In this document: piece by piece, positions 1-64,000 of the stretch
Layout of the letters: each line of letters begins with the position of its first letter
Numbering within the stretch: the first letter of the stretch is position 1
Source: a virus
Virus record (IMG/VR): IMGVR_UViG_3300010399_000031
Span: 62,001-126,000 of that record
Length of the DNA: 64,000 bases
Direction: 5' to 3' (one strand)
The notes under the pieces: model-generated
Seen by the model: only the letters and a program-made list of their open reading frames with translations
Told to the model about the DNA's origin: nothing
The model's database searches: none
Program-made: the position numbers and the translations under genes

Positions 1-23
1 AACTTGTCAAAATCTGTCAAGTT
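1..23. repeat. Short inverted repeat at left edge
   Basis: AACTTG at 1-6 pairs with CAAGTT at 18-23. It may be the 3' part of a longer signal cut by the window edge. The rest of 24-242 holds no convincing gene or tRNA. Confidence 0.3.
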
Positions 24-242
24 GGGCATAGCACATGAGAGAGTTGAAGACGCACTCGATACCAAGAGATCATCGGGGTTTGATCACCCTGACTTGATCG
101 TATGAGTGGTAAATACGTCTACACCATGTCGCACGATACGCCCTGAGGGGCCGCCTTGAGAGCTAACCCGAACTCCCGCCCTAAGGGGCGCATCGGTGCG
201 TAGTCGGCGGGCCCCTCACCACCACCCTTTTGGAGGAACCTG

Positions 243-344
243 ATGTTTAGGAGACTAAGAGAATGGTGGGAGTTTTGGATGGATTTTCGAGCTTTCATGA
301 AAGAACTTAAAGAAGTCAAGAACTCAACCACACTATCCAAATAG
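243..344 (+). CDS. Small basic/aromatic protein, 33 aa
   Basis: An ATG follows a strong Shine-Dalgarno sequence (GGAGG, 8 bases upstream) and opens 33 codons rich in Trp, Phe, Arg and Lys, beginning MFRRLREWW. The next gene, 9 bases on, begins similarly (MFGRFFNW), so the two N-termini may be related. No family was recognised. It could be a membrane-surface peptide or a translated leader; the ribosome-binding site and close coupling to the next gene are the only support. Confidence 0.45.
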   Translation: MFRRLREWWEFWMDFRAFMKELKEVKNSTTLSK

Positions 345-353
345 GAGACCAAC

Positions 354-599
354 ATGTTTGGCCGGTTCTTTAACTGGCTCTTCAGAAAAGAAATTGCAGC
401 TACGAAAAACGTATTTAGCGATGCGTCGTGTTCGTACTGTGAAAGTCGAGGTTTTTACCAGTACTCGATCGATGAAGTAGCCGTCTACAGTTGCACCCAC
501 TGCCGCAACGCTTTCACGTTGCCGCGCAACATCTGTACGCTAAGTGATGCAGATCAGGCATTGCCCGAGAAACAGAACACACCCCTTGGCGCGCTTTAG
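354..599 (+). CDS. Small zinc-ribbon-like protein, 81 aa
   Basis: The ATG lies behind a TAGGAG site. An amphipathic N-terminus (MFGRFFNWLFRK) is followed by two Cys pairs, CSYC near residue 26 and CTHC near residue 46, spaced as in a zinc ribbon. Such small zinc ribbons usually bind nucleic acid or protein; function unknown. The gene ends in a short GCGC hairpin just before a 16-bp inverted repeat, so its transcript probably stops there. Confidence 0.6.
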   Translation: MFGRFFNWLFRKEIAATKNVFSDASCSYCESRGFYQYSIDEVAVYSCTHCRNAFTLPRNICTLSDADQALPEKQNTPLGAL

Positions 600-607
600 C
601 GCGATTG

Positions 608-658
608 AGTCAGTTTTGCTATCTGTCTTCTATCCAGGAGGCGATAGCAAAACTGACT
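608..658 (+). terminator. 16-bp inverted repeat, probable terminator
   Basis: Arms 608-623 and 643-658 are perfectly complementary, with a 19-base loop containing CCAGGAGG. TTATGCC follows immediately (658-664), the motif seen downstream of several other terminators here. A 16-bp stem is unusually long for a phage terminator and lacks a T-tract. The rest of the gap to 809 shows only a small ACCAC/GTGGT hairpin near 775. Confidence 0.5.
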
Positions 659-809
659 TATGCCGTTATACGGGATAGTCCTTGGAACAAAGTGAAAGAC
701 AATTCAGCTTTAAACATAGCTCTAAAACGCACCAGAACGGGCGTAGAGCGGCTCCTTTATCCTTTTTTATACGCACCACGTATCTTGTGGTACAAAGCCG
801 GGAAAACCG

Positions 810-1193
810 ATGCCGAAATACAATGCGACACTCATCCAAGATGCTGGTGAGTTGATTGCGTATCTAGAACAACCACTGTGGGTAATTCTCATGAAGTATG
901 ATCCGAGACATTACCTCAGTATAAAACACGTCTACGAGTGGTTAATCCGCGAGGAGATCGAAGTTGTCTACGGGCTATCGTGTATCGGACACAGACACCG
1001 ACTCGATCCTTACCGTAAGATACGGAACAAGCTTACCAGAGCCATACCAGTCCCGCTGGAGAAGTTAATTCCAGCCTACATCAAGGCCCCTCGAATTTAC
1101 GATAATCCATTTGTCCAAGTTGATCTGATGGAAGGCACCGACCTTTACATCCAGTACTTTCAACACGGGACTCAATCAGCACTGACTTTCTGA
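810..1193 (+). CDS. Hypothetical protein, 127 aa (tandem small-protein family)
   Basis: The ATG is preceded by CCGGGAAAA. The protein has an N-terminal segment of the form ELIAYLEQ and a C-terminal GTDLYIQYF, a layout shared loosely with the genes at 1911, 2379, 2836, 3239 and 3666. No catalytic motif, signal peptide or membrane segment was seen. The gene is followed 7 bases later by the 240-aa gene, so the set is probably one operon. Function unknown. Confidence 0.6.
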   Translation: MPKYNATLIQDAGELIAYLEQPLWVILMKYDPRHYLSIKHVYEWLIREEIEVVYGLSCIGHRHRLDPYRKIRNKLTRAIPVPLEKLIPAYIKAPRIYDNPFVQVDLMEGTDLYIQYFQHGTQSALTF

Positions 1194-1200
1194 AGAAAAA

Positions 1201-1923
1201 ATGGACCTTGCGCTTTTGGAAGCACTCACCGCTGAAGAGCATAGCGGTCGAAGACTTTATCTGGATATTCTTGAAGTTGCGTCACGACTGGAGCGCAACT
1301 ACGGTCATTACTTCAAACCCTATTTAGGAGAGCAGCTGTATTTTGATGGCGTAAGTCGCCCGATCCTGGATTTCGAAAAGAACACCTATCACTCGATGGT
1401 GGAGAAAGATCCACTAAGACCGGGTGAACTCGTGAGTGTGTCGATCCGCGACGCCAATGCGCTGCGTGAGGCGGATGTGTACGATCAACACGAGCGGCTG
1501 GTGGTGCGGGGTAAAGATGTGGTCAAATTGCGGGTGCAGCCAAGTGATCCTGTGCGCATGATGGATTTCATCGTGGAGTACGTCTCGGACTACTGCCACT
1601 CACGCATTCCCGCATTTGAAAAGAAAGGGCGAGGTCTTAATGAGATCTTCGAAAGTTTTCTCTCACCCGAGATGCTCGATGACTTTGAGGTCTTAAAGAA
1701 AAAGGACCCCAATGATGCGGAATACTTTGTCTCAGAAATCTTCTACTTGATCGATCCCTTGTTAGCCGAAGTGCGCGAATTCATGGGGCCGAACAAGTGG
1801 ATGATTTTCCTGGTCAGGCGCCAAGCGTTTGATTTGGTGCTCGACGCCTATCTAGACTACCGCATCTACGTCTATCATGAGCGACTCAAGCAAGAGCAGG
1901 ACGATACCTCATGCGAGTCGTAA
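1201..1923 (+). CDS. Hypothetical protein, 240 aa
   Basis: The ATG sits behind GAAGAA. This acidic, mostly alpha-helical protein is rich in charged residues and has no recognisable domain, signal peptide or membrane segment. Its last codons overlap the next gene by 13 bases, indicating translational coupling. It is longer than the other members of this tandem operon and does not obviously share their C-terminal pattern. Function unknown. Confidence 0.65.
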   Translation: MDLALLEALTAEEHSGRRLYLDILEVASRLERNYGHYFKPYLGEQLYFDGVSRPILDFEKNTYHSMVEKDPLRPGELVSVSIRDANALREADVYDQHERLVVRGKDVVKLRVQPSDPVRMMDFIVEYVSDYCHSRIPAFEKKGRGLNEIFESFLSPEMLDDFEVLKKKDPNDAEYFVSEIFYLIDPLLAEVREFMGPNKWMIFLVRRQAFDLVLDAYLDYRIYVYHERLKQEQDDTSCES

Positions 1924-2378
1924 ATCAAGTATTTGTCATCTCGCTACAAGAGCCGGCGCTACTGGTCAAAGACTACATGCGCAAGTTCTACAGTCAGAGT
2001 GACGAAGAAATTTGCCGCTCCCCAGAGTTAGCCAACAAAGTTGCTAACTATCCGTGCATGACTTACATGGGGTTGCTCGCGCAAGCGATTTTTAACACCC
2101 CCGTCAGTCATGTGGGGAAAACCGATAAGGATCTGGAGCAAGCAGAAAAGCTGTTGATTTGGGATGGGATGAAACCCCAGGTTGTTGTTGAGTGTGCAAG
2201 ACGCAGTTTCGAGTTGTGTGTGGACATCATTGCCGCCACTATCCCCAATCTTGTCTTTTACGATGAGGGCGGAGTTGACTTTACCATGCTCAACGAGTTT
2301 GATCTGCGGGTGAATTTGCCCATCGACTTGGATAAGTTAGAAGAAAACCACATCGATGATATTTATCGAGGAGCCTAA
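1911..2378 (+). CDS. Hypothetical protein, 155 aa (tandem small-protein family)
   Basis: It starts inside the end of the previous gene and stops one base before the next. An N-terminal LLVKDYMRKFY and a C-terminal GGVDFTMLNEFDLRV resemble the neighbours' 'ELV..Y' and 'GD.(V/L)' segments. No known domain was identified. Probably cytoplasmic; function unknown. Confidence 0.65.
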   Translation: MRVVNQVFVISLQEPALLVKDYMRKFYSQSDEEICRSPELANKVANYPCMTYMGLLAQAIFNTPVSHVGKTDKDLEQAEKLLIWDGMKPQVVVECARRSFELCVDIIAATIPNLVFYDEGGVDFTMLNEFDLRVNLPIDLDKLEENHIDDIYRGA

Positions 2379-2849
2379 GTGTACGTTATTCTGAATACGG
2401 ATGAATTAGTCCAGCGCTATATGGCCTATGATTCGTTGTTCAGCTTCTACGAAAACGGTATCAAAGATCTCATCAAGGATGCTGTCTTTGAAACCGGCAA
2501 GCGCAATAAGTTTCGCTTCATGGGGGAACGCCACCTCGAAGCGTACTGGGATCAGTCTTTAGCGGGACGGACCGCACGCGCTTGGGAAGAAGCCATCGAT
2601 ATGGCACTCGATCATAGCCCGCAGTCGGTGCAAGATTATCAGCAAGCGCATTACAAAGTGGATCGAGACGTGATTCACCTTGTCGCTGAGCAGATTGAGG
2701 AGGAAGCTGAGCAGTTGATTTTATCGCTGATCAAGGAAAGGAGCTTTAAGATTTTACACGTCAACCCAAAACACGTCAACGAGTGGATTGGTAACGATTT
2801 GGTAGTGGAGATCGCTCGCGTGCCGGAGGAGTACGATGGTTGCGCCTAA
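2379..2849 (+). CDS. Hypothetical protein, 156 aa (tandem small-protein family)
   Basis: A GTG start directly abuts the stop of the upstream gene, with GAGGAG upstream. The N-terminus (TDELVQRYMAYDSLF) and C-terminus (GNDLVVEIARV) are close in form to the genes at 2836 and 3666. It overlaps the next gene by 14 bases. No known domain was found. This looks like a diverged member of a tandemly duplicated family whose role cannot be read from sequence. Confidence 0.65.
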   Translation: MYVILNTDELVQRYMAYDSLFSFYENGIKDLIKDAVFETGKRNKFRFMGERHLEAYWDQSLAGRTARAWEEAIDMALDHSPQSVQDYQQAHYKVDRDVIHLVAEQIEEEAEQLILSLIKERSFKILHVNPKHVNEWIGNDLVVEIARVPEEYDGCA

Positions 2850-3306
2850 TCAGTTGGTTGCCGATTACACCCAATTTCCGGAGCACTTGATTCTGGACTT
2901 TGAAGATATCTTCTGGAGGATGCGGCGCGACGTATCGATGATCTATCCGCATGAGGTCGATTGGGACTTACTTTTCTCCAGGATGTTCTCTGGCCTTCAG
3001 CGCTTGGAGCAACGACGACTAGCGTATAGCGGTTGGCTTGAAAACCAAGACCTCATCGAACAGGTGCTCGACATTGCCAATGGAGATGAGATTTTCCCGG
3101 ACCTCTTTGATGTCAACAAGATGGAGCGCTTGTATCGCGTGTTAAAGCGAGCCGGGCTGGAAATCAAAGAGCGCCTTTTGACCCTCATGGCGTACCATCG
3201 CGGGGTTTTTCCCTATACCTACAGAACAATGATTTCCGATGGATGTCTATTCTTTTCTAGAAATGAAAGCATCTACGATACCCGAGTTCCTGATCCTGAA
3301 TTCTGA
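2836..3306 (+). CDS. Hypothetical protein, 156 aa (tandem small-protein family)
   Basis: A strong GGAGGAG site 5 bases before the ATG fixes the start. The protein has NQLVADYTQFP near its N-terminus and HRGVFPYTYRTMISDG near its C-terminus; the latter matches FPYCFDKMVGND and LPYCYCQDLDGD in the next two genes, supporting common ancestry. It overlaps the following gene by up to 68 bases if that gene uses its first ATG. Function unknown. Confidence 0.65.
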   Translation: MVAPNQLVADYTQFPEHLILDFEDIFWRMRRDVSMIYPHEVDWDLLFSRMFSGLQRLEQRRLAYSGWLENQDLIEQVLDIANGDEIFPDLFDVNKMERLYRVLKRAGLEIKERLLTLMAYHRGVFPYTYRTMISDGCLFFSRNESIYDTRVPDPEF

Positions 3307-3673
3307 GAACGAGGCTCGTGAGTTGGGCTTTCTGACTCAGTACTTCCCGGTTGAAGACGGAGAAGTGTTTTGCAACATTTTGGAGTGCATCGTTTACGAG
3401 AAAACAGCCGAATTGGAACTGGAGGTCCACCGGCGCGATGTACTAACGATGATGGTTGAAGACGGTCATGGTCTTTATGCTGAGAGCATGGCTAACTTGA
3501 TTCATCGGCTTGGTCAAACCGTTTTTCAGCAGTTGCGCGGCTTCGGGGCGTATTACAAGGGGTTTTTACCTTACTGCTATTGTCAAGACCTGGACGGAGA
3601 TCTCGTGCTGCGGGCATTGAGCTACCGAGATTTGCGTCTGCACTTTAAGGAAGACGAGGAAGAAAATGAATGA
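3239..3673 (+). CDS. Hypothetical protein, 144 aa (tandem small-protein family)
   Basis: The start is uncertain: ATG 3239 gives a 68-base overlap with the previous gene, ATG 3263 gives 44; neither has a good ribosome-binding site. The C-terminal GAYYKGFLPYCYCQDLDGD is the family signature shared with flanking genes. The tail is strongly acidic (KEDEEENE). The gene overlaps the next by 8 bases. Function unknown. Confidence 0.6.
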   Translation: MDVYSFLEMKASTIPEFLILNSENEARELGFLTQYFPVEDGEVFCNILECIVYEKTAELELEVHRRDVLTMMVEDGHGLYAESMANLIHRLGQTVFQQLRGFGAYYKGFLPYCYCQDLDGDLVLRALSYRDLRLHFKEDEEENE

Positions 3674-4073
3674 CCTGATCGAAGCTCAGGTCATTCCGCT
3701 CACCGTCATCGTACCTACGGAAGACTTGATTGCTGAGTTTAACCGAACGCTTTTTCCCCTCACCATCAGCGACTTCGATCTGCGCGAGATCATGACTCAG
3801 ATTTCTGAGCAGATCGACAGTTGCGATAAGAAAAGTACGTTTGAATTTTTCCGGCAGTTACCCAAGTTCGATCGTATAGTGTGTAAGCCATTTAGTGAAA
3901 CGATCGAGCGGCAACATCTGCTTAAGTGTGCGGTCTTCACTCTTGCTACCGGGTTGTATGATCGACTTGAAAACCTGCGGGTTTTTGATTCTTACCGGTT
4001 CATGAGTAAATTTCCGTACTGTTTTGATAAGATGGTGGGAAACGACGCAGTGTATTTCCACATCCCGTACTGA
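3666..4073 (+). CDS. Hypothetical protein, 135 aa (tandem small-protein family)
   Basis: The ATG follows GAGGAAGAAA. TEDLIAEFNRTLFP near residue 18 and FPYCFDKMVGNDAVYFHIPY at the C-terminus place it with the genes at 2379, 2836 and 3239. It is the last member of the array. No enzymatic motif or membrane segment was seen; function unknown. Confidence 0.65.
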   Translation: MNDLIEAQVIPLTVIVPTEDLIAEFNRTLFPLTISDFDLREIMTQISEQIDSCDKKSTFEFFRQLPKFDRIVCKPFSETIERQHLLKCAVFTLATGLYDRLENLRVFDSYRFMSKFPYCFDKMVGNDAVYFHIPY

Positions 4074-4103
4074 TCGTGTCCTCATTTTTCCCAAAGAGCG
4101 AAC

Positions 4104-4514
4104 ATGTCTACTCAATACCAGATCGGGAGTACCTACTCCTTTAGTGTCTATCCGGTCGCGCAGCTTGGTAACAACTTCCAAAACATCCAAGTATTGGCGT
4201 TACTAGACGCCACCACGGTGCAGCAACTCGGCGTTGACATCTGGGCGATGCACAAAAACATCTACCCGACGCTACCAGCAGGCACCCCCAACGACCCGAC
4301 ACAGTTCCAGTATCTGCGCATCAAACTCCAGTCCGGCACGAGCACCATTATCGCGATCCCCTGGATCAACGATTCGACGGTGGAACTCGTGAGTGCCCAG
4401 ACGCTTGACGTGAAGATTTACAACGTTGATCCGGCCACCTGGATTCCGCGCGTGCAACTGGCCTTAGCTCAACTCGGCCTGAATAACGTCCAAGTCTCAG
4501 TGTTCACTGGATAG
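4104..4514 (+). CDS. Small beta-rich protein, 136 aa, possible virion protein
   Basis: The sequence alternates hydrophobic and polar residues as in a beta-barrel. The N-terminus (YQIGSTYSFSVYP) and the AQLGNNFQNIQVLALLD segment look like small conserved proteins of other jumbo myophages, but I cannot name the family securely. It has no Cys and no charged tail. The gene stands just before a 476-base non-coding stretch and is probably the last gene of the left operon. Confidence 0.55.
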   Translation: MSTQYQIGSTYSFSVYPVAQLGNNFQNIQVLALLDATTVQQLGVDIWAMHKNIYPTLPAGTPNDPTQFQYLRIKLQSGTSTIIAIPWINDSTVELVSAQTLDVKIYNVDPATWIPRVQLALAQLGLNNVQVSVFTG

Positions 4515-4875
4515 GATGTGAGTGCTTGATCAACTAGATTTTTTTAGTGGATCGCATATTCTCTGAGAAGGTAAAGGGCGAAACGTGACTCGTCCGGTTT
4601 GCTGGTTCAACCCCGTGGGCAGTGCGGCACAGGGGGAGTAACTGGAACTTTGGTGCCGGGAACACCTTAGAGCGTCACGACCGCTGTACCCGCTGGTGCC
4701 ACCTTAATCGAGTTGGCTGCTTTCCTTGGTGGCGGACCCGATGCATCCCGTGTTAAGACTTCACTCATCTTGATCCGGCGTCAGAACGGGTGTGCACCAG
4801 CACCTTTTGGTGTACCCATGTGTCCAGCCTTTTGACATGTGGCGCTGTTTTGAGCATTTGGAACCTCGCAAATTA
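4515..4875. other. Non-coding, GC-rich structured stretch
   Basis: About 360 bases without a credible gene, part of a 476-base gap. Several short complementary segments occur, for example GCCACC near 4700 with GGTGGC near 4731, and GGGTG near 4788 with a TGGTGTACCC near 4810. I could not fold a tRNA. It may encode a structured RNA or an untranslated leader of the DNA polymerase gene. Confidence 0.35.
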
Positions 4876-4916
4876 GGGGAGGGCTTTGGCTCTCCCCGCC
4901 TTTTTCTTTTATGCCC
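4876..4916 (+). terminator. Rho-independent terminator plus TTTTATGCC motif
   Basis: GGGGAG (4876-4881) pairs with CTCCCC (4892-4897), followed by GCCTTTTTC and then TTTTATGCCC (4907-4916). It would end transcripts from the left operon or the structured region before the polymerase gene. Confidence 0.7.
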
Positions 4917-4990
4917 TTATTTTTTTTTTGTCGTTACTTTTCTAGCGAGCGTATCAATAGTACGAGTGAAGATCCCCCACGGAGTAAAAG

Positions 4991-7219
4991 ATGGAACTGA
5001 ATAACCCTTTTGTCCTGAAACCCGAGGCTTATAAGCGAGATATCGATATTTTGCGCCACTATGTTGATCAAGCAGCTACGTATCTTGTCATCATGACTGG
5101 GAAGAATTATGCCGAGTGCATCAACTATGTGAAAAAGCAATTGGGTAAGGGCGGGCGATTTGAGTTTCAAGATCGTAAGATCACCTACGCTGAGCGCGGG
5201 GATAATGGTGATCGAGAGTTGAAAGAGGGCCCACTCTCGTGGTTCTTGACCACCTCGGTAAAAGAACAAGATATTATCGCCCCCACATTCACGACGTACT
5301 TGCACCCGAAGAAAAAGAAGTCGCTCTTTGCCATCTATATTGCGCTGGGTAAAAAACGCCGCAATAAAGCTAAGCACGAAATGTTCACAGCAGAGATGGC
5401 GCGAGATGATGCATTGAAGGTCAACGATACCGTTACAGCTACGGCTCAAGATCGACTCTATGCGTTTAAGAAGGTGGAGCAAGTCTACGCCAAACAAAAG
5501 AACAACTCTCTCTCGGGCGGACACAACTCCACTTCCACCACGCTTATCAATAAGACCGCCCACTCGACACTGACCTCCATTTGTCGGGCAACGTCCGGCT
5601 ATGGTAATGCGAACAACGAAAAGTTTCTTGCTGGTAATCGCCATTACTGGTCGCCAATGATCGCGACGAATAACATCGTCTCCATCGTGCGACATACTGA
5701 CTACAAACAGTTGCAGGCGGTTATCGAGAAGTATCAGATGTATTTACCCACAGCGCAAGATGTAATCGACGTGATCGATTACTCTGCCAAGCACTACTGG
5801 GGTCCGCACTGGAAGAGTACTGCTACCCATACTCGCCTGATGGAGATAGCTGCTCGCCTCACCCCTCTTCAGCGTGCCGCCTTTGTCTATACGGGTGATC
5901 TGTATCACATCCGTCAGTACAATTCGGACTTTGTGCGCACCTTGGTGATGGGATTATCCAAACGGGTCGATGTCGAACACCCCAATCCTCAAGAAGTCTT
6001 TAAGCGTTGCTTCGATGATCAGCGTAATTTGGCAATTGTGATTTGCTCACACGTCACCAAGGGGATCGACCCGGATAAACTGAAGGACCATCCCCATCCG
6101 TACGCTGTGACTGCCTCGACGATCGAAAACATCTACACTACGCTAGAAGAGTACGAGGATTTTATCAAGACGTTTTTCGTCACCGAGAACATGCCTGCCT
6201 CGATGGCTTATTTTCCGGAATCTATCCGGCATACGGCCTTGATGTCGGATACGGACTCCACCATCTTTACCGCTCAGGAATGGGTCGATTGGGCGTTTGG
6301 TCGAATCGGATTTAGCGACGAGGAAAATAATCTTTCTTCCGCTATGATTTACATGGCGTCAGCTTCGATCACTCATGTGCTTGCCAGGATGTCAGCCAAC
6401 ATGGGCGTCGATACATCGATGATCCACCAGATCGCGATGAAGAACGAGTACAAGTTTGACATCTTTGTACCGACCAACGAAGCAAAGCATTACTTTGCTT
6501 TGATTTCCTCGCAAGAAGGAAAGGTGTACAATAAGTTGAAGGAAGAGATCAAAGGAGTACACCTGAAGAACTCGAATGTCAATAAGTACATCATGGGGGT
6601 GGCTAAAAAGACCATGATCGAATCGATGGAGACGATCATGCGTGGCGAGATGATCGATCTGAAAGCGTACTTAAAACAGTTCGCTGATATCGAGCGCAGT
6701 ATCAAAGAATCGATCGAAAAGGGTTCACACGACTTCTTTCGTTTTGGACGAGTCAATCAACTGTCTTCCTATAAGCGCAAAGAAGATAAAGAAAAAGGTT
6801 GGATCGAACCTGAACATGATTGGATGGCAAGAACTCCCTATCGTTTTTACTTGCTCTGGAAAGAGGTCTTTGCACCATTTTACGGTGATGTGCCAGAGCC
6901 ACCCTATACGTGTTTGAAACTGTCATCAAATCTCGATACGATGGGTAAAACCAAGGAGTGGTTGGCGTCGATAGAGAACCGGGAGTTGGCTGATCGATTG
7001 ACCGAGTGGATGAAGAAGTACAAAAAGTCGTACCTTGGCATGGTGATGTTACCTGAGCAGATCGTGGCGATGCGCGGTATTCCGCCCGAATTGCTCAAGG
7101 TGGTTGATATACGCAACATGATCGTGGAGTCAACAGCGGTCTTCTATAAGCTGAGCGAAGCGTATGGCGTGTACATGCTTAACGATAAGAGAACTAAACT
7201 TTTTTTGGACTACTACTGA
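4991..7219 (+). CDS. Family-B DNA polymerase, C-terminal part (motifs B and C)
   Basis: This 742-residue protein carries palm motif C as DTDS (residues 420-423; the aspartates bind catalytic metal) and a motif-B-like KQKNNSLSGG (168-177), where most family-B enzymes have K..NSxYG; the tyrosine is replaced by serine. No 3'-5' exonuclease motifs or motif A occur here; they are in the minus-strand gene at 45002-46765, so the enzyme is split and must assemble from two chains. The ATG follows CGGAGTAAAAG. Its stop overlaps a small membrane-protein gene. It would replicate phage DNA, probably inside the phage nucleus. Confidence 0.75.
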   Translation: MELNNPFVLKPEAYKRDIDILRHYVDQAATYLVIMTGKNYAECINYVKKQLGKGGRFEFQDRKITYAERGDNGDRELKEGPLSWFLTTSVKEQDIIAPTFTTYLHPKKKKSLFAIYIALGKKRRNKAKHEMFTAEMARDDALKVNDTVTATAQDRLYAFKKVEQVYAKQKNNSLSGGHNSTSTTLINKTAHSTLTSICRATSGYGNANNEKFLAGNRHYWSPMIATNNIVSIVRHTDYKQLQAVIEKYQMYLPTAQDVIDVIDYSAKHYWGPHWKSTATHTRLMEIAARLTPLQRAAFVYTGDLYHIRQYNSDFVRTLVMGLSKRVDVEHPNPQEVFKRCFDDQRNLAIVICSHVTKGIDPDKLKDHPHPYAVTASTIENIYTTLEEYEDFIKTFFVTENMPASMAYFPESIRHTALMSDTDSTIFTAQEWVDWAFGRIGFSDEENNLSSAMIYMASASITHVLARMSANMGVDTSMIHQIAMKNEYKFDIFVPTNEAKHYFALISSQEGKVYNKLKEEIKGVHLKNSNVNKYIMGVAKKTMIESMETIMRGEMIDLKAYLKQFADIERSIKESIEKGSHDFFRFGRVNQLSSYKRKEDKEKGWIEPEHDWMARTPYRFYLLWKEVFAPFYGDVPEPPYTCLKLSSNLDTMGKTKEWLASIENRELADRLTEWMKKYKKSYLGMVMLPEQIVAMRGIPPELLKVVDIRNMIVESTAVFYKLSEAYGVYMLNDKRTKLFLDYY

Positions 7220-7374
7220 TGAAACTAGGAATCATTGGTATTTATCTGGGAGTGATGGTTTTCTTCATTGCAATGGCCATCGGTGTCCTCGTGAGAAAAC
7301 CCTCCAAACGTTTTCCCGATCCCCCACCCGGTTATTACGAGTGGCTTAACAAAACCAACAAACCGAGGCAATGA
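7219..7374 (+). CDS. Small membrane protein, 51 aa
   Basis: The ATG overlaps the polymerase stop codon (ATGA), so it is translationally coupled. Residues 3-25 (GIIGIYLGVMVFFIAMAIGV region) form one transmembrane helix, followed by a basic, proline-rich tail (RKPSKRFPDPPPG). The topology fits a bitopic inner-membrane protein with its tail in the cytoplasm. Function unknown. Confidence 0.6.
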   Translation: MKLGIIGIYLGVMVFFIAMAIGVLVRKPSKRFPDPPPGYYEWLNKTNKPRQ

Positions 7375-7402
7375 AGGTACCGATTAAAGGTAGGGAGGGT
7401 GT

Positions 7403-7837
7403 ATGTCGGAAGAAGTCGCAATTATCGTGCGAGGCTCCGCCGGAAGCGGCAAGTCAGCCTTACTCGGCGAGATTCAAATTCTGCTCCAGGCGATGCGCGT
7501 ACCTCACCGTTTCGAAGACCCGCAAAAATGGCAACAAGAGCTTAATTTGACTGGTGCCGATTGGCAGGCGGAATTGGAGCGCACCAAGCCCGTAGTGGTG
7601 CTCTGTGAAGAGCCTGCAATGGACCCATTCGGTCCTGCGATGCGTAAAGCATATGAGGATGGTAGACAGGCATTTCGTGACGGTTTTCCTGTCAACTCCA
7701 ATCCTTACGCGCAACAACTGTCGTCCTCAACGGTCGCTCTTGTTGTCCAATGGCTTGTAGGCTACAACTTCGAAATCGCTGTAGCCTACAGCGCGTTGCA
7801 GGAAAACTACAACGCGTTACGGGAAAAGCAATCATGA
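7403..7837 (+). CDS. Small P-loop NTPase-like protein, 144 aa
   Basis: A strong GGGAGGG site precedes the ATG. A Walker A motif GSAGSGKS lies at residues 11-18, and a hydrophobic strand ending in acidic residues (PVVVLCEEP, about 63-71) can serve as Walker B. The protein is shorter than most P-loop enzymes, resembling small phage nucleotide-binding or kinase-like proteins; the substrate is unknown. Its stop overlaps the next start (ATGA). Confidence 0.6.
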   Translation: MSEEVAIIVRGSAGSGKSALLGEIQILLQAMRVPHRFEDPQKWQQELNLTGADWQAELERTKPVVVLCEEPAMDPFGPAMRKAYEDGRQAFRDGFPVNSNPYAQQLSSSTVALVVQWLVGYNFEIAVAYSALQENYNALREKQS

Positions 7838-8019
7838 TCAAGGAAATCCTCCTTATCTGTGCTGGCTTCATCATCGCCTGTGTGGTTGCCGTCAAGTACG
7901 GACCGTGGTTCAAGAAAACCTCGACCACGGTTACCCAGGACGTCACTAACGTCGAGAACAACATCAAGAAAGAGGCGGGAAGCGATGGCAACAATTCTGG
8001 CCCATCCACTGGCGCTTAA
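7834..8019 (+). CDS. Small membrane protein, 61 aa
   Basis: The ATG overlaps the preceding stop. Residues 4-22 (EILLICAGFIIACVVAV) form an N-terminal transmembrane helix or uncleaved signal anchor, followed by a Thr/Val-rich polar tail of about 40 residues. The last 35 bases overlap the next membrane-protein gene in another frame. The nested pair recalls spanin or holin gene arrangements, but no lipobox was seen and the endolysin is 36 kb away. Confidence 0.5.
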   Translation: MIKEILLICAGFIIACVVAVKYGPWFKKTSTTVTQDVTNVENNIKKEAGSDGNNSGPSTGA

Positions 8020-8122
8020 GATCGTCATCGGCGTCATCTGCGCCGCAGTGGTGAGCGCCTACGCGGTCAAGCGCTATTTGAAGTACCTCAATAGCGACGC
8101 GCAAGGTAACGACTGGATGTAA
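7985..8122 (+). CDS. Small membrane protein, 45 aa
   Basis: It starts within the previous gene in a different frame, behind GAGGCGGGAAGCG. A helix at residues 9-27 (ALKIVIGVICAAVVSAYAV) is followed by a short basic/polar tail. Probably translated with the overlapping 61-aa gene; function unknown. Confidence 0.45.
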   Translation: MATILAHPLALKIVIGVICAAVVSAYAVKRYLKYLNSDAQGNDWM

Positions 8123-8146
8123 GATTCAATTACAAGGGGAAGCACC

Positions 8147-8308
8147 ATGAAAATCATCGCTACGGTCAAAACACTCGCCCAAGCTTTGATGGTTGGTTTT
8201 CATTATGGACATGTTCAGTTGCGTCAGAACGGTTCTGGTATTTCTCCGATGCCGATCGGTTGGGTTAGCCCAGTGAGTGTTCGATCTCTCCCGGTACTTC
8301 GCATCTAG
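8147..8308 (+). CDS. Hypothetical small protein, 53 aa
   Basis: The ATG is preceded by AAGGGGA at good spacing and opens 53 codons ending just before a terminator. The protein starts MKIIATVKTLAQALMVGF and has a central Gly/Ser-rich stretch; no domain was recognised. The convergent minus-strand gene ends 42 bases downstream. Confidence 0.45.
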   Translation: MKIIATVKTLAQALMVGFHYGHVQLRQNGSGISPMPIGWVSPVSVRSLPVLRI

Positions 8309-8309
8309 C

Positions 8310-8348
8310 GGCATAAAGGGGTGGGCTGGACCCACCCCAAAATATGCC
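8310..8348. terminator. Bidirectional terminator with flanking GGCATA/TATGCC
   Basis: GGGGTGGG (8318-8325) pairs with CCCACCCC (8331-8338). GGCATAAA (8310-8317) precedes and AAAATATGCC follows, so the motif sits downstream of the stem for both converging transcripts. Confidence 0.75.
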
Positions 8349-8349
8349 C

Positions 8350-9456
8350 TTACATCCCGTTCACATCCACCAACTGACGTTCAATTTCATCGATTTCAGA
8401 CATCACGTCCATGAGTACACCGGGCGTGAGCACTTTCATCATGCTATTGCGCTTATACATTTTCATCTGTCGCAATACGTAATTCACTTCATTGCGGTTG
8501 GTTGTGGAAGCGCCAGCTTTACTCACGCGTACCAAAAAGTCCAGCGCAGGTAAGCGAGAAATGGAAAGCGCCCAGACCAACTGCTGCGTGGGAACCATTT
8601 GCGGCAACCGCATGAGTAGATCCAGATTCTCATCGGTTACAAGCGGTACTTCATGCATGATCCCACGAAAGTTACGACTAATCTTTTCCAGCAACTCCAG
8701 CATCCTCGTTTGCCACTCGGTCACACGTTGATCCCAGTGGACCAAAGGAAACGAGTGAGGACGTTTTGCTTCCCCTATTGGTTCACCCTTGAGCAGGGCG
8801 TGCATGCGGTTAAAGAGCGCATGGTCCAGATGTGAGTACATCATTTTCGGTAGCACGTACATGTGAACAAACTGCATCGTGCTCATCTGGTTTTCTTGGT
8901 AAAGGGTTTGCTGCTCCGCTTGCTCCAAGCGAAAGGAGCGGTACATCACTGCCAACAAGGGAATGTTCACCACCAGCACGGCAATACCGTAATCGGTCGA
9001 GTTATCATTGCCGTTCGGTAATTTTAAACCGAGGTCAGTAATGGGGTGACGCAGCACACGCACCGGAATCTGATCCTTCCAGTTTTTCTCGACTTCTACC
9101 CCATCAAAGTCCTCGTTCTCAGCAATGATAATTTCTGGACATTGAGGTCCGTAAAACACACCGGGGAAAATCTGACCCCGGTAGATGGATGATGTCATTT
9201 TTAATGCCATCGATAGATTCAATGACATAGCTTGTACGTTATCTTGGTAACGTACAATGTTCAGCGATAACGGCACATCGATGGACTGGATAAGACGGAC
9301 CAAAAAGTGATCAGACTCCACCGCCATCGGATGGGTCTGATAGTAGCGGATGACTGTCTCCAGATTGCGTTTCAGCCCATCGCGGATAGTATTCCATCCC
9401 GGCACCCTCGCGACAGCGCTCAACGTCTCTGGCATGGAATTGAATAAGCTGTACAT
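8350..9456 (-). CDS. Hypothetical protein, about 368 aa
   Basis: A lone minus-strand gene between plus-strand operons. The frame extends to a further ATG at 9516, but that would leave only 11 bases to the divergent gene's start and has no ribosome-binding site, so the ATG at 9456 is preferred with low certainty. The protein is helical and methionine-rich, with no clear motif. The Leu/Met-rich layout resembles poorly characterised phage assembly or virion proteins. Confidence 0.55.
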   Translation of the reverse strand: MYSLFNSMPETLSAVARVPGWNTIRDGLKRNLETVIRYYQTHPMAVESDHFLVRLIQSIDVPLSLNIVRYQDNVQAMSLNLSMALKMTSSIYRGQIFPGVFYGPQCPEIIIAENEDFDGVEVEKNWKDQIPVRVLRHPITDLGLKLPNGNDNSTDYGIAVLVVNIPLLAVMYRSFRLEQAEQQTLYQENQMSTMQFVHMYVLPKMMYSHLDHALFNRMHALLKGEPIGEAKRPHSFPLVHWDQRVTEWQTRMLELLEKISRNFRGIMHEVPLVTDENLDLLMRLPQMVPTQQLVWALSISRLPALDFLVRVSKAGASTTNRNEVNYVLRQMKMYKRNSMMKVLTPGVLMDVMSEIDEIERQLVDVNGM

Positions 9457-9487
9457 GGATGTCGTATCCAAGCAAGAAGAATAGAGG

Positions 9488-9498
9488 CTATAAAATAC
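9488..9498 (+). promoter_or_regulatory. AT-rich promoter-like element
   Basis: CTATAAAATAC lies 30 bases before the ATG at 9528, in the divergent gap between minus- and plus-strand genes. It resembles the TATATNAC elements but is not an exact match. Confidence 0.3.
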
Positions 9499-9527
9499 CG
9501 TCGGGAATTCCCACATCGGAGGAGAGA

Positions 9528-9839
9528 ATGAAAATTGTCACACGAGAAGAGTTTTTGAAGCTCCCCAAAGGAACGCTGTACTCGAAGTGGCAGCCGTGTG
9601 TTGCCGAAGAAATCCACATCAAAGATGAGACGGTGATGGATGACTTTTGCTGCGTTGAAATTTCCAACTCAACCAGCTTCTTATACACAAATGAGGTCAG
9701 CTCACCTGTGAATCTGGAGACACCCTATCGAGACGCATGCGCTCGTGACAAGGATCAGCTTTTCGCCGTCTGGGAACTGGAAGACCTGAAAGCTTTGGCT
9801 AAGGTAGTCAATCGCGCGATGGAGCTTGCACAGCAATGA
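9528..9839 (+). CDS. Hypothetical protein, 103 aa
   Basis: A strong GGAGGAGAG site right before the ATG decides this start over upstream in-frame codons. The acidic protein opens MKIVTREEFLKLPKGTLYSKW and includes Cys residues near 24, 40 and 41; no family was recognised. Its stop overlaps a possible 25-codon gene. It appears to head a small operon leading to the QueC-like gene. Confidence 0.6.
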   Translation: MKIVTREEFLKLPKGTLYSKWQPCVAEEIHIKDETVMDDFCCVEISNSTSFLYTNEVSSPVNLETPYRDACARDKDQLFAVWELEDLKALAKVVNRAMELAQQ

Positions 9840-9913
9840 CACGGCGAATCACTGGACGACTTTCTGCTGCGGTAGCGATTGCATCATTTACGGCTGATAT
9901 GGGAGTTGCGTGA
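9836..9913 (+). CDS. Possible mini-gene, 25 aa
   Basis: ATGA overlaps at both ends join it to the preceding and following genes. The peptide starts MTRRITGRLSAAVAIASF. It is too short to judge; the perfect tiling is the only support. Confidence 0.25.
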   Translation: MTRRITGRLSAAVAIASFTADMGVA

Positions 9914-10095
9914 TGGATGAGAAAAGATCGTTCTTCGGTAATCTGGACAAGATCGAGAAGAGCAAGTCCCCGACTGGCAACTTCAAGATCATGACGATGA
10001 GTGAGTTGTACGAGGCTGTTCGATGCGCTGGCAGCATCGACGAATTCACGCACCTCATGCGTATCGAAGGTTTCGACTCGATCGATTCGTCATGA
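9913..10095 (+). CDS. Hypothetical protein, 60 aa
   Basis: The ATG overlaps the mini-gene stop (TGATG). The protein is charged, beginning MDEKRSFFGNLDKIEKS, without recognised motifs. Its final codons and stop lie in the left arm of a 21-bp inverted repeat (10078-10131), so the 3' end of the coding region would be locked in a hairpin. Confidence 0.45.
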   Translation: MDEKRSFFGNLDKIEKSKSPTGNFKIMTMSELYEAVRCAGSIDEFTHLMRIEGFDSIDSS

Positions 10096-10417
10096 TTGGT
10101 CAGAGCGCAACAATCATGACGAATCGATCGACAGCGCAATTCAGCACATTAAGAGCCCGGTGTCGATCATCGCGACCGTAGACGACCATCACTCGCAAGA
10201 ACTTATTGACAAGATTAAGGAGTTGAACAAATCGTTCGGCAGCCAAGTGGTGATTATCGATTCGTACACGGACAAATTCAAGTTCCCGAATCAGCCGCTA
10301 TACCCTTGCGGTGTTACAGTGTTCACAGAGAAGGAACAAGAAGACGTACTAGTCAAAAATCGATCTAAGGGCCCGCGTCATACCAAAAACCAACGTGGCT
10401 CATGGTGGAACCGATAA
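10001..10417 (+). CDS. Hypothetical protein, start uncertain (up to 138 aa)
   Basis: The convincing part is residues about 52-138, beginning KSPVSIIATVDDHH and running through QVVIIDSYTDKFKF to a basic tail; its alternating strand-helix pattern could be a thioredoxin-like or Rossmann-like fold. The first 50 codons overlap the preceding gene in another frame and span the 21-bp inverted repeat, so they may not be translated. GTG 10160 is an internal alternative. A +1 frameshift fusion to the previous gene is possible but unproven. Confidence 0.4.
   Translation: MSCTRLFDALAASTNSRTSCVSKVSTRSIRHDWSERNNHDESIDSAIQHIKSPVSIIATVDDHHSQELIDKIKELNKSFGSQVVIIDSYTDKFKFPNQPLYPCGVTVFTEKEQEDVLVKNRSKGPRHTKNQRGSWWNR
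10078..10131. repeat. 21-bp perfect inverted repeat, 12-base loop
   Basis: Arms 10078-10098 and 10111-10131 are fully complementary and the loop is 10099-10110. The arms contain CGATCGATTCG and CATGATTG. There is no T-tract, so a simple terminator is unlikely; the repeat straddles the stop of one small gene and the uncertain start of the next. Confidence 0.8.
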
Positions 10418-10436
10418 AGAAAGGTTAATTAAAAAA

Positions 10437-11165
10437 ATGGAAGAACTAGAACAGAAAGTACCGCTCGTGTTATTTTCAGGTGGAATGGATTCCACCTATC
10501 TACTTCAGTTCTATTTGGACTGGACTAATGTGGAAACGATGTATGTTCAAGCTAATACTCATCCTGACAAAGTCACGAAGGAACTCGAAGCGCGACAGAA
10601 GTTAATGAAGCTATTCGAGAAGTATTACAAATACCGTGTGTTGGATGACCACCAAGTCAATCTAACCGATGTGTGGCATTCGTGTGTTGAAGATCACAAC
10701 ACTCAACCGATCAGTTGGCTCACGGCAGCGCTTCTTAAGTACAACTCAAAAAGACACAGTGCAGTGGCGATTGGATATTTGCTGGGTGATCAAGCCCCAG
10801 CGTATCGTGAGCAACTGGAAGGCTTCTGGAGAAACGGCTGGATGTTGTTAAGAGGCCGCATGAGTCCTCCTCCCCCGCTTCTTTTCCCGCTCTTGGATCA
10901 ACACGTCTCTAAGGCATCTGTGGTGCGCGATATTGACAAATGTTTGATCATGTCGACCTGGGTGTGCGAGATACCTAACACGGTTGGTGAGTTTGCGCTC
11001 AAAAGGATCGTACCTTGTAAGAGGTGTCAGCCGTGTCGCTTACTTAGGAACACTATCGAAAACTGGGAAGAGGATAATAACAAGAAGTACTACACCGAAG
11101 CAATTAAAGCGCTTAATCCAGATCTGTACCCACCGAATGACCCATGTAAGGAAATTGCAGTGTAA
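10437..11165 (+). CDS. QueC-like PP-loop ATPase, 243 aa
   Basis: The PP-loop SGGMDS lies at about residues 13-18, as in the adenine-nucleotide alpha-hydrolase superfamily. A C-terminal Cys set (C in STWVC, then CKRCQPC) copies the zinc site of QueC, which makes the nitrile of preQ0 from 7-carboxy-7-deazaguanine. ATG 10437 is chosen over an upstream GTG because it has AAAGAAAGG before it. No other deazaguanine genes (FolE, QueD, QueE, DpdA) occur here, so substrate use is open: it could feed base modification of phage DNA, tRNA modification, or act on another substrate. Confidence 0.6.
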   Translation: MEELEQKVPLVLFSGGMDSTYLLQFYLDWTNVETMYVQANTHPDKVTKELEARQKLMKLFEKYYKYRVLDDHQVNLTDVWHSCVEDHNTQPISWLTAALLKYNSKRHSAVAIGYLLGDQAPAYREQLEGFWRNGWMLLRGRMSPPPPLLFPLLDQHVSKASVVRDIDKCLIMSTWVCEIPNTVGEFALKRIVPCKRCQPCRLLRNTIENWEEDNNKKYYTEAIKALNPDLYPPNDPCKEIAV

Positions 11166-11250
11166 AGTAAGTCCAGTAAAAGGCGCGCTAAAAAACAATA
11201 GATGCACTTGTTGTATGGACTAGGACAGATAACGTTAACAAGGAAAAACA

Positions 11251-11559
11251 GTGGATTTAACCTGCGTAAATAGTCTGCTAAATGACAAGGCGTTTACCAT
11301 AGGGTTTCTCGTTGGCTCGCTTCTTTTCATTGTTTTCTGGATGTACTCCAGTTACATGAGGACGATGTACCTCATCGAAAAGAGCAGAAGCGATAACCGA
11401 ACCGCTACGAAGCTGGGCGAGAAGTTTTACTACATCGTTCCGGAAACGCAATACACCCAATCCGAGTTAGCACAGATTTGCAAACGACCGTATCAAGCAG
11501 TAGAACTTGACCAATATCGATCAGCAATCGAAGATGGAGAGAAAAAACAAAAGGATTAG
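11251..11559 (+). CDS. Single-pass membrane protein, 102 aa
   Basis: A GTG start follows AAGGAAAAACA. A transmembrane helix (about residues 13-32, FTIGFLVGSLLFIVFWMYSS) is followed by a polar, basic then acidic cytoplasmic-type tail. The last 26 bases overlap the next small gene. No lipobox or known domain; function unknown. Confidence 0.55.
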   Translation: MDLTCVNSLLNDKAFTIGFLVGSLLFIVFWMYSSYMRTMYLIEKSRSDNRTATKLGEKFYYIVPETQYTQSELAQICKRPYQAVELDQYRSAIEDGEKKQKD

Positions 11560-11740
11560 ACTTCCTCACTTTGTTCCTGATCCGTGTCGGGGTGTATTGT
11601 GGCAATGCACGGATGGGAAGTACTCTGGGTATGGCAATACCAAGAGAGAAGCTTTATCAGGTTGGCTTGAAGCCAGACTGATTAAACTCACGCAGAAAGA
11701 GCCAAGAGTGGGCTCTGACGGCAAACGGCGACACTGGTGA
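11534..11740 (+). CDS. Hypothetical basic protein, 68 aa
   Basis: The ATG lies within the end of the preceding gene; an upstream TTG (11507) is less likely. The strongly basic protein (MERKNKRIRLPHFVPD start; KEPRVGSDGKRRHW end) with a central CTDGKYSGYGNTKREAL segment is reminiscent of HicB-like or double-stranded-RNA-binding-like small folds, without firm identity. It is the last gene before the chimallin leader. Confidence 0.45.
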   Translation: MERKNKRIRLPHFVPDPCRGVLWQCTDGKYSGYGNTKREALSGWLEARLIKLTQKEPRVGSDGKRRHW

Positions 11741-11761
11741 AAGGTGGTTGAAAGTTTAGCA

Positions 11762-11795
11762 ATAAATTTTTACTACCTTGGTATAGATACTATAG
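11762..11795 (+). promoter_or_regulatory. Promoter-like elements upstream of chimallin
   Basis: ATAAATTTTTACT (11762-11774) also occurs at 19414-19426 before the DDIPF-tailed protein gene. GATACTATAG (11786-11795) recurs exactly at 58487-58496 before an inner-body-like gene. The recurrences suggest phage promoters, class unknown. Confidence 0.4.
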
Positions 11796-11820
11796 GAGAA
11801 GAGCTACACTCAACTCTTAC

Positions 11821-11846
11821 CTACCACGGTTCTCCTGCCGTGGTAG
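11821..11846 (+). promoter_or_regulatory. Leader hairpin before chimallin
   Basis: CTACCACGG (11821-11829) pairs with CCGTGGTAG (11838-11846) over an 8-base loop. No T-tract follows, so this is more likely an mRNA 5' leader structure than a terminator. Confidence 0.45.
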
Positions 11847-11894
11847 GGACCCCACCTGTGATCGCGATATAGGTCGATTGAAAGAAAAATTGGC

Positions 11895-11904
11895 TATATA
11901 TCAC
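11895..11904 (+). promoter_or_regulatory. TATATATCAC early-type promoter
   Basis: The element lies 66 bases before the chimallin ATG. Similar sites lie at 20340 and 34173 before other genes. phiKZ early promoters, used by the injected virion RNAP, carry TATATTAC; strong early expression of chimallin would be expected. Confidence 0.5.
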
Positions 11905-11969
11905 AAACTTGCATAGTGGTAACACTGTGTTTGCGCAAACATGTTTTCATCAAGGAAGAAAGGAAAATC

Positions 11970-13922
11970 ATGACTCTGAAGACCAATCAATCCCGTGGCG
12001 GTCAAACCTCGATGGGTGCAGCTTACGCTGAAGCATCGCAGCGTCAGCCTGGTGCACAAACGGGTGCGGAGACCACGCAGGGAATGCCGCGTGAAGGCGC
12101 TGTGTCGCCCGAGACGTTCAGCATTCGTCAAATGTCGGCGCTGTTCGAACTTCCGGCAGCCGCCAACACGCAGTCGGAAGTTCTGGCCAAGGCTCGCAGC
12201 GTCCTGGAGGCCGATGTCAAAGCCGTGCCGGATCAGCAGTTCGACATCAAGATCATCGGTCTTGATCGTGAAAACCCGGCGCTGCACATCGGCGTCTCGG
12301 TGATCGTGATCGGCGTCTCGGTTCGTCAGAACCAAAACTACGGCATGGGTTACCACGTTCTGCTGCTCGCCGCAAGCGCGCCGGAGCCGGGTACGCAAAC
12401 GTTCCAGTACGCGCAAAACCGCACCGTCGAAGTCAAGCAAGTGGTGGGCGATGCATGGGACGATATCATGCGCACCGAAGTGAATAAGGAGCTTCAGCGC
12501 ATGTTCCCGAACGTGCCGCTATACTCGGGTGAAGCGCGTGTCGTGCATACGAACTTCAACTGGGACGACCAGACGCGCGTGAAGACGTTGCGTGCCGAAG
12601 TCGTGACGGCTGCTGCGATGGCGCTGGCCAAGTCGTTGCCCGACTTCAAGGACGTGAACCTCAAGCGCATCGAAGTCGACAACACGCTCTCGCTCACGAC
12701 GCAGTTCAAGCAACCGCAGATCACCGATTCGACCGGTCTGCCGATTCGTGCCGACATCCGCATCACGTTCAAGGCCGGTCAAACGCAGCGCAACCCGAAT
12801 CAGCTACAATCGCCGAACACGGAAAAGCCCCAGGAGATCACCTCCATCGCCGGCTACATGGATCTGATCCACATTCGGCAAGCGGCGGCCAATCCGTATC
12901 TGGCTCCGCAGCAGCAAGTCGAGTACGATCCGGCCACGGGTCGTCCGGTACCGGTGCGCCCGTTCATTCCGCGTTTCGTGATCACGCGTCTGCGTTCGGG
13001 TCGTGCTGCGACGCTTTCGCAGCAGTTGCTCGGCCTCGTGACGGTCTTCACACTGCGTAAGCCCGGTGCATACTACCCGCAATTCAAACCCGATTACGGC
13101 GTTCAGAACAACGACGGTATCGATCTTCGGGATGTGGGTGCACTCGGCCTCGTGATGGTCAATCCGCAAACAGGAGCGCCGGTGGGTCGTATTCCGACTA
13201 AGCAAGATACGTTCCGGGAATCGGATCTGGGTATTTTGCTGCACTCGGCTTGCCGCGCTGGTCTTGTCGTCTCGATGGATATCGACGAGTGTGGTGATGA
13301 CACGTGGATGAACGCTCCGTTCGCGGAAGCGGCTCAGACCGTTAATCCGGCCAAACGTCAGGCAGCCACCGAGTTGTTGTTTGACTCGATGAACTATCTG
13401 ACTGCCGGTAAGTTGGCCAACCACTTCCAGCGCGGTGCGGAGATCTGCTTCAACGAAAACAACCGCATCATCAACGGCTACTACACTGGTCGGGGCGGCG
13501 CGCTGTGCGACGCTCGTGACCTGGACGAACTGGCGATGCTCAACCTGATGGGAGAGCGTGACATGAAGGTCGTCACGGACTGGGAAGATACCTATCTGCG
13601 TAGCGAGTTCCCGCTGGAACAACGACTCGACGCCCGACTGGAAACGATGAAGAACCTGATGCCGGATCTGAAGGTGACCGGTATGTCCACACGTGTGACC
13701 TTCACCGACGCCTTCTTGAAGGCATCCACGAAGGCTGTGGCCGAAACGGGTCTGACCATCAAGGAAGTCTCCGCGTGGGCTGGGATGCAAGGGTTCGATG
13801 CCCCGACGTACCAGTTCGCTGGTGTCGCACTCGGTGGTTACGAAGCGACGAATCTGTTCCAAGCAGCTGGTGGTGGTGGCATGGGAACGTCCTACACGGG
13901 CGGTACCGGGCGCTGGCGCTAA
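11970..13922 (+). CDS. chmA: Chimallin (ChmA/PhuN-like), phage nucleus shell protein
   Basis: Chimallins (201phi2-1 gp105, phiKZ gp54) form the single-layer lattice enclosing replicating phage DNA. The protein here is 650 aa, close to the known 600-odd residues, with a low-complexity N-terminal tail (about 50 residues) and a Gly-rich flexible C-tail (AAGGGGMGTSYTGGTG), as expected for segments that tie subunits together. Codons are strongly GC-ending, unlike most neighbours, a sign of high expression. The RNAP beta' N-part follows directly, matching the gp54-gp55 order. AAGGAAA precedes the ATG; a GTG 54 bases upstream was rejected. The identification combines length, context and general resemblance, without an alignment. 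Confidence 0.75.
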   Translation: MTLKTNQSRGGQTSMGAAYAEASQRQPGAQTGAETTQGMPREGAVSPETFSIRQMSALFELPAAANTQSEVLAKARSVLEADVKAVPDQQFDIKIIGLDRENPALHIGVSVIVIGVSVRQNQNYGMGYHVLLLAASAPEPGTQTFQYAQNRTVEVKQVVGDAWDDIMRTEVNKELQRMFPNVPLYSGEARVVHTNFNWDDQTRVKTLRAEVVTAAAMALAKSLPDFKDVNLKRIEVDNTLSLTTQFKQPQITDSTGLPIRADIRITFKAGQTQRNPNQLQSPNTEKPQEITSIAGYMDLIHIRQAAANPYLAPQQQVEYDPATGRPVPVRPFIPRFVITRLRSGRAATLSQQLLGLVTVFTLRKPGAYYPQFKPDYGVQNNDGIDLRDVGALGLVMVNPQTGAPVGRIPTKQDTFRESDLGILLHSACRAGLVVSMDIDECGDDTWMNAPFAEAAQTVNPAKRQAATELLFDSMNYLTAGKLANHFQRGAEICFNENNRIINGYYTGRGGALCDARDLDELAMLNLMGERDMKVVTDWEDTYLRSEFPLEQRLDARLETMKNLMPDLKVTGMSTRVTFTDAFLKASTKAVAETGLTIKEVSAWAGMQGFDAPTYQFAGVALGGYEATNLFQAAGGGGMGTSYTGGTGRWR

Positions 13923-13952
13923 GTTGTACGGTAGCTGAAGTAATGTGAGAAA

Positions 13953-13982
13953 AGAGGAGATTGAAATCTCCTCTTTTTTTCT
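13953..13982 (+). terminator. Terminator after chimallin
   Basis: AGAGGAGATT (13953-13962) pairs with AATCTCCTCT (13965-13974), followed by seven T's. It separates the highly expressed shell gene from the polymerase gene and lacks the TTTATGCC motif. Confidence 0.8.
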
Positions 13983-14006
13983 TAAAGCTATCGTACGGAG
14001 GTAATC

Positions 14007-15491
14007 TTGGGAGTCAGTCTCGCGTTAGCAGATTTGGACGTCGTACATCGTAGCTGTCAACACGTCGTTCACGTGGTAAATGACATTTCGGTTGCCTTGG
14101 CAAGCGAGAAGGAGGATTTTAACCGCAAGATCATGACGCGGTTCTCCGGGGATGATTTGCTGAGCAATTTACCCAGTTGTTATTGCGGCCAGACAACAGG
14201 AGAGCAAAACAAGTATGACATCTGTAACGTGTGTCATACGCCTGTTATCGATTCAACGATGCAGGAGTTGGAACCGATCGTGTGGATGAGGGCTCCCAAT
14301 GGAGTCAGGTCACTCATCAACCCGCTATTTTGGACTATGATTTCGGAGTTCTTCTCGCGAGGAAACTTCGATGTCTTGCGCTGGATTGCGGACACGAACT
14401 ATCACCCAGTGGCACGCGTGCCAGCAGTGATGGAAGCAGTCAAAGCAGTTATTCCAGACCGTGGGTATAACTATTTCATCGATAACTTCTTGGACGGCGA
14501 TCGAATCATTGAACGCCTGATGGAGTTGAAAGTCTATCGTACGCCACCTAAGAGGAAGGTTGCGACCGATTTGATGGAGATGATACGGCGATATCGACAC
14601 TGTCTGTTCCCGCAACACGTTCCTTTCCCGAACAAAGCGCTCGTCGTTCTCGAACGCAGTAACGTCGGCAATTACATCGACACCACGATTAGCGGCGTGG
14701 TCGATGCGATTCGCACGATGACAGGTATTGACCTTCCAGAAAACAACTTCTCGATCCGGACCAAGGAGAACCGGACCATCAAGACGTTGTGTCAGTACGG
14801 CGAGTTCCACCTCGAATGGGCTTCGAAGTCGCTGGCTGGCAAACCGGGGATTTTGCGCAAGCACGTCTATGGTTCACGGTCGGACTTCAGTTTCCGAGCA
14901 GTGATCACCTCCATCAGCGACGCACATCGCTACGACGATATTTATATCTCGTGGGGTATCGCAGTGTCGGTGTTCAGACTGCACCTGGCGAACAAGCTCG
15001 ATCGCCTGGGGTGGCTCTCGAACCAGATCGTTGGATTTCTCGACGAACATGCGCAAAAGTTTCACCCGCTTCTGGCCAAGCTTTTTGACGAGTTGATTAC
15101 CGAATCACCGGGGGGAAGAATCCCGGTTATCCTCGGTCGCAATCCGTCGCTTCAGCGTGGCTCGACACAGCAGTTGTTTATTAGTCGGGTCAAGCATGAT
15201 GTGCAGATCCCGACCATCTCGCTCTCGGTGCTCGTGTTGCGCAGTTTCAATGCGGACTTCGATGGCGATCAGGTCAATGTTTCACTCGCGCTCGATAACC
15301 GTACCGCGCAGGACCAACGCGCACTTGCTCCTCACATGAGCACGTTGGATTTGGATGAACCGTATCACATTTCTTCCAGTCTTTCGCTACCGAAACCGGT
15401 GGTGAGTTCGATTGTGGAATGGATGCACGACGATGAAGGACCTCTGACACCTGAAGAACAACGCATGATGGATGCAATACCTGACGCTTAA
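14007..15491 (+). CDS. Non-virion RNAP beta' subunit, N-terminal part (gp55-like)
   Basis: NADFDGDQ at residues 415-422 is the universal beta' active-site motif whose three aspartates hold catalytic magnesium; it is preceded by NPSLQRGSTQ, matching the NRAPTLHR region. C58, C60, C73 and C76 form a zinc site near the N-terminus. At 494 aa the protein stops soon after the active site; the rest of beta' is at 29141-31171. The TTG start is supported by GGAGGT four bases upstream. This would be one chain of the five-subunit non-virion polymerase that transcribes middle and late genes within the phage nucleus. Confidence 0.85.
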   Translation: MGVSLALADLDVVHRSCQHVVHVVNDISVALASEKEDFNRKIMTRFSGDDLLSNLPSCYCGQTTGEQNKYDICNVCHTPVIDSTMQELEPIVWMRAPNGVRSLINPLFWTMISEFFSRGNFDVLRWIADTNYHPVARVPAVMEAVKAVIPDRGYNYFIDNFLDGDRIIERLMELKVYRTPPKRKVATDLMEMIRRYRHCLFPQHVPFPNKALVVLERSNVGNYIDTTISGVVDAIRTMTGIDLPENNFSIRTKENRTIKTLCQYGEFHLEWASKSLAGKPGILRKHVYGSRSDFSFRAVITSISDAHRYDDIYISWGIAVSVFRLHLANKLDRLGWLSNQIVGFLDEHAQKFHPLLAKLFDELITESPGGRIPVILGRNPSLQRGSTQQLFISRVKHDVQIPTISLSVLVLRSFNADFDGDQVNVSLALDNRTAQDQRALAPHMSTLDLDEPYHISSSLSLPKPVVSSIVEWMHDDEGPLTPEEQRMMDAIPDA

Positions 15492-15514
15492 TTAATTGCA
15501 AAGGAGGTGAGTGG

Positions 15515-16126
15515 ATGTACGCTCCTGCAATGAGTGACTTCGACACACTGGCGTATGGGACTCCTCACCCAGGAACTCTCAGTTATATACGCCAGAAGTT
15601 TGACACCTTATCGACCGCACTGTCCGATAAGGGAGCAGCCTTCATGGCTGATGCACGGCAGAGGTGGGATCAATTCATGGGTTCGGCCGCGATTCGCAAG
15701 GCGCGAGCCGTGAAAGAGAAGTTGTTGGACGGGATGTATCTGCGCAACGAGATTTTGACGTATGACAGCATCGGGCAGTTCCAGTCGGCACCGCCATTGA
15801 TGCAAAACATCATCATGTCCGAACCACTGATCAGGCAGATGTATTACGATCAGCGTATCGATGGCTATTCCGGCTCATATGTCGATCCTAACCCCGGTTG
15901 TATCGGGTGGGATGATCCGACTTATCGGATGGTCATGAACGGCGTACTGGTGGATCACCCGGAGCACGACTTCCACTGTCGGATCGTGCTCGATGATTTG
16001 CCAGAAGGTGTCGCGCCGCTTGACATCGATCAGAAGTCCAACGCCATCGGTACGTGGGAGGCAGCGCGGGCCTTTATCGAGGCCGGTAAGCACGACATTA
16101 CCGATTTGCTGGGCGGGATGATGTAG
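15515..16126 (+). CDS. Hypothetical protein, 203 aa
   Basis: AAAGGAGGTG before the ATG makes the start clear. The gene is 23 bases after the RNAP beta' gene and likely co-transcribed with it. The N-terminal 60 residues are helical; the C-terminal half is rich in Asp/Gly (GYSGSYVDPNPGCIGWDD). No domain was recognised. It sits where phiKZ has small conserved genes after gp55, some now linked to nuclear import, but no assignment can be made. Confidence 0.6.
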   Translation: MYAPAMSDFDTLAYGTPHPGTLSYIRQKFDTLSTALSDKGAAFMADARQRWDQFMGSAAIRKARAVKEKLLDGMYLRNEILTYDSIGQFQSAPPLMQNIIMSEPLIRQMYYDQRIDGYSGSYVDPNPGCIGWDDPTYRMVMNGVLVDHPEHDFHCRIVLDDLPEGVAPLDIDQKSNAIGTWEAARAFIEAGKHDITDLLGGMM

Positions 16127-16164
16127 GAAAGAGCATTGCGCAAGTGGTTGTTTCATGAAGTTTA

Positions 16165-16193
16165 AAGGGAGACTTCGGTCTCCCTTCTTTTTT
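16165..16193 (+). terminator. UUCG-loop terminator
   Basis: AAGGGAGAC (16165-16173), TTCG loop, GTCTCCCTT (16178-16186), then CTTTTTTT. A textbook intrinsic terminator ending the RNAP beta' operon. Confidence 0.85.
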
Positions 16194-16255
16194 TGTCAAC
16201 TTCTTCAAATACAAACGAGGTTAATGCTGTGTATTCAAAACACAGCAGGTAACTT

Positions 16256-16693
16256 ATGTCCACGCTCAATTCATCCGTCATTGCATTGCCGATGTTTGCT
16301 AGTTCGGGTTGGACCACTTCTTTGAACGAAAAAGCTGACGGGATCTTGTCGCAGTTCTTTGAAGCAGACGCCTTGCAATCCGAGCTTTATCAAGGTAATG
16401 TCAGCAGTTTGCAGTATCTGATTCACGAGTACAACAACGACCCGATTAAAATGGTCAGCGCCATCAGATCGGCGTTGGAGAATCTCTTAGGTCGTTATTA
16501 TCCACAAGGGTGTAACGTCGAAGTGACCTCCGATGCCACGAGCCCGACTTGGGTTGGGTCGCAATACGACATCAAGATCACCGCGCTTGTCACGGAAAAC
16601 GGCGCGCAGCAATCATTCGGCTATCTTGTCTCGGCCGAGAACTCCATCATCAGCAATATCGCCCGGATCAATAACTCTGGTCCTGCATTCTAA
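16256..16693 (+). CDS. Hypothetical protein, 145 aa
   Basis: The ATG follows AGGTAACTT. The protein has a mixed alpha/beta pattern with DPIKMVSAIRSALENLLGRYYP near residues 62-80 and a C-terminal beta section. No Cys-rich, catalytic or membrane motif was seen apart from a single Cys. It may be a small shell-associated or structural protein; role unknown. The next gene follows after 60 bases. Confidence 0.55.
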   Translation: MSTLNSSVIALPMFASSGWTTSLNEKADGILSQFFEADALQSELYQGNVSSLQYLIHEYNNDPIKMVSAIRSALENLLGRYYPQGCNVEVTSDATSPTWVGSQYDIKITALVTENGAQQSFGYLVSAENSIISNIARINNSGPAF

Positions 16694-16753
16694 TCAGATG
16701 TTTTTTCAGCGTGTGAATCCATGTTGTAGTGGGAAAATACCGGAGAATAAGAC

Positions 16754-17389
16754 ATGGTTGCGCCAACCCAAGCGAATAATCCCGCGCTAAAAGCGCTGGT
16801 CGATCAATGGTCGAACAAGGTCGGTAACGAGTTCGACCGCGTTCAAAATCGGATTGACCCGACCCAACTGGAAGGTAAGTTGGAGATGAACGAGTTTCAT
16901 TTCCGAGCGTTCATCGATTTCTTTGCCGGAAAGGAAGAAATGATGTACTTCGGCAAAGGTCGTCAAGCGCATGAGCGCGCGCTCGCTATTTGGCTGAACC
17001 ATTCGGGTGGTGGTCTGCGAGAAGTGGATGTAGTGAAAACGATCGATGGACAGCAACAGGTCGTCTTTACCGTACCACCCGTGTACGATCGCACGATGAT
17101 CGAGCCCGCACTGCGAGAACCTGACAAACCGTCGGTGTACGGCGCGGTCGTCAATGCCAACACTATCTCCAGTCATTCCGCTCAACACGCCGAGAATTAC
17201 CTGAAGCGACACCTCGATGAACGATTGGATACCATGTGGCATCCGGAGGTGATGCGCAAAAACGCCGAAGCATGGAACAAGATTTTCACCTACTACGGAC
17301 TGCCTGCGTTGGTACCGGCACTCACAGGTGAGAAGCCAAATACGACCGATTCGTCGAAAGACGAAGTCGTCGGTTTTGATCCGTTGTAA
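16754..17389 (+). CDS. Hypothetical protein, 211 aa
   Basis: The ATG is preceded by CCGGAG. The helical N-terminal half leads into a beta segment (REVDVVKTIDGQQQVVFTVPP) and then a region with HSAQHAENYLKRHLDERLD. The C-terminus is acidic and Ser/Thr-rich. No family was recognised. It lies directly before the SbcD-like gene, 20 bases apart. Confidence 0.55.
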   Translation: MVAPTQANNPALKALVDQWSNKVGNEFDRVQNRIDPTQLEGKLEMNEFHFRAFIDFFAGKEEMMYFGKGRQAHERALAIWLNHSGGGLREVDVVKTIDGQQQVVFTVPPVYDRTMIEPALREPDKPSVYGAVVNANTISSHSAQHAENYLKRHLDERLDTMWHPEVMRKNAEAWNKIFTYYGLPALVPALTGEKPNTTDSSKDEVVGFDPL

Positions 17390-17409
17390 ATCCTTCATGG
17401 AGTGTTACC

Positions 17410-18540
17410 ATGGCCATGAAGGTTAAGAAGATTCATCTGGCTACCCTCAGTGACCTGCATCTCGGACATCGTCGCAATAGTGCATCGGAGATCATAGCGA
17501 ATCTCCGGTGTACTATTGACGACAGTGTTCGAACTTCCCAACTCGACATCATCTTCTTGGCCGGAGACGTTTTCGACGACTTGCTTTTACTCAATAACGA
17601 CGAAGTACTCGAAATCGACCTGTGGATTTATTGGTTGATGACGTTATGCGTAAAATACGACATCGTACTGAGAGTGTTAGAAGGCACTCCCAGACATGAT
17701 CGCAAACAATCGAAGCGGTTTGAGTTGATCAACGAGGTGATGGGTAAACCGGTTGATTTGAAGTATATCACTGATATTTCGGTGGAACACATCGAACGCT
17801 TTGGTATTGATGTGCTTTATGTTCCGGACGAAGCCACGGAGTCGCCAGAGAAAACGCTTGGCGTTGTCAAAGAGGTGATGGCAGCGCGAGGGTTAGAGCA
17901 AGTTGATTTTGCCATCATGCATGGTTGCTTCGATTACCAGATCCCCTATCTGGCAAGTGACCACAAGCATGATTCTCAAGCCTATTTAGCGCTGGTACGT
18001 TACCTGATTTTTATCGGTCACGTACACATGTTTAGTCAACTAGACCGTATCACAGCGCAAGGTTCCTTTGATCGTCTCTCCCACGGTCAAGAAGAACCTA
18101 AAGGACATGTTCGTGCAACCGTATATCAAAATGGAGAAAGAGAGGTTACTTTTGTTGAGAACACGAACGCGAAGAAGTTCGTTACGCTCAAGTGCCAGGA
18201 GAATACGCTGGAAGAAACATTGGTTGAAATTCACGAGTTGGTGCAAACACTGCCGCCGCATTCTCATGTCCGATTGGATTTGAATGCGGATCACCCGCTT
18301 TTAGCCAGCACCGACACGTTGATTCGACGCTTTCCCATGATAACGTGGGAGAAGATTGTTCGCGAGACAGGAGAGGAATCTGTCATTGCAGAGGCTGATG
18401 CAAGCGAGGAAGAGTATACCCCGATCACGATTACACGTGATAACATCGTTCAAATGGTGATGTATCGGGTGGCCCTTCACCCGGAAATTACCAACGATTT
18501 ACTGGTACTTGCACAGGAGCAACTGGAAAAGGTGATCTAA
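17410..18540 (+). CDS. SbcD/Mre11-like metallophosphoesterase, 376 aa
   Basis: Calcineurin-like metal-binding motifs appear in order: SDLHLGH (D15, H17), AGDVFDD (D53), a modified GTPRHD (H96, D97) in place of GNHD, MHG near residue 175, and GHVH near 203. This is the layout of the SbcD/Mre11 nuclease, which trims DNA ends with an SbcC/Rad50 ATPase. No Rad50-like coiled-coil ATPase is in this window. The C-terminal 130 residues resemble the capping region. The gene runs directly into the next without spacer. Likely role: DNA repair, recombination or genome processing. Confidence 0.75.
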   Translation: MAMKVKKIHLATLSDLHLGHRRNSASEIIANLRCTIDDSVRTSQLDIIFLAGDVFDDLLLLNNDEVLEIDLWIYWLMTLCVKYDIVLRVLEGTPRHDRKQSKRFELINEVMGKPVDLKYITDISVEHIERFGIDVLYVPDEATESPEKTLGVVKEVMAARGLEQVDFAIMHGCFDYQIPYLASDHKHDSQAYLALVRYLIFIGHVHMFSQLDRITAQGSFDRLSHGQEEPKGHVRATVYQNGEREVTFVENTNAKKFVTLKCQENTLEETLVEIHELVQTLPPHSHVRLDLNADHPLLASTDTLIRRFPMITWEKIVRETGEESVIAEADASEEEYTPITITRDNIVQMVMYRVALHPEITNDLLVLAQEQLEKVI

Positions 18541-19404
18541 ATGAGTGCCAGTACGCGTCATCTATCGGAAAGAACCATCGGTCAATACCCCATCTCGGTG
18601 GGGACTTCCTTGGCCATTGAATCGGCTATGGGGATTCACCCAGAAATCGAGGTCAAGTTCCAACCGATTAAGCAATACGGGGAGTTTTGGATCAACCTGA
18701 AGACGCTGTATCGAAACATGATGGGTTCGCTCCAAGCGGACGCAGCGCAGCTTGTGTTGGGTGTACCGGTAGGGGATGAATTGCAATTAGAGATGGATCG
18801 AATCGATTCAATTATTGCAAGTGAATCCGATTGCCAAGTCATCTACTATGTGTGTAACTACACACGTATGGATCAGCGCTATCCACATGCTCGGATTCGA
18901 GTCGATAGTACTCCGCGCCAAAAGCAATTTACACAGACAATGAAGGAGGCAATCCAACATTTGCTGATGTTAGAGACGAAACCAGCAGGGCAGCAGCATG
19001 AGTCTAGGATGAAAGTGTTTGATGTTACACTCAAACCCACCGAACGAACTAAAACGCTGATCCTCACCCACGTACCGCTTGATCTGTGTAGTTATAAGCA
19101 CTTCGGTGAATTAGCGCTTTTGGAAAGTCACACGGGTGCAATCAAAGAAAAAGCGCAATGGTACACCAAGTATCTTAACGGTAAAGAGTTGGCCCGTATC
19201 CCGTTTCGGGAAGATTTGTTGCAAGTGTTTGGTGATCACGAGTTGTTCCATCCGTATCCAATTGAGAATCGCAAACAGCTAATCGCCGTGGCTGAGAAAT
19301 ATAGTTTGACCCCTTTAACAACCACCGAGAAGATTCGATATACCCTCGATTTCTTACTCAATCCGTATCTGAAGGAGAAGTTAAGAGCAATGTTGGTTCC
19401 CTGA
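18541..19404 (+). CDS. Hypothetical protein, 287 aa
   Basis: The ATG begins immediately after the SbcD-like stop, with AAGGTG upstream, so the two are co-translated and may act together. The protein is alpha/beta with short Cys-containing strands (QVIYYVCNY) but has no Walker motif and is too short to be an SbcC. Its helical C-terminus ends at residue 287. Function unknown; a DNA metabolism role is suggested only by position. Confidence 0.6.
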   Translation: MSASTRHLSERTIGQYPISVGTSLAIESAMGIHPEIEVKFQPIKQYGEFWINLKTLYRNMMGSLQADAAQLVLGVPVGDELQLEMDRIDSIIASESDCQVIYYVCNYTRMDQRYPHARIRVDSTPRQKQFTQTMKEAIQHLLMLETKPAGQQHESRMKVFDVTLKPTERTKTLILTHVPLDLCSYKHFGELALLESHTGAIKEKAQWYTKYLNGKELARIPFREDLLQVFGDHELFHPYPIENRKQLIAVAEKYSLTPLTTTEKIRYTLDFLLNPYLKEKLRAMLVP

Positions 19405-19413
19405 AAAAACACC

Positions 19414-19452
19414 ATAAATTTTTACTTCTTCACGGAAAATAACCGAAGAAGT
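19414..19452 (+). promoter_or_regulatory. Promoter-like element and leader hairpin
   Basis: ATAAATTTTTACT (19414-19426) repeats an element at 11762 before chimallin. It runs into ACTTCTTC (19424-19431), which pairs with GAAGAAGT (19445-19452). A second small hairpin (ATCCA/TGGAT) lies near 19471-19486. Both precede the DDIPF-tailed protein gene. Confidence 0.4.
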
Positions 19453-19522
19453 AGTGGGAATTTACGCAGTCGATCCATTTTCTGGATGCGTCCATACATC
19501 AATTTCGTCTGAGCAAAAAAAC

Positions 19523-20266
19523 ATGGCATACGACAACAACCGCAGTGGCGGATACAGCGGTCCGCGCACCGAACGCCCGAAGAACATGCTGGATGACTTC
19601 CGTGTGAGTCTATCGGCACCGAGTACCGCCAAGGGTAAGTGGGCTTCGTTGAAATGGAGCTACGCGGGAAATCAAGTCGGTCTCACGATGTACTCCAATG
19701 ACCCAGCTGACGAGAAGAAGTCCGTGCGCATTCAGATGCCACCGACCGATTTCTGCCGGATCTTGGTGTTGCTGGAGATGGCGATCAACTTCCCGGAGCA
19801 GGGTGATCACAAAGTCTGGATGGAGTACAGTGACTACATGTGGTTCAATCGGGAAAAGAGCAAAGAAGTCAAACTCCAAGGCACGGTCTACATCGGCAAG
19901 AAAGACGGCGTCGTCTGGATGTCGCTTGTCTCCTACGACAAGAGTCGCCCGCGCATCAAGTTCCCCTTCGGTAACACCATGTACACGGCGCTCTACAAGA
20001 GCGACGGCTCAGCCATGACCGATGCGGAAACCTCGGTCATCTCCGCGAAAGCGAACCTGATGTTCCTTCAACATACGATCCCGACCGTGGCTAATGCGCA
20101 CTACAAGCATCGCGAATCGAGCGCAGTGAAGAAAGATGGTGACGAACGTAGTAGTAACTCCAGTAGTGGCGGAGGTGGAGGTTACTCCAGCGACTCTCGC
20201 TCGGGTTCGGGTAACAACAATGCCGCACCGGATGAAGACGGATATAGTGACGACATACCTTTTTAA
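19523..20266 (+). CDS. SSB-like or ChmC-like nucleic-acid-binding protein, 247 aa
   Basis: A beta-rich N-terminal domain of about 190 residues (GKWASLKWSYAGNQVGLTMY onward) is followed by a Gly/Ser/Asn-rich disordered linker and an acidic tip ending DDIPF, the classic C-terminal hook of bacterial SSBs that recruits partner proteins. The gene stands right before the gp68-position gene, where phiKZ carries gp67; I recall gp67 being the shell-associated RNA-binding protein ChmC/Imp6, but this is memory and inference. An SSB role is equally compatible. ATG 19523 is preferred to 19454 because the upstream codons look like leader. Confidence 0.6.
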   Translation: MAYDNNRSGGYSGPRTERPKNMLDDFRVSLSAPSTAKGKWASLKWSYAGNQVGLTMYSNDPADEKKSVRIQMPPTDFCRILVLLEMAINFPEQGDHKVWMEYSDYMWFNREKSKEVKLQGTVYIGKKDGVVWMSLVSYDKSRPRIKFPFGNTMYTALYKSDGSAMTDAETSVISAKANLMFLQHTIPTVANAHYKHRESSAVKKDGDERSSNSSSGGGGGYSSDSRSGSGNNNAAPDEDGYSDDIPF

Positions 20267-20294
20267 GGATTTCGTTGCGAAGTGAGTAGGGTAA

Positions 20295-20318
20295 GAGGAA
20301 GATCTCTTGATCTTCCTC
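20295..20318 (+). terminator. Stem-loop between ChmC/SSB-like gene and gp68-position gene
   Basis: GAGGAAGATC (20295-20304) pairs with GATCTTCCTC (20309-20318) over TCTT. Only GATTGAAAAG follows, so termination may be inefficient. Confidence 0.5.
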
Positions 20319-20339
20319 GATTGAAAAGAAATTGAGCGA

Positions 20340-20347
20340 TATATTAC
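20340..20347 (+). promoter_or_regulatory. TATATTAC early-type promoter
   Basis: This is an exact match to the phiKZ early promoter core TATATTAC, 45 bases before the GTG at 20392. It would place nvRNAP synthesis under the injected virion polymerase. Confidence 0.55.
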
Positions 20348-20391
20348 CTCCAGAGTAGTTAGAGTGGACTACGTTTGAGGAGAAAGTTGTT

Positions 20392-21963
20392 GTGAAAATC
20401 AACACTGATCGAATGGGGATGTATAGTCCTCAGACGGACGCGCAGATGTCGCATAATGGTATTGTCATTACGTGGAACTACGCGGCATTTAAGAAACAAC
20501 AAGGAAAGGAGGGTCAATCAACGGGGTTGTTTGTCGAGATCAATGATTACTGGGAGTATGTCGCCAAGGATCATCCTGCGGTGGTTGACCAGATTTTTAG
20601 CGTCTATCTGCGGATCAAAGACACATTCGAGAATACGGAAAACACCAAAACCCTTACTAGTACGCTCGTACCGTTACTTGAAGAGTTGTATAAATTGCAC
20701 CCGATCGAATCACTTGATCATTGGGTGCGTTTCTATTCGGGAATCAGGATCCCGGAGAAGATCGAAAAGGAGTTCGTCGAAAGCGACGAGCTTTCTAACA
20801 CGCGACTTAAGACATACACGCGAGAGGACTATCACAAGTTACTCGTGTTAGCGCTTGCATTTCGTGCAGTGGTTCCAGTGTGGGGTGAGCTTATCGCCTA
20901 TACCGAGAAACACAAAATCCTCGGCACTAATTGGAAAGAATACAGTGCTTATCAGTTGCTTAACCGAACTGCACTGATGAACTGCGAAGCCATGGTCAAG
21001 CTTCGTGGGTATGTGAATGCTTTCATTCCGACAGATAAAACCAAGCGACCCCATTCTGCCATCATGGCTGGGGTGGGAACTGAGGATTTCCCTGAGTGGT
21101 TACTTGGTGTTATCGTTTTTCGACGTGTGTGCAATGGAGACATTCGTAACACCAATCCAGACACTCACTTGGTGAGTTCTATTCATAGCTACATTCTGAA
21201 TAAACTCAACCCGAGCGAGTCCAGTTTCATCGGACGCGTGCGGGAGAAGAACAGTCGCAAGGAAGGTGAAGGTGACGATAACAAACTCTCTCGTCTGGAA
21301 GGTTACAAGATCCGGCAAGAGTTAGCAGAAGGGGACATCGCCATGATCGTCCACTCTGCGCGTGACCCATATCGCTTGGCGCGTGCTGTCTCACAAAGTG
21401 TTGATTTGGCTTTGGTGGAGGAAGCTTTGGAATCAACCAAGGCGCTTCTCGGAGTTCACATCCAACAACCGCAATTGACGATCATGCAATGGGTGCTGGC
21501 GGACGGCATCAAACCGCGTGGTTTGCAGTATCTTCCCAAACCGGTGTTTTTACAAGCCATGGCAGTGGCACAAGCTGTACTCTGGCATAAGGGTCACTAC
21601 GCAATTGCTGGACTCGTGAGTGCTGAGGCTGAGGTAGGGGACGCCGAATTTAGCGAGGTGAACATGGGTGGTCATGGGCGAATTTCCAAGGAGTTGACGG
21701 AACATTTGGCCATCACGCATCCGTACCACCTGCGCCCAAGTGGTAAGCAGCAAAAAGAAAGTGGTCGCTTGCAAAATAGCGCCGTGGTTTCCATTGACTT
21801 GGTGACCAAGCAATTCGATCAGTATGGTTGGTTGTTGACCTTGCCGAGTGACAAGATCAAACTTATCAACCTGAATATGGCAACGCGTCGATTCGTCCTT
21901 CCCAATGACATTCGCAGTCAGCTTGCCAAACTCGCTATAGACATCGCAACTGGGAGTCTTTAA
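20392..21963 (+). CDS. Probable fifth subunit of non-virion RNAP (gp68-position), 523 aa
   Basis: phiKZ nvRNAP needs gp68, a roughly 520-residue protein without clear homology to bacterial RNAP subunits, encoded shortly before the beta C-part gene. This protein has the right length (523 aa), place (two genes before the beta C-part) and an exact early promoter element. No catalytic motif was seen; it is helical with a few Trp/Tyr-rich segments. A GTG start has GAGGAG 11 bases upstream. The assignment is by synteny only. Confidence 0.5.
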   Translation: MKINTDRMGMYSPQTDAQMSHNGIVITWNYAAFKKQQGKEGQSTGLFVEINDYWEYVAKDHPAVVDQIFSVYLRIKDTFENTENTKTLTSTLVPLLEELYKLHPIESLDHWVRFYSGIRIPEKIEKEFVESDELSNTRLKTYTREDYHKLLVLALAFRAVVPVWGELIAYTEKHKILGTNWKEYSAYQLLNRTALMNCEAMVKLRGYVNAFIPTDKTKRPHSAIMAGVGTEDFPEWLLGVIVFRRVCNGDIRNTNPDTHLVSSIHSYILNKLNPSESSFIGRVREKNSRKEGEGDDNKLSRLEGYKIRQELAEGDIAMIVHSARDPYRLARAVSQSVDLALVEEALESTKALLGVHIQQPQLTIMQWVLADGIKPRGLQYLPKPVFLQAMAVAQAVLWHKGHYAIAGLVSAEAEVGDAEFSEVNMGGHGRISKELTEHLAITHPYHLRPSGKQQKESGRLQNSAVVSIDLVTKQFDQYGWLLTLPSDKIKLINLNMATRRFVLPNDIRSQLAKLAIDIATGSL

Positions 21964-23567
21964 TGAACGAAACAACCGCACTGATGTCCCGTCCCCGTGG
22001 TTTTGGTCATGTTCCCGCAGAAGCCAAAATCACCAAACTGCTGATTTACGAAACCGGTGAATACAATCGGCAGTGGAGTCGTCCTTACACGACCAACTTC
22101 GACGGGCATGTCCTGAATCAATTCCACGAGCAGTTGCAAGGGCTCGACCATTACGCACCGGCAAACTTCACCGGCATCGCGCAGAGCTTCATCAAGCCAG
22201 CTGCACAAGTCGATCTTAACGGTGGCGGTATTGCCATCCCGCAAGGTTGGAATAGCCGCCGGTGTCGCTTCATGATGGTCGTCGAGTACGACGGACACCT
22301 CGGGATGCGCATGCAGGAAATCCTCACGGGTTGGACCGAGGGCGTTGGTGCCATGCCGCAAGGGGGTATCCTTCACCATGAAGCGCAACCCCTGATGGTT
22401 GACAACGACATGATCTTCTATGTCAATTCGACCATTCAGTTGCAGGTGAAAAGTGAGTTCGGACCTGCTGGTCATCGTGAGACGATGGCGGTGGCTAAAA
22501 ATTCCCACGTTCTTGCCGATCCGAAGTACGGTTCGATCTTCACCCCCGGTACACAAGAGCGCATGCGCCCGACCGATCTGTTTGCTGTGATGAGTCGCTC
22601 GCATCTGCATGCGGTGCGCGATGAGTATGGCAACATCCCTGGTGTGGGTCCGCGTCTATTCGATGGTCGCAATGCGATGACCAACATGGCGGCGCTTTCG
22701 CTGCGCAGCAATGTGATTCCGGCCGCGTACATGTCGCGCGTGATGGATAACTATCACAACGCGGCGGTGACCAACAACGATCCGAGCAAAGCCAACGGCG
22801 ACTTCTACACGAACGCGCGTACGTATTCCAACGATGGGTTGGTGAGCAACGACGAAGTGCTGCGGATGTTGGCTGATCTGCGGGGCGAGCCGATTGGCAA
22901 TACGTTCCGATTCCGAGATTTGGTCAGGCTCGATCCGACCATTCAAGGTCGAGCGCTTGGTCGGTGTTCGGGGCGCACCGAGAAGATCACGGGGTTGCAC
23001 CAAGCTGGGATGACCAAAGAGTGGGACGGTCGTGATGCGGTGACGCTGGCTGCCACCATCATCAGTCAGTGTGTGCCGGGTATCATGGCCGATCTTGCAC
23101 TGACCGTGATGCATTTCCGTACGCACAATGAGATGGCTGTCTCGGGCAACTATTCAGCTGTCGATCCGACCACGTTCTTGGGTCGGCCAGGTCGAGAGCC
23201 GGACTTTGCGATTATCAATGTCGCTGGGTTTGGTGATCAAGATCTGGGTCCGGGGATGTACGCGTTCGAGAAACGCTTCTGGTTCGAAGTGATGAAGGAC
23301 CTGTGCTTTGACAACCAGATTCGTTTCATGCTGGAGGTCAATTGCAATCTGACGGGCGAGACCGTGGTGAACATCTCGCTCGATGGTCGCCCGATTGAAC
23401 AGTTCGTCACACCGTCGTTTGCTGATGCGCTACTCACCCCGCTTGTCACCAACGACCACAACCACGTGGTTCAAGTGGCTAACGATTTTAATCAATTACT
23501 CACAGCCGTCGTACCGACGACGGATGCAGCGTCATCCACGGCGTTCTTCAACGACGACTCATTCTAA
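21963..23567 (+). CDS. Candidate nuclear import factor (PicA/Imp1, gp69-position), 534 aa
   Basis: The ATG overlaps the previous stop (TAATG) behind GGGAG. The protein is beta-rich with many Gly/Asn turns and no enzyme motif, ending with an acidic, Phe-rich tail (STAFFNDDSF). In phiKZ, gp69, encoded between gp68 and gp70, is the shell-associated import factor described as PicA or Imp1; this gene occupies that place. Its fold also resembles phage structural proteins, so a virion role cannot be excluded. The assignment relies on order and remembered literature. Confidence 0.45.
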   Translation: MNETTALMSRPRGFGHVPAEAKITKLLIYETGEYNRQWSRPYTTNFDGHVLNQFHEQLQGLDHYAPANFTGIAQSFIKPAAQVDLNGGGIAIPQGWNSRRCRFMMVVEYDGHLGMRMQEILTGWTEGVGAMPQGGILHHEAQPLMVDNDMIFYVNSTIQLQVKSEFGPAGHRETMAVAKNSHVLADPKYGSIFTPGTQERMRPTDLFAVMSRSHLHAVRDEYGNIPGVGPRLFDGRNAMTNMAALSLRSNVIPAAYMSRVMDNYHNAAVTNNDPSKANGDFYTNARTYSNDGLVSNDEVLRMLADLRGEPIGNTFRFRDLVRLDPTIQGRALGRCSGRTEKITGLHQAGMTKEWDGRDAVTLAATIISQCVPGIMADLALTVMHFRTHNEMAVSGNYSAVDPTTFLGRPGREPDFAIINVAGFGDQDLGPGMYAFEKRFWFEVMKDLCFDNQIRFMLEVNCNLTGETVVNISLDGRPIEQFVTPSFADALLTPLVTNDHNHVVQVANDFNQLLTAVVPTTDAASSTAFFNDDSF

Positions 23568-23582
23568 ATAGTAGGAGTAGCT

Positions 23583-25088
23583 ATGGAATTGCTTCCTTTG
23601 TACAAGTCAATCCTCAAGGCGGGGCACTTGGTGGTTGATGACGAAGGGTTCATCAAGCGGATTTGGAAGGGAAAGAAAGAGCCGTGGCTTATCAACGGTA
23701 AATCCGTGGTTCTTCCCACGGATGCACAGTTAAAGACACCCTCGGCTGAAACAATCGTCTTCCATCCGCTGTTTGAATTCCTCACGCGTGCGGAATCGGA
23801 AGTGACGGCTGAGTATCGCCGCACAGTTACGGAGCGACTGCATCTGTCGTTTCTGGCGCTGGCAAGCGAGTTGCTCACGATCGCCGCTTCTCAGGACATG
23901 CACGCCAAGCTCACTCCTGAACAGTCGGAGTTTCTCTCGTTCGTGCCGGAGGCCGACGGGCAGATGCTCAAAACGTTCGAAGAGTTGTGCGACGCCATGC
24001 CGGAGGGGCAAAATCAGAAGGCATTCGTCTCGATGTATCTAAAACGTGGCGGCATCGTGCAAGGTAAGTCAGCTCACCGAGCAGCGATCGTCACGTTCCC
24101 GTTGTACAAGCAGTTGGTGGAAGACGGGCAAAAACGTGAAGCGGAGATGAATGCGCGCAAGCACGTACCAAAGAAGAAGGATGAGAAAAAGGAGGAAGAA
24201 AAACTCCTACCTATTCCGAACGAGACGTATGGCGTGAAGTTGCGCAAGATCGATCGGGAGGCGTTTATCAAACTCTTCGAGTACATGGTGCCGGGCATCG
24301 CCGAAGTCGATTCGTATTCAGCTACATCGAATAGCAACATCGCGCCGTCGATGGATGCGATCATGCACGCGGTACAGAACTTGGCTGCGCCACTGAATGA
24401 CATGGTTGAGCGTTTCAAGGGGAAGTTGTCGGAAAGCGCGCAGATCATTTTGCGTGTTGAAGATGCCTGGGTGCCGGAGTTTGTCAATTTGGCTCCGCTA
24501 CAAGTGCAAATTCGAATGATTCCGATGCAAGATGGTAACGATGGTGCGTTGCCAGTTGCGGCAGATAAGAAAGCAGCAGAAGCGGAAGCGTACGCCAGTC
24601 CTCCGAAAGCGGTCCCGGTTACAAGCGCTCAGGCGGGCCAAGCTCAACCGAGTGGCGTCTCAGCGGTCGGAGAAGAGCACGCCCCGCCAGGATTTCGCCT
24701 ACCACCGAAGAATCCCCAGCAACCGGCTACCCCGACGTATTCTGGAGCACCTGTTGTTGCCCCGCCTCCACCGCCGCCTGCCTATCCGGCATATCAACCC
24801 CAAGTCGGCTATCCTCCACCGTACGCCGCAGTCCCACAGATGGCTCCTCCCGCTGCACCGCCGGTCGCCATGCCGGGCGTACATCCGTCGCTTGCCGCCT
24901 TTGCAGCCCCGTACATGGCTTCAATGGCTGCACCCTATGTGGCTCAACAAGACATGCCTACGTGGGCCTATGGGGGTGGTACACAACGGCCGGTGCAGTC
25001 GCAAGGTTATCCTCAACAACAAGGTTACCCCACCGCACCGCAAGGGTATGGTTACGGGGTGCCTGGTACGTCTCGTGGGGATTTCTAA
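23583..25088 (+). CDS. Protein with Pro/Ala/Tyr-rich disordered tail (gp70-position), 501 aa
   Basis: AGGAG precedes the ATG. The first 330 residues are alpha-helical, including a Lys/Glu-rich stretch (KKKDEKKEEEK, about 197-208). From about residue 335 to the end the sequence is low-complexity, with runs of PPPPPPAYPAYQP and repeated GYPQQQGYPTAPQGYGYG, a tyrosine-rich tail typical of proteins that form condensates or flexible contacts. It sits between the PicA-like candidate and the RNAP genes. Function unknown; an association with the nuclear shell or transcription is an inference. Confidence 0.6.
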   Translation: MELLPLYKSILKAGHLVVDDEGFIKRIWKGKKEPWLINGKSVVLPTDAQLKTPSAETIVFHPLFEFLTRAESEVTAEYRRTVTERLHLSFLALASELLTIAASQDMHAKLTPEQSEFLSFVPEADGQMLKTFEELCDAMPEGQNQKAFVSMYLKRGGIVQGKSAHRAAIVTFPLYKQLVEDGQKREAEMNARKHVPKKKDEKKEEEKLLPIPNETYGVKLRKIDREAFIKLFEYMVPGIAEVDSYSATSNSNIAPSMDAIMHAVQNLAAPLNDMVERFKGKLSESAQIILRVEDAWVPEFVNLAPLQVQIRMIPMQDGNDGALPVAADKKAAEAEAYASPPKAVPVTSAQAGQAQPSGVSAVGEEHAPPGFRLPPKNPQQPATPTYSGAPVVAPPPPPPAYPAYQPQVGYPPPYAAVPQMAPPAAPPVAMPGVHPSLAAFAAPYMASMAAPYVAQQDMPTWAYGGGTQRPVQSQGYPQQQGYPTAPQGYGYGVPGTSRGDF

Positions 25089-25106
25089 GTTGTAGTGAGA
25101 TTTGAC

Positions 25107-25147
25107 GGCATAAAGAAGAGCGCAGCTTACCGCGCTCTTCTTTTTTT
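25107..25147. terminator. Bidirectional terminator with GGCATAAA
   Basis: GAAGAGCGC (25115-25123) pairs with GCGCTCTTC (25132-25140), followed by seven T's for the plus strand. GGCATAAA (25107-25114) reads TTTATGCC on the minus strand, downstream of the stem for the converging minus gene. Confidence 0.85.
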
Positions 25148-25182
25148 GTCGTTAAAACAAAGCTGTAGGTAAAACAAAGCTG

Positions 25183-25524
25183 TTAGTTGGCGGTACGATT
25201 AACCGAGTTTTCTACCTGCATAATTCGTTGGACTTCAGCGGTATTGGGAACCTGAAGAGTGAGCATCATGTCCCGATATTCGTCAGAAGAAGTCATTTTG
25301 TTCACACGCATGATAACGTAATGAAACTGCGCAGGAATACGCAGGAAAGTGAGCAAACCATTCAAGTCAGCATCGAAGCGCTGTGCGATACCCGGCTCAA
25401 TGACCAAGGGCTGCGTACTGTTGTCGGTGCGAAACACCGTCATGAAGTCTTCCAACGCATCGCGCAGCGTATCGGTGTAATACGATTGTGCACCTTCCGC
25501 GACCATCAGAGCATCGACTTGCAT
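25183..25524 (-). CDS. Hypothetical protein, 113 aa
   Basis: GAAGGATA before the ATG at 25524 supports this start rather than one 44 codons further upstream, which would run into the leader of the RNAP gene. The protein starts MQVDALMVAEGAQSYY and is a small mixed alpha/beta protein without known motif. It is a lone minus-strand gene between RNAP-block genes. Confidence 0.55.
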   Translation of the reverse strand: MQVDALMVAEGAQSYYTDTLRDALEDFMTVFRTDNSTQPLVIEPGIAQRFDADLNGLLTFLRIPAQFHYVIMRVNKMTSSDEYRDMMLTLQVPNTAEVQRIMQVENSVNRTAN

Positions 25525-25577
25525 GGAAGTATCCTTCAAGAAGAAATGTAAGAATTTTGAATCACATATCATCAAGA

Positions 25578-25595
25578 GAGTAGTGAAAACTACTC
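25578..25595 (+). promoter_or_regulatory. GAAA-loop leader hairpin before RNAP beta
   Basis: GAGTAGT (25578-25584) and ACTACTC (25589-25595) close a GAAA tetraloop 36 bases before the beta start. No T-tract follows. CATATCAT (25564-25571) just upstream weakly resembles the TATATNAC promoter. Confidence 0.4.
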
Positions 25596-25630
25596 GGAAT
25601 TGAATTAATCTTTCCTCAAAGGAAAATGTG

Positions 25631-26854
25631 ATGTCTGAGCATGCTGAACTGGACATTTGCAGTTATGTAGCAAACCAGATGGACAGGCGATTGATGGGGG
25701 TCAATGGCTTGAACTTTGCAGATACCCTGGATAGCTCACCTCGTAAGCAAATGTTTGCGAGTCATATCGGTCAATGTTTGGTGATCAAAGGAGGCACCGA
25801 GCGATTTATCCAGACCGGTATGGAGCGCCAGTATGCACGAACCACCTTCTCGGTGAAGATGCCAGAGGATGGCATCATCCTGAAAGTGCTGCATCGTTAT
25901 CGAGAAACAATGGGGGAAACGATTCACAACCCCGAGACCTATCTGCTATACGAATCGATGGATCCTGCTCGTGCTGGGGAAATCGGAATTATTACGTTAC
26001 CGGAGTATTTCTCTGATCAGACGTATTTTGGTTTCGAATATGGCCGAAGCAAGTGGCTTAAGAAGTCCTCGATTACACACGGCACTCCGATCAAGAAAGG
26101 TACGATCTTGCTCGATTCTCCGGCGATCGTGGAGAACGATGATGGTAGCCTTCAGGGTTACAAGTATGGTCGCCAGTGCAAGGTGGCGTATATGACTCAT
26201 CCGGCAGTTTCTGAGGATGGGATTGCGGTATGTCGGGATGTCCTTCCGTATTTCGCAATTAATACGTTTCGCAAGTATGAAGTGGAGTGGGGAAGTCGCT
26301 ACATTCCACTGAACCTTTACGGAGACGAGAACAACTATAAACCTTTTCCCGAGATTGGCGATGTGATTCGTCCAGATGGATTAATCATGGCACTGCGACG
26401 GGACGATCGCTCTTTGGCCGTGGTGGAGCAATCAGCCCGTGCCTTGCGTGAGGTGGACTTCTTGCATGATCGGCGTTTTTACGCCGCCGGTGCCGGTGGT
26501 CGGGTGATCGATGTTCGGATCTATCATGATGACTATACGTCCAGCAATGCTCCTGAAGAGATGGAGCGCCAAGCGATGCGCTATCATCGCTCGTCGCAAC
26601 AGTTTTATCGGGAATTGCTGCAAGAACTGAAGGAAATCGAGCAACGGCGCGGTGTGCCGCCCGTGCTATCGACGGAGTTGCATGAATTGGCAGTTGAAGC
26701 CACGGCCATTTTGGATAATCGAGCCAATGGCGCACAAGAGCGTCGAGTACTGCTTCATCGCAAAAACCCGATCGATGACTGGCGTATGGAAATCGTTGTT
26801 CAGTATGAAATCATTCCTACGGAAGGTTTCAAAATTACCGATTGCCATGGTGGT
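25631..26854 (+). CDS. Non-virion RNAP beta subunit C-part, exon 1 (gp71-73-like)
   Basis: 408 codons of the C-terminal half of an RNAP beta subunit. Beta-like features include THPAVSEDGIAVCRDVL and, at the end, the TDCHGG corresponding to the GRHGN segment around the conserved lysines of bacterial beta. Reading through reaches a stop (TAG 26858) one codon after the junction. A T-ending exon and G-ending intron fit group I splicing after position 26854, restoring HGG-KGVICKI (bacterial: HGN-KGVISKI) with the exon at 28137. AAAGGA precedes the ATG; a GTG one codon upstream is possible. Confidence 0.85.
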
Positions 26855-28136
26855 ATTTAGTAAAAGTTCGTCCGTCCTTGTAAAAAGGAGGATGAAATGG
26901 GAATTCGAGTTATTCCTGGTTATGAAACTTACGGCGTTACAAAGGCTGGAATAGTTGTTTCGTTTGAGAGTGGAACGATCCTGAGGCGATACTTGTTTGA
27001 TGGTTATATCTACGTAGATCTTTTTAAAGAAACGATAAAACCATTACGAGTACATCGACTAGTTGCATTAGCGTGGGTTGTGAATCCTAATCCAAACCGG
27101 TTTACCATTGTCAATCATCGCGATGGTATTCGGATAAACAATTGGTGGGAAAATCTTGAGTGGACTGATTACTCAGGTAACAATTATCACGCTATTAACG
27201 CAGGACTGAGGTCTGATAACATTCGCTGTTGTGTAAGAGATTTTTACACAAAGCAAGTGCATGAATTTGCTTCAATGGCGCAAGCCAAGGAATTCATGGG
27301 ACTTCGTAAAGACGTTCGAGTTGAACAACTCTCACTCAAGCAATTTGGAGCACTTATCGAGGGTCGATTTGAGTTCCGATTTGCAAACGATTCGACACCG
27401 TGGTTTTATGAAAATCGCACTGAGCTGGTTCCGCCATCCCGATATATGGTGGTGGTTCTAGAACCAAACGGCGAAACTAGAGAAGTATATTCGAATCGAG
27501 ATTTGCTTCAACGCTATCAACTTTATCGTAGCTCGAGCAGATCTATCCCTGGATTAGTCGATTACGGAAATTCATTATATCCGGATCATGAGTTTAGTTA
27601 TCGAGACAGTTACGCGGAGGAACAACACCGTGTGTCCCGAAATATAAAAAGTCAGGCTCAACCCATTCTTGCGGTACGTGGTGTCGAAGAGCTTGATTTT
27701 CAATCACTGACTCAATGTGCTAATCATTTTGATGTCGATCGTTCAGTTATTGTTCTTCGGTTAAATAGTGGACAAGATTTGGACGGATGGACTTTTACTT
27801 CAATGCCTCTTTAATCAGTAATGATTAAAGAAATCTCCTTTAATTGCTGGAAACTCCTGTTAGACGTGTGTACCACTGCGAGCCGCGAGGCAAAGCGACG
27901 GTTTGAAAAACACACGGTAGGGACAATCAGCAGCGAAGCTTCTCTTACGAGAAGAACGTTCAACGACTAAGACCTTACCAGTCTGTAGAGCCAAGCGGTA
28001 GGCGTATAGCCTTTAAATCGAAATAGGGAGCTTCCTACTTGAAAAAGAGGAAGAAGATATAGTCTGCTCCGTATGGAAACATACGGCGGGTGCTTTAACG
28101 CACCGGCTCAGCGTAGCGAACTGAGTGGACATTAGG
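26855..28136 (+). mobile_element. Group I intron with HNH homing endonuclease in RNAP beta gene
   Basis: 1282 bases interrupt the beta gene at its most conserved segment. The endonuclease gene fills the first 960 bases and the catalytic core lies after it: a P-type element AATTGCTGGAAACTCC (about 27842-27857), an R-type GTTCAACGACTAAGAC (27958-27973), and the conserved S-type AAGATATAGTC (28054-28064). Boundaries were chosen because exon 1 ends in T, the intron ends in G, and splicing gives an unbroken KGVICKI frame. phiKZ's matching gene (gp71-73) is also intron-split around an endonuclease gene. Confidence 0.8.
26897..27814 (+). CDS. Intron-encoded HNH homing endonuclease, 305 aa
   Basis: A typical HNH signature: VHRLVALAWV, then VNHRDGIRINNWWENLEW followed by NNYHA. 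AAAGGAGG precedes the ATG. The remaining 180 residues probably recognise DNA. The base composition is clearly AT-richer than the flanking RNAP exons, indicating separate origin. It would cut intronless RNAP beta alleles and drive intron spread. Confidence 0.85.
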   Translation: MGIRVIPGYETYGVTKAGIVVSFESGTILRRYLFDGYIYVDLFKETIKPLRVHRLVALAWVVNPNPNRFTIVNHRDGIRINNWWENLEWTDYSGNNYHAINAGLRSDNIRCCVRDFYTKQVHEFASMAQAKEFMGLRKDVRVEQLSLKQFGALIEGRFEFRFANDSTPWFYENRTELVPPSRYMVVVLEPNGETREVYSNRDLLQRYQLYRSSSRSIPGLVDYGNSLYPDHEFSYRDSYAEEQHRVSRNIKSQAQPILAVRGVEELDFQSLTQCANHFDVDRSVIVLRLNSGQDLDGWTFTSMPL

Positions 28137-29144
28137 AAAGGCGTCATCTGTAAGATCCTCGAACCTGAGGACATGCCGGTGGATGAAAACGGCGTGCGCG
28201 CCGATATCATCATGGACGGAAACTCGACCAATAGCCGGATGAACCTGGGTCGAAAGTACGAACAGTTCTTTAACAGCGCGTCAGCCCACGTGTGTGCCAC
28301 GGTGCGCAAGATGCTCAACCTGGAGGTTAAAGAGCCGAGTTTGGAACTGAAGCTTGAGCAATTGGAGGCCACGAACAAAGCCGCAGTCGATGCGGCTTGG
28401 TACTATCTGTGCGGATATCTGAAGATCATGAGTCCGGATAAGATGTATCCGTGGTATTGGAAGGGAGAGGCGCATACGACGCAAAAGGGATTGATCATCA
28501 ATCCTTATCCGCGAACTCGCTATCTCGCGGAAGTCATTCGTTCAGTTGATGGACTGATCATCTACTGGCCACCCGAGAACAGCCGGGAGTTCACGGATGC
28601 AGTGCAGTTGATCCAGAACAACGCCCAGTATCGCCCCCACCATGGTCCGGTTACCTATCGCGGGTACTCCGGTAAAATGGTGAAGACTCGAAACAAGGTG
28701 AGAATCGGTAGTGTGTACATCATCTTGCTAGAGAAGATTGCTGATGACTGGACGGCTGTGTCCTCATCCAAGCGTCAGCACTTCGGGGTGATCAGTCAGA
28801 TCACGAGTTGGGATAAGCATAGCTCGCCGCAACGCGTGCAAGCGATTCGGGCATGGGGTGAATCTGAAGTCCGGATCTCCATCTCTTTCCCTGGACCGCG
28901 TGTGACCGCAGACCTTTTGGACCGTAACAACAATCCAAGAACCGCGCGCCACCTTATCGACAACTTGCTGCAAGCTGAGCGCCCAACCGATATCGAGCGT
29001 ATCGTCGATCGACGGGTGATTCCGTACGGAGGAAACAAACCAGTGCAGTTGGTGAAACACATGGCGCTTACCTGGGGTTGGCAGTTCGAGTACGCGCCGT
29101 ATATTCCGAATCAAAGTAGCACAACACGGGAGATTGCTGCATGA
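28137..29144 (+). CDS. Non-virion RNAP beta subunit C-part, exon 2
   Basis: 335 codons continuing exon 1 in frame. It begins KGVICKI, then EDMPVDENGVRADIIMD and SRMNLGRKYEQF, counterparts of the bacterial beta stretch EDMPY..DG.PVDIVLNP...PSRMNIGQ. The C-terminus ends beside the beta' gene with a four-base ATGA overlap. Together the exons give 743 residues. The N-terminal half of beta (gp123-like in phiKZ) is not in this window. Confidence 0.85.
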   Translation, partial: KGVICKILEPEDMPVDENGVRADIIMDGNSTNSRMNLGRKYEQFFNSASAHVCATVRKMLNLEVKEPSLELKLEQLEATNKAAVDAAWYYLCGYLKIMSPDKMYPWYWKGEAHTTQKGLIINPYPRTRYLAEVIRSVDGLIIYWPPENSREFTDAVQLIQNNAQYRPHHGPVTYRGYSGKMVKTRNKVRIGSVYIILLEKIADDWTAVSSSKRQHFGVISQITSWDKHSSPQRVQAIRAWGESEVRISISFPGPRVTADLLDRNNNPRTARHLIDNLLQAERPTDIERIVDRRVIPYGGNKPVQLVKHMALTWGWQFEYAPYIPNQSSTTREIAA

Positions 29145-31171
29145 AGCGAATCAGTGCACGATTTCTAACCACCATGAGCACTGAACAATTGTGGACCACG
29201 TTGCGTGGTCCCTTTGTTTTGGTGTTCGATGACGGCGAGCTAGAGACCAACGCAAAAGAAAGTCTATATTCAAGCTATGCGTGGGAGTTCCATCGCAAGT
29301 ATCCCCGCACCCCGATGTTCAAACGTCATCACGTCAAGGAGATCATCGGGAAAAAACGATTGGCCAACGGTACGCACCTGAAGTTGCTGGGCAACGTCAT
29401 GTGGAGTGTGCACGCGGCGTATCAAGACGATACGAGCGTCACGCTCGACCAACTCTCCGAGATGACGTATCGGATCGTCAACCTGATGTATAACGATCTG
29501 TCCTATCGGTGTGAACCATGGGTGACGTCGCTTGATGTGACGGATTACATCGAGATTCTCAACCACCCGGACGTGCTGGCAGCGAAAAAGGATGCACCTC
29601 CCACGGAGCAAGCCATCGCACATATCCACGAGACAATTACCAAGGTGCTCTTGGATGACCCGAGTATGGCGCACAACCCGATTGCGCGGGCTGTGAAGTC
29701 AGGACTCTCGAATATGGGTCAGGTGTTGCAGTGCGTGGGGCCGCGAGGCTTTATCACCGATATGGATGGGAACTATTTCCCACGTCCAATCATGCGGGGG
29801 TTTGCCGAGGGCTTTCGCGACTTTCACGATTCGTTCATCGAGTCTCGCCATGCGTCCATGTCGCTTGCTCAAGCAAAAGACCCGCTTGAGCAGACTGAGT
29901 ATTTCAGTCGACGCTTGCAGTTGATCTGTCAGAATGTGCGGCGACTGCACATGACCGATTGTGGATCGACCGAGTATCTGTATTGGACGATTCGCGATCA
30001 GCAGTTTGACGATGACGGTAATGTCAGTCAGAAGTCGGATCTGGATCTGTTGGCCGGTAAGTATTTCGTGAATGCGGAGGGCGGGCTCTCTGCTATTCGT
30101 AAAACGGATAAGCACCTGATCGGCCACACGCTGAAAGTGCGCAGCACCCTAGGTAAGTGTCGGCACCCAGATCCGTATGGGGTGTGCGCGGCTTGCTTTG
30201 GTGAGTTGGCATATTCGATCCTCGATCCTTTGACGGGCAATCTCGGCCAGACCACCTGCACCTCGATGACCGAAGTCGTCTCGCAACTGGTACTCTCCAC
30301 CAAGCACTTTGTCGGCAATGCGATGATGGAAGCCATCGTGCTGGATAACATCACTAAGCAGTATTTCGATGTGACCAGTGACCGGGCGTCGTATCTGCTG
30401 CACAAACGCTGGAAGAATCACCATGTGCGTTTGATCATCCCGCACCAGTTCGCTGCCCACTTCACCGACATTCAAGCTGTGGCTGATGTCAACCAGTTGA
30501 CGAGTATCTCGCGTATCAGTGAGTTGCCGGAAATTGGCATTGGCATTGGAAACGGGGAGAAGTATGAGGAAATCGCGTTGCGTGTCGCGATGGATCGTCG
30601 CATGGCATCCATGACATATCCACTGCTCGCCCACATCAAGAAAGTCGGTTGGTCGCTCAATGAAAAGGGCCACTACATCGTCGATATGTCAGGTTGGGAT
30701 TACGACAAACCTATCCTGTCGTTGCCGATGAAGCGGTACAACATGAGCGATCACTCCGCTGAGATTGCGGATATTCTGGAGGCATCCATCAAGGAAATCG
30801 CCGAGCGAGATCTGGAGGAATCGGTCGATCCGACGTTGGTCAAGTTGTTTGACCATGTCAACCATCGCCTCTCGGTGAATCTGGCGGTGCTTGAAATCGT
30901 ACTCTATGGTGGAATGGTGGTGTCGAGTGCCAACGACAATTTCGCGCTGCCTAAGGCGAACACAGGTCGAGCACTGGGTGTGTATGATCTGACCATCGAG
31001 AACCGCTCTATGGCGGCTAAGATGGCCTATGAGCATCAGTTGGCGAGTATCCTGAACCCGCACAACTATATCACACCCAATCGGATGGATCACCCGTTCG
31101 ATGCGGTGATTATGCCTCACGAAGTGCTTCAAGCAGGAGAGGAGGAATACCTGCGTAGTATCGGAGCATAA
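29141..31171 (+). CDS. Non-virion RNAP beta' subunit, C-terminal part (gp74-like)
   Basis: The segment VRSTLGKC..GVCAACFGEL (C340, C349, C352) matches the zinc-binding VRS..C..GVCAHCYG of bacterial beta'. It is followed by GNLGQTTCTSMTEVVSQLVLSTKH, in the place of the conserved [21 protein letters not shown]. The 676-aa protein completes beta' together with the gene at 14007. Its start overlaps the beta stop, so beta and beta' parts are made in step. Confidence 0.85.
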   Translation: MKRISARFLTTMSTEQLWTTLRGPFVLVFDDGELETNAKESLYSSYAWEFHRKYPRTPMFKRHHVKEIIGKKRLANGTHLKLLGNVMWSVHAAYQDDTSVTLDQLSEMTYRIVNLMYNDLSYRCEPWVTSLDVTDYIEILNHPDVLAAKKDAPPTEQAIAHIHETITKVLLDDPSMAHNPIARAVKSGLSNMGQVLQCVGPRGFITDMDGNYFPRPIMRGFAEGFRDFHDSFIESRHASMSLAQAKDPLEQTEYFSRRLQLICQNVRRLHMTDCGSTEYLYWTIRDQQFDDDGNVSQKSDLDLLAGKYFVNAEGGLSAIRKTDKHLIGHTLKVRSTLGKCRHPDPYGVCAACFGELAYSILDPLTGNLGQTTCTSMTEVVSQLVLSTKHFVGNAMMEAIVLDNITKQYFDVTSDRASYLLHKRWKNHHVRLIIPHQFAAHFTDIQAVADVNQLTSISRISELPEIGIGIGNGEKYEEIALRVAMDRRMASMTYPLLAHIKKVGWSLNEKGHYIVDMSGWDYDKPILSLPMKRYNMSDHSAEIADILEASIKEIAERDLEESVDPTLVKLFDHVNHRLSVNLAVLEIVLYGGMVVSSANDNFALPKANTGRALGVYDLTIENRSMAAKMAYEHQLASILNPHNYITPNRMDHPFDAVIMPHEVLQAGEEEYLRSIGA

Positions 31172-31179
31172 GTTGGATC

Positions 31180-31215
31180 AGGGGTGGGTTCAGTGCCCAC
31201 CCCTTGCACTTTTTC
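31180..31215 (+). terminator. Terminator after RNAP beta'
   Basis: GGGGTGGG (31180-31187) pairs with CCCACCCC (31195-31202), followed by TTGCACTTTTTC. It has the same arms as the terminator at 8318 but without the TATGCC motif. Confidence 0.75.
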
Positions 31216-31240
31216 TGTTCAAGCGATTAGAAGGCAAAAC

Positions 31241-32785
31241 ATGGTTGAACTGACTATTACGGTGTACTCGCACCATTTTGAAGTAACGCGTATCTCCCCG
31301 CGAGGCCGCCGGGTAGTAGAAGACTTTGCCAGACGCTATATCGAATACACCCTCAGAAAAAGACGGGGTCGGCCCGGCTTTGATGAAGTGCCCGATTGTG
31401 TGTTTGCCGCTTCTAACGCTGACCGCACGCAGTACCGTTTTCACGCCGCGCAGATGGAGGAGTTTAAGAACCACCTGCGTGTGTTTGATTTGGTTCACCC
31501 CGATGCTATCGAGTGGATTGAAGTACCGTTGTATGAGCCGCTCGGGGTCGATCTATTGATTCAAGAGGGATGGCTCCCTAAAGAGAAGTATAAACAAGCC
31601 GATGCCATTGCCTTCATGGAAAGGACAGAACCGCCTCGCAAACTCCTTGGAATGCATACAGGTTACGGCAAAAGTTTTTGTACAATGCAAGCCGTAGCAA
31701 ACATTTCGACTCTTTCTGTGTGGTCAGTGCAGGCGAAGTTTCTGGAGAAGACTCGACTGGATATGCTCAGGACACTCCAAGTCGAATTGGAAGATATCAT
31801 CGTCGTACGCGACACGAAGGATTTGAAGTTGCTGCTGCTAAAAACAATGCAAGGGCCGATCGATTGCAAAATCGTTCTTATTAGCAGCAAGTTGATTCAG
31901 ATTTGGATTTCGTTGTACGAGAAAGTGGGCAAAGCAATTGAAGGCGTAGGTTACAGTTGCATGCCGCAAGAGTTTTATCCGTTGTTGCGTGCTGGCGTTC
32001 GCGTGATTGATGAAGTGCACATGGAGTTTCATTTTAACTTCAAACAAGATCTTTACACGCACGTACCACAGTCGATCTCACTCTCGGCAACGATGATCTC
32101 CGATAGTCGGTTTCGCAACCAGATGTACATGTTGACGTACCCGCTCTCGTGTCGTTTTGAAGTACCCTACATTCCGTTTATCAGTGCGACCGCCATTTCG
32201 TATCAGTTTGAAACCCCTGATCGGATTCGCGTCCTGGGTCGCCAAGGGATGTATTCGCATTACGTGTTTGAAGACTCGGTGATGAAGAACAAGAAAGTCT
32301 TAGCCAATTACGTTAAGATGATCAAGTTTATCACGGAGATAGAGTTTGTCCGTGATCACCGAGAAGGCGAGAGCATGGTGGTGTACGCCGCCAGTGTGGA
32401 GTTTTGCACCTATCTCGTTGAAGAGTTCCGTAAAACCTGGTCAGATTTGAGAATCGAGCGTTATTGTGGGTCGATCAATGATCCGTATGAAAATCTCATT
32501 AACGCGCAGCTGGTGGTGACCACACTCGGTAGCGCGGGTACGAACGTCGATATTCCCAAATTGAAATGCGTACTGTTGACTACTTCAGTGGATTCCACTC
32601 AGGGTAACATTCAAGGGGCAGGTCGTCTACGTGACGATAAACTTGAAGCGGGTCGCGCTGCTCGGTTTGTTTGGCTTTACTGTGAACAAGTGGGACGACA
32701 TGTCGCGTACCACAACAAGAAAATGGGCTTGCTCAGACCCCGAGCTTTAAAGCTTAATGAACAGTCGTATTCTGAACTGCTGTAA
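31241..32785 (+). CDS. SF2 DEAH-type helicase, 514 aa
   Basis: Walker A GMHTGYGKS (137-145), motif II DEVH (257-260), a motif III-like LSATM, and the motif V/VI region TTLGSAGTNVDIP ... QGAGRLRDD near residues 425-465 give the full superfamily 2 order. The first 120 residues are a phage-specific N-terminal domain. The frame extends 19 codons upstream, but ATG 31241 follows AAGGCAAAAC. It probably unwinds DNA or remodels transcription/replication complexes; UvsW-like branch migration is one option. Confidence 0.8.
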   Translation: MVELTITVYSHHFEVTRISPRGRRVVEDFARRYIEYTLRKRRGRPGFDEVPDCVFAASNADRTQYRFHAAQMEEFKNHLRVFDLVHPDAIEWIEVPLYEPLGVDLLIQEGWLPKEKYKQADAIAFMERTEPPRKLLGMHTGYGKSFCTMQAVANISTLSVWSVQAKFLEKTRLDMLRTLQVELEDIIVVRDTKDLKLLLLKTMQGPIDCKIVLISSKLIQIWISLYEKVGKAIEGVGYSCMPQEFYPLLRAGVRVIDEVHMEFHFNFKQDLYTHVPQSISLSATMISDSRFRNQMYMLTYPLSCRFEVPYIPFISATAISYQFETPDRIRVLGRQGMYSHYVFEDSVMKNKKVLANYVKMIKFITEIEFVRDHREGESMVVYAASVEFCTYLVEEFRKTWSDLRIERYCGSINDPYENLINAQLVVTTLGSAGTNVDIPKLKCVLLTTSVDSTQGNIQGAGRLRDDKLEAGRAARFVWLYCEQVGRHVAYHNKKMGLLRPRALKLNEQSYSELL

Positions 32786-32869
32786 AAACCGCACTGGCTT
32801 TGCTTTCTTGACCGAGCCGCTGATCAGGAAAGTGAAGTCTATTATTAGAACCAAGGAGTGAAAGAAAGT

Positions 32870-33436
32870 ATGGACCCGATTCTCACCGCTAAGAGCACCA
32901 ACCTTGCCGATGCATTTGCGTTGTTGCTGGGTATCTACCAAGGGCCGCAAGCAATTACCAATGGCCGCACACATCGTCGTAAAATGACGCATGTGGGCAA
33001 TCCGTTTCACCAGTTTATTTATCACGAAAAGCCGCCCGCTGACGGCACTGCGTGGCCAGCTGTGCGCTATCTCTCAGCGGAGTTTTTCCAGTGGAGTGGA
33101 TTTTTCCATCTCTACTGCCACACACACCAAGAGGTACTGCCGTTCTTGCCCAAGAAGCTTGCTTTAAGCGACATCCAACAAGGTTTTGCTCACGAGCGCT
33201 TTCGTAAAGAATCGTCCAGCGTGTGTCGCACCTATTCGATCGAACAGATCGAGCTTGCCGCGCGCGATGCGGTAGCCTGGTTGGTCTTAGGTAATCGCCC
33301 CGCTCGACCCACTTTGGAACAGATGCGCGAGACGGTGCGCCAGATCGACCAGTTTCGACGCCGGTTTGCTTCGTCCAAGACAAGTGGCTTTATCCCGATG
33401 AGCATCGAGGATCTCACCAGTATGCTGGAGGCTTGA
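32870..33436 (+). CDS. Hypothetical protein, 188 aa
   Basis: AAGGAGTGAAAG precedes the ATG (a GTG 12 bases earlier is possible). The protein has several His/Tyr-rich segments (HRRKMTHVGNPFHQFIYH; HLYCHTHQEV) that could bind metal, and a helical C-terminus. No known family was recognised. It is separated by one base from the next gene, so they form an operon. Confidence 0.55.
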   Translation: MDPILTAKSTNLADAFALLLGIYQGPQAITNGRTHRRKMTHVGNPFHQFIYHEKPPADGTAWPAVRYLSAEFFQWSGFFHLYCHTHQEVLPFLPKKLALSDIQQGFAHERFRKESSSVCRTYSIEQIELAARDAVAWLVLGNRPARPTLEQMRETVRQIDQFRRRFASSKTSGFIPMSIEDLTSMLEA

Positions 33437-33437
33437 G

Positions 33438-34109
33438 ATGATTAATGTCTGGATGGAGGTCCTTACCGCCAGACTGGGAAACTATTTTACCGATGCGCTG
33501 GAGGAAAACGAGCATTTTGACTTCATGACGCTGCTGCGACGCGTGTTAGCTGATAAAACGTTGATGAACTTTAAACTCATCATCGAGCAGGCGCATGATT
33601 TGGCTACTTCCGAAAACCTGGAAAGTGGTTTATTCCAGCGCCGTGCGATGCGTCTTGTATTACCACGGGTCAGTAAGGCGTTCGCTGAATTACCTAAAGA
33701 AATCACCGTAGATGACATGCGTCGCTCCAACTACGTGTTGCGTGAAAGTTCACACTACACGTTTATGGAAGCGTATTGGATACTCATCGCATGGGTGGCG
33801 TTTGGGGAAGATAACATCGTTCCGGTTGACATGATCGCTAATGCTTTATTGGTGAATTTTCGTGAAGCGATTAACAAGGGAATCACCAAGCCAAAAGATC
33901 CGTTTTTCATTATGATTGGATCAGATAAACGCACGAAACTCCCCACCAACAAGAGCGGGTATGATCAGAAAACGCGGCGACTTCCCAAAGGAGCGATAGA
34001 CGTTATGCAATTGCTTCTCCAACGTATGGATCAGAAGTTACTCGCCATCAGGGATTACCAGCGTAGCGCAAAACCTGCTGGAGAAATCCTGGTCTCTGTC
34101 GTCCATTGA
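33438..34109 (+). CDS. Hypothetical protein, 223 aa
   Basis: CTGGAGGC precedes the ATG. Mostly helical, with a basic segment (GSDKRTKLPTNKSGYDQKTRR) in the last third. No catalytic motif or membrane helix was seen. It ends just before a strong terminator. Function unknown. Confidence 0.6.
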   Translation: MINVWMEVLTARLGNYFTDALEENEHFDFMTLLRRVLADKTLMNFKLIIEQAHDLATSENLESGLFQRRAMRLVLPRVSKAFAELPKEITVDDMRRSNYVLRESSHYTFMEAYWILIAWVAFGEDNIVPVDMIANALLVNFREAINKGITKPKDPFFIMIGSDKRTKLPTNKSGYDQKTRRLPKGAIDVMQLLLQRMDQKLLAIRDYQRSAKPAGEILVSVVH

Positions 34110-34122
34110 CAACAGCAAAGAC

Positions 34123-34150
34123 GGAGACCCTAGTGGTCTCCGCTTATGCC
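34123..34150 (+). terminator. Terminator with TTATGCC
   Basis: GGAGACC (34123-34129) pairs with GGTCTCC (34135-34141), directly followed by GCTTATGCC. No T-tract occurs before TTATGCC (34144-34150). Confidence 0.6.
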
Positions 34151-34172
34151 CGAGTGTAGATTTTTTCAGCTA

Positions 34173-34180
34173 TATATAAC
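34173..34180 (+). promoter_or_regulatory. TATATAAC early-type promoter
   Basis: Located 53 bases before the ATG at 34233. The surrounding sequence (GCTATATATAAC...TTGCGAACTGGTAAC) closely resembles that before chimallin (GCTATATATCAC...TTGCATAGTGGTAAC), extending similarity beyond the core. Confidence 0.55.
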
Positions 34181-34232
34181 TTTTGCGAACTGGTAACGAA
34201 GCCAGTTAATTTCACTACAAAAGGAGTCCTTC

Positions 34233-34778
34233 ATGAATACCATTTCCCCCATCGTTATTGCTCTCGAAAAGAACAAACTTATCGCCATCGATGATGAGAG
34301 CGGACAAGAAGTCAAACTCTACGGCGTGGGTCACCTCATCAAAGATAATAAACGCGATGAGTTCGCCGTGCCGCTTTTCAAGGACACGTCGTTCTTCCTA
34401 CGCTCACTTTATCTGGGCGAGGACGAAAAAGTCCACATCGACGTCTACACAACGGGTGGCGCGATCTACGCACAAGAGACACCTGACCTTGTGGATCTAC
34501 AACACCATAAGGTGATGTATGGAACGATCTTCCAGACCTGGATCTTCGGCCTGAAAGATGGCGGATGCGTTCCACGTCCGGCGCCGGTGCCTGAATCGAA
34601 GAAAGTAGTAAGCGAGGACAAATCGAAAGTGAGTTTCTCCACCCTCTTCAGCAAGAAACCGAAGAAGGAAGATAAGCCGGTCGAACCGAGTTACGACGCA
34701 ACCCCGCGTCGTAACACCACCCTCGCCGGCCTCACGCATCTCGCAGTAAAGCAAGAAGAGTCGCAACAAGCAGTGTAA
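34233..34778 (+). CDS. Hypothetical early protein, 181 aa
   Basis: AAAAGGAGT before the ATG and a chimallin-type promoter suggest strong early expression; GC-ending codons agree. The N-terminal 110 residues are beta-rich with charged strands (DDESGQEVKLYGVG; EDEKVHIDVYTTGG), and the C-terminal 65 residues are Lys/Pro/Ser-rich and probably disordered. No family was recognised. Because its control resembles chimallin, a role in early takeover or nucleus formation is possible but unproven. Confidence 0.55.
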   Translation: MNTISPIVIALEKNKLIAIDDESGQEVKLYGVGHLIKDNKRDEFAVPLFKDTSFFLRSLYLGEDEKVHIDVYTTGGAIYAQETPDLVDLQHHKVMYGTIFQTWIFGLKDGGCVPRPAPVPESKKVVSEDKSKVSFSTLFSKKPKKEDKPVEPSYDATPRRNTTLAGLTHLAVKQEESQQAV

Positions 34779-34803
34779 CATTCAAGTATCAGGTGATAGA
34801 GGC

Positions 34804-34850
34804 GGCATAAAACCTAGGGGGTTTCCCCTAGGTTGTCTCTTTCTTTTTTT
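34804..34850. terminator. Bidirectional terminator with GGCATAA
   Basis: AACCTAGGGG (34811-34820) pairs with CCCCTAGGTT (34825-34834), then GTCTCTTTCTTTTTTT. GGCATAA (34804-34810) is TTATGCC on the minus strand, downstream of the converging minus operon. Confidence 0.85.
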
Positions 34851-34860
34851 GTTTCCATTC

Positions 34861-35073
34861 CTAACTTTTAGGTGTTTCTTCAGCCAGCGGCATGTTCAAT
34901 GGAATAGAGACGTGGTGGCCAGCACCCGCCAATATCCCGATGGTGCGGTGAATCGCACCCGTCTTAATGCGGTAACCTGTCACCACACCATCGCCGTCAA
35001 CATAACAATGCGCTGACATCATCATGATGGTTAGCTGTTCAGCTATGAGTTTTAAAGTGGACTCAGCATCCAT
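34861..35073 (-). CDS. Hypothetical protein, 70 aa
   Basis: The last gene of a three-gene minus operon, starting 8 bases after the macrodomain gene stop. Contains a Met-rich helix (LTIMMMSAHCYVDGDG) and a Gly/Ala/His-rich loop. Not recognised; position suggests it works with or alongside the macrodomain protein. Confidence 0.5.
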   Translation of the reverse strand: MDAESTLKLIAEQLTIMMMSAHCYVDGDGVVTGYRIKTGAIHRTIGILAGAGHHVSIPLNMPLAEETPKS

Positions 35074-35081
35074 TACACGAC

Positions 35082-35543
35082 CTACCTAAATGGTTGATAA
35101 ATCTCCACCGGAATCGGAAGCGCTTCACAGTACTTATGCAAAAGCGGCTGAACATCTTTCTCCCAATCCAATCCTCCTTCTCCGCACCCAAGAGCTGGTA
35201 CCGCTAAACTCACGATACCATACTCTTCATAGACCTTAGACAAATGTAGCAGCCCAGCATCAATCCACTCCCAGCGCGAAGGTAGCGACCAATGGCTTTT
35301 AGTCGGGAAAGAATAGATCTTGCGCGCCTTCCAATCAACGTTATATACAAAGCACTTCTCAAGCTGAAAGACACGTCTAGCGCAAGCACGTCGATACGCT
35401 TTGAAATACTCCGGGTAACGCTTTTTAAATTGCGCAGCAAGACCTTTTCCCATAACCCCGACCGTATTGACCGGGTTGACGAGCGTTTGCATCTTAGACT
35501 CAAAGATGTCACCTACTCCTTCCCAGACAATAGTCACGATCAC
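35082..35543 (-). CDS. Macrodomain protein, 153 aa (ADP-ribose binding or hydrolysis)
   Basis: The motif LVNPVNTVGVMGKGLAAQFK (residues about 20-39) and PALGCGEGGLDW (about 118-129) mark a macrodomain of the DarG/TARG1/Poa1p type, which binds ADP-ribose and often removes it from DNA, RNA or protein. A single macrodomain fills the whole protein. The GTG start follows AAAGGG and overlaps the upstream gene. In a phage, a likely role is to reverse ADP-ribosylation by host defences such as DarT toxins; processing of NAD-derived metabolites is the alternative. Confidence 0.75.
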   Translation of the reverse strand: MIVTIVWEGVGDIFESKMQTLVNPVNTVGVMGKGLAAQFKKRYPEYFKAYRRACARRVFQLEKCFVYNVDWKARKIYSFPTKSHWSLPSRWEWIDAGLLHLSKVYEEYGIVSLAVPALGCGEGGLDWEKDVQPLLHKYCEALPIPVEIYQPFR

Positions 35544-35905
35544 CCCTTTGGCAATGATAGTTGATTGGTCAAGTTCTCAGCTGTCCTTTCATCACGATTA
35601 CGTTTAATAGAGGCAATCTCCATTATTTCAGCGGCATCGTAACACGGCAATTGCAGGAACTCCAACCAAGAAATCCCGAACGCTTCACTGACTCGATGAA
35701 AAACAAACTGCTCCATTCGCTCGCGCAAAAGCCCGTATGTATAGTTATCTTCCGCTGGATGTAGTTCGATTACGGCAAAGGGATGTTCCGAATCATTTTT
35801 GGTATGATCGTAAATCCCAAAGAGTGTCTCGTACTGCTCTAGCATTAACAACTGTGCATCGGTTGAGCAGATATTCGGGACGACCTTTAGTAAGCGTTCA
35901 AGCAT
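35540..35905 (-). CDS. Hypothetical protein, 121 aa
   Basis: First gene of the minus operon containing the macrodomain gene, overlapping it by 4 bases. The protein is acidic and helical (MLERLLKVVPNICS start) with no motif recognised. Translational coupling to the macrodomain gene hints at a shared function. Confidence 0.5.
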   Translation of the reverse strand: MLERLLKVVPNICSTDAQLLMLEQYETLFGIYDHTKNDSEHPFAVIELHPAEDNYTYGLLRERMEQFVFHRVSEAFGISWLEFLQLPCYDAAEIMEIASIKRNRDERTAENLTNQLSLPKG

Positions 35906-35967
35906 CGCACTGACTGCAATGCCGTCCTCGAAATTACTATCTGCTACGAATCTAAGCGTCGCTGACC

Positions 35968-37566
35968 TTACAGGGCCATACGGGCTTGAATTCGCTCGCT
36001 CTTTTGCACGAGCAGGGTAAAAAACGTGTACAACGAGTCGATTGGCACAAGATGCGGGTAACGCGGTAATTTATTCTCTTCACTCGGGGCGGCCGCCGTC
36101 GTTGCAATCACACTGATGGTGGTGTCGTCGACGAATTTGTGGATCGCATCGAAGTACGCCTTACGGACTTGGTCGACTTCCGAGAGCGTGTTCATGAGCA
36201 TGTCCAGTGTCTCGATATCTTCGATCACCGTTTCACCGCCGTCGCCCGACACTTCGATGAAATTCTTCACCCAGTGCACGAACTGACGCATGACCGTGGC
36301 TTTACCCTGGGTGCTGATATAACGATCCCGGATTTCGTCGTTCACCGGTTGCTGGAACGAACGATCCACCATATCGGTAATTGAATCGATCCAACGGCTA
36401 CCTGCTTTAAGATACTCATCGATCGAGGGTACCTTAAGCGTCATCTCCAAACCCTCTTCGAGTTTGACGCGTCGCTCGCTAAGCGTAAACTCCGCTTGGT
36501 AGCGCTCCAGTAGTTCCTCGGTGGTGTGGTTACCCATCCGACGTGACATATGGGCAATTTGCCACTCGGTGAGCATCGAGCGATCCACGAAGTGTAGCTT
36601 CGAGACGTCCAAAATCCCCTTGGCTTCTTTCTTCTCCTGATTCTCACCCACAAGAACCGAGCGCGAATACTGAAAACCCTTAGGGAAGATCACACAGGCC
36701 AGACCCCAAGCCAGTGTCTGCAAATCAGACGTCTTCAGACACTTGCGCCAGTCCAAGCTCGGTTTGAGCGTCTTATCGTGCATGTGCTCTTCAGCGAATT
36801 GCACGAGTTGGCCGGCGATGAACGAGGAACTGTTGGCAAAGGCCAAGCCGTACGTGCGACGTCCCAGCGTCACCTTCTCGTCCGAGATACGACGAAACAA
36901 ATCGAGCAAGTCCCCCTCGGTGGGGGCGCGCAGCGTAATCCAGAAGCCCGATGCCCACATCGGGATCTGGATGTACATCCCCATCCCTAGCAAAGCGCGC
37001 ACACGCTGCACCGCGCGCTGACCGGTGACGGGTTCGCCCGGTGCCGAAAAACGCGGACGCGCTGCCATCAGCTTGCTGTTCTCCGAAGGGACAGCTTGCA
37101 TCCAGCGCGAGTTTTCTCGCTCCACCGACGATTGGAACTGATTTTCGGTGGCTCGCGTCATTTCGCCGTCGAGCAATTGCTGCGCCCAAACGCGCTCGCC
37201 TTCCGTGTCGCCAATCATCTCGTTCGGGCGCTGTTCGTGGTATTGCTCCACGCGCTTTTCCGTATCGGCCGGTAGGATTAGCAGCTCGCCGTTGGCGATA
37301 TTCACGGGTCCCGGCGAGGTGTCCGGGTTGTAGATCTCGTACTCTTGTACGACGTTTTGCGCCGGTTCATGGGGCGGCAAACCCGGCCAGGGTTGATGCT
37401 CGGTCTCGGGTTGCGATTGGGCCTGCCCGCTTTGCGCGCTCGCGACTTGCTCCGACTCTTGGGTCGTCGCCCCGATCGCAGCGTCCTGACCGACGACGGG
37501 CGTATTCGGCACCTGTGCGCTCGGATCGGGTTGCGGCGTAGCGTTTTGATTTTCTTCGTTGGACAT
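35968..37566 (-). CDS. Putative baseplate or virion assembly protein, 532 aa
   Basis: The N-terminal 70 residues are low-complexity (Gln/Pro/Ala/Ser) and the rest is a helical domain with conserved-looking stretches such as PMWASGFWITLRAPTEGDLLD and GRRTYGLAFANSS. GC-ending codons point to strong expression. No catalytic motif was seen. In myophages such paired genes often encode baseplate-hub assembly factors, but the family is not recognised here; the upstream partner gene is only 10 bases away. Confidence 0.5.
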   Translation of the reverse strand: MSNEENQNATPQPDPSAQVPNTPVVGQDAAIGATTQESEQVASAQSGQAQSQPETEHQPWPGLPPHEPAQNVVQEYEIYNPDTSPGPVNIANGELLILPADTEKRVEQYHEQRPNEMIGDTEGERVWAQQLLDGEMTRATENQFQSSVERENSRWMQAVPSENSKLMAARPRFSAPGEPVTGQRAVQRVRALLGMGMYIQIPMWASGFWITLRAPTEGDLLDLFRRISDEKVTLGRRTYGLAFANSSSFIAGQLVQFAEEHMHDKTLKPSLDWRKCLKTSDLQTLAWGLACVIFPKGFQYSRSVLVGENQEKKEAKGILDVSKLHFVDRSMLTEWQIAHMSRRMGNHTTEELLERYQAEFTLSERRVKLEEGLEMTLKVPSIDEYLKAGSRWIDSITDMVDRSFQQPVNDEIRDRYISTQGKATVMRQFVHWVKNFIEVSGDGGETVIEDIETLDMLMNTLSEVDQVRKAYFDAIHKFVDDTTISVIATTAAAPSEENKLPRYPHLVPIDSLYTFFTLLVQKSERIQARMAL

Positions 37567-37576
37567 GACTATTCCG

Positions 37577-38239
37577 TTAGGCGTTGATTTCTTGCATGGC
37601 GTTGCCGACCACCGACATCGTCGTCTCGACGGATTCGACGTCGGTCACCACGTTAGGATCTTGTTCGGGTTTGAGCCCGGTGTCCGACAGTTGTCCGTTG
37701 GCGTCGAGCATGAGTAGTTCCGCCTCAGTGAAGATTTCGAGAATGTGCGCCACTGTCGGTTCAATGATGGCCGTCATCCGCTCCTTGAAGAGGTTGTACT
37801 TCTCGGCAATCTGGATCGAGAGCATCAGTTCATCCGGATCACTCGTACCACCTTCCCGACCTGCGTGCTCGGCTGCGATGGCCGTCAACTCGTTTTTGAG
37901 TGTGAGGATGTCACGCTTAAACATCTCAATGCGCAGCTGTAAGCCCTTTTGATCGCGGATGTGCGCGATAATGTCTTTTCGACGAGCAAGTGCACCCAGT
38001 ACGGCCGGGGCCATCACGCCCTTGGCGCATTCGATGTACAACCCACGCAGGTCGTTCCACACTGGCATCCAACCTTCGGCCTTTTTGCGCTCTTCTTCGT
38101 CTTGTTTGACCTCTTCGAGCTTTTTGGCAAACATCGGGTGAATGGCCGCAACGGGCGGCACTTGGGGTTGACGAGGTGCCGGAGCCACACCAACTTTTTG
38201 CATGTCCTTCATACGACGGCTAAGAGACTTCTTGGTCAC
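37577..38239 (-). CDS. Putative assembly protein, 220 aa
   Basis: A GTG start with TAGGAGT upstream. The N-terminus is basic and Pro-rich; the middle is a long helical, likely coiled-coil region (RKDIIAHIRDQKGLQLRIEM); the C-terminus is acidic. It precedes the 532-aa gene in one operon and is divergent from the gene at 38370. A structural or chaperone role is an inference. Confidence 0.5.
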   Translation of the reverse strand: MTKKSLSRRMKDMQKVGVAPAPRQPQVPPVAAIHPMFAKKLEEVKQDEEERKKAEGWMPVWNDLRGLYIECAKGVMAPAVLGALARRKDIIAHIRDQKGLQLRIEMFKRDILTLKNELTAIAAEHAGREGGTSDPDELMLSIQIAEKYNLFKERMTAIIEPTVAHILEIFTEAELLMLDANGQLSDTGLKPEQDPNVVTDVESVETTMSVVGNAMQEINA

Positions 38240-38369
38240 GATGTGACTCCTAACTTGTTAGTTTATACCACAAAAAATCAGACAGACAGCTCAATCATTT
38301 GACTATCCGGCGACAATTGGCTACAGAATCCCGGAACGACTTACTTTTTTTGTGCGAAATGAGGCAAAC

Positions 38370-39203
38370 ATGCTCGACATACTCGACGACTACTTGAGTG
38401 GGGTAACCACGCCCGAGCTTAAGCAAGCCATTCGCCACGCTCATGAGTTGTTTGACCGCTACGGGCTCGACACCTACGAGAAGGACTTCGAAGAATTCCT
38501 CATGACAGGTGACCAAGCTGATACGGGTCGCGTGGTGCAAGACACGTATGATTTAACACGCTCGCTCCAGTTTAAGATTTTGGAGGAGCATCAACTCGTG
38601 ATCGATGAGAACGCAGCACCTTCTGTGCTCAATATCTTTTTGGAAGGTTTGTTGCGGTTGCCTGAGTACGATAACCCCGACGCACTGTATGGCATCTTGA
38701 TGCAACCACTCGATGCCATGGAGCTTATCTCCGAGTGTATCGCTTTGGTGATGGGGCGCTCAGCCGATCATCTTCACCAGTATGTCCGCAATTGTGGCGC
38801 TGCTCTTTTGCAACAAGTCGTGCGCAACCTCGATCAAAAACACTTCGCCCAGTCTGATGAAGAGATTGTGGCTAAGCGTGAGCGGGTGCAAGCTTACAAA
38901 GATTTTCTCGCCGTTGCACAGATCAAGCAACTGAAGATCGCATATCTCTTAGAGCACGGATTGGATGTGGGTCACCCGGTGATGATCTACTTGAATCTGA
39001 TCGGGCAAGACTTCGAGGAGATGGAGGCAAGCTATATCGCCAATGAGTTAGTTGCGATGTGTTTGATTTCCTCCGATGCGAACACCAATCCGCGCCAAGT
39101 GGTGACTGACCACCTGGAAAAATTCGTCTCTGACATGAACAAAATCACGAAAGTGGATTTGGTCGTGGGAGAGCTTTTACTTAAGTTGAGTGCCCATGGA
39201 TAA
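38370..39203 (+). CDS. Hypothetical protein, 277 aa
   Basis: GAGGC precedes ATG 38370; a GTG 18 bases upstream is less likely. The protein is almost entirely alpha-helical and acidic, without known motif. Its end overlaps the start of the beta' C-part gene, so the two are coupled and the product may be a partner of the virion RNA polymerase or a virion protein. Confidence 0.6.
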   Translation: MLDILDDYLSGVTTPELKQAIRHAHELFDRYGLDTYEKDFEEFLMTGDQADTGRVVQDTYDLTRSLQFKILEEHQLVIDENAAPSVLNIFLEGLLRLPEYDNPDALYGILMQPLDAMELISECIALVMGRSADHLHQYVRNCGAALLQQVVRNLDQKHFAQSDEEIVAKRERVQAYKDFLAVAQIKQLKIAYLLEHGLDVGHPVMIYLNLIGQDFEEMEASYIANELVAMCLISSDANTNPRQVVTDHLEKFVSDMNKITKVDLVVGELLLKLSAHG

Positions 39204-40503
39204 GCGATCTTACTTTTTAGCAGCCTGCCGCGCTGAGGAGTTTCGGCGCTCGGCCTGGGTGATCTCCGTGTTTGCCGTACTGAAGGAAGACCCGGAGAAA
39301 TGGAAGACAGATAACTACCCTTATCGGATAGTCCAGTTACCTACAGGCAATTGGTTTGTCAACCCAGAGAATCGAGACGAATTACTCCCGATTGAAGGCA
39401 CCAAACCGGGTGAACCGATGTTCCGCCCTGGTGAGTGGGTGACTATTACCAAGCGGGAATTTCCCAACCTGGAGAAAGAGAGAGCAACCGTAACCTACGG
39501 CAATTTGCTCGTGAACTTCACCTCAGTGATCTACCCCTTTGGTAACAAAGTACCGTACCAAGAGGGAGAAATTACTGCACGGGGAATGGAAAAACTCATC
39601 ATCAAGCGGTTAAGAGATACGCCTGAAGAAGGCCAAGCGCGTGAAGATCGAGTGATCTACGTCGACGAGTATTTGAAGTTCGCCGACTCGATGTTTTATC
39701 TTGCTGGTCTGTCGCAAGTGTGTGTCCCCGCTGGTTCGCGTAAAGCGATGACCGTCGACCCAGCAGTTTATAAACTGCGTGAGAGGCTCATCGCAGAAAA
39801 CAAAGATCGCTTGCACGATGCGACAACTGTAGCGAAGATCGACGCGGAACTCGTTAAACACGATAAAGCATGGATCAAAGGCGACGAGGCTGAGCACTTC
39901 TTGCTTGCAGGAAAATCGTACGACATTGTGCGCAAGAAGCTCTTTTTGCAAATGGGTGCAGAAATCGGTTTGGATGAGAGCCAGACCGTGGACTATATCC
40001 CTAAGTCACTGGCAGAAGGTTGGGATATTTCCAAATTCCCCGCCATGAACAATTCCCTCCGAGCAGGCTCCTTTAATCGGGGCTACCAGACTATGCTCGG
40101 CGGTGAATCGGTTAAGTGGCTTTTGCGTGCCTCCTCCAATATGTCAGTCACTTCGCCAGACTGCGGTTCAAAACTTGGCAATGAAGTAAAAATTGACGAA
40201 CACAATAAAGCTTCCTTGGTCGGTTTTAGTCTGGTTGGAAAAGAAGGACCGATCAAAGTGACAGAAGAAAACGTCGGTCAGTATTTGGGTAAGACAGTCA
40301 TGGTGCGCTCACCCATGTATTGCACGATGCCCAAGACTGACTTTTGCGCGGTATGCGTAGGAGACCGATTGGCTGCGAACCCGAATGCTTTGTCGGCCGC
40401 AGTGGCGCAGTATGGCAACGCCTTCTTAGATCTTTTCATGTCCGCTGCGCATGCCAAGGCTTTATCCTTGGTAAAGATGGATTATCGCGATGTAATCCTG
40501 TAA
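39196..40503 (+). CDS. Second RNAP beta' C-terminal part, probable virion RNAP (gp80-like)
   Basis: Beta' features occur in order: ESVKWLLRASSNMSVTSPDCGS (like RRLVDVAQDLVVTEDDCGT), then VRSPMYC..DFCAVCVGDRL with zinc cysteines C376, C384 and C387, then NALSAAVAQYGNAFLDLFMSAAHAKALS in the position of the QSIGEPGTQLTMRTFH segment. It ends soon after, at 435 aa, so it is shorter than the 676-aa non-virion counterpart. The presence of a second beta' C-part and the gene order match phiKZ gp80, part of the polymerase packaged in the virion. The preceding gene overlaps its start. Confidence 0.75.
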   Translation: MDKRSYFLAACRAEEFRRSAWVISVFAVLKEDPEKWKTDNYPYRIVQLPTGNWFVNPENRDELLPIEGTKPGEPMFRPGEWVTITKREFPNLEKERATVTYGNLLVNFTSVIYPFGNKVPYQEGEITARGMEKLIIKRLRDTPEEGQAREDRVIYVDEYLKFADSMFYLAGLSQVCVPAGSRKAMTVDPAVYKLRERLIAENKDRLHDATTVAKIDAELVKHDKAWIKGDEAEHFLLAGKSYDIVRKKLFLQMGAEIGLDESQTVDYIPKSLAEGWDISKFPAMNNSLRAGSFNRGYQTMLGGESVKWLLRASSNMSVTSPDCGSKLGNEVKIDEHNKASLVGFSLVGKEGPIKVTEENVGQYLGKTVMVRSPMYCTMPKTDFCAVCVGDRLAANPNALSAAVAQYGNAFLDLFMSAAHAKALSLVKMDYRDVIL

Positions 40504-40574
40504 AAATCAAGATTTTCATCGTCGTTTTAATTTTGTACATTGTATAGTGCAACTAGTGAAGTATCAAAAAATAC

Positions 40575-41591
40575 ATGTACAAAATCGATGAAGAACTTGA
40601 AGTAGTCGCCTTGATTGAGCACCCACGATACCCCGGCTTTTTCGTTATCCCAGGAAACGATTGGATTGCGATCAACAGAGTCGGGGTATGTATCAGTCTC
40701 CTTACAGGAAACCCAGCAAAACCCCAAAACGGACCAGGGGGTTATAAAACAATCACAGTCTGGAGATACGGAAAATCCAAGACCTTTTATATCCATCGCC
40801 TTGTTGCTCTAACTTTTGTCGGACGACCTAAGCGGCATTGGAAAAAGGATTTCTCCGAATTGGAAGTGAACCACAAGGACGGAGATAAGTCGAACTATTT
40901 GATTAAAAATCTTGAATGGGTCACACCCAGAGAAAACATGATCCATGCCAGTACCAATGGATTGTTTAACGGGGAAGAAGTCGTTGCAAAGAACACTCAG
41001 ACACTGAAAGAAATTCGATTTCCTAACGCCACACGCTGTGCGAGGTATTTTGGATTAAACACCAAACGTTTTATTAGACATCTTGCTTCGCCTGGTTATG
41101 GGAGACTCACTAAAGATTGGTATGTCTTTAAGTACGATGATGATCAACCCTGGCCCGTGTTGACAGAGAAAGAAAAAGTTAAAGATTCGTGGGATGACAT
41201 TTACGTCACCTGGTACGCAAAGAGTCTTGAAACTGGCGATGTAGTAATTGCAGATAAGCTTGAGGAACTGGCTGTTTTGTTAGGTTTTTCTTACTATGCA
41301 GTTGCAACCCATCGGCAAGAGAAAGGGGAATCCGTTGCGTACTGTGGTTGGATTATCCAAAAGGATGATGCTCCGCTAGAAGACGGGGTGAACAAACGCT
41401 TGCGTGGGGAGAAGTACAGCTGGAAGAAACCCAAACCCGTTGTTTTTGAAAACATCAAAACAAAAGAAGTGAAGAAATTCCCGAGCATAAGGGTAGCGGC
41501 AAAAGAGACCAACATCAAGGAAGGCAAGATTATCTATTCGATTAAAAACGGAAAGATTGTCAACGGATGTTCCTTGAAGTACGAAGAATGA
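40575..41591 (+). CDS. HNH homing endonuclease, free-standing, 338 aa
   Basis: The HNH signature IHRLVALTFVG ... LEVNHKDGDKSNYLIKNLEWVTPRENMIHA is followed by a roughly 200-residue DNA-recognition region ending in repeated Lys-rich helices. It is AT-rich relative to its neighbours. No group I core was found in the 65 bases after it, so it appears free-standing rather than intron-encoded, and it lies right after an RNAP gene, a preferred neighbourhood for such elements. Confidence 0.8.
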   Translation: MYKIDEELEVVALIEHPRYPGFFVIPGNDWIAINRVGVCISLLTGNPAKPQNGPGGYKTITVWRYGKSKTFYIHRLVALTFVGRPKRHWKKDFSELEVNHKDGDKSNYLIKNLEWVTPRENMIHASTNGLFNGEEVVAKNTQTLKEIRFPNATRCARYFGLNTKRFIRHLASPGYGRLTKDWYVFKYDDDQPWPVLTEKEKVKDSWDDIYVTWYAKSLETGDVVIADKLEELAVLLGFSYYAVATHRQEKGESVAYCGWIIQKDDAPLEDGVNKRLRGEKYSWKKPKPVVFENIKTKEVKKFPSIRVAAKETNIKEGKIIYSIKNGKIVNGCSLKYEE

Positions 41592-41661
41592 TTTAGTTTT
41601 TCATTGCGTTCGAGGATCTTCTGAGGAAGTACCCTCAACCCAAACCTCGCTTGGAGTGAAC

Positions 41662-43785
41662 ATGTCGGATGTGAACGATCAGAACCAACAAGCTGGAGCC
41701 ACGAGCACCAGCGCCGCAGTACCGGCTCCCTCGATTGTCGTGGGTAGTCCCGGCCTCGTCGAGTACACGGACTCGACCGGCAAGAAGGAATTCTATCCGC
41801 TTCAACCCGGTGAAACGCTCGATGCCAATGGCCTCATTCAACCGAGCGGCTTGACCCCGGAGCAAGCCACGGCTGAACTGGCTGCCGAAACGGACAGCCG
41901 TGTTGCAGCCCAACAAACCGCTTCGACCCTCGTTCCCGATGCGTCGAGCACGACCGATCAAGGAACGAGTGATGCCAACGCAGGAACCTCCGTGCCCGCA
42001 GCAGGAACCACCGGAACCGCCGATGCAAGCGGAGCCGACCAATCCGGCGCTGCAAGTACCGACGCTGACGCAACTCAAAGCGCAGGCACAGCCGCTGGCG
42101 ATGCAAGCGCTACATCGAGCACAAGCGGCGATAATGGGGCTGATGCAGCAGCAAGCACAGCTGTCGACCAACAACCCGCAACCGGAAGCGATGTCGGATC
42201 ATCGGCTGATGCTACCGCCGTCGGTGGGCAAGTCGATCCCAACGCAGGAACTGCTGGAAGCGATGCAGCAAATGCAGCAGCAGGAACGACAGCAGCTGAC
42301 GCTGACAGCACGCAGCAACCCGACGCACCCGTGGCCGGTGGTGCTGGGACACCCGCAGTAACGGATCCGAGCGCTGCTCCGGCGACCTCGACTACGACGA
42401 GCACCGATACGGGGGTTACTGATGCAACCCAAGTTCAACCCGCAAACGGCGATGCTGACGCCGATACCGCAACCGATGCAACCGCTGACGCCGCAGCAGG
42501 TGCAGCAGCAGATGCAAACGCTACGGCGGCTGGTGGCGACGCAACCACTGTCGATCAAGGGACTGGTGACGCCGGAACCCAAGACGGTGGACAGGTCAGC
42601 GGCGACGGGCAAGGCGACGCTGCTGGTTCGGCAGGTCAACAAAGCGTCGACACCCCCGTCTCAGCCGTGACGACGAGTACGACGGATGCCGCTTCCACGG
42701 CAGACGCGGGAAACGTTGCGAGTGGCGCCTCTACCACAACGGATGCTTCGGCCACGTCTGCGCCGGCTGGTGACGCGGGAAACGACCAAGATGCAGCCAA
42801 TGCTGCTGGCCCTGTTGCCGACTCTACAACTGACGCTCCGGTGGCCGGCGCTGCAACTGATACTTCACAATCCGCCGCTGACGCGAGCCAGTCGACGAGC
42901 AGCGATGCAACGACGACCGATGCATCGACCACGACGCCTGCGGTCTCGACAGTCACGGATCCGGCAACGGGAAACCAGTCGCCCGCGTCTTCCACCCCGA
43001 GTTCGGACGCAAGCGCCAGCACCACCGACGCTTCATCGTCGTCGATCGCAACGGATACGCCCTCGGCTGGTGGCGCGTCGGATTCGTCCACACCGTCGAC
43101 GGGTGACTCGGGAAACGTCCAGCCGGCCGCGAACGCTGGGAGCGATACGTCCTCCTCGGACTCTTCGCAGTCGCAACAGCCGGCGCAACCTTCCTCGGCG
43201 GACTCGTCTTCCACCGATGGTGATACGACGACGAGTGCAAGTGATACGCCTTCGGCTCCCGTGACACCGGTCGATCCGGTACCGCCCGGTCCGGGTGATG
43301 CAGGTCGGGCACTGACGCCGACTGAAGTCAACCAGATCGTCTGGAGTTTGATCAAGGATTGCTCGCAGATGACGAAGGACGTCATTGAAGGGGTGTACGC
43401 GTACATCTCCAACATGCGGCCGAACATGCCGCTGACGGCAGAAGAAGGCGCACGTCAGCAAGTGACGCTCTTCCGCCATCTGTCGAACCTGTTCAACCGC
43501 GTCGAGGGCGACTTCACGCAAGCGTTTGCTGCCACGCTCAAGCTGTTCGAGACGCATTCGAACGGCGTGTTCGCGGAGACGCATCGCTACCGTTTCATGG
43601 ATCGGATGGATCCGCTCTCGGGTAAGGATCGCGAGGCATTTCGTGCGATGGTGCACATGCTCGTGACGCTGGGTCCGGTGGCGGGCCGCCAACAGGTTCT
43701 GAAGCAGTTGAGCCTGGAAAAAGCCATGGAGCACGGCGTGAACGAAGCGGGCAAGATGCGCGTGCGATCGTTCCTCGGTCAGTAA
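41662..43785 (+). CDS. Ala/Thr/Ser/Asp-rich low-complexity protein with folded C-terminus, 707 aa
   Basis: Residues about 60-545 consist almost wholly of Ala, Thr, Ser, Asp, Gly, Gln and Pro, strongly acidic and surely disordered. About 160 C-terminal residues (from TEVNQIVWSLIKDC) form an ordinary helical domain. TTGGAG precedes the ATG. The repeats are codon-level degenerate, so other frames also look open. Possible roles are a packaged internal protein, a scaffold, or a condensate-forming protein; none is proven. It ends before a terminator and the endolysin gene. Confidence 0.7.
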   Translation: MSDVNDQNQQAGATSTSAAVPAPSIVVGSPGLVEYTDSTGKKEFYPLQPGETLDANGLIQPSGLTPEQATAELAAETDSRVAAQQTASTLVPDASSTTDQGTSDANAGTSVPAAGTTGTADASGADQSGAASTDADATQSAGTAAGDASATSSTSGDNGADAAASTAVDQQPATGSDVGSSADATAVGGQVDPNAGTAGSDAANAAAGTTAADADSTQQPDAPVAGGAGTPAVTDPSAAPATSTTTSTDTGVTDATQVQPANGDADADTATDATADAAAGAAADANATAAGGDATTVDQGTGDAGTQDGGQVSGDGQGDAAGSAGQQSVDTPVSAVTTSTTDAASTADAGNVASGASTTTDASATSAPAGDAGNDQDAANAAGPVADSTTDAPVAGAATDTSQSAADASQSTSSDATTTDASTTTPAVSTVTDPATGNQSPASSTPSSDASASTTDASSSSIATDTPSAGGASDSSTPSTGDSGNVQPAANAGSDTSSSDSSQSQQPAQPSSADSSSTDGDTTTSASDTPSAPVTPVDPVPPGPGDAGRALTPTEVNQIVWSLIKDCSQMTKDVIEGVYAYISNMRPNMPLTAEEGARQQVTLFRHLSNLFNRVEGDFTQAFAATLKLFETHSNGVFAETHRYRFMDRMDPLSGKDREAFRAMVHMLVTLGPVAGRQQVLKQLSLEKAMEHGVNEAGKMRVRSFLGQ

Positions 43786-43827
43786 GTCAAGCACGATGCA
43801 TTAGTGGGTGAGGGTTAAGAGGGATTG

Positions 43828-43877
43828 GGTGCTCCATCTTTTGGAGCACCTAGTCTCCTCTTTTTCTTTTTTATGCC
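43828..43877 (+). terminator. Terminator plus TTATGCC before endolysin
   Basis: GGTGCTCC (43828-43835) pairs with GGAGCACC (43843-43850), followed by a T-rich tract and TTATGCC (43871-43877). Confidence 0.8.
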
Positions 43878-43898
43878 ACTAATGCGTCGGGGTAAAAC

Positions 43899-44711
43899 AT
43901 GTCTGCATTGCCAAGTAACTATGATCTGTATCATCGTCGCGGGGTACAGAAAGCACTGAACGAAAAATGCAACCCTTCACCGAATCTGAAAGTCGACGGA
44001 GTGTTTGGTCCTGTCTCTGTCGCGGCTTTGCAAACTTACCAACACCAATCCGGTCTTGACGCCGATGGCGTCTATGGACCTCAGACTCAGGCGCTACTCG
44101 AACCGTTTATCGCGAGCAAGTACATCGCCAAGTCCGATCTTCAGCAAGCAGCAAACGACTTACAAGTCGAACTCTTTGCCATCGAAGCCAATGCAGAGAC
44201 CGAATCGCAAGGCTCTGGTTTTTTCAACGACGGCAGCTGCGCAATTTTGTTTGAACGCTATTGGATGTATCGCAACCTGATCGCCGCCAAGGGTCAGGCA
44301 ACGACCGATGGCTTGATGAACCGGTATCCGGACATCATCAACCCGTCTCGCAACTACTTGGGCGGACCTGCTGAGTATAAGCGACTGAACTTAGCCCTTA
44401 CAGTCGATCGCAATTGCGCGTTGCTCTCGACCTCATGGGGATTGTTCCAGATCATGGGCTTTAACTACAAAGACGCCGGCTACCAATCGGTGGAGAGCTA
44501 CGTTTCCGACATGAATACGTCAGAAAAGCTCCAACTGGCAGCTTACGTGAACTTCATCAAGAATCACCAAAACGGCGCTTTGCAGCGCTCGTTGCAAGCG
44601 AAGAACTGGGCAGGCTTTACCGGAGTGTATAACGGCTCAGCCAACATCTCGATTTACTCGATGAGGATGAGTAACAATTACAAGCTCTTTTCAACCGGTC
44701 AATTGGTTTAG
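43899..44711 (+). CDS. Endolysin: peptidoglycan-binding domain plus muramidase, 270 aa
   Basis: Residues about 10-68 are a peptidoglycan-binding type 1 repeat (KVDGVFGPVSVAALQTYQ ... DADGVYGPQTQALL). Residues about 85-268 match the N-acetylmuramidase (DUF3380) domain: IEANAETESQGSG, ILFERYWMYR, LSTSWGLFQIMG and YVNFIKNHQNGAL. This modular order, binding domain first, is common in endolysins of phages of Gram-negative hosts. No signal peptide was seen, so release needs a holin, not identified nearby. GGGG precedes the ATG. Confidence 0.85.
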   Translation: MSALPSNYDLYHRRGVQKALNEKCNPSPNLKVDGVFGPVSVAALQTYQHQSGLDADGVYGPQTQALLEPFIASKYIAKSDLQQAANDLQVELFAIEANAETESQGSGFFNDGSCAILFERYWMYRNLIAAKGQATTDGLMNRYPDIINPSRNYLGGPAEYKRLNLALTVDRNCALLSTSWGLFQIMGFNYKDAGYQSVESYVSDMNTSEKLQLAAYVNFIKNHQNGALQRSLQAKNWAGFTGVYNGSANISIYSMRMSNNYKLFSTGQLV

Positions 44712-44712
44712 C

Positions 44713-44762
44713 GGCATATGACCCGTTCAAGACTACCTCGCTTAATCGGCAGGGTAGTCTTG
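44713..44762. terminator. Terminator between endolysin and minus operon
   Basis: CAAGACTACC (44728-44737) pairs with GGTAGTCTTG (44753-44762). GGCATA (44713-44718) is TATGCC on the minus strand, just downstream of the stem for minus transcripts. Confidence 0.7.
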
Positions 44763-44772
44763 GGCTGGGGCA

Positions 44773-45015
44773 TTATGTCCCATTGGCCATATTGTCAATT
44801 ACTTCATGTGCGTATTCAGCGGGAATACGTATCACGGGAAAAAACTCTTCTCCAAACTCATCGCGTCTTGCTGCACTGACGTTGAATGAAATACTGAGGC
44901 GTACACGAGCAAAGTATCTTGCTTGAGGGCCGTATAGCTGACTCTCTCGCCACATTCGTTTGCGGAACTCTTTATTCCATCGAATCCGCGCTTTGACTGT
45001 TTTAGACAGCGCCAT
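44773..45015 (-). CDS. Hypothetical basic protein, 80 aa
   Basis: It starts within the last codons of the polymerase exonuclease gene (14-base overlap), implying coupled translation. The N-terminal half is very basic (KTVKARIRWNKEFRKRMWR) and could bind DNA; the C-terminus is acidic. It may be an accessory protein of the split polymerase, by position only. Confidence 0.5.
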   Translation of the reverse strand: MALSKTVKARIRWNKEFRKRMWRESQLYGPQARYFARVRLSISFNVSAARRDEFGEEFFPVIRIPAEYAHEVIDNMANGT

Positions 45016-46765
45016 TGTTCATATCCTCTCTAAACGCATCTAACAGTTGATCAAGGTCAGGTAGTCCAAAGAGCGTAACGGCTACCTCCACGGCGTTGGT
45101 CTGACCCCCGCTTAGATTAATGCCAGCCATTTTACGCTCGTAAAGCGACACCCCATCAATTGAACACAACTCACGATGAGTGGTTTCTTTCGAGATGTTC
45201 GCCACTTCCTCGTTGGTGGGGTAAGAGGCAGAGACATCTAAGTCACCCGTGTGACCCCGAAAGTTCGTTCTTAACCAAGGGGCATGTTTGATAACTTGCA
45301 AACCGTTATCATGCACCAAGTGTGCCGGCAGCGTAATGATCCAGCCTTCTGCGTCTACCGTTTTTGCATCGATCGCATCGCGCATGTTGTTCGATGTCGT
45401 AGCGATCATCAAACCTTCCGGTGCGTCCTCTGCCCGGTGCGATAAACAGTAGTAATGCAAATCATCGACCATCCGTCTCGGCTGGCTTTTAAAGTTCGAG
45501 AAATCCGAACAGCCCGAGAACATCGGCAACTTCAATGCCATGTCCTGGATCTTATCTTCCAACTCCTGCATCCCCACGCCATCGAAGAAGTTGTAGATGA
45601 TGTATTCCAGTGGATAGTACTTTTGCATCTCTTGGTGCCACTCAAGCGTGCCTTCCGTGACGCTCGTGATACCTTCAAACTTAAGCTTACCGCGTTTGAT
45701 CTCCTTGTTCAAAATCGCATCCAGTCCGTAACTTTGTTCTTTTTGTTCTTGATTACGAATCTGGTAATACAGACACATCGCATCCATCACGTAGTACGAG
45801 GCAGGAACGTACAACGTGTGCCAGCGCTCAGCAGGAGTCAATGACTTAACGACACCAGATGCGGTGACTTTTTGCGAAGTGCCTTGAACGTAGTTACAAA
45901 AACGATAAGGTTTAGGGACGCTGGGATCAGACAGAACATCAGCCGGATCGATCCCGTACTTCTTTAACGTTGCGAGAATGCGCTGAATATCGAAGTCGAT
46001 GTTCCAGCACGAGACAAAGTCCGGCTTTAACGCATGAATCCACTCGAACTGTCGCGTGATCAATTCAACCGCGTTATCGCACCAAGTGATCTTCCACTCG
46101 ATCTGACGACGAGTGACAACGTCGCCGAGTTTTTCCATCAAGAGTTTGCGCAAGCGTTCTTCAGGGTTGACTTGCCCCGATACGAAGTCTTTCAATATCG
46201 TGGTGTGGACAGTTTTCCCATAAGCGCAAACAATGATGATCGGGTCATCGGTACCATTGATGACATCGGTTTCGATGTCTAGTGGAGCAGACACATACGG
46301 CGTGTTAAGATGCGGAAACTTATCCTGGTAGTGACGCTTAAGTACGGCGGTCGATAAAATATCTGCCCCGTACAAATACGCCCCAGATACCCCGATTGTT
46401 TTTTCTTCTTCCTTGGTTCGCACGGCTGCCAGGGTGCGAACATTGTACAAAGACGGATCTTTCACCTTGAGCACTTGTCTGATCTTATTGACAAGATCAC
46501 ACTGACGTGCTTTGTAGATATTTAACCGCTCCACTCTCTCCCATTCTTTTTTGTCCCGGTGCCGCCTTTCGTGTTCTTTAGTGACACCAAACTCCCTTTC
46601 AAAATCCTTCCAGAACCGTAGGTTAGGCTTTGTAGTGCCGTCTTTATAGTGGATGATTTCTTTCACCACATGCATGTCGGGCATTCCCCGCTCAGGGGGT
46701 TTAGCATAGACGACATGCCGGCACTCGTACCCTGCAATTTCTGCTTTCTCTGTCTTGGTGGCCAT
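45002..46765 (-). CDS. Family-B DNA polymerase, N-terminal part (exonuclease and motif A)
   Basis: Exonuclease motifs are clear: Exo I DIETD (163-167), Exo II NIDFD (255-259) and Exo III YNFFD (391-395). Polymerase motif A follows as DVSASYPT (510-517), corresponding to DxxSLYPS. The protein stops at 587 aa, before motifs B and C, which are in the gene at 4991-7219 on the other strand about 38 kb away. The two chains should assemble into one proofreading polymerase. The start codon has only a weak AAGCGAAG site. Confidence 0.8.
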   Translation of the reverse strand: MATKTEKAEIAGYECRHVVYAKPPERGMPDMHVVKEIIHYKDGTTKPNLRFWKDFEREFGVTKEHERRHRDKKEWERVERLNIYKARQCDLVNKIRQVLKVKDPSLYNVRTLAAVRTKEEEKTIGVSGAYLYGADILSTAVLKRHYQDKFPHLNTPYVSAPLDIETDVINGTDDPIIIVCAYGKTVHTTILKDFVSGQVNPEERLRKLLMEKLGDVVTRRQIEWKITWCDNAVELITRQFEWIHALKPDFVSCWNIDFDIQRILATLKKYGIDPADVLSDPSVPKPYRFCNYVQGTSQKVTASGVVKSLTPAERWHTLYVPASYYVMDAMCLYYQIRNQEQKEQSYGLDAILNKEIKRGKLKFEGITSVTEGTLEWHQEMQKYYPLEYIIYNFFDGVGMQELEDKIQDMALKLPMFSGCSDFSNFKSQPRRMVDDLHYYCLSHRAEDAPEGLMIATTSNNMRDAIDAKTVDAEGWIITLPAHLVHDNGLQVIKHAPWLRTNFRGHTGDLDVSASYPTNEEVANISKETTHRELCSIDGVSLYERKMAGINLSGGQTNAVEVAVTLFGLPDLDQLLDAFREDMNNGAV

Positions 46766-46811
46766 GTTCTTCGCTTCACTTCAAGGAACTACCAATGAGT
46801 ATGAGGTTTCG

Positions 46812-46864
46812 CTCACCTAAACCATTTAGCGGTATGCTTTTTTCTGATTGTAAGTTTAGGCGAG
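46812..46864. promoter_or_regulatory. Divergent promoter region with inverted repeat
   Basis: CTCACCTAAAC (46812-46822) pairs with GTTTAGGCGAG (46854-46864) with one mismatch. The loop holds GCGGTATGCTTTTTT. It lies in the 132-base gap between divergent genes and may carry promoters or operators for both. Confidence 0.35.
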
Positions 46865-46897
46865 TGGATCAATTATTTTTCTTCTAAGAGGCTTTCC

Positions 46898-48202
46898 ATG
46901 ACGTCACTTCTTCGCGGGCTCAGCATGGAGTCCATCCGGTTTCAGCACAGCCAAGCGTTTTTCAAGGAGTTGACGCTCGCCTTCACCGAGCTGAGAAAAA
47001 ACAAAGGAAAGAATCTGCGTGACGCAGGCGAAGCCAGCGGACACATTTCCAAGATTATCAAAAACCACACCAACCTGAAGGTGCCGTTCGACATCTCGGA
47101 TTATGGCCCGATGGTGGAAACACCCCACCTAAATAAGAACCATCCCCTGATTCACGACATCCGGCGCGATTGGATCAGTTCCGCCGATGGTTTAAGAGCC
47201 ATCACCGATGCGGGTAATTCGGTCAAAGGCACAGTGAATCTTGTCACCGGCAAAGTGACTGGTGTTTTCACCGACATGGAAAACCGGATGTATTATCCGG
47301 AATCGATGCTCACGTCAAATCGTTGGACGAACGAAGAGCATGCTGCAATTGTTCTGCACGAAGTAGGTCACTTGATGACCTACTGTGAGTATATGGATCG
47401 CACCGTAACAACCAACCAAGTGTTGGCCGCCATGTCGATGGCGCTTGGTAAGGCCGGTACCGCTGAGCAGCGAGAAGCAATTCTCGTAAGCACAAAAAAA
47501 GCGCTCAGTCTGGATCTGGATACGACCGAGCTTGCCAAAGAAAAGAACAACGAAGTGATCACTTATGTGGTCATCTCCAATGTCGCTAAAACAACGGCCG
47601 ATGAAATCGGATTTAACATTTACGATCTGAATACCTGGGAAGCACTCTCAGATCAGTACGCGGCACGCCAAGGAGCTGGGGCTCACCTTGTTACGGCATT
47701 GGACAAACTTTACAGAATGCACGGTAATATCAGTTTCCGTTCCACGCCGATGTATTTGGGAATGGAAGCCTTGAAGTTCACCCTGATGTTCGGCGGTACT
47801 TTGCTTGCTATGACAGGTGGCCTCACAGCCATCGCGGGTCGGTACGCAATGGGTTTCGGTGTTGCATTCATCATGATGGATGGCATCGGCGATGGTACCT
47901 ACGATCGCCCTGGTATGCGGCTCTTGCGCGTACGCAATCAGATCGTTGAAGAAATGAAGAACAAAAAGATTACTCCGGGACAAGGTCAGCGACTTTCGGA
48001 AGATCTTCTGGCCATCGACGAAGTACTCAAAGATGTCAACGATCGCGAACAATTTTGGGGTAAGTTGTACAACCTCTTTTCTAGCGATGCGCGTAGTCGC
48101 ATGTCGCAGGAAAAACTCACCAAAGAGTTGGAGACGATTGCAGCGAACGATTTGTTCGTCTCCAGCTTGAAGTTGCGTCAGCAGGCGCAAGCCATGGCTT
48201 AA
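46898..48202 (+). CDS. HExxH metalloprotease-like membrane protein, 434 aa
   Basis: HEVGH (154-158) gives the zinc-metalloprotease motif, and WEALSDQYAARQG downstream (near residue 248) can supply the third ligand as in M48-like peptidases. Residues about 287-325 contain two hydrophobic segments (FTLMFGGTLLAMTGG; YAMGFGVAFIMM) that may span a membrane. GAGGC precedes the ATG. It heads a three-gene late operon. A virion-associated protease or a protein acting on the host membrane are both possible; proteolysis is inferred from the motif only. Confidence 0.6.
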   Translation: MTSLLRGLSMESIRFQHSQAFFKELTLAFTELRKNKGKNLRDAGEASGHISKIIKNHTNLKVPFDISDYGPMVETPHLNKNHPLIHDIRRDWISSADGLRAITDAGNSVKGTVNLVTGKVTGVFTDMENRMYYPESMLTSNRWTNEEHAAIVLHEVGHLMTYCEYMDRTVTTNQVLAAMSMALGKAGTAEQREAILVSTKKALSLDLDTTELAKEKNNEVITYVVISNVAKTTADEIGFNIYDLNTWEALSDQYAARQGAGAHLVTALDKLYRMHGNISFRSTPMYLGMEALKFTLMFGGTLLAMTGGLTAIAGRYAMGFGVAFIMMDGIGDGTYDRPGMRLLRVRNQIVEEMKNKKITPGQGQRLSEDLLAIDEVLKDVNDREQFWGKLYNLFSSDARSRMSQEKLTKELETIAANDLFVSSLKLRQQAQAMA

Positions 48203-48226
48203 CCTTTCACCATCAAGATATCGATC

Positions 48227-48682
48227 ATGAAAATCGTCTTCTCCCGCTTGCAGGACCTGCTCACGCGACTCGTACCCGACGCAGGTCAACGACTGGATGT
48301 CCTCACGAGTGCCATGGCACTGGCGCATTCGCGTGTCACTTCTATCCCTTCGGGTCCGGTTCCCTCGCCCGCCGCGTATTACAATACGCAAGTGATGTCG
48401 GGGCTGGACGAAGCGCTCGCCAAGATGAACGAGCACGCGGTGTTCGACATGAAGTGTGCTCGTAACGAAGCGCGCCAGTTCTGGTTGCTGCGCTACGCGG
48501 CGGCGCACCCTGTCGTATTGCCGGTGGTTTCCGCCATCGGTTTTATCGACACGATCTGCGGCGCTGGTGTCTACATGGATCAGGACCTCATCTGCTTTTG
48601 TAACGACCACAAGGAACCGATCCTGCGCTTGGCTAGTGAAATCATCGCACTCATCGAAAGCGAAAACCAAAAGGTGGCCTAA
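48227..48682 (+). CDS. Hypothetical protein, 151 aa
   Basis: Mostly helical, starting MKIVFSRLQDLLTRLVPDAG. GC-ending codons suggest good expression, as in virion genes. The stop overlaps the next start by one base (TAATG). No motif was recognised; operon position suggests a virion role together with its neighbours. Confidence 0.6.
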   Translation: MKIVFSRLQDLLTRLVPDAGQRLDVLTSAMALAHSRVTSIPSGPVPSPAAYYNTQVMSGLDEALAKMNEHAVFDMKCARNEARQFWLLRYAAAHPVVLPVVSAIGFIDTICGAGVYMDQDLICFCNDHKEPILRLASEIIALIESENQKVA

Positions 48683-50430
48683 TGTTCGCAGTCAACCTTA
48701 ATGGGGACGACGAGTTCGACCACCCGGACGTCGTCCTTATCGAAACCGTGGGCGCCGCGCAAGCGCCAGACTGGCATCCCGATGAGGAAATGGTCGCTGC
48801 ACTTGAGGCCCAATTCCTCGACCTTCAGTACTTGTTACAAGACATGTTCAAAGAAGGCGGGATGAATCAACAACTGGCCATGGAGGCGCACCGGGTGCTG
48901 CCGGAAATGGCTGAGAAGTATCCGTTGGGGTACTTCACCAAACAAACCACCGCCACGCTTTATAAGCCTGCTTTAGAAGAGTTGCATGCAGGTGTCTGGG
49001 CGTTAATCGGGGCAGCCTCACTGGCTATTGCAGCTATCATCTGGAAGTTTGTGCGCTGGGTGGTGCGCAAATGGAAGGGAGAACCCGCTGGTGCCGGCGC
49101 AGGCGGCTCTAGTTCCAGTGATGGTCGTCCGTCGGACTCCGAGATCGATCGGGAGATCAAAGAGGCCACGACTGCGGCAGAGCAAAAGATCGAGCAAAAC
49201 GATGCTGCGGTTGAGCAGATGCGTGAGCTTGAATCGGTGCAAAAGGAAGCGGTTTCCAAAGTTGAAGACGAGTTGCGTAAAGTGCGCACTTCGACCAAGG
49301 ATGAAATCGCCAAAGAAAAGGGTGACTTGACGAGTGAAGATCTGACTTCATTCGAGTCAGCCTCCGAGACGCTTGTCGAGCGTCATGCACCGGGGCGTTT
49401 TACGCACCTCATCGACCAATCGCGTAATGCCTGGTTTGACATCGTGCAAGATGGTCGTTGGACCAAATTGATGCTCTCGCTCGCCCCTGTGCTCTCCTCC
49501 ATCGAGCAGCAACTCGTGCAGCGTGTGCAAACGTTTGAGTCGATTTTCTCGGTGACGCAAACGCAAGGTGATCCGGTGCGCCATAAAACCGCGATGGACA
49601 TCATTGCAAGCGTCAAGGAGCCGATCAAACTGCCCGGTGAGTACCAAGACCTGCATCAGCTCTCGCGCATGCTCGATAAGCCTGATCACTTGATGGCTTT
49701 TAACGCAGGCAAGAAGAAACTCGAACCTGTGGTCGCCGGGGAAAAGCTTGCTGCTTTGATGGCCTCCTCCCAGTATAAGGCGCTACTCGAAGTGCGGGTG
49801 CGTTTCATCGAAAAACTGGGGATGCTACACAAACAGCAGATCAAATTGGGGGAAATCTCCAATCGATGGAATGCTGCTCACCCCGGTCAAGGTATTGGCA
49901 TGGGGGTACCGCAAGACATCTCGGAAGCCATGGCTCCGGCCATTACGCTGCTCAAACGTGAACTTGTGTACATGATGCTTGTGAACACGGCGATCGAAAC
50001 GTTCTTGGACGAAATCGATCGGTTCAATTTGACATTGGCCAACTGGTGGTCGGTGGCGTGGAGAGCGTTTGAGCACTACGCGGCGAACACCAAAGTACCC
50101 GAAGGTGCTCCGAAGATCGAGATGCCGGTGGAAGTGCAAAAAGCACAAGGTATCTTGACACTTTTGCGTCGTGCGATGGGTAAAGTTCCGGCGTCCGACT
50201 TGGGTCAGAGCTTGGCTCACTTGCCGGGTCACGCCAAGAACGCGGCAGCTAGTGCAGCGCACAAACTTAGCCAAGCCGCAGGTAAAGCCGTACAAGCGGG
50301 TGCCGCTAAACCGGCAGGTCAGGTGGCCGAACCTAAGGGTGCATCGGGACCCGCAGGAAACCGCCAGATTCCAACGAATCAGTGGCAAAACGCTTCAACC
50401 AAACCGAAGAAGGGCGGCTCTCAAGTCTAG
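48682..50430 (+). CDS. Putative internal virion protein with membrane segment, 582 aa
   Basis: An acidic N-terminus is followed by a hydrophobic helix (105-122) flanked by Trp/Arg-rich sequence (WKFVRWVVRKWKG), then a Gly/Ser linker and a predicted coiled coil (about 145-215). The C-terminal 80 residues are Ala/Lys/Gln-rich and disordered. The Trp-rich amphipathic core resembles the inner-body-like proteins at 58592 and 60007, so it may be another ejected virion protein. Strong terminator downstream. Confidence 0.5.
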   Translation: MFAVNLNGDDEFDHPDVVLIETVGAAQAPDWHPDEEMVAALEAQFLDLQYLLQDMFKEGGMNQQLAMEAHRVLPEMAEKYPLGYFTKQTTATLYKPALEELHAGVWALIGAASLAIAAIIWKFVRWVVRKWKGEPAGAGAGGSSSSDGRPSDSEIDREIKEATTAAEQKIEQNDAAVEQMRELESVQKEAVSKVEDELRKVRTSTKDEIAKEKGDLTSEDLTSFESASETLVERHAPGRFTHLIDQSRNAWFDIVQDGRWTKLMLSLAPVLSSIEQQLVQRVQTFESIFSVTQTQGDPVRHKTAMDIIASVKEPIKLPGEYQDLHQLSRMLDKPDHLMAFNAGKKKLEPVVAGEKLAALMASSQYKALLEVRVRFIEKLGMLHKQQIKLGEISNRWNAAHPGQGIGMGVPQDISEAMAPAITLLKRELVYMMLVNTAIETFLDEIDRFNLTLANWWSVAWRAFEHYAANTKVPEGAPKIEMPVEVQKAQGILTLLRRAMGKVPASDLGQSLAHLPGHAKNAAASAAHKLSQAAGKAVQAGAAKPAGQVAEPKGASGPAGNRQIPTNQWQNASTKPKKGGSQV

Positions 50431-50444
50431 ACTTGGGACATATC

Positions 50445-50473
50445 GGGGTCCCTCACGGGACCCCTTTTATGCC
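50445..50473. terminator. Terminator with TTTTATGCC
   Basis: GGGGTCCC (50445-50452), TCAC loop, GGGACCCC (50457-50464), then TTTTATGCC (50465-50473). It ends the plus operon; the minus gene at 50479 converges here. Confidence 0.8.
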
Positions 50474-50478
50474 GTCAC

Positions 50479-53421
50479 TTAGTTGGCAATCACCGACTCG
50501 TCATGAACTATGAAGTTCACCGTCAGATCCTCCATCAGTACGAGTGAATTATCCGTAAGCGCAACAAGCTTCTTGCGCAGTGAAGCACGGATCGAATCGT
50601 CCAGTATGGTAAAGAGCGGCAAGTTCTGCGCCGCACTACCCAAGCCTGTCAAATCCACTGCAATCACATCGTTACCGAAAGCGATCTTCAGCGCCTCTTC
50701 AATCGAGTCGCGCGAGACTTGCGGCGCCGTCAACTGCATCGCGATAATCTGCGTCGCAGTAAGCGTCAACCGTGTGCGCAAATCAGCGTTGTTATACACT
50801 GACTTATCCACATAAAGCGCAAGCTCTAGCGACTGCCCTGCCTCGATCGTGGTTTTCAGCGAGGCCCCCACCATCACATCGACTTGACCCAAAGTCTTCT
50901 TCGGATAGAAGTAGAGATTGGATTGCTCCAGAAGCTGTGCGTTCAGTTGTGCCAAGGCCCCGGTCATCCAAGTCAAAAGTGTATCGATCATCTGGCTACG
51001 GTAAGCTTGAGCAGCCGAGTCGGTCGCAAACTTATACACCCCCTCGATGAGCAAGAAGTCAATCTGTCGCGTCATCCCGCGCGGGTTAGCCACAATCGGT
51101 GCCCCTGCGGCATCTAGCACGAGTGTACCCTTCGCGTGCAAGATCACAGGGTTACCATTGGCGTCGGTGACCGCGTCTCCCTTGTGGTGCAAGATCGTGT
51201 ATTGCGGTTGCCCGTTGACGATCGTAAAGACCGCACCGCTGACCGGGTCACGCTGGTAGACGTCTGCTTGGTAAGTGGCCGGAATATCAGCGTCGTACGT
51301 CTGATACACCTGAGTGGAGATCACCGAGCGAGCACGTGCCCACAGAGTAGAGAGCGACGTACCGAATTGCACCCGCAAAGATTCATGCGTGATCCCCACT
51401 GCGTTAAGCGGCAGGAATGCACGCCCTAGTACCGTGTCGACTTCAGCAGACACCCACTGCGTATCCATCACAGCGGTCGTTGCAAAGACAATGTCAAAGT
51501 CTTGCAACAGAGGTGAACCCACCAGACGCGGCTCCGTCGTGAACATCAAGAACTTGGTCAGTTGGATGCAGTCGTTGGCATCGACGTTCATGTTCGAGGA
51601 CAAGTCGAACTCGTACACGCGCTCTTTACCCGTGCTGTCGTAGCCGATTAACGTACCGGCCAGATAAGCACGATCCTTCTCTTTTTCCGGGACAAACGAC
51701 AGCTGGACGTAAATCTGATCGTCCTTCAGTGCCTGGAAAGTTGCACCCGAGACAGTCTGCACCCGGACTTTGTATCCCGTCGTAGTACGGATGATTTCGT
51801 AATTGGATGAGACATTGACCTGAAGTAGCGTCGTGTCGTTATCCGAGATAAAGAGCTTGGTCTGGATAACCGGATCATCCAGGTAGTACGGACGCACCGC
51901 AAAGCCGTTATTACTGGAGTCGAGCACGTAATGAAACGGTGTGTACAGATAGTTACCGTCGGTGATCATCAAGGCTTTCTGATCCGGCGGCAACGCATTA
52001 AGCATCGCGATCTCTGCGTCCGAGACCAATGAAACCACTCCGTTGACGTCCTGATACAACGCATCCGGGGTGAGCGTCATGGCATTTTGCGATGCCGTGT
52101 TATCGACCACGTACGAATGCGCAGAGAGCGAATCGAGTGAGAACGACACCGTGGCATTGCTCGTACCAGCCGGGGTAAGCAGCGTGCTATTGACCGGTTG
52201 AGGTAAAGTACGAGAGGCCAAGAACGTACGGTTGGTGATGTTATCGATATTGGTCACCACCGTGAAGCCCAGATCTGCCAGTGCGTCTTGCAAATCGATG
52301 TTGCTAATCGGCGTCTTTTTCGGCCCCACGCTGTTGTTGATCACCTGCGCGCGCAGCGTATCGAACGATAACCCATCTGAGCCGCCGTTAAGCGTGCTCG
52401 TTGAATAGGCAAAGATCGCCGTGAGCGATTGCAACGGCACCGTGTAAGCGGTCTCATCGTTCTGATCGAACGCTTGGAACTTCACGATGAAGTTGGCAAT
52501 CTCGTAGTTATCGAGTACCATATTGACCAAACCCTTGGTCGTATAGATGTCGATCCGTACTGCTGACTTGATTACCCCTGTGGCCGTGTAAATCTGCGGG
52601 ATGGAAACACTTAGTATGTTTGTGTCTTCGTCGACCTGAAGCACCGCTGTCGGAGTGGTGATGTCGTAGATTTGTGACGAGTGCGTCGTCACCATCTCGT
52701 TCCATGTACCGTCGCTGTTTTGCAACCAGACCCGGCAGTAGTAGAACTGATCACTGTACTTAAACTGATAGAAAAAGCGCGTCGAAGCGTTGGCGTTTTG
52801 CGTCACCGACGCGCCGCTCATTTGCATGACTTGAAACTGGAACTGCAAATACGTGAGCGTGCCGTCCGAGACCAACTCCCACGCGATCAAGTTATCCGAG
52901 AGTGTTTGAAGTGGAGATGCTTCGCTCGTATCGTACACGATTTGAATCCCACCGTGCAGCAGCTGGCGAATCTCGATCGGATACTGAATCATGAAATCCG
53001 TATCGGCAACTGTAATCACGGTGTTGCGGGGAATCACCACCTTCTTGATCCCGGTGGCGGGATCAAGCACCATCTTCGAGAGTAGCTCCGCATACGGTAG
53101 CATCATCCAGAAGGTGTCGGTCACTGGTGTGGCGAAACGCCCGATGTAATCCACATCGGACATGTGCAAATACAAGTCTTCTTGATCTTGCGCGGCAATT
53201 GGATATTGTTTGCGGTTTAACACTGTGTTTTGTGTCATCGCATTGGCTACGAGTACACAGGCGGACTCCATTACCAAGACGACGGGGTTGCTGGGGTCGA
53301 CGATTTGAATCGTCCCGTTACTGACGTCCTTCCACGACTGCAACATGGCGCGTTGCGACGCAGCAGGGTTGTAACCTAACGTGGAGAGTTGCGACAATGT
53401 ATCGCGTACAGAGGCTGCCAT
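50479..53421 (-). CDS. Large baseplate-like structural protein, 980 aa
   Basis: A long beta-rich protein with features seen in myophage baseplate wedge (gp6/J-like) proteins: an early helical segment with VLVANAMTQNTVLNRKQYP, VIPRNTVITVADTDFMIQYP (like the 'IPAGTVFTV' strand), and a C-terminal region with VDVMVGASLKTTIEAG. The fold assignment is tentative. GAGGAAAAAGC precedes the ATG. The upstream minus gene is a second structural protein in the same operon. Confidence 0.55.
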   Translation of the reverse strand: MAASVRDTLSQLSTLGYNPAASQRAMLQSWKDVSNGTIQIVDPSNPVVLVMESACVLVANAMTQNTVLNRKQYPIAAQDQEDLYLHMSDVDYIGRFATPVTDTFWMMLPYAELLSKMVLDPATGIKKVVIPRNTVITVADTDFMIQYPIEIRQLLHGGIQIVYDTSEASPLQTLSDNLIAWELVSDGTLTYLQFQFQVMQMSGASVTQNANASTRFFYQFKYSDQFYYCRVWLQNSDGTWNEMVTTHSSQIYDITTPTAVLQVDEDTNILSVSIPQIYTATGVIKSAVRIDIYTTKGLVNMVLDNYEIANFIVKFQAFDQNDETAYTVPLQSLTAIFAYSTSTLNGGSDGLSFDTLRAQVINNSVGPKKTPISNIDLQDALADLGFTVVTNIDNITNRTFLASRTLPQPVNSTLLTPAGTSNATVSFSLDSLSAHSYVVDNTASQNAMTLTPDALYQDVNGVVSLVSDAEIAMLNALPPDQKALMITDGNYLYTPFHYVLDSSNNGFAVRPYYLDDPVIQTKLFISDNDTTLLQVNVSSNYEIIRTTTGYKVRVQTVSGATFQALKDDQIYVQLSFVPEKEKDRAYLAGTLIGYDSTGKERVYEFDLSSNMNVDANDCIQLTKFLMFTTEPRLVGSPLLQDFDIVFATTAVMDTQWVSAEVDTVLGRAFLPLNAVGITHESLRVQFGTSLSTLWARARSVISTQVYQTYDADIPATYQADVYQRDPVSGAVFTIVNGQPQYTILHHKGDAVTDANGNPVILHAKGTLVLDAAGAPIVANPRGMTRQIDFLLIEGVYKFATDSAAQAYRSQMIDTLLTWMTGALAQLNAQLLEQSNLYFYPKKTLGQVDVMVGASLKTTIEAGQSLELALYVDKSVYNNADLRTRLTLTATQIIAMQLTAPQVSRDSIEEALKIAFGNDVIAVDLTGLGSAAQNLPLFTILDDSIRASLRKKLVALTDNSLVLMEDLTVNFIVHDESVIAN

Positions 53422-53435
53422 TGCTTTTTCCTCAA

Positions 53436-54545
53436 TTAACCCGTGATCTGTTTATCAAGTACCGCTTTTTGCTGAATCGCCGGCAAGAAGTAGTTGTACT
53501 GGTCATTATCGACCCACCACTCCAACTCGTACGTATTCGGATCGATCCGCGCGTAACCAGTGTTGTTAAAAATCGGCAAGGCCGACATTGGTACCTTGGT
53601 GTATTTGCTTGTCCGAACTGCATCGGCCATGTTGCTATTAAATAGCACAACCGTACGATTAAATTCGTCAATTAAAATATCGTCCAAATACGTCGCACCA
53701 AAGCAGCGAAAGTTAATCGTGATTTGGTCGTTTGACGAATTCAACGGTCCTTGTTGGGAGTCAAAGTTAAAGGCTGCTCCCGTTGGTGAAGTGAGTGGAA
53801 AAGACGCGCCTGTGGCTGCGATCTTTTGCACCTTGGTCTTAGTCGAATCGAGTACGACCCGGTAAATGCGGGTGTTGTAGTCGATTTCGTTTTCCCAGAT
53901 CATGTCAGAATAGGGGACAAGCGTGCCTTCAAAGACTGCCGCCATGTACTGGCACCAGTAAAAGAAAAATGCTGTGATGGGGTCACCAGGGATATTCCGG
54001 AAGGTTGCGGTTAATTCATATGACCGCACGGTCTCCGTAATGTTGCCGTCGACAAATCCAAACACTTCTTTATATAGCCCTTCGTGGGATTGGAATTCTT
54101 GCACCGAGATATCGGGCCACCCGTTCAAACTGAGTAGGTGGTTGGTAAGCGGTGCAATAAACGCCTGTTGAGGATCAATGAAAGGCGAACTTACTCCGTC
54201 TTGCACCAAGGTGTAGTCAAGCAAACAGCGAATCGCTCGCGGCAAACTGTCTTTCACCGTGGTTAGCAGTGGTGTGAACAGTCGGTGCGTCTGCAAGTTC
54301 GCTGTTGACAGATTCATTGCGGGTCGTGTGAAGAAAGCTAGGCCGTAGTAATCGCGATTAATCGGAATAGCCGGTGGCGTCTGGCGGTGGTTGATACCGT
54401 AGAAGCTACTGCCAATGGCGGTGCTGGAGGGGCTGATCTGCGAGAGCAGCTGCACGTGTTCCACATTGGCCGCTGGAGTACCGAGGTTTTTCTGCGATAA
54501 AAATGTGGGCAGATCCACCGCAGTCGGTTTTTTGATGTCAGCCAT
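53436..54545 (-). CDS. Virion structural protein, 369 aa
   Basis: GAGGTTTAA precedes the ATG. Beta-rich with many aromatic residues and a lysine-poor composition typical of virion shell or baseplate components (NWP, FFFYWCQYMAAVF, YELEWWVDNDQYNYF). No catalytic motif. It is followed 14 bases later by the 980-aa baseplate-like gene, so the two probably form a unit of the tail or baseplate. Confidence 0.55.
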   Translation of the reverse strand: MADIKKPTAVDLPTFLSQKNLGTPAANVEHVQLLSQISPSSTAIGSSFYGINHRQTPPAIPINRDYYGLAFFTRPAMNLSTANLQTHRLFTPLLTTVKDSLPRAIRCLLDYTLVQDGVSSPFIDPQQAFIAPLTNHLLSLNGWPDISVQEFQSHEGLYKEVFGFVDGNITETVRSYELTATFRNIPGDPITAFFFYWCQYMAAVFEGTLVPYSDMIWENEIDYNTRIYRVVLDSTKTKVQKIAATGASFPLTSPTGAAFNFDSQQGPLNSSNDQITINFRCFGATYLDDILIDEFNRTVVLFNSNMADAVRTSKYTKVPMSALPIFNNTGYARIDPNTYELEWWVDNDQYNYFLPAIQQKAVLDKQITG

Positions 54546-54577
54546 TTAAACCTCTAAGTAAGAAGGAATGATTCGCA

Positions 54578-56092
54578 ATGGACGCGATCAGCAATGCCGT
54601 GGATATCGGCCTGGGAAATATTCATCACATTGTCGATCTGTGGCGAGCCGGTAAAGCGGACTCGCTGATCGACTACACCCGCGTGACACGCGTCGAGCCC
54701 ATCGTTTTGGTGGATAACGACGTGATGTTTCATGACCTCACTCCGGAGATCATGCAGTCGCTGCTCTCCACGTTTGCCGGTTATTACTTGCAAGCGGCTG
54801 CTCTCTCGCTCACCGTGGGTCGGGTCCAGATCATGCGTCATCTGGATAAGCTCAACCCGCGCCGCTCGCCGCTCGATAGCGCAGCGGACACAGGTGTACT
54901 GGCCGCTGGTTGGATGATGGCGCAAGAGAACTACAAGTTCCGCTTGCCGCGCCTGTCCGACCAAGTGGCGATGGAGTCGCGCGATCGTTACGATCTGCTG
55001 CCGCTCGCTCTGCCGGCTCCGAGTCAGTTGACAATGGAATCGCTCGCACTCGAAGCTGGCGACCCGTATGCGTCGGAGAAAAATGCACGCGACGCTGAAC
55101 GCTTGCAGATCCAAAAGGACGCTGAACGCCGTCAACGTGAACAGTTTGGTCACCAACTGAACCAGGACGATATTCGCACTGCTCAGTCCAGTGCTGATTT
55201 CAACCTGCGCGAGAATCAATTCAAGCACCAGCAAGCTCAGTCAAATGCGCAGCAAGCGCATCAGGCTGCGCAACAACAACATCAAAAGGATGTGTTTGCC
55301 CATCAAAAGGGTCGTGACGCAAAGCAGCAGGCCAACCAAGATCGCAGTCACGAGCTGAGCACAAAAGAGTTCGAGCTGCGTGAGCAGCAGCTCAAGGATG
55401 CGCAAACGGCAACCGAGTTCGGCTACAGCCGGGATACGATCACTACGATCAAAGAGTTGGCCAATCTGTCCGTGGGTAAAATGCTCTCGGTGGAAATCAC
55501 CGATGGCAACCACAGCGCCTCGATTCCGGTTGCGGTTCGTCTCATGACAGCCTCGCTTCCGAGTTCGACCATGACTCATATCTTGTCTCTCGGCAAGAAG
55601 GACATTTCGATGAAGGCGCGCTGGCACGGCTGGCGCTCGGGCCGACTTCAGTTCTGGCGCGACCTCGTGATGTGTAACGATTTGATCGATGAACATCGTA
55701 ACGCCCTGATGAAAGATAAGGACGGGTTGTTCCGTCAGATCGTGGCACGCAAAACGAAAAACCGGTTCGCTGGTCTGCTCTCGGGTAATCCGTCGGTAGC
55801 TACCGCCTCGAACATGGCTGTCATCTCCAAAGAGACGGCAGATAAGATCGAGTTGGAGACGGTCGGTACGCTGAACGACTTTAACACGCGTCAGAAGCTC
55901 TTTGAGCCCACCTCGCTCATGATCCTCGTGGTTCTGAATAAGGACTACGATCGCGCAACGTTCTACTATCGCGGCATCGCGGAGAAGACGGAAGTGTCGA
56001 TGCGAGATCTGAAAGCAGCCAACAAGGGCAATGGTCCGGATGTGACGGAAATCTTGCGTGCATTCACGCAAGGTCACGCCCCGACGCTGTAA
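54578..56092 (+). CDS. Virion protein with Gln-rich coiled coil, 504 aa
   Basis: AGAAGGAA precedes the ATG. Residues 1-165 and 275-504 look folded; in between lies a Gln/His/Ala-rich, highly charged coiled-coil (about 165-275, many QQAHQAAQQQHQK-type stretches) that would form a long helix bundle. GC-ending codons suggest abundant product. It is divergent from the baseplate-like operon and ends in a strong terminator. A structural role is likely; family not recognised. Confidence 0.6.
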   Translation: MDAISNAVDIGLGNIHHIVDLWRAGKADSLIDYTRVTRVEPIVLVDNDVMFHDLTPEIMQSLLSTFAGYYLQAAALSLTVGRVQIMRHLDKLNPRRSPLDSAADTGVLAAGWMMAQENYKFRLPRLSDQVAMESRDRYDLLPLALPAPSQLTMESLALEAGDPYASEKNARDAERLQIQKDAERRQREQFGHQLNQDDIRTAQSSADFNLRENQFKHQQAQSNAQQAHQAAQQQHQKDVFAHQKGRDAKQQANQDRSHELSTKEFELREQQLKDAQTATEFGYSRDTITTIKELANLSVGKMLSVEITDGNHSASIPVAVRLMTASLPSSTMTHILSLGKKDISMKARWHGWRSGRLQFWRDLVMCNDLIDEHRNALMKDKDGLFRQIVARKTKNRFAGLLSGNPSVATASNMAVISKETADKIELETVGTLNDFNTRQKLFEPTSLMILVVLNKDYDRATFYYRGIAEKTEVSMRDLKAANKGNGPDVTEILRAFTQGHAPTL

Positions 56093-56100
56093 GTCTTGGT

Positions 56101-56140
56101 GGGAGGGATGAGTCCCTCCCCCTCCTTATTCCTCTCTTTC
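56101..56140 (+). terminator. Terminator after Gln-rich virion gene
   Basis: GGGAGGGA (56101-56108), TGAG loop, TCCCTCCC (56113-56120), then CCTCCTTATTCCTCTCTTTC. No TATGCC motif. Confidence 0.65.
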
Positions 56141-56155
56141 AAGACTAGAAACGTC

Positions 56156-56926
56156 ATGACTAAAGAAGTCGGTGTTTATATGCTTTACAACTCCGACACG
56201 GGTGAAGAATACGTTGGTAGTGGAGATCTTCAGAGAAGGAAGTCGACTCATTTCTCTGATTTAAGAAACAATCAACACCCAAATTGGAAACTTCAGAGAG
56301 CTTATAATCGTAATCCAAATTTTAATTTTATCGCTTTTCCTACGGATACTCGTAGATTAGCTGCCGAAATTGAACAGGAGATGATAAATAAGCTTTATGG
56401 TGAGCCCTTTTTCTTGAATATCTCGACATCAACAGATGCACCAATGTTGGGTCGAACGCATTCGCCAGAAGCGCGTGCGAAGATAAGTCAGCGTTTTCTG
56501 GGGCAGCCTAGTCCACATCGTGGAATTCCTATGGCTGAGGAAACCAAGGTTAAATTGAGTACAAAGGCAATTGAACGCTGGAGTAATCCCGAAGAAAGGG
56601 AGAGGCACAGTCAAAAATTAATTGGTCGAAAACTTTCACCTGAGCACGTGGAGAATGTGCGATCGGCATTAACCGGTAGATCGTTATCAGAAGAACACAA
56701 AACAAAGATTGGCGAGGCCAGCCGAGGTAGGGTGGATTCTCTAGAGACTCTCGAAAAGAGACGAAATTGTCAACCATCGATGAAGTCAGTCGTTGTCGAC
56801 GGTATTCCGTACAGAAGTGTCAATGAAGCTGCTAGAGCGCATGGTATTTCTTCTGAGGGAGCCGCGAAACGATTCAGGAGCACTACTCAACGATTTAGCG
56901 GGTGGGCTTTTGCTGTCGAAGATTAA
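56156..56926 (+). CDS. GIY-YIG homing endonuclease, 256 aa
   Basis: GVY (6-8) and YVG (19-21) frame the GIY-YIG core, with a conserved Arg region (LQRRKSTH) and Glu in the IEQEM helix. Repeated NUMOD-type DNA-binding motifs follow (GRTHSPEARAKIS, GIPMAEETKVKLS, GRKLSPEHVENVRS, GRSLSEEHKTKIG). ATG 56156 is preferred to an upstream GTG that lies in the terminator. It is AT-richer than its neighbours and inserted between virion genes; no intron core was found beside it. Confidence 0.85.
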   Translation: MTKEVGVYMLYNSDTGEEYVGSGDLQRRKSTHFSDLRNNQHPNWKLQRAYNRNPNFNFIAFPTDTRRLAAEIEQEMINKLYGEPFFLNISTSTDAPMLGRTHSPEARAKISQRFLGQPSPHRGIPMAEETKVKLSTKAIERWSNPEERERHSQKLIGRKLSPEHVENVRSALTGRSLSEEHKTKIGEASRGRVDSLETLEKRRNCQPSMKSVVVDGIPYRSVNEAARAHGISSEGAAKRFRSTTQRFSGWAFAVED

Positions 56927-56942
56927 CATTTAAGGATTTTTT

Positions 56943-57860
56943 ATGCGCATCCCCCAATTTTTGACCTCGTTGCTGCCCACGTTCTCGAAGAACCGTATCG
57001 TCGAGGACATCAACATCACCACCGGTGAAATCACCGAGTACACTCATCCGGCTTACGCGATCGCCGCCCCGGACTTCAAGAATCACAAGTTCAGCTCCGA
57101 GCGCCTCAAACCGTTTCTTGGTTCGTTCGAGCGCCACATCAAGGGGCGGGGCAACTTCATCGTCAACATCGACAGTGGTTGGAAGACGGTTCTCGCCAAT
57201 CTGGAGGAGACCAAGCGTCTCGTGGAAGCCACCTACAACGAAGACGTTGGTGGCGCCGGGATCACCTACCTGAAAGCGAACCTCTTGCAGTTCGTGGAAC
57301 TGGTTGCCTTCACCTCCAAGTACGCTCGCAAGCTGCTGATCTTCGTCTATGCAGCAGAGACCGAAAAGTACCCCGACTCGGGTACGGTCTTTACCGACTC
57401 GATTAAACCCGCTGAAATCGAGTGGCTGCAATCGAACATGCAGAACTTCGGTCTTGCATGGAACATCGTCGCCACCGATCCGGCGGAGTTCAAAAAGAAG
57501 ATCAAAGAAATCCCCGACATCGTCGTCAAGCAAGAGGCAGCTGATGCGGTGAGCGCCGCCATTGGAGACCGCAAACTCGACCCATTCAGCATGAGGCTCA
57601 TCCCGGTGTGGATGAATCCGATTTACCATGTGCGCATGTTCGTCGCCCAGTGGCAGACCGAGCGTTACCACGAAGCCAAAGCAGAGTTGCAACTGCTCCA
57701 GCTGCACAAGCTCCATCTGCAAAAGCTCAAGGAAGGCAAACCCGACGCTGCCCTTAAGCAGCAGATCGAATACACCGAGAACCGCATCAGCAAGATCAGC
57801 GCGAAAATCGCTGATATGGAGGCGGAAGCTGGAGTCAACCAGCAAGGGGTGGCGGCATGA
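56943..57860 (+). CDS. Probable virion protein, 305 aa
   Basis: TAAGGA precedes the ATG. The N-terminal half is mixed alpha/beta and the last 80 residues form a long helix (ELQLLQLHKLHLQKLKEG) of coiled-coil character. GC-ending codons and location before inner-body-like genes suggest a virion component. It overlaps the next gene by 4 bases. Family not recognised. Confidence 0.6.
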   Translation: MRIPQFLTSLLPTFSKNRIVEDINITTGEITEYTHPAYAIAAPDFKNHKFSSERLKPFLGSFERHIKGRGNFIVNIDSGWKTVLANLEETKRLVEATYNEDVGGAGITYLKANLLQFVELVAFTSKYARKLLIFVYAAETEKYPDSGTVFTDSIKPAEIEWLQSNMQNFGLAWNIVATDPAEFKKKIKEIPDIVVKQEAADAVSAAIGDRKLDPFSMRLIPVWMNPIYHVRMFVAQWQTERYHEAKAELQLLQLHKLHLQKLKEGKPDAALKQQIEYTENRISKISAKIADMEAEAGVNQQGVAA

Positions 57861-58465
57861 GTGACTTTCAGCTGAAGATCTATCCACGGGGCTTTCTTGG
57901 CAAGCCGCTGGAGGCGCAGCTGAAGATGAAAGCCAAGCCGTTCGAATCACGGCTTAACGCACTGGCAGTGCGGGTGAACATCTTCACACCCCAGGTGAAC
58001 TCGGTCGACGCCAACCCCGTGGTTGAAACATTGTATGGTCAATGGATCAACCGGTCACCGGAAACCACCTCTTTCGAGTTTCGGAAGAAGGTGCTCATTG
58101 CCGCACTCGATGCGTTTGGCACAGACAACTTCTATGAGTGGTTTGCTGCTCAGCATGCGTCGCCTGCCTTCGGTGACCTGCACAAGCGTTTTCTGGAAGA
58201 TACGCTGTTCTTCCTGCAAAACGGTAAGCGCCAGATGGACTTGATGACGTGGACTTCGCTCGTGACGATCAATGATGCGGGCGAGCGTTTATTCGAGACC
58301 ACGGAGCTGGCACGCGAGTTTTTTGGTATTGCCGATGCCGATCATCAGTGGCGTCGTCCGGACAATCGCAAGGTTACCGAAGTCATCCAAAAGTGGCTGA
58401 CGCACGCACGAGGTTTCGATGACCTTGTGGGATCGCTTCATCTTCTGTTCGGGAATTTGACTTAA
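57857..58465 (+). CDS. Probable virion protein, 202 aa
   Basis: The start overlaps the previous stop (ATGA), behind AGGGGTGGCGG. Helical with aromatic residues (YEWFAAQHASPAFG) and no catalytic motif. Co-translated with the 305-aa protein; the two may be partners. Function unknown. Confidence 0.6.
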   Translation: MSDFQLKIYPRGFLGKPLEAQLKMKAKPFESRLNALAVRVNIFTPQVNSVDANPVVETLYGQWINRSPETTSFEFRKKVLIAALDAFGTDNFYEWFAAQHASPAFGDLHKRFLEDTLFFLQNGKRQMDLMTWTSLVTINDAGERLFETTELAREFFGIADADHQWRRPDNRKVTEVIQKWLTHARGFDDLVGSLHLLFGNLT

Positions 58466-58486
58466 GCTCACCGTGGTTTTCTTTTG

Positions 58487-58496
58487 ATACTATAGT
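58487..58496 (+). promoter_or_regulatory. GATACTATAG promoter-like element
   Basis: Exact copy of the 10-mer at 11786-11795 upstream of chimallin. Here it is 96 bases before the inner-body-like gene, followed by a leader with small hairpins (for example AGGTA/TACCT around 58530-58553). Confidence 0.4.
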
Positions 58497-58591
58497 GACT
58501 TGAGGAAAACTCGTTCAGTCATGAAAAGGTAGTATCCGCGCGGGTACCTACTGGTAGTTAAACTTTCACCTATTGCAATAGGAGCAATACC

Positions 58592-59908
58592 ATGCGTCGC
58601 ATGTATAGTGGCCTCGTGGCCGCAATGGAAAACGAAAAAGTCAACAACGACGACAAGAAGGAGCTACCCGATCACGCGGACTCCCTGGAAACCGACGTTG
58701 CTGACATCAACGAGACGGCGGCCGACGGCGAAGCGCATCAAGCCAACATCGACCAAGCCGAAGCCACAGCCGAAGCGCTCGAACAGTTCCGTGTCGCTCT
58801 CGAAGGCATGCAAGGCGACGGCGGCATCGACGGCAAGGCCGCGCAGCTGCTGCACATCGGTGCGAGCTTCATGGTGGGTAACGTCGGTGGTTCGAACCCG
58901 AACACGGTTGTGCCGGCCATGGAATCGTTCGGTGGCACGGGTAGCCGCCTGCAAGCCGGTACGATCGCCCTCGAAGAAATCAAGGAACGCATCGCCGAAA
59001 TCTGGCGCGCGATCGTCGAGGCCATCAAGAAGGCAGCGGCTTTTGTCGCTGGCTACTGGATGAAGGTGTTCGGTGCAGCCGAGAAGCTGCAACGTCGCGC
59101 GAAGGAACTCGAAGAGCGCGCTCGTCAGACGACCGGTCAAGCCAAGAACAAGGAAATCGAGGACAGCGGTATCGCCTCGCGCGTTCACATGGGTGCGGGC
59201 GGCGGTGGCGTGGCCGAAGGTCTGACGGCTCTGAAGGAAGTCACGAGCGCGATCGTCACGCGCGGCGCAGCCACGGGTGGCGAAGTCGGCAAGAAAGCGG
59301 TCGAAGCGGTCAAGGCGCTCGACGGTAAGAACCTGCCCGAGATCCTGAAGCTGTGTGAGCCGATCCCCGGTTCGAAGAAGATCGACAACCCGCAGCAAGC
59401 CGGCGTAGCCGCAGCTCCCGAAGGTCTGGCCGTCTACGGTACCGCGGAGTTGCCGGGCAACTTCGCGGTCGTTTCGTGGGTGCCGGCCGGTGACGGTGGC
59501 GAGTTCGCCTCGCAAGTCAAACAACTCTCGGCTGTCGCCTACAAGACGGTTCAGGTGAACAAGGGTGCGAAGGCCGATGCCAAGCTCTCCGTAATGTCGC
59601 TCGCCGAATGCGGTTCGGTGGCCAAGCAAGTCGGCACGATCGCCGACGAGCTGCTCGCCATGCGCAAGAACACGAGCAACCTGAACGCGATCCAGAAGGA
59701 ACTCGCTTCGGCTGCCGAAGGCGTGGCGTCCAAGGCTGGTTCGGAAGAAGACGAATCGAAGCGCGAGCAGATGTCGGCCGTGAAGGCGATCGCCACTGCC
59801 GCGAACCGCCTGCTCGTCGAGCCGGGCGCGTCGTTCTCGAAGTACGCCATCCAGGCGTGCGAAGCGTATCTGCACTGGGTCGAGAAGTCGCTCAAGCAGT
59901 ACGCGTAA
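58592..59908 (+). CDS. Inner-body-like head protein, 438 aa
   Basis: The N-terminal 100 residues are an acidic propeptide-like region, ending in VPAMESF with a possible prohead-protease site after A109-M110-E111; the phiKZ protease gp175 cuts after (S/A)xE. A Trp/Lys amphipathic helix region follows (IWRAIVEAIKKAAAFVAGYW), then coiled-coil and Ala-rich parts. Start (MRRMYSG), layout and cleavage context match the next gene, so they are paralogs. phiKZ has a family of such inner-body proteins (gp93-97) that are packaged and ejected. GC-ending codons imply abundance. Confidence 0.65.
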   Translation: MRRMYSGLVAAMENEKVNNDDKKELPDHADSLETDVADINETAADGEAHQANIDQAEATAEALEQFRVALEGMQGDGGIDGKAAQLLHIGASFMVGNVGGSNPNTVVPAMESFGGTGSRLQAGTIALEEIKERIAEIWRAIVEAIKKAAAFVAGYWMKVFGAAEKLQRRAKELEERARQTTGQAKNKEIEDSGIASRVHMGAGGGGVAEGLTALKEVTSAIVTRGAATGGEVGKKAVEAVKALDGKNLPEILKLCEPIPGSKKIDNPQQAGVAAAPEGLAVYGTAELPGNFAVVSWVPAGDGGEFASQVKQLSAVAYKTVQVNKGAKADAKLSVMSLAECGSVAKQVGTIADELLAMRKNTSNLNAIQKELASAAEGVASKAGSEEDESKREQMSAVKAIATAANRLLVEPGASFSKYAIQACEAYLHWVEKSLKQYA

Positions 59909-59937
59909 GCTTCGGCATCGCGCCGTAGTTGGAGTTG

Positions 59938-59990
59938 CGCCCTCGCTCTCTTGGTGAGACGCGAGGGCGTTTCTTCTCTTTCCCTTTTTC
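59938..59990 (+). terminator. Terminator between inner-body-like genes
   Basis: CGCCCTCGC (59938-59946) pairs with GCGAGGGCG (59961-59969), with an inner TCTC/GAGA pairing. A TTTCTTCTCTTTCCCTTTTT tract follows. Confidence 0.8.
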
Positions 59991-60006
59991 AAAAGGCAAA
60001 ACGAAC

Positions 60007-61368
60007 ATGCGTCGCTTTCTGCATGTCGCCCTGGAAAACCATCAAGACAAACTCGATGGTCCGCCGCTGGGCGATGAAAACATTTCGATGGAAGAAGAAG
60101 CCATCATGATCGACGAAGGTAGCCAGGCGGCTGCCGAATGCGACCAAGACCTCAAAGAGGCCGAGCGCATCGTCGAAGTGTCCAACGCACTGGAGGACCT
60201 CGCGGTCGTCGCCGGTTCCAAGGAAGACCTCTCGGACGACGAAGCACGTCTGATGGAACATGCCGGCGACATGGCGGTTGCCGGTACGGACGTCGAGCCG
60301 GACGAAATCGTCCCGGCGATGGAGGCGTTTCGCGACAAGGAAACGGGCAAGATCTCCGGCAAGCTCGCCATGGAGAACTTCCGTGAGAAGGCCGAGCGCC
60401 TGTGGCAGAACATCAAGCGCATCCTGAAGGAAATCTGGGAGAAGATCGCCCAGTTTTTCTACAAGATCTTCGGCACCATCCCGCGTCGTCGCAAGGCTCT
60501 GAAGTCGCTCGCCGAGAAGGTCGAGGCCACGCATTCGATGCAACGCGACAAGGCCAAGTTCACCGTCGGTGCCTCGCGCTTCATGTTCACGGGCAACACC
60601 GCCGTGAAAACCGGTGGCGCACTCGAAGCCGCCGTGAAGGAATTCGTCGCCACGGGTCAGTGGATCTACGGCGACTACGTCTCGCACGTGAAGGGTCTGG
60701 CCGAATCGGTGGCCAAGGGTCTGGACAGTTTCGACGTCGAAAAACCTGCCGAAGCAACGAAGATGGTTGCCGAAGCACTCGTGCGTGAAGGCAAGGGTCG
60801 CAAGGTTCCCGGTCAAGGCAGCTACGCCGGCAACTCGCGTTGGACCAACTTCGAAGTGGCCAAGGGGCACGACCTTCTCGGCGGCGTCTCGCTCTTCTCG
60901 CTCGCTCCCAAGGCAGCCGAAGGCGTGGGCGACCTCGCTGTGCTCGACCGTTCGCGTCAAGCCGTCATCCAACTCGCTCCTTCGAGCGAGAAGGCGAGCG
61001 GCAACAACAACGCGATCGAATTCCAGACCCTGACGCAGGCCGAGTCGCTCGGTCTCATCAAGGAACTGGAAAAGCTGCTCGACTCGATGGAGCAGTATCA
61101 GCGCGGCAAGGTCAAGGGCGAGATCGAATCGGCGAAGAAGAAGATCGCCGATGCTTCCGAGAAGGCCGAGAAGGCCGGCGAAGCCAAGCGTGGCTCGGAA
61201 GATGCAGGCGAGCGTGCAGCGGTGCCGCACTACAAGGCACTGGTGCAGTTCAACGTCGCTCTGGCTCGCTGGATTCAGAGCCCGACGATCGAGTTCACCA
61301 AGCTTGCGTTCGGTGTGATCAACCAAGCCGAAGTGCTCATCAGCCGCAGCGTGGCGCAGTACAAGTAA
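60007..61368 (+). CDS. Inner-body-like head protein, paralog, 453 aa
   Basis: The ATG at 60007 is preferred over one 78 bases upstream because it yields the MRRFLHVALEN start shared with the preceding paralog, and the upstream codons lie in the terminator. An acidic propeptide region ends at VPAMEAF (A104-M105-E106). It is followed by a Trp-rich amphipathic segment (LWQNIKRILKEIWEKIAQFF) with RRRKALKSLA, and then Ala/Lys/Glu-rich helices. Likely packaged, cleaved in the prohead and ejected with DNA, as for phiKZ inner-body proteins. Confidence 0.65.
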   Translation: MRRFLHVALENHQDKLDGPPLGDENISMEEEAIMIDEGSQAAAECDQDLKEAERIVEVSNALEDLAVVAGSKEDLSDDEARLMEHAGDMAVAGTDVEPDEIVPAMEAFRDKETGKISGKLAMENFREKAERLWQNIKRILKEIWEKIAQFFYKIFGTIPRRRKALKSLAEKVEATHSMQRDKAKFTVGASRFMFTGNTAVKTGGALEAAVKEFVATGQWIYGDYVSHVKGLAESVAKGLDSFDVEKPAEATKMVAEALVREGKGRKVPGQGSYAGNSRWTNFEVAKGHDLLGGVSLFSLAPKAAEGVGDLAVLDRSRQAVIQLAPSSEKASGNNNAIEFQTLTQAESLGLIKELEKLLDSMEQYQRGKVKGEIESAKKKIADASEKAEKAGEAKRGSEDAGERAAVPHYKALVQFNVALARWIQSPTIEFTKLAFGVINQAEVLISRSVAQYK

Positions 61369-61387
61369 GCGCAGGCGGTGTCGTAAA

Positions 61388-61464
61388 GCAGAGGCGGGGA
61401 AACCTGCCTCTGCTGTGGATTAAGTGTAAAAAGGGGTTGGGGTTGCCCGGCCCCTTTTTATGCC
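61388..61464 (+). terminator. Tandem terminators plus TTTTTATGCC
   Basis: A first stem GCAGAGGC (61388-61395)/GCCTCTGC (61406-61413) is followed by AAAAAGGGG (61428-61436)/CCCCTTTTT (61451-61459), then TATGCC (61459-61464). The two stems in series suit a very highly transcribed gene. Confidence 0.75.
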
Positions 61465-61515
61465 GTCACCAAGAAACGAATTTTATGAAAACTCAATCTA
61501 AGTAAGGGCACCCTC

Positions 61516-63078
61516 ATGCCGAAAATCCAATGGCCGATCACCGATACCGATCAGACGGTGCTGCGCCCCGTCGTCGTCGGTATTGTGGAAGAGATTAAAG
61601 AGTACACCGATATGCCTGAAGGGATGCCGATTCTTTATCCGGGTCCCGACGGTAAGACGTATCAACCTGGTAGCAGTATCAACAAAGACGATCTATCGAA
61701 CCAAGTGCGCGGGCAGATGTACAATCAACTCGCCATTGAAGTCGATGAGCAATACGAACACGATGCTTACCTCACTACTCCTGTCGAGCATCCAGAGCAT
61801 CTGTTTATTTTCCGCGACGATTATCTGGACACGTACATCAAACCCGCTTATTCGTCGATGGATGTCACGATTAATATCCGTTTTCGTGCCCAAGACAAAA
61901 CCACCGCTGAACGCTGGCGCGCCCAGATGAAGATGAAGATCGGACGCGGTAAGCTCGTCAATTTACACACCGTTACCTACAGTTACTTAATCCCTCCAGC
62001 TATGCTTGCAATCTTGCAAGAGATTCACAGGCTGAGGGAGAACGTAGCCCCTTATGGGCAAGATTGGAACACGTATTTCACAAGCACTGTGTCACCAAAA
62101 GCAACCCTGGTGACCGATCAAGCTGGGAAAAACCAAGCCTGGGTGATGGCTGAGTCTCAGATGCGAGTTCAAGGTTACTGGGATTTGGATGGAGCGGTGG
62201 AAAAAGGTGGTCGAGGCGATGATGGTGGCGAGACCTGGCTTATTACCGCAGCGTATAAGTTTCGCTACCATAAGCCTGAAGTGTGCTGGATGCGCTATCC
62301 ACTGATGATCCACAATCAGTTGCTCGATCAGAAGTTTCGACCTGAACATGGGCCTTATGAGATCGAGAAACAACAGCGAACCTACCAATGGAGTACGAAG
62401 ACATTTAGCTCTTTTGAGAAGGGGCGGCTTATCACCCATTTGCAAAAACGAGACGGAGTTGAGCTACCTTCGTTTGATGAGTGGTATCCGAATGAAGTTT
62501 GGCCGTGGACCAAGCGACTCGCATCGATCATGCTCTACATCGATACGAATAATCCGCGACTGATTACGAATCTTATCAGTGACATCAATCCCTACACGTT
62601 TGAACCCGAAGTGTTGGTGTTTTTGCAAAGCGAAGCGCCATACATGACAAAACCTTTGGCTTCGCTCATTAGTTTGACGCTTTACCAAGGTAATTCACTC
62701 ATGGATCCGTCCTCGATCACCGTGGATAGTAATCTAGACGTGACGACCACGTTTGATCCGGATCTGCGACAATCGTATCATATTCGTCTGGCGTTTTACA
62801 GCAACTTAGCGGTTTTGACTCCGGCTGCACGAGAGCGCTTGCAGTCGAGCTGCGGAGCAGCTGTGAAGATCTTTGACTATTTGGATCCGACGTTAAAATT
62901 GCGCAATCAACTCCCGACGTGTATTATACCGGGTAACTGGTTGCCTAAACCTGGATTACAACAAATCACAGATACTTTAAACGCTGGAACCATCTCCAAG
63001 GGTAACGGTCAAACCTACGGGACCATGAAAACCGTGTCGACCGCAATCTTGATCGCCCATCGCGCAGAGAGTAAATAA
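61516..63078 (+). CDS. Virion structural protein, 520 aa
   Basis: GTAAGGGC precedes the ATG. A beta-rich protein with many Pro, Tyr and Trp residues, typical of tail or baseplate proteins, with no catalytic motif. Codons are less GC-biased than in the inner-body-like genes. A tiny open frame of six codons (61484) lies in its leader. The next structural gene starts one base after the stop. Confidence 0.6.
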   Translation: MPKIQWPITDTDQTVLRPVVVGIVEEIKEYTDMPEGMPILYPGPDGKTYQPGSSINKDDLSNQVRGQMYNQLAIEVDEQYEHDAYLTTPVEHPEHLFIFRDDYLDTYIKPAYSSMDVTINIRFRAQDKTTAERWRAQMKMKIGRGKLVNLHTVTYSYLIPPAMLAILQEIHRLRENVAPYGQDWNTYFTSTVSPKATLVTDQAGKNQAWVMAESQMRVQGYWDLDGAVEKGGRGDDGGETWLITAAYKFRYHKPEVCWMRYPLMIHNQLLDQKFRPEHGPYEIEKQQRTYQWSTKTFSSFEKGRLITHLQKRDGVELPSFDEWYPNEVWPWTKRLASIMLYIDTNNPRLITNLISDINPYTFEPEVLVFLQSEAPYMTKPLASLISLTLYQGNSLMDPSSITVDSNLDVTTTFDPDLRQSYHIRLAFYSNLAVLTPAARERLQSSCGAAVKIFDYLDPTLKLRNQLPTCIIPGNWLPKPGLQQITDTLNAGTISKGNGQTYGTMKTVSTAILIAHRAESK

Positions 63079-63079
63079 C

Positions 63080-64000
63080 ATGCCCGCAGTTCTTCAACCT
63101 GGTCCGAACACTCCGCCAACGGAGCAACCGCACCCCCCCAAGATCTACTCGGAACGCTACAAGGGTGTAACAGTTGACACCCGGTATATTCCGACCACGG
63201 CGTTACTCACTCACGTGGAAGGTTCACCATTGATGGTGAATTACTACGCACAAGTGGTGAGTCGTGATTCAGAAGTGGCGGGACAAAACGTGAATCGTTC
63301 CCCTACGATCCAACAGTATCAATTGATCAAGGGAATGGAGATCCGAGTTACGGAAGCATTAAAGTGGAGTCAAAACGACGAAACTAAACAGTTTACAGCG
63401 ACAGGTTCAGCCAACGTCTATCCGTTTTTGACACCGAATCTAGGTGACATGTTTTTGATGGATGTCGGTAGTGGTCGAGAAGGAATCATGCAGATAACCG
63501 ACACTCGGCGGTTATCTATTTTTGAAGAAGCGATTCACGAGATCGATTACACTTTCGTATCGTTTTCTGACCAGGATCAGTTGCGTTTAGCAGATCTTAA
63601 TACGAAGGTGGTGGAATCATACACCTACGCCAAAGACTTTTTGCAGTACGGACAAAATCCTGTACTGCTCGATCAAGATGCTGAAAACGTCGCGCAATTA
63701 AAGTACGCATATTCAGACATCGTTCGTCAGTATTTTAAGGAGTTTCTTTCCAATGAATACAAGACGTTGATTATCCCTGGTCAGGCGTGGGCGGTTTACG
63801 ATCACTTTCTTACCAAATTCATGCTGAAGTTTTGTACGACACTCAATTCTCCAGAAATTCAGTATTGCCGATTACTGAATGTCGATGGTGTGGACGATAT
63901 GAAAACTCCTACCTTCTGGGATATGTGTCTACAACGTAACGAAATGATCAAACGTATTCTCAACATGCGGATGAGTTTGACAGCGACTTTGTATTTTCCG
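63080..64000 (+). CDS. Virion structural protein, partial (cut by window end)
   Basis: An ATG one base after the previous stop opens at least 307 codons with no stop to the window edge. It begins MPAVLQPGPNTPPTEQPH, a Pro-rich N-terminus, and continues with a beta-rich fold (TRYIPTTALLTHVEGSP, GDMFLMDVGSGREGIMQI) followed by helices. Coupling to the preceding gene suggests both are parts of the same virion substructure. Confidence 0.55.
   Translation, partial: MPAVLQPGPNTPPTEQPHPPKIYSERYKGVTVDTRYIPTTALLTHVEGSPLMVNYYAQVVSRDSEVAGQNVNRSPTIQQYQLIKGMEIRVTEALKWSQNDETKQFTATGSANVYPFLTPNLGDMFLMDVGSGREGIMQITDTRRLSIFEEAIHEIDYTFVSFSDQDQLRLADLNTKVVESYTYAKDFLQYGQNPVLLDQDAENVAQLKYAYSDIVRQYFKEFLSNEYKTLIIPGQAWAVYDHFLTKFMLKFCTTLNSPEIQYCRLLNVDGVDDMKTPTFWDMCLQRNEMIKRILNMRMSLTATLYFP

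Follow-up and report, generated by a model that had tools for sequence, protein, structure and literature searches.

Chimallin gene, leader palindrome and adjoining split RNA polymerase gene in a divergent phage of the Chimalliviridae

Chimallin in described phages and in the window

Phages that encode chimallin (ChmA), the nuclear shell protein, form one clade with a common core genome (PMC10299810), and assembly of the protein is driven by a flexible N-terminal tail with the NTS and by the C-terminal segments CTS1 and CTS2 (PMC9365700). Among the described systems, phiKZ (gp54-gp55), 201phi2-1 (gp105-gp107), Goslar and phiPA3 have the protein family, its fold, a nearby N-terminal part of beta' of the split non-virion RNA polymerase (nvRNAP) and an early-type promoter in common with the locus presented here, at a ChmA identity of about 21%. 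Erwinia phage RAY, for which a nucleus was shown by microscopy and cryo-ET (PMC10299810), encodes ChmA followed by nvRNAP beta' subunit 1 (gp222-gp223), as in our locus; its ChmA is also 21% identical, and its leader palindrome is ACATTAGCTAATGT. The best match from an isolate is Burkholderia phage FLC9 (gp382, LC667451), which has the same order from chmA through the nvRNAP block, but its leader palindrome differs (ACACACTCGAGTGTGT), its nvRNAP beta C-terminal part has no intron and its genome is larger (322 kb). Closest of all are two metagenome contigs from IMG/VR, L025 (3300013104_000024) and L026 (3300048915_000145). Both have the gene order and the promoter-palindrome leader block of our phage, and their divergence from it (55% ChmA and 77% DNA polymerase identity) makes them different species at least.

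The stretch analyzed here, called the window, comprises 64,000 nucleotides of a 243,403-bp IMG/VR virus record and starts at record position 62001; outside it, the record was probed for PhuZ, ChmA and the palindrome only. The initial annotation had taken a 650-codon gene in the window for chimallin, and this is borne out by family profiles, PDB matches and the predicted fold. The gene lies on the plus strand, from an ATG at 11970 to the end of the open reading frame at 13922. Residues 51 to 623 of its product match the Pfam family PF25677 (Chimallin_Phikzvirus) with 115.1 bits, far above the curated cut-off of 27, and the protein matches phrog_4795, "nuclear shell protein," with 272 bits. A phmmer search of the PDB returned only four sequences, every one a chimallin (Goslar, phiPA3 PhuN and 201phi2-1 in two constructs), the best being Goslar chimallin (7sqt, E 9e-25). 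With tblastn, 101 of 50,697 phage records were matched, headed by FLC9 with 31% identity over 94% of the query. An AlphaFold2 model, computed from an alignment of the window ChmA with 42 IMG/VR homologues (pLDDT 80, pTM 0.80), contains the two-domain core fold of the solved chimallins. Foldseek placed solved chimallin chains from Goslar, 201phi2-1 and phiPA3 at all of ranks 1 to 9 (E 2e-32 to 3e-28, target TM 0.77 to 0.86); the tenth match had an E value of 0.083, leaving chimallins as the only confident matches. Best matches to an unrelated structural family, or a fold unlike chimallin, were looked for, and neither occurred.

The Gly-rich tail described for the protein is seen as a Gly-rich end, GGGGMGTSYTGGTGRWR. 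In the model, confidence is low for residues 1 to 65 and 604 to 650, the regions of the flexible assembly tails in chimallin (PMC9365700), and short elements at 52-58, 615-620 and 630-632, at roughly the places expected for NTS and CTS, lie inside these low-confidence tails. The strong GC3 bias held only in part: at 0.71, chmA exceeds its close neighbors (0.49 to 0.67), but values of 0.76 to 0.77 are found for genes elsewhere in the window, so that the bias is not the highest in the window and is weak evidence for identity. By its profile matches and predicted fold, the 650-aa protein is a chimallin, an ordinary but divergent member of the known family, with an identity to ChmA proteins of isolated phages that is low, at about 19 to 30%.

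Gene order, nucleus partners and family placement

Directly after chmA lies the N-terminal part of nvRNAP beta' (14007..15491, plus strand), a homologue of phiKZ gp55 that carries the motif NADFDGDQ, just where the initial annotation had placed it. It begins with a TTG preceded by a good Shine-Dalgarno sequence, GGAGG, and its full length matches phrog_2987 (RNA polymerase beta subunit) with 475 bits; it also matches Pfam RNA_pol_Rpb1_2, and the alignment agrees with this assignment. The annotated gp55 reading frame of phiKZ (L011 47923-49185) stops just before NADFDGDQ, as would fit an element that interrupts the gene there, whereas the gene in the window is uninterrupted. The spacing between chmA and the beta' gene is 84 bp and includes an intrinsic-terminator-like hairpin with a T-run (13951..13980, plus strand), which is partly conserved in L025 and L026; the annotation of phage LucasX also has a predicted terminator after chmA. 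Because of this gap with its terminator-like hairpin, the two genes are perhaps not simply cotranscribed.

The phiKZ gp54-gp55 order had been said to be reproduced here, and it is in fact kept across the family. We surveyed 53 IMG/VR DNA polymerase loci with at least 9.9 kb of downstream sequence. chmA was found in 52 of them, and in every locus with both genes (52/52) chmA precedes the beta' N-terminal part, with a spacing within 422 bp. The same order is found in FLC9, LucasX, Eowyn, FLC8, RAY, SA002, RVTF4 and Proteus phage 10, and also in phiKZ, 201phi2-1, PhiPA3 and PhiEaH1; in a few isolated phages a small open reading frame separates the two genes.

The window genes from 4104 onwards are for the most part colinear with phiKZ gp49-gp99, apart from a few rearrangements, and the following homologues are all on the plus strand (gene names follow PMC11087766, PMC10643120 and PMC12908238). 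Upstream of chmA there is a divergent family B DNA polymerase (phiKZ gp50; 4991..7219; Pfam divDNApol, 732 bits). Downstream are an SbcD-like nuclease subunit (gp65; 17410..18540; phrog_100), a ChmC homologue (phiKZ gp67/PhiPA3 gp61; 19454..20266; phrog_3284, E 9e-37; phmmer to gp67, E 1.5e-12), an nvRNAP subunit (gp68; 20392..21963; phrog_3209), the protein importer PicA (gp69; 21963..23567; phrog_3141, 273 bits; gp69, E 2.7e-35) and, by homology, a counterpart of phiKZ gp70/PhiPA3 gp64 (23583..25088), the latter being shell-associated in PhiPA3 (PMC10643120). The C-terminal part of nvRNAP beta is encoded in two exons (gp71, 25628..26860, phrog_3295; gp73, 28125..29144, phrog_3295 and Pfam RNA_pol_Rpb2_6), followed by the C-terminal part of nvRNAP beta' (gp74; 29141..31171; phrog_3015, 578 bits) and, further on, a part of the virion RNAP beta' subunit (gp80; 39190..40503; phrog_2962, 496 bits). 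In the part of the Chimalliviridae core examined, that within the window, PicA, ChmC/gp67, multisubunit vRNAP and nvRNAP genes and the DNA polymerase are present, and chmA adjoins the nvRNAP beta' N-terminal part as in the core block of the family. About 240 bp ahead of the window start there is a gene for PhuZ (G000:C1:60779-61753; phrog_4733 "tubulin PhuZ," 274 bits). PhuZ is common in the Chimalliviridae, being present in 66%, and is not required (PMC10299810), and ChmB homologues have so far been identified only in Pseudomonas phages (PMC10643120).

Several other features of the window were observed. The nvRNAP beta C-terminal part is split by a group I intron (26860-28125; Rfam RF00028, 92 bits at 27785-28086), inserted between ..TDCHGG and KGVICK.., at the site also split in phiKZ gp71/gp73; FLC9 has no intron there. 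An HNH endonuclease reading frame within the intron region (26897-27814) encodes a protein 55% identical to phiKZ gp72, compared with 36 to 40% identity for the exons. A QueC-like gene at 10395-11165 (PHROG 1550, E 1e-25; Pfam QueC just below the cut-off) is possibly 7-deazaguanine-related. The homologue of phiKZ gp82 (45002-46765) is on the minus strand in the window and on the plus strand in phiKZ, and homologues of gp179 (40575-41591) and gp104 (35082-35543) are also displaced relative to phiKZ.

In a ChmA tree of 55 rows, the window protein groups with those of L025 and L026 at full support, and the rows that come next are separated from them by more than 2 changes per site. These relatives, with the nearest ChmA at 55% identity, were found via an alignment of a ChmA pair and a DNA polymerase alignment; when IMG/VR was searched directly by pattern, with either ChmA alone or the beta' N-terminal part as query, no relatives were found, and two broad alignments were too divergent for searching. 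The first 25 kb of the window had no megablast match to any isolated phage. Since ChmA and the polymerase are only 55% and 77% identical to those of L025 and L026 and no isolated phage was matched, assignment to a candidate undescribed genus of the Chimalliviridae is a fair reading.

The homologues of ChmA, PicA, ChmC, nvRNAP and PhuZ together suggest that the phage forms a nucleus. Its low identity to the characterized ChmA proteins might be taken to mean that the 650-aa product is a chimallin-like structural protein that builds no nucleus, but this is most improbable given the family scores, the fold, the gene order and the presence of PicA, ChmC, nvRNAP and PhuZ, and given that chimallin-encoding phages are a single clade with a shared core (PMC10299810). 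By homology to phiKZ, 201phi2-1 and Goslar, a nucleus-building ChmA would be made early in infection and would use its N- and C-terminal tails to self-assemble into a square-lattice shell around the replicating genome. The nvRNAP would transcribe later genes inside the shell, PicA would import proteins into it, and ChmC would handle mRNA. The locus is almost certainly chmA, with a control region of its own, followed by the split nvRNAP beta' N-terminal part, in a phage of the Chimalliviridae. That control region would consist of an early-type promoter, followed in the 5' leader by the single-copy palindrome, and of the terminator-like hairpin behind the gene.

A palindrome in the chmA leader

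The putative promoter element upstream of chmA, CTATATATCAC (11894..11904, plus strand), is of an early, vRNAP-like type with the motif ATATYAC and is identical in L025 and L026. Most chimalliviruses, among them phiKZ, have ATATYAC in the corresponding position before chmA. Phages of the phiKZ type have AT-rich early promoters that the element resembles, which suggests that it functions as a promoter; in phiKZ and phiR1-37, early transcription starts 6 nt downstream of the promoter element (PMC5312081). Between this element and the start codon is a perfect, operator-like 14-bp palindrome, TGTTTGCGCAAACA (11928..11941), which is the only site with at most one mismatch in the whole 243-kb record. 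The leader block TTGGCTATATATCAC-(3)-CTTGCATAGTGGTAACACTGTGTTTGCGCAAACAT is identical to that of L025 and L026 outside the 3-base gap, despite the 55% identity of the proteins. Of the 80 IMG/VR stretches listed with an exact match to TGTTTGCGCAAACA, 5 contain chmA, and among viruses at large the motif is not exclusive to chmA; for a 14-mer this is no surprise, given the great size of the collection.

A longer ChmA, starting at a GTG at 11916 (18 extra codons, conserved in L025 and L026), was considered and rejected, because the conservation is at the DNA level, starts ahead of that GTG, within the promoter element, and is highest over the palindrome. The ATG at 11970 was preferred because a good Shine-Dalgarno-like sequence, AAGGAAAA (11960..11967, plus strand), precedes it. 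Upstream of the promoter there is also a hairpin (11818-11848; CCTACCACGG..CCGTGGTAGG), and the changes in its arms in L025 and L026 keep most of the pairing.

The leader palindrome is conserved across the family. For 55 ChmA clusters (70% identity, single linkage), we examined the 110 bp that precede the start codon. In 37 clusters this region contains a perfect palindrome 12 bp or longer, compared with 24 of 547 control leaders from other genes of the same loci (Fisher p 2.4e-29), and shuffled chmA leaders gave a mean of 2.2 and a maximum of 7. Among individual other genes, the counts were 3/45 for the DNA polymerase, 0/52 for the beta' N-terminal part and 1/36 for phuZ. The remaining 18 of the 55 clusters had no perfect palindrome that long by this test, and several of these have near-palindromes. 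The pattern was first noticed in the data and tested afterwards. Nine further phages, some of them related to phages already included, were fetched after the survey; seven had a palindrome of 12 to 18 bp at the expected place, and two, pPa_SNUABM_DT01 and SURPRISE13, had none by the same test. The counts are not independent trials, owing to the common ancestry of the clusters and to the kinship of some held-out phages with surveyed ones.

A stronger argument than the counts is that the sequence changes while the symmetry is kept. TGTTYGCGCRAACA occurs in both halves of the ChmA tree, a TTGATCAA-type palindrome in the phiKZ group (Pseudomonas phages), ATTAGCTAAT in RAY and Proteus phage 10, ACTCGAGT in the FLC9 group, and TTTGCAAA and others in other clades. 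Between relatives, several differences are matched in both arms, as in FLC9 ACACACTCGAGTGTGT versus L020 ATACACTCGAGTGTAT and in phiKZ TTCTTGATCAAGAA versus PhiPA3 TACTTGATCAAGTA. In nearly all cases the center of the palindrome is 30 to 50 bp after the promoter element and 30 to 45 bp before the start codon. The 197 kb of phiKZ examined contain 18 early-type promoter matches, and only the one of gp54 has such a palindrome behind it.

A DNA site or an RNA element

The chmA leaders are rich in one kind of inverted repeat. Zero-loop dyads with arms of at least 6 were found in 36 of 54 leaders, compared with 1.5 in shuffles, and inverted repeats with odd or non-self-complementary loops were at the shuffle level. 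Because the dyads are zero-loop and symmetric, and an RNA hairpin needs no symmetric loop, the favored reading is a site in double-stranded DNA that a dimeric protein would bind. The features expected of an operator are found here, namely a dyad-symmetric site with a symmetric center, located at the promoter of chmA. From this position behind the promoter, a protein bound to the site could block early transcription of chmA or modulate it. Most likely, the palindrome is the binding site of a putative dimeric, probably phage-encoded DNA-binding protein that would throttle transcription of chmA. The small open reading frames near chmA had no detectable DNA-binding domain.

Two other explanations were weighed. 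The palindrome might work in RNA, as a protein-bound hairpin (bound, for example, by ChmC) or through pairing between transcripts, and control translation or export. It does lie inside the presumed transcribed leader, 30 to 45 nt ahead of the start codon in nearly all cases, and by calculation the RNA forms stable self-duplexes (-16 to -28 kcal/mol). However, the elements are weak as hairpins (-0.2 to -5.7 kcal/mol), a plain hairpin reading is not favored, and the excess of dyads is confined to the zero-loop type; we consider a role in RNA rather unlikely. Alternatively, the palindrome could be a genome-level site, an anchor or a packaging or replication mark, that is located at chmA by chance. 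TGTTTGCGCAAACA occurs once in the 243-kb record and the phiKZ version, CTTGATCAAG, once in the 197 kb examined, as such a mark might, but the tight position between chmA promoter and start codon in very divergent phages fits gene control better, and we regard a chance location as quite improbable. For the family as a whole, we lean on balance towards a single-copy palindromic operator that controls chmA throughout the Chimalliviridae, with a putative dimeric regulator that would have coevolved with a site of clade-specific sequence and kept symmetry and position.

The leader palindrome is likely a new observation. A 2025 review of nucleus-forming phages makes no mention of a palindrome, operator or leader, and a literature search, made up partly of titles and abstracts and with few subscription journals covered, returned no description of it and no described control of chmA. 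The chimallin assignment adds a deep, separate lineage of nucleus-forming phages, with two near relatives from metagenomes. The palindrome would matter more, as a possible dedicated switch for building a shell that has to be started early and to grow with the genome. A family-wide, chmA-specific site makes the control of chmA testable in phiKZ, RAY or Goslar.
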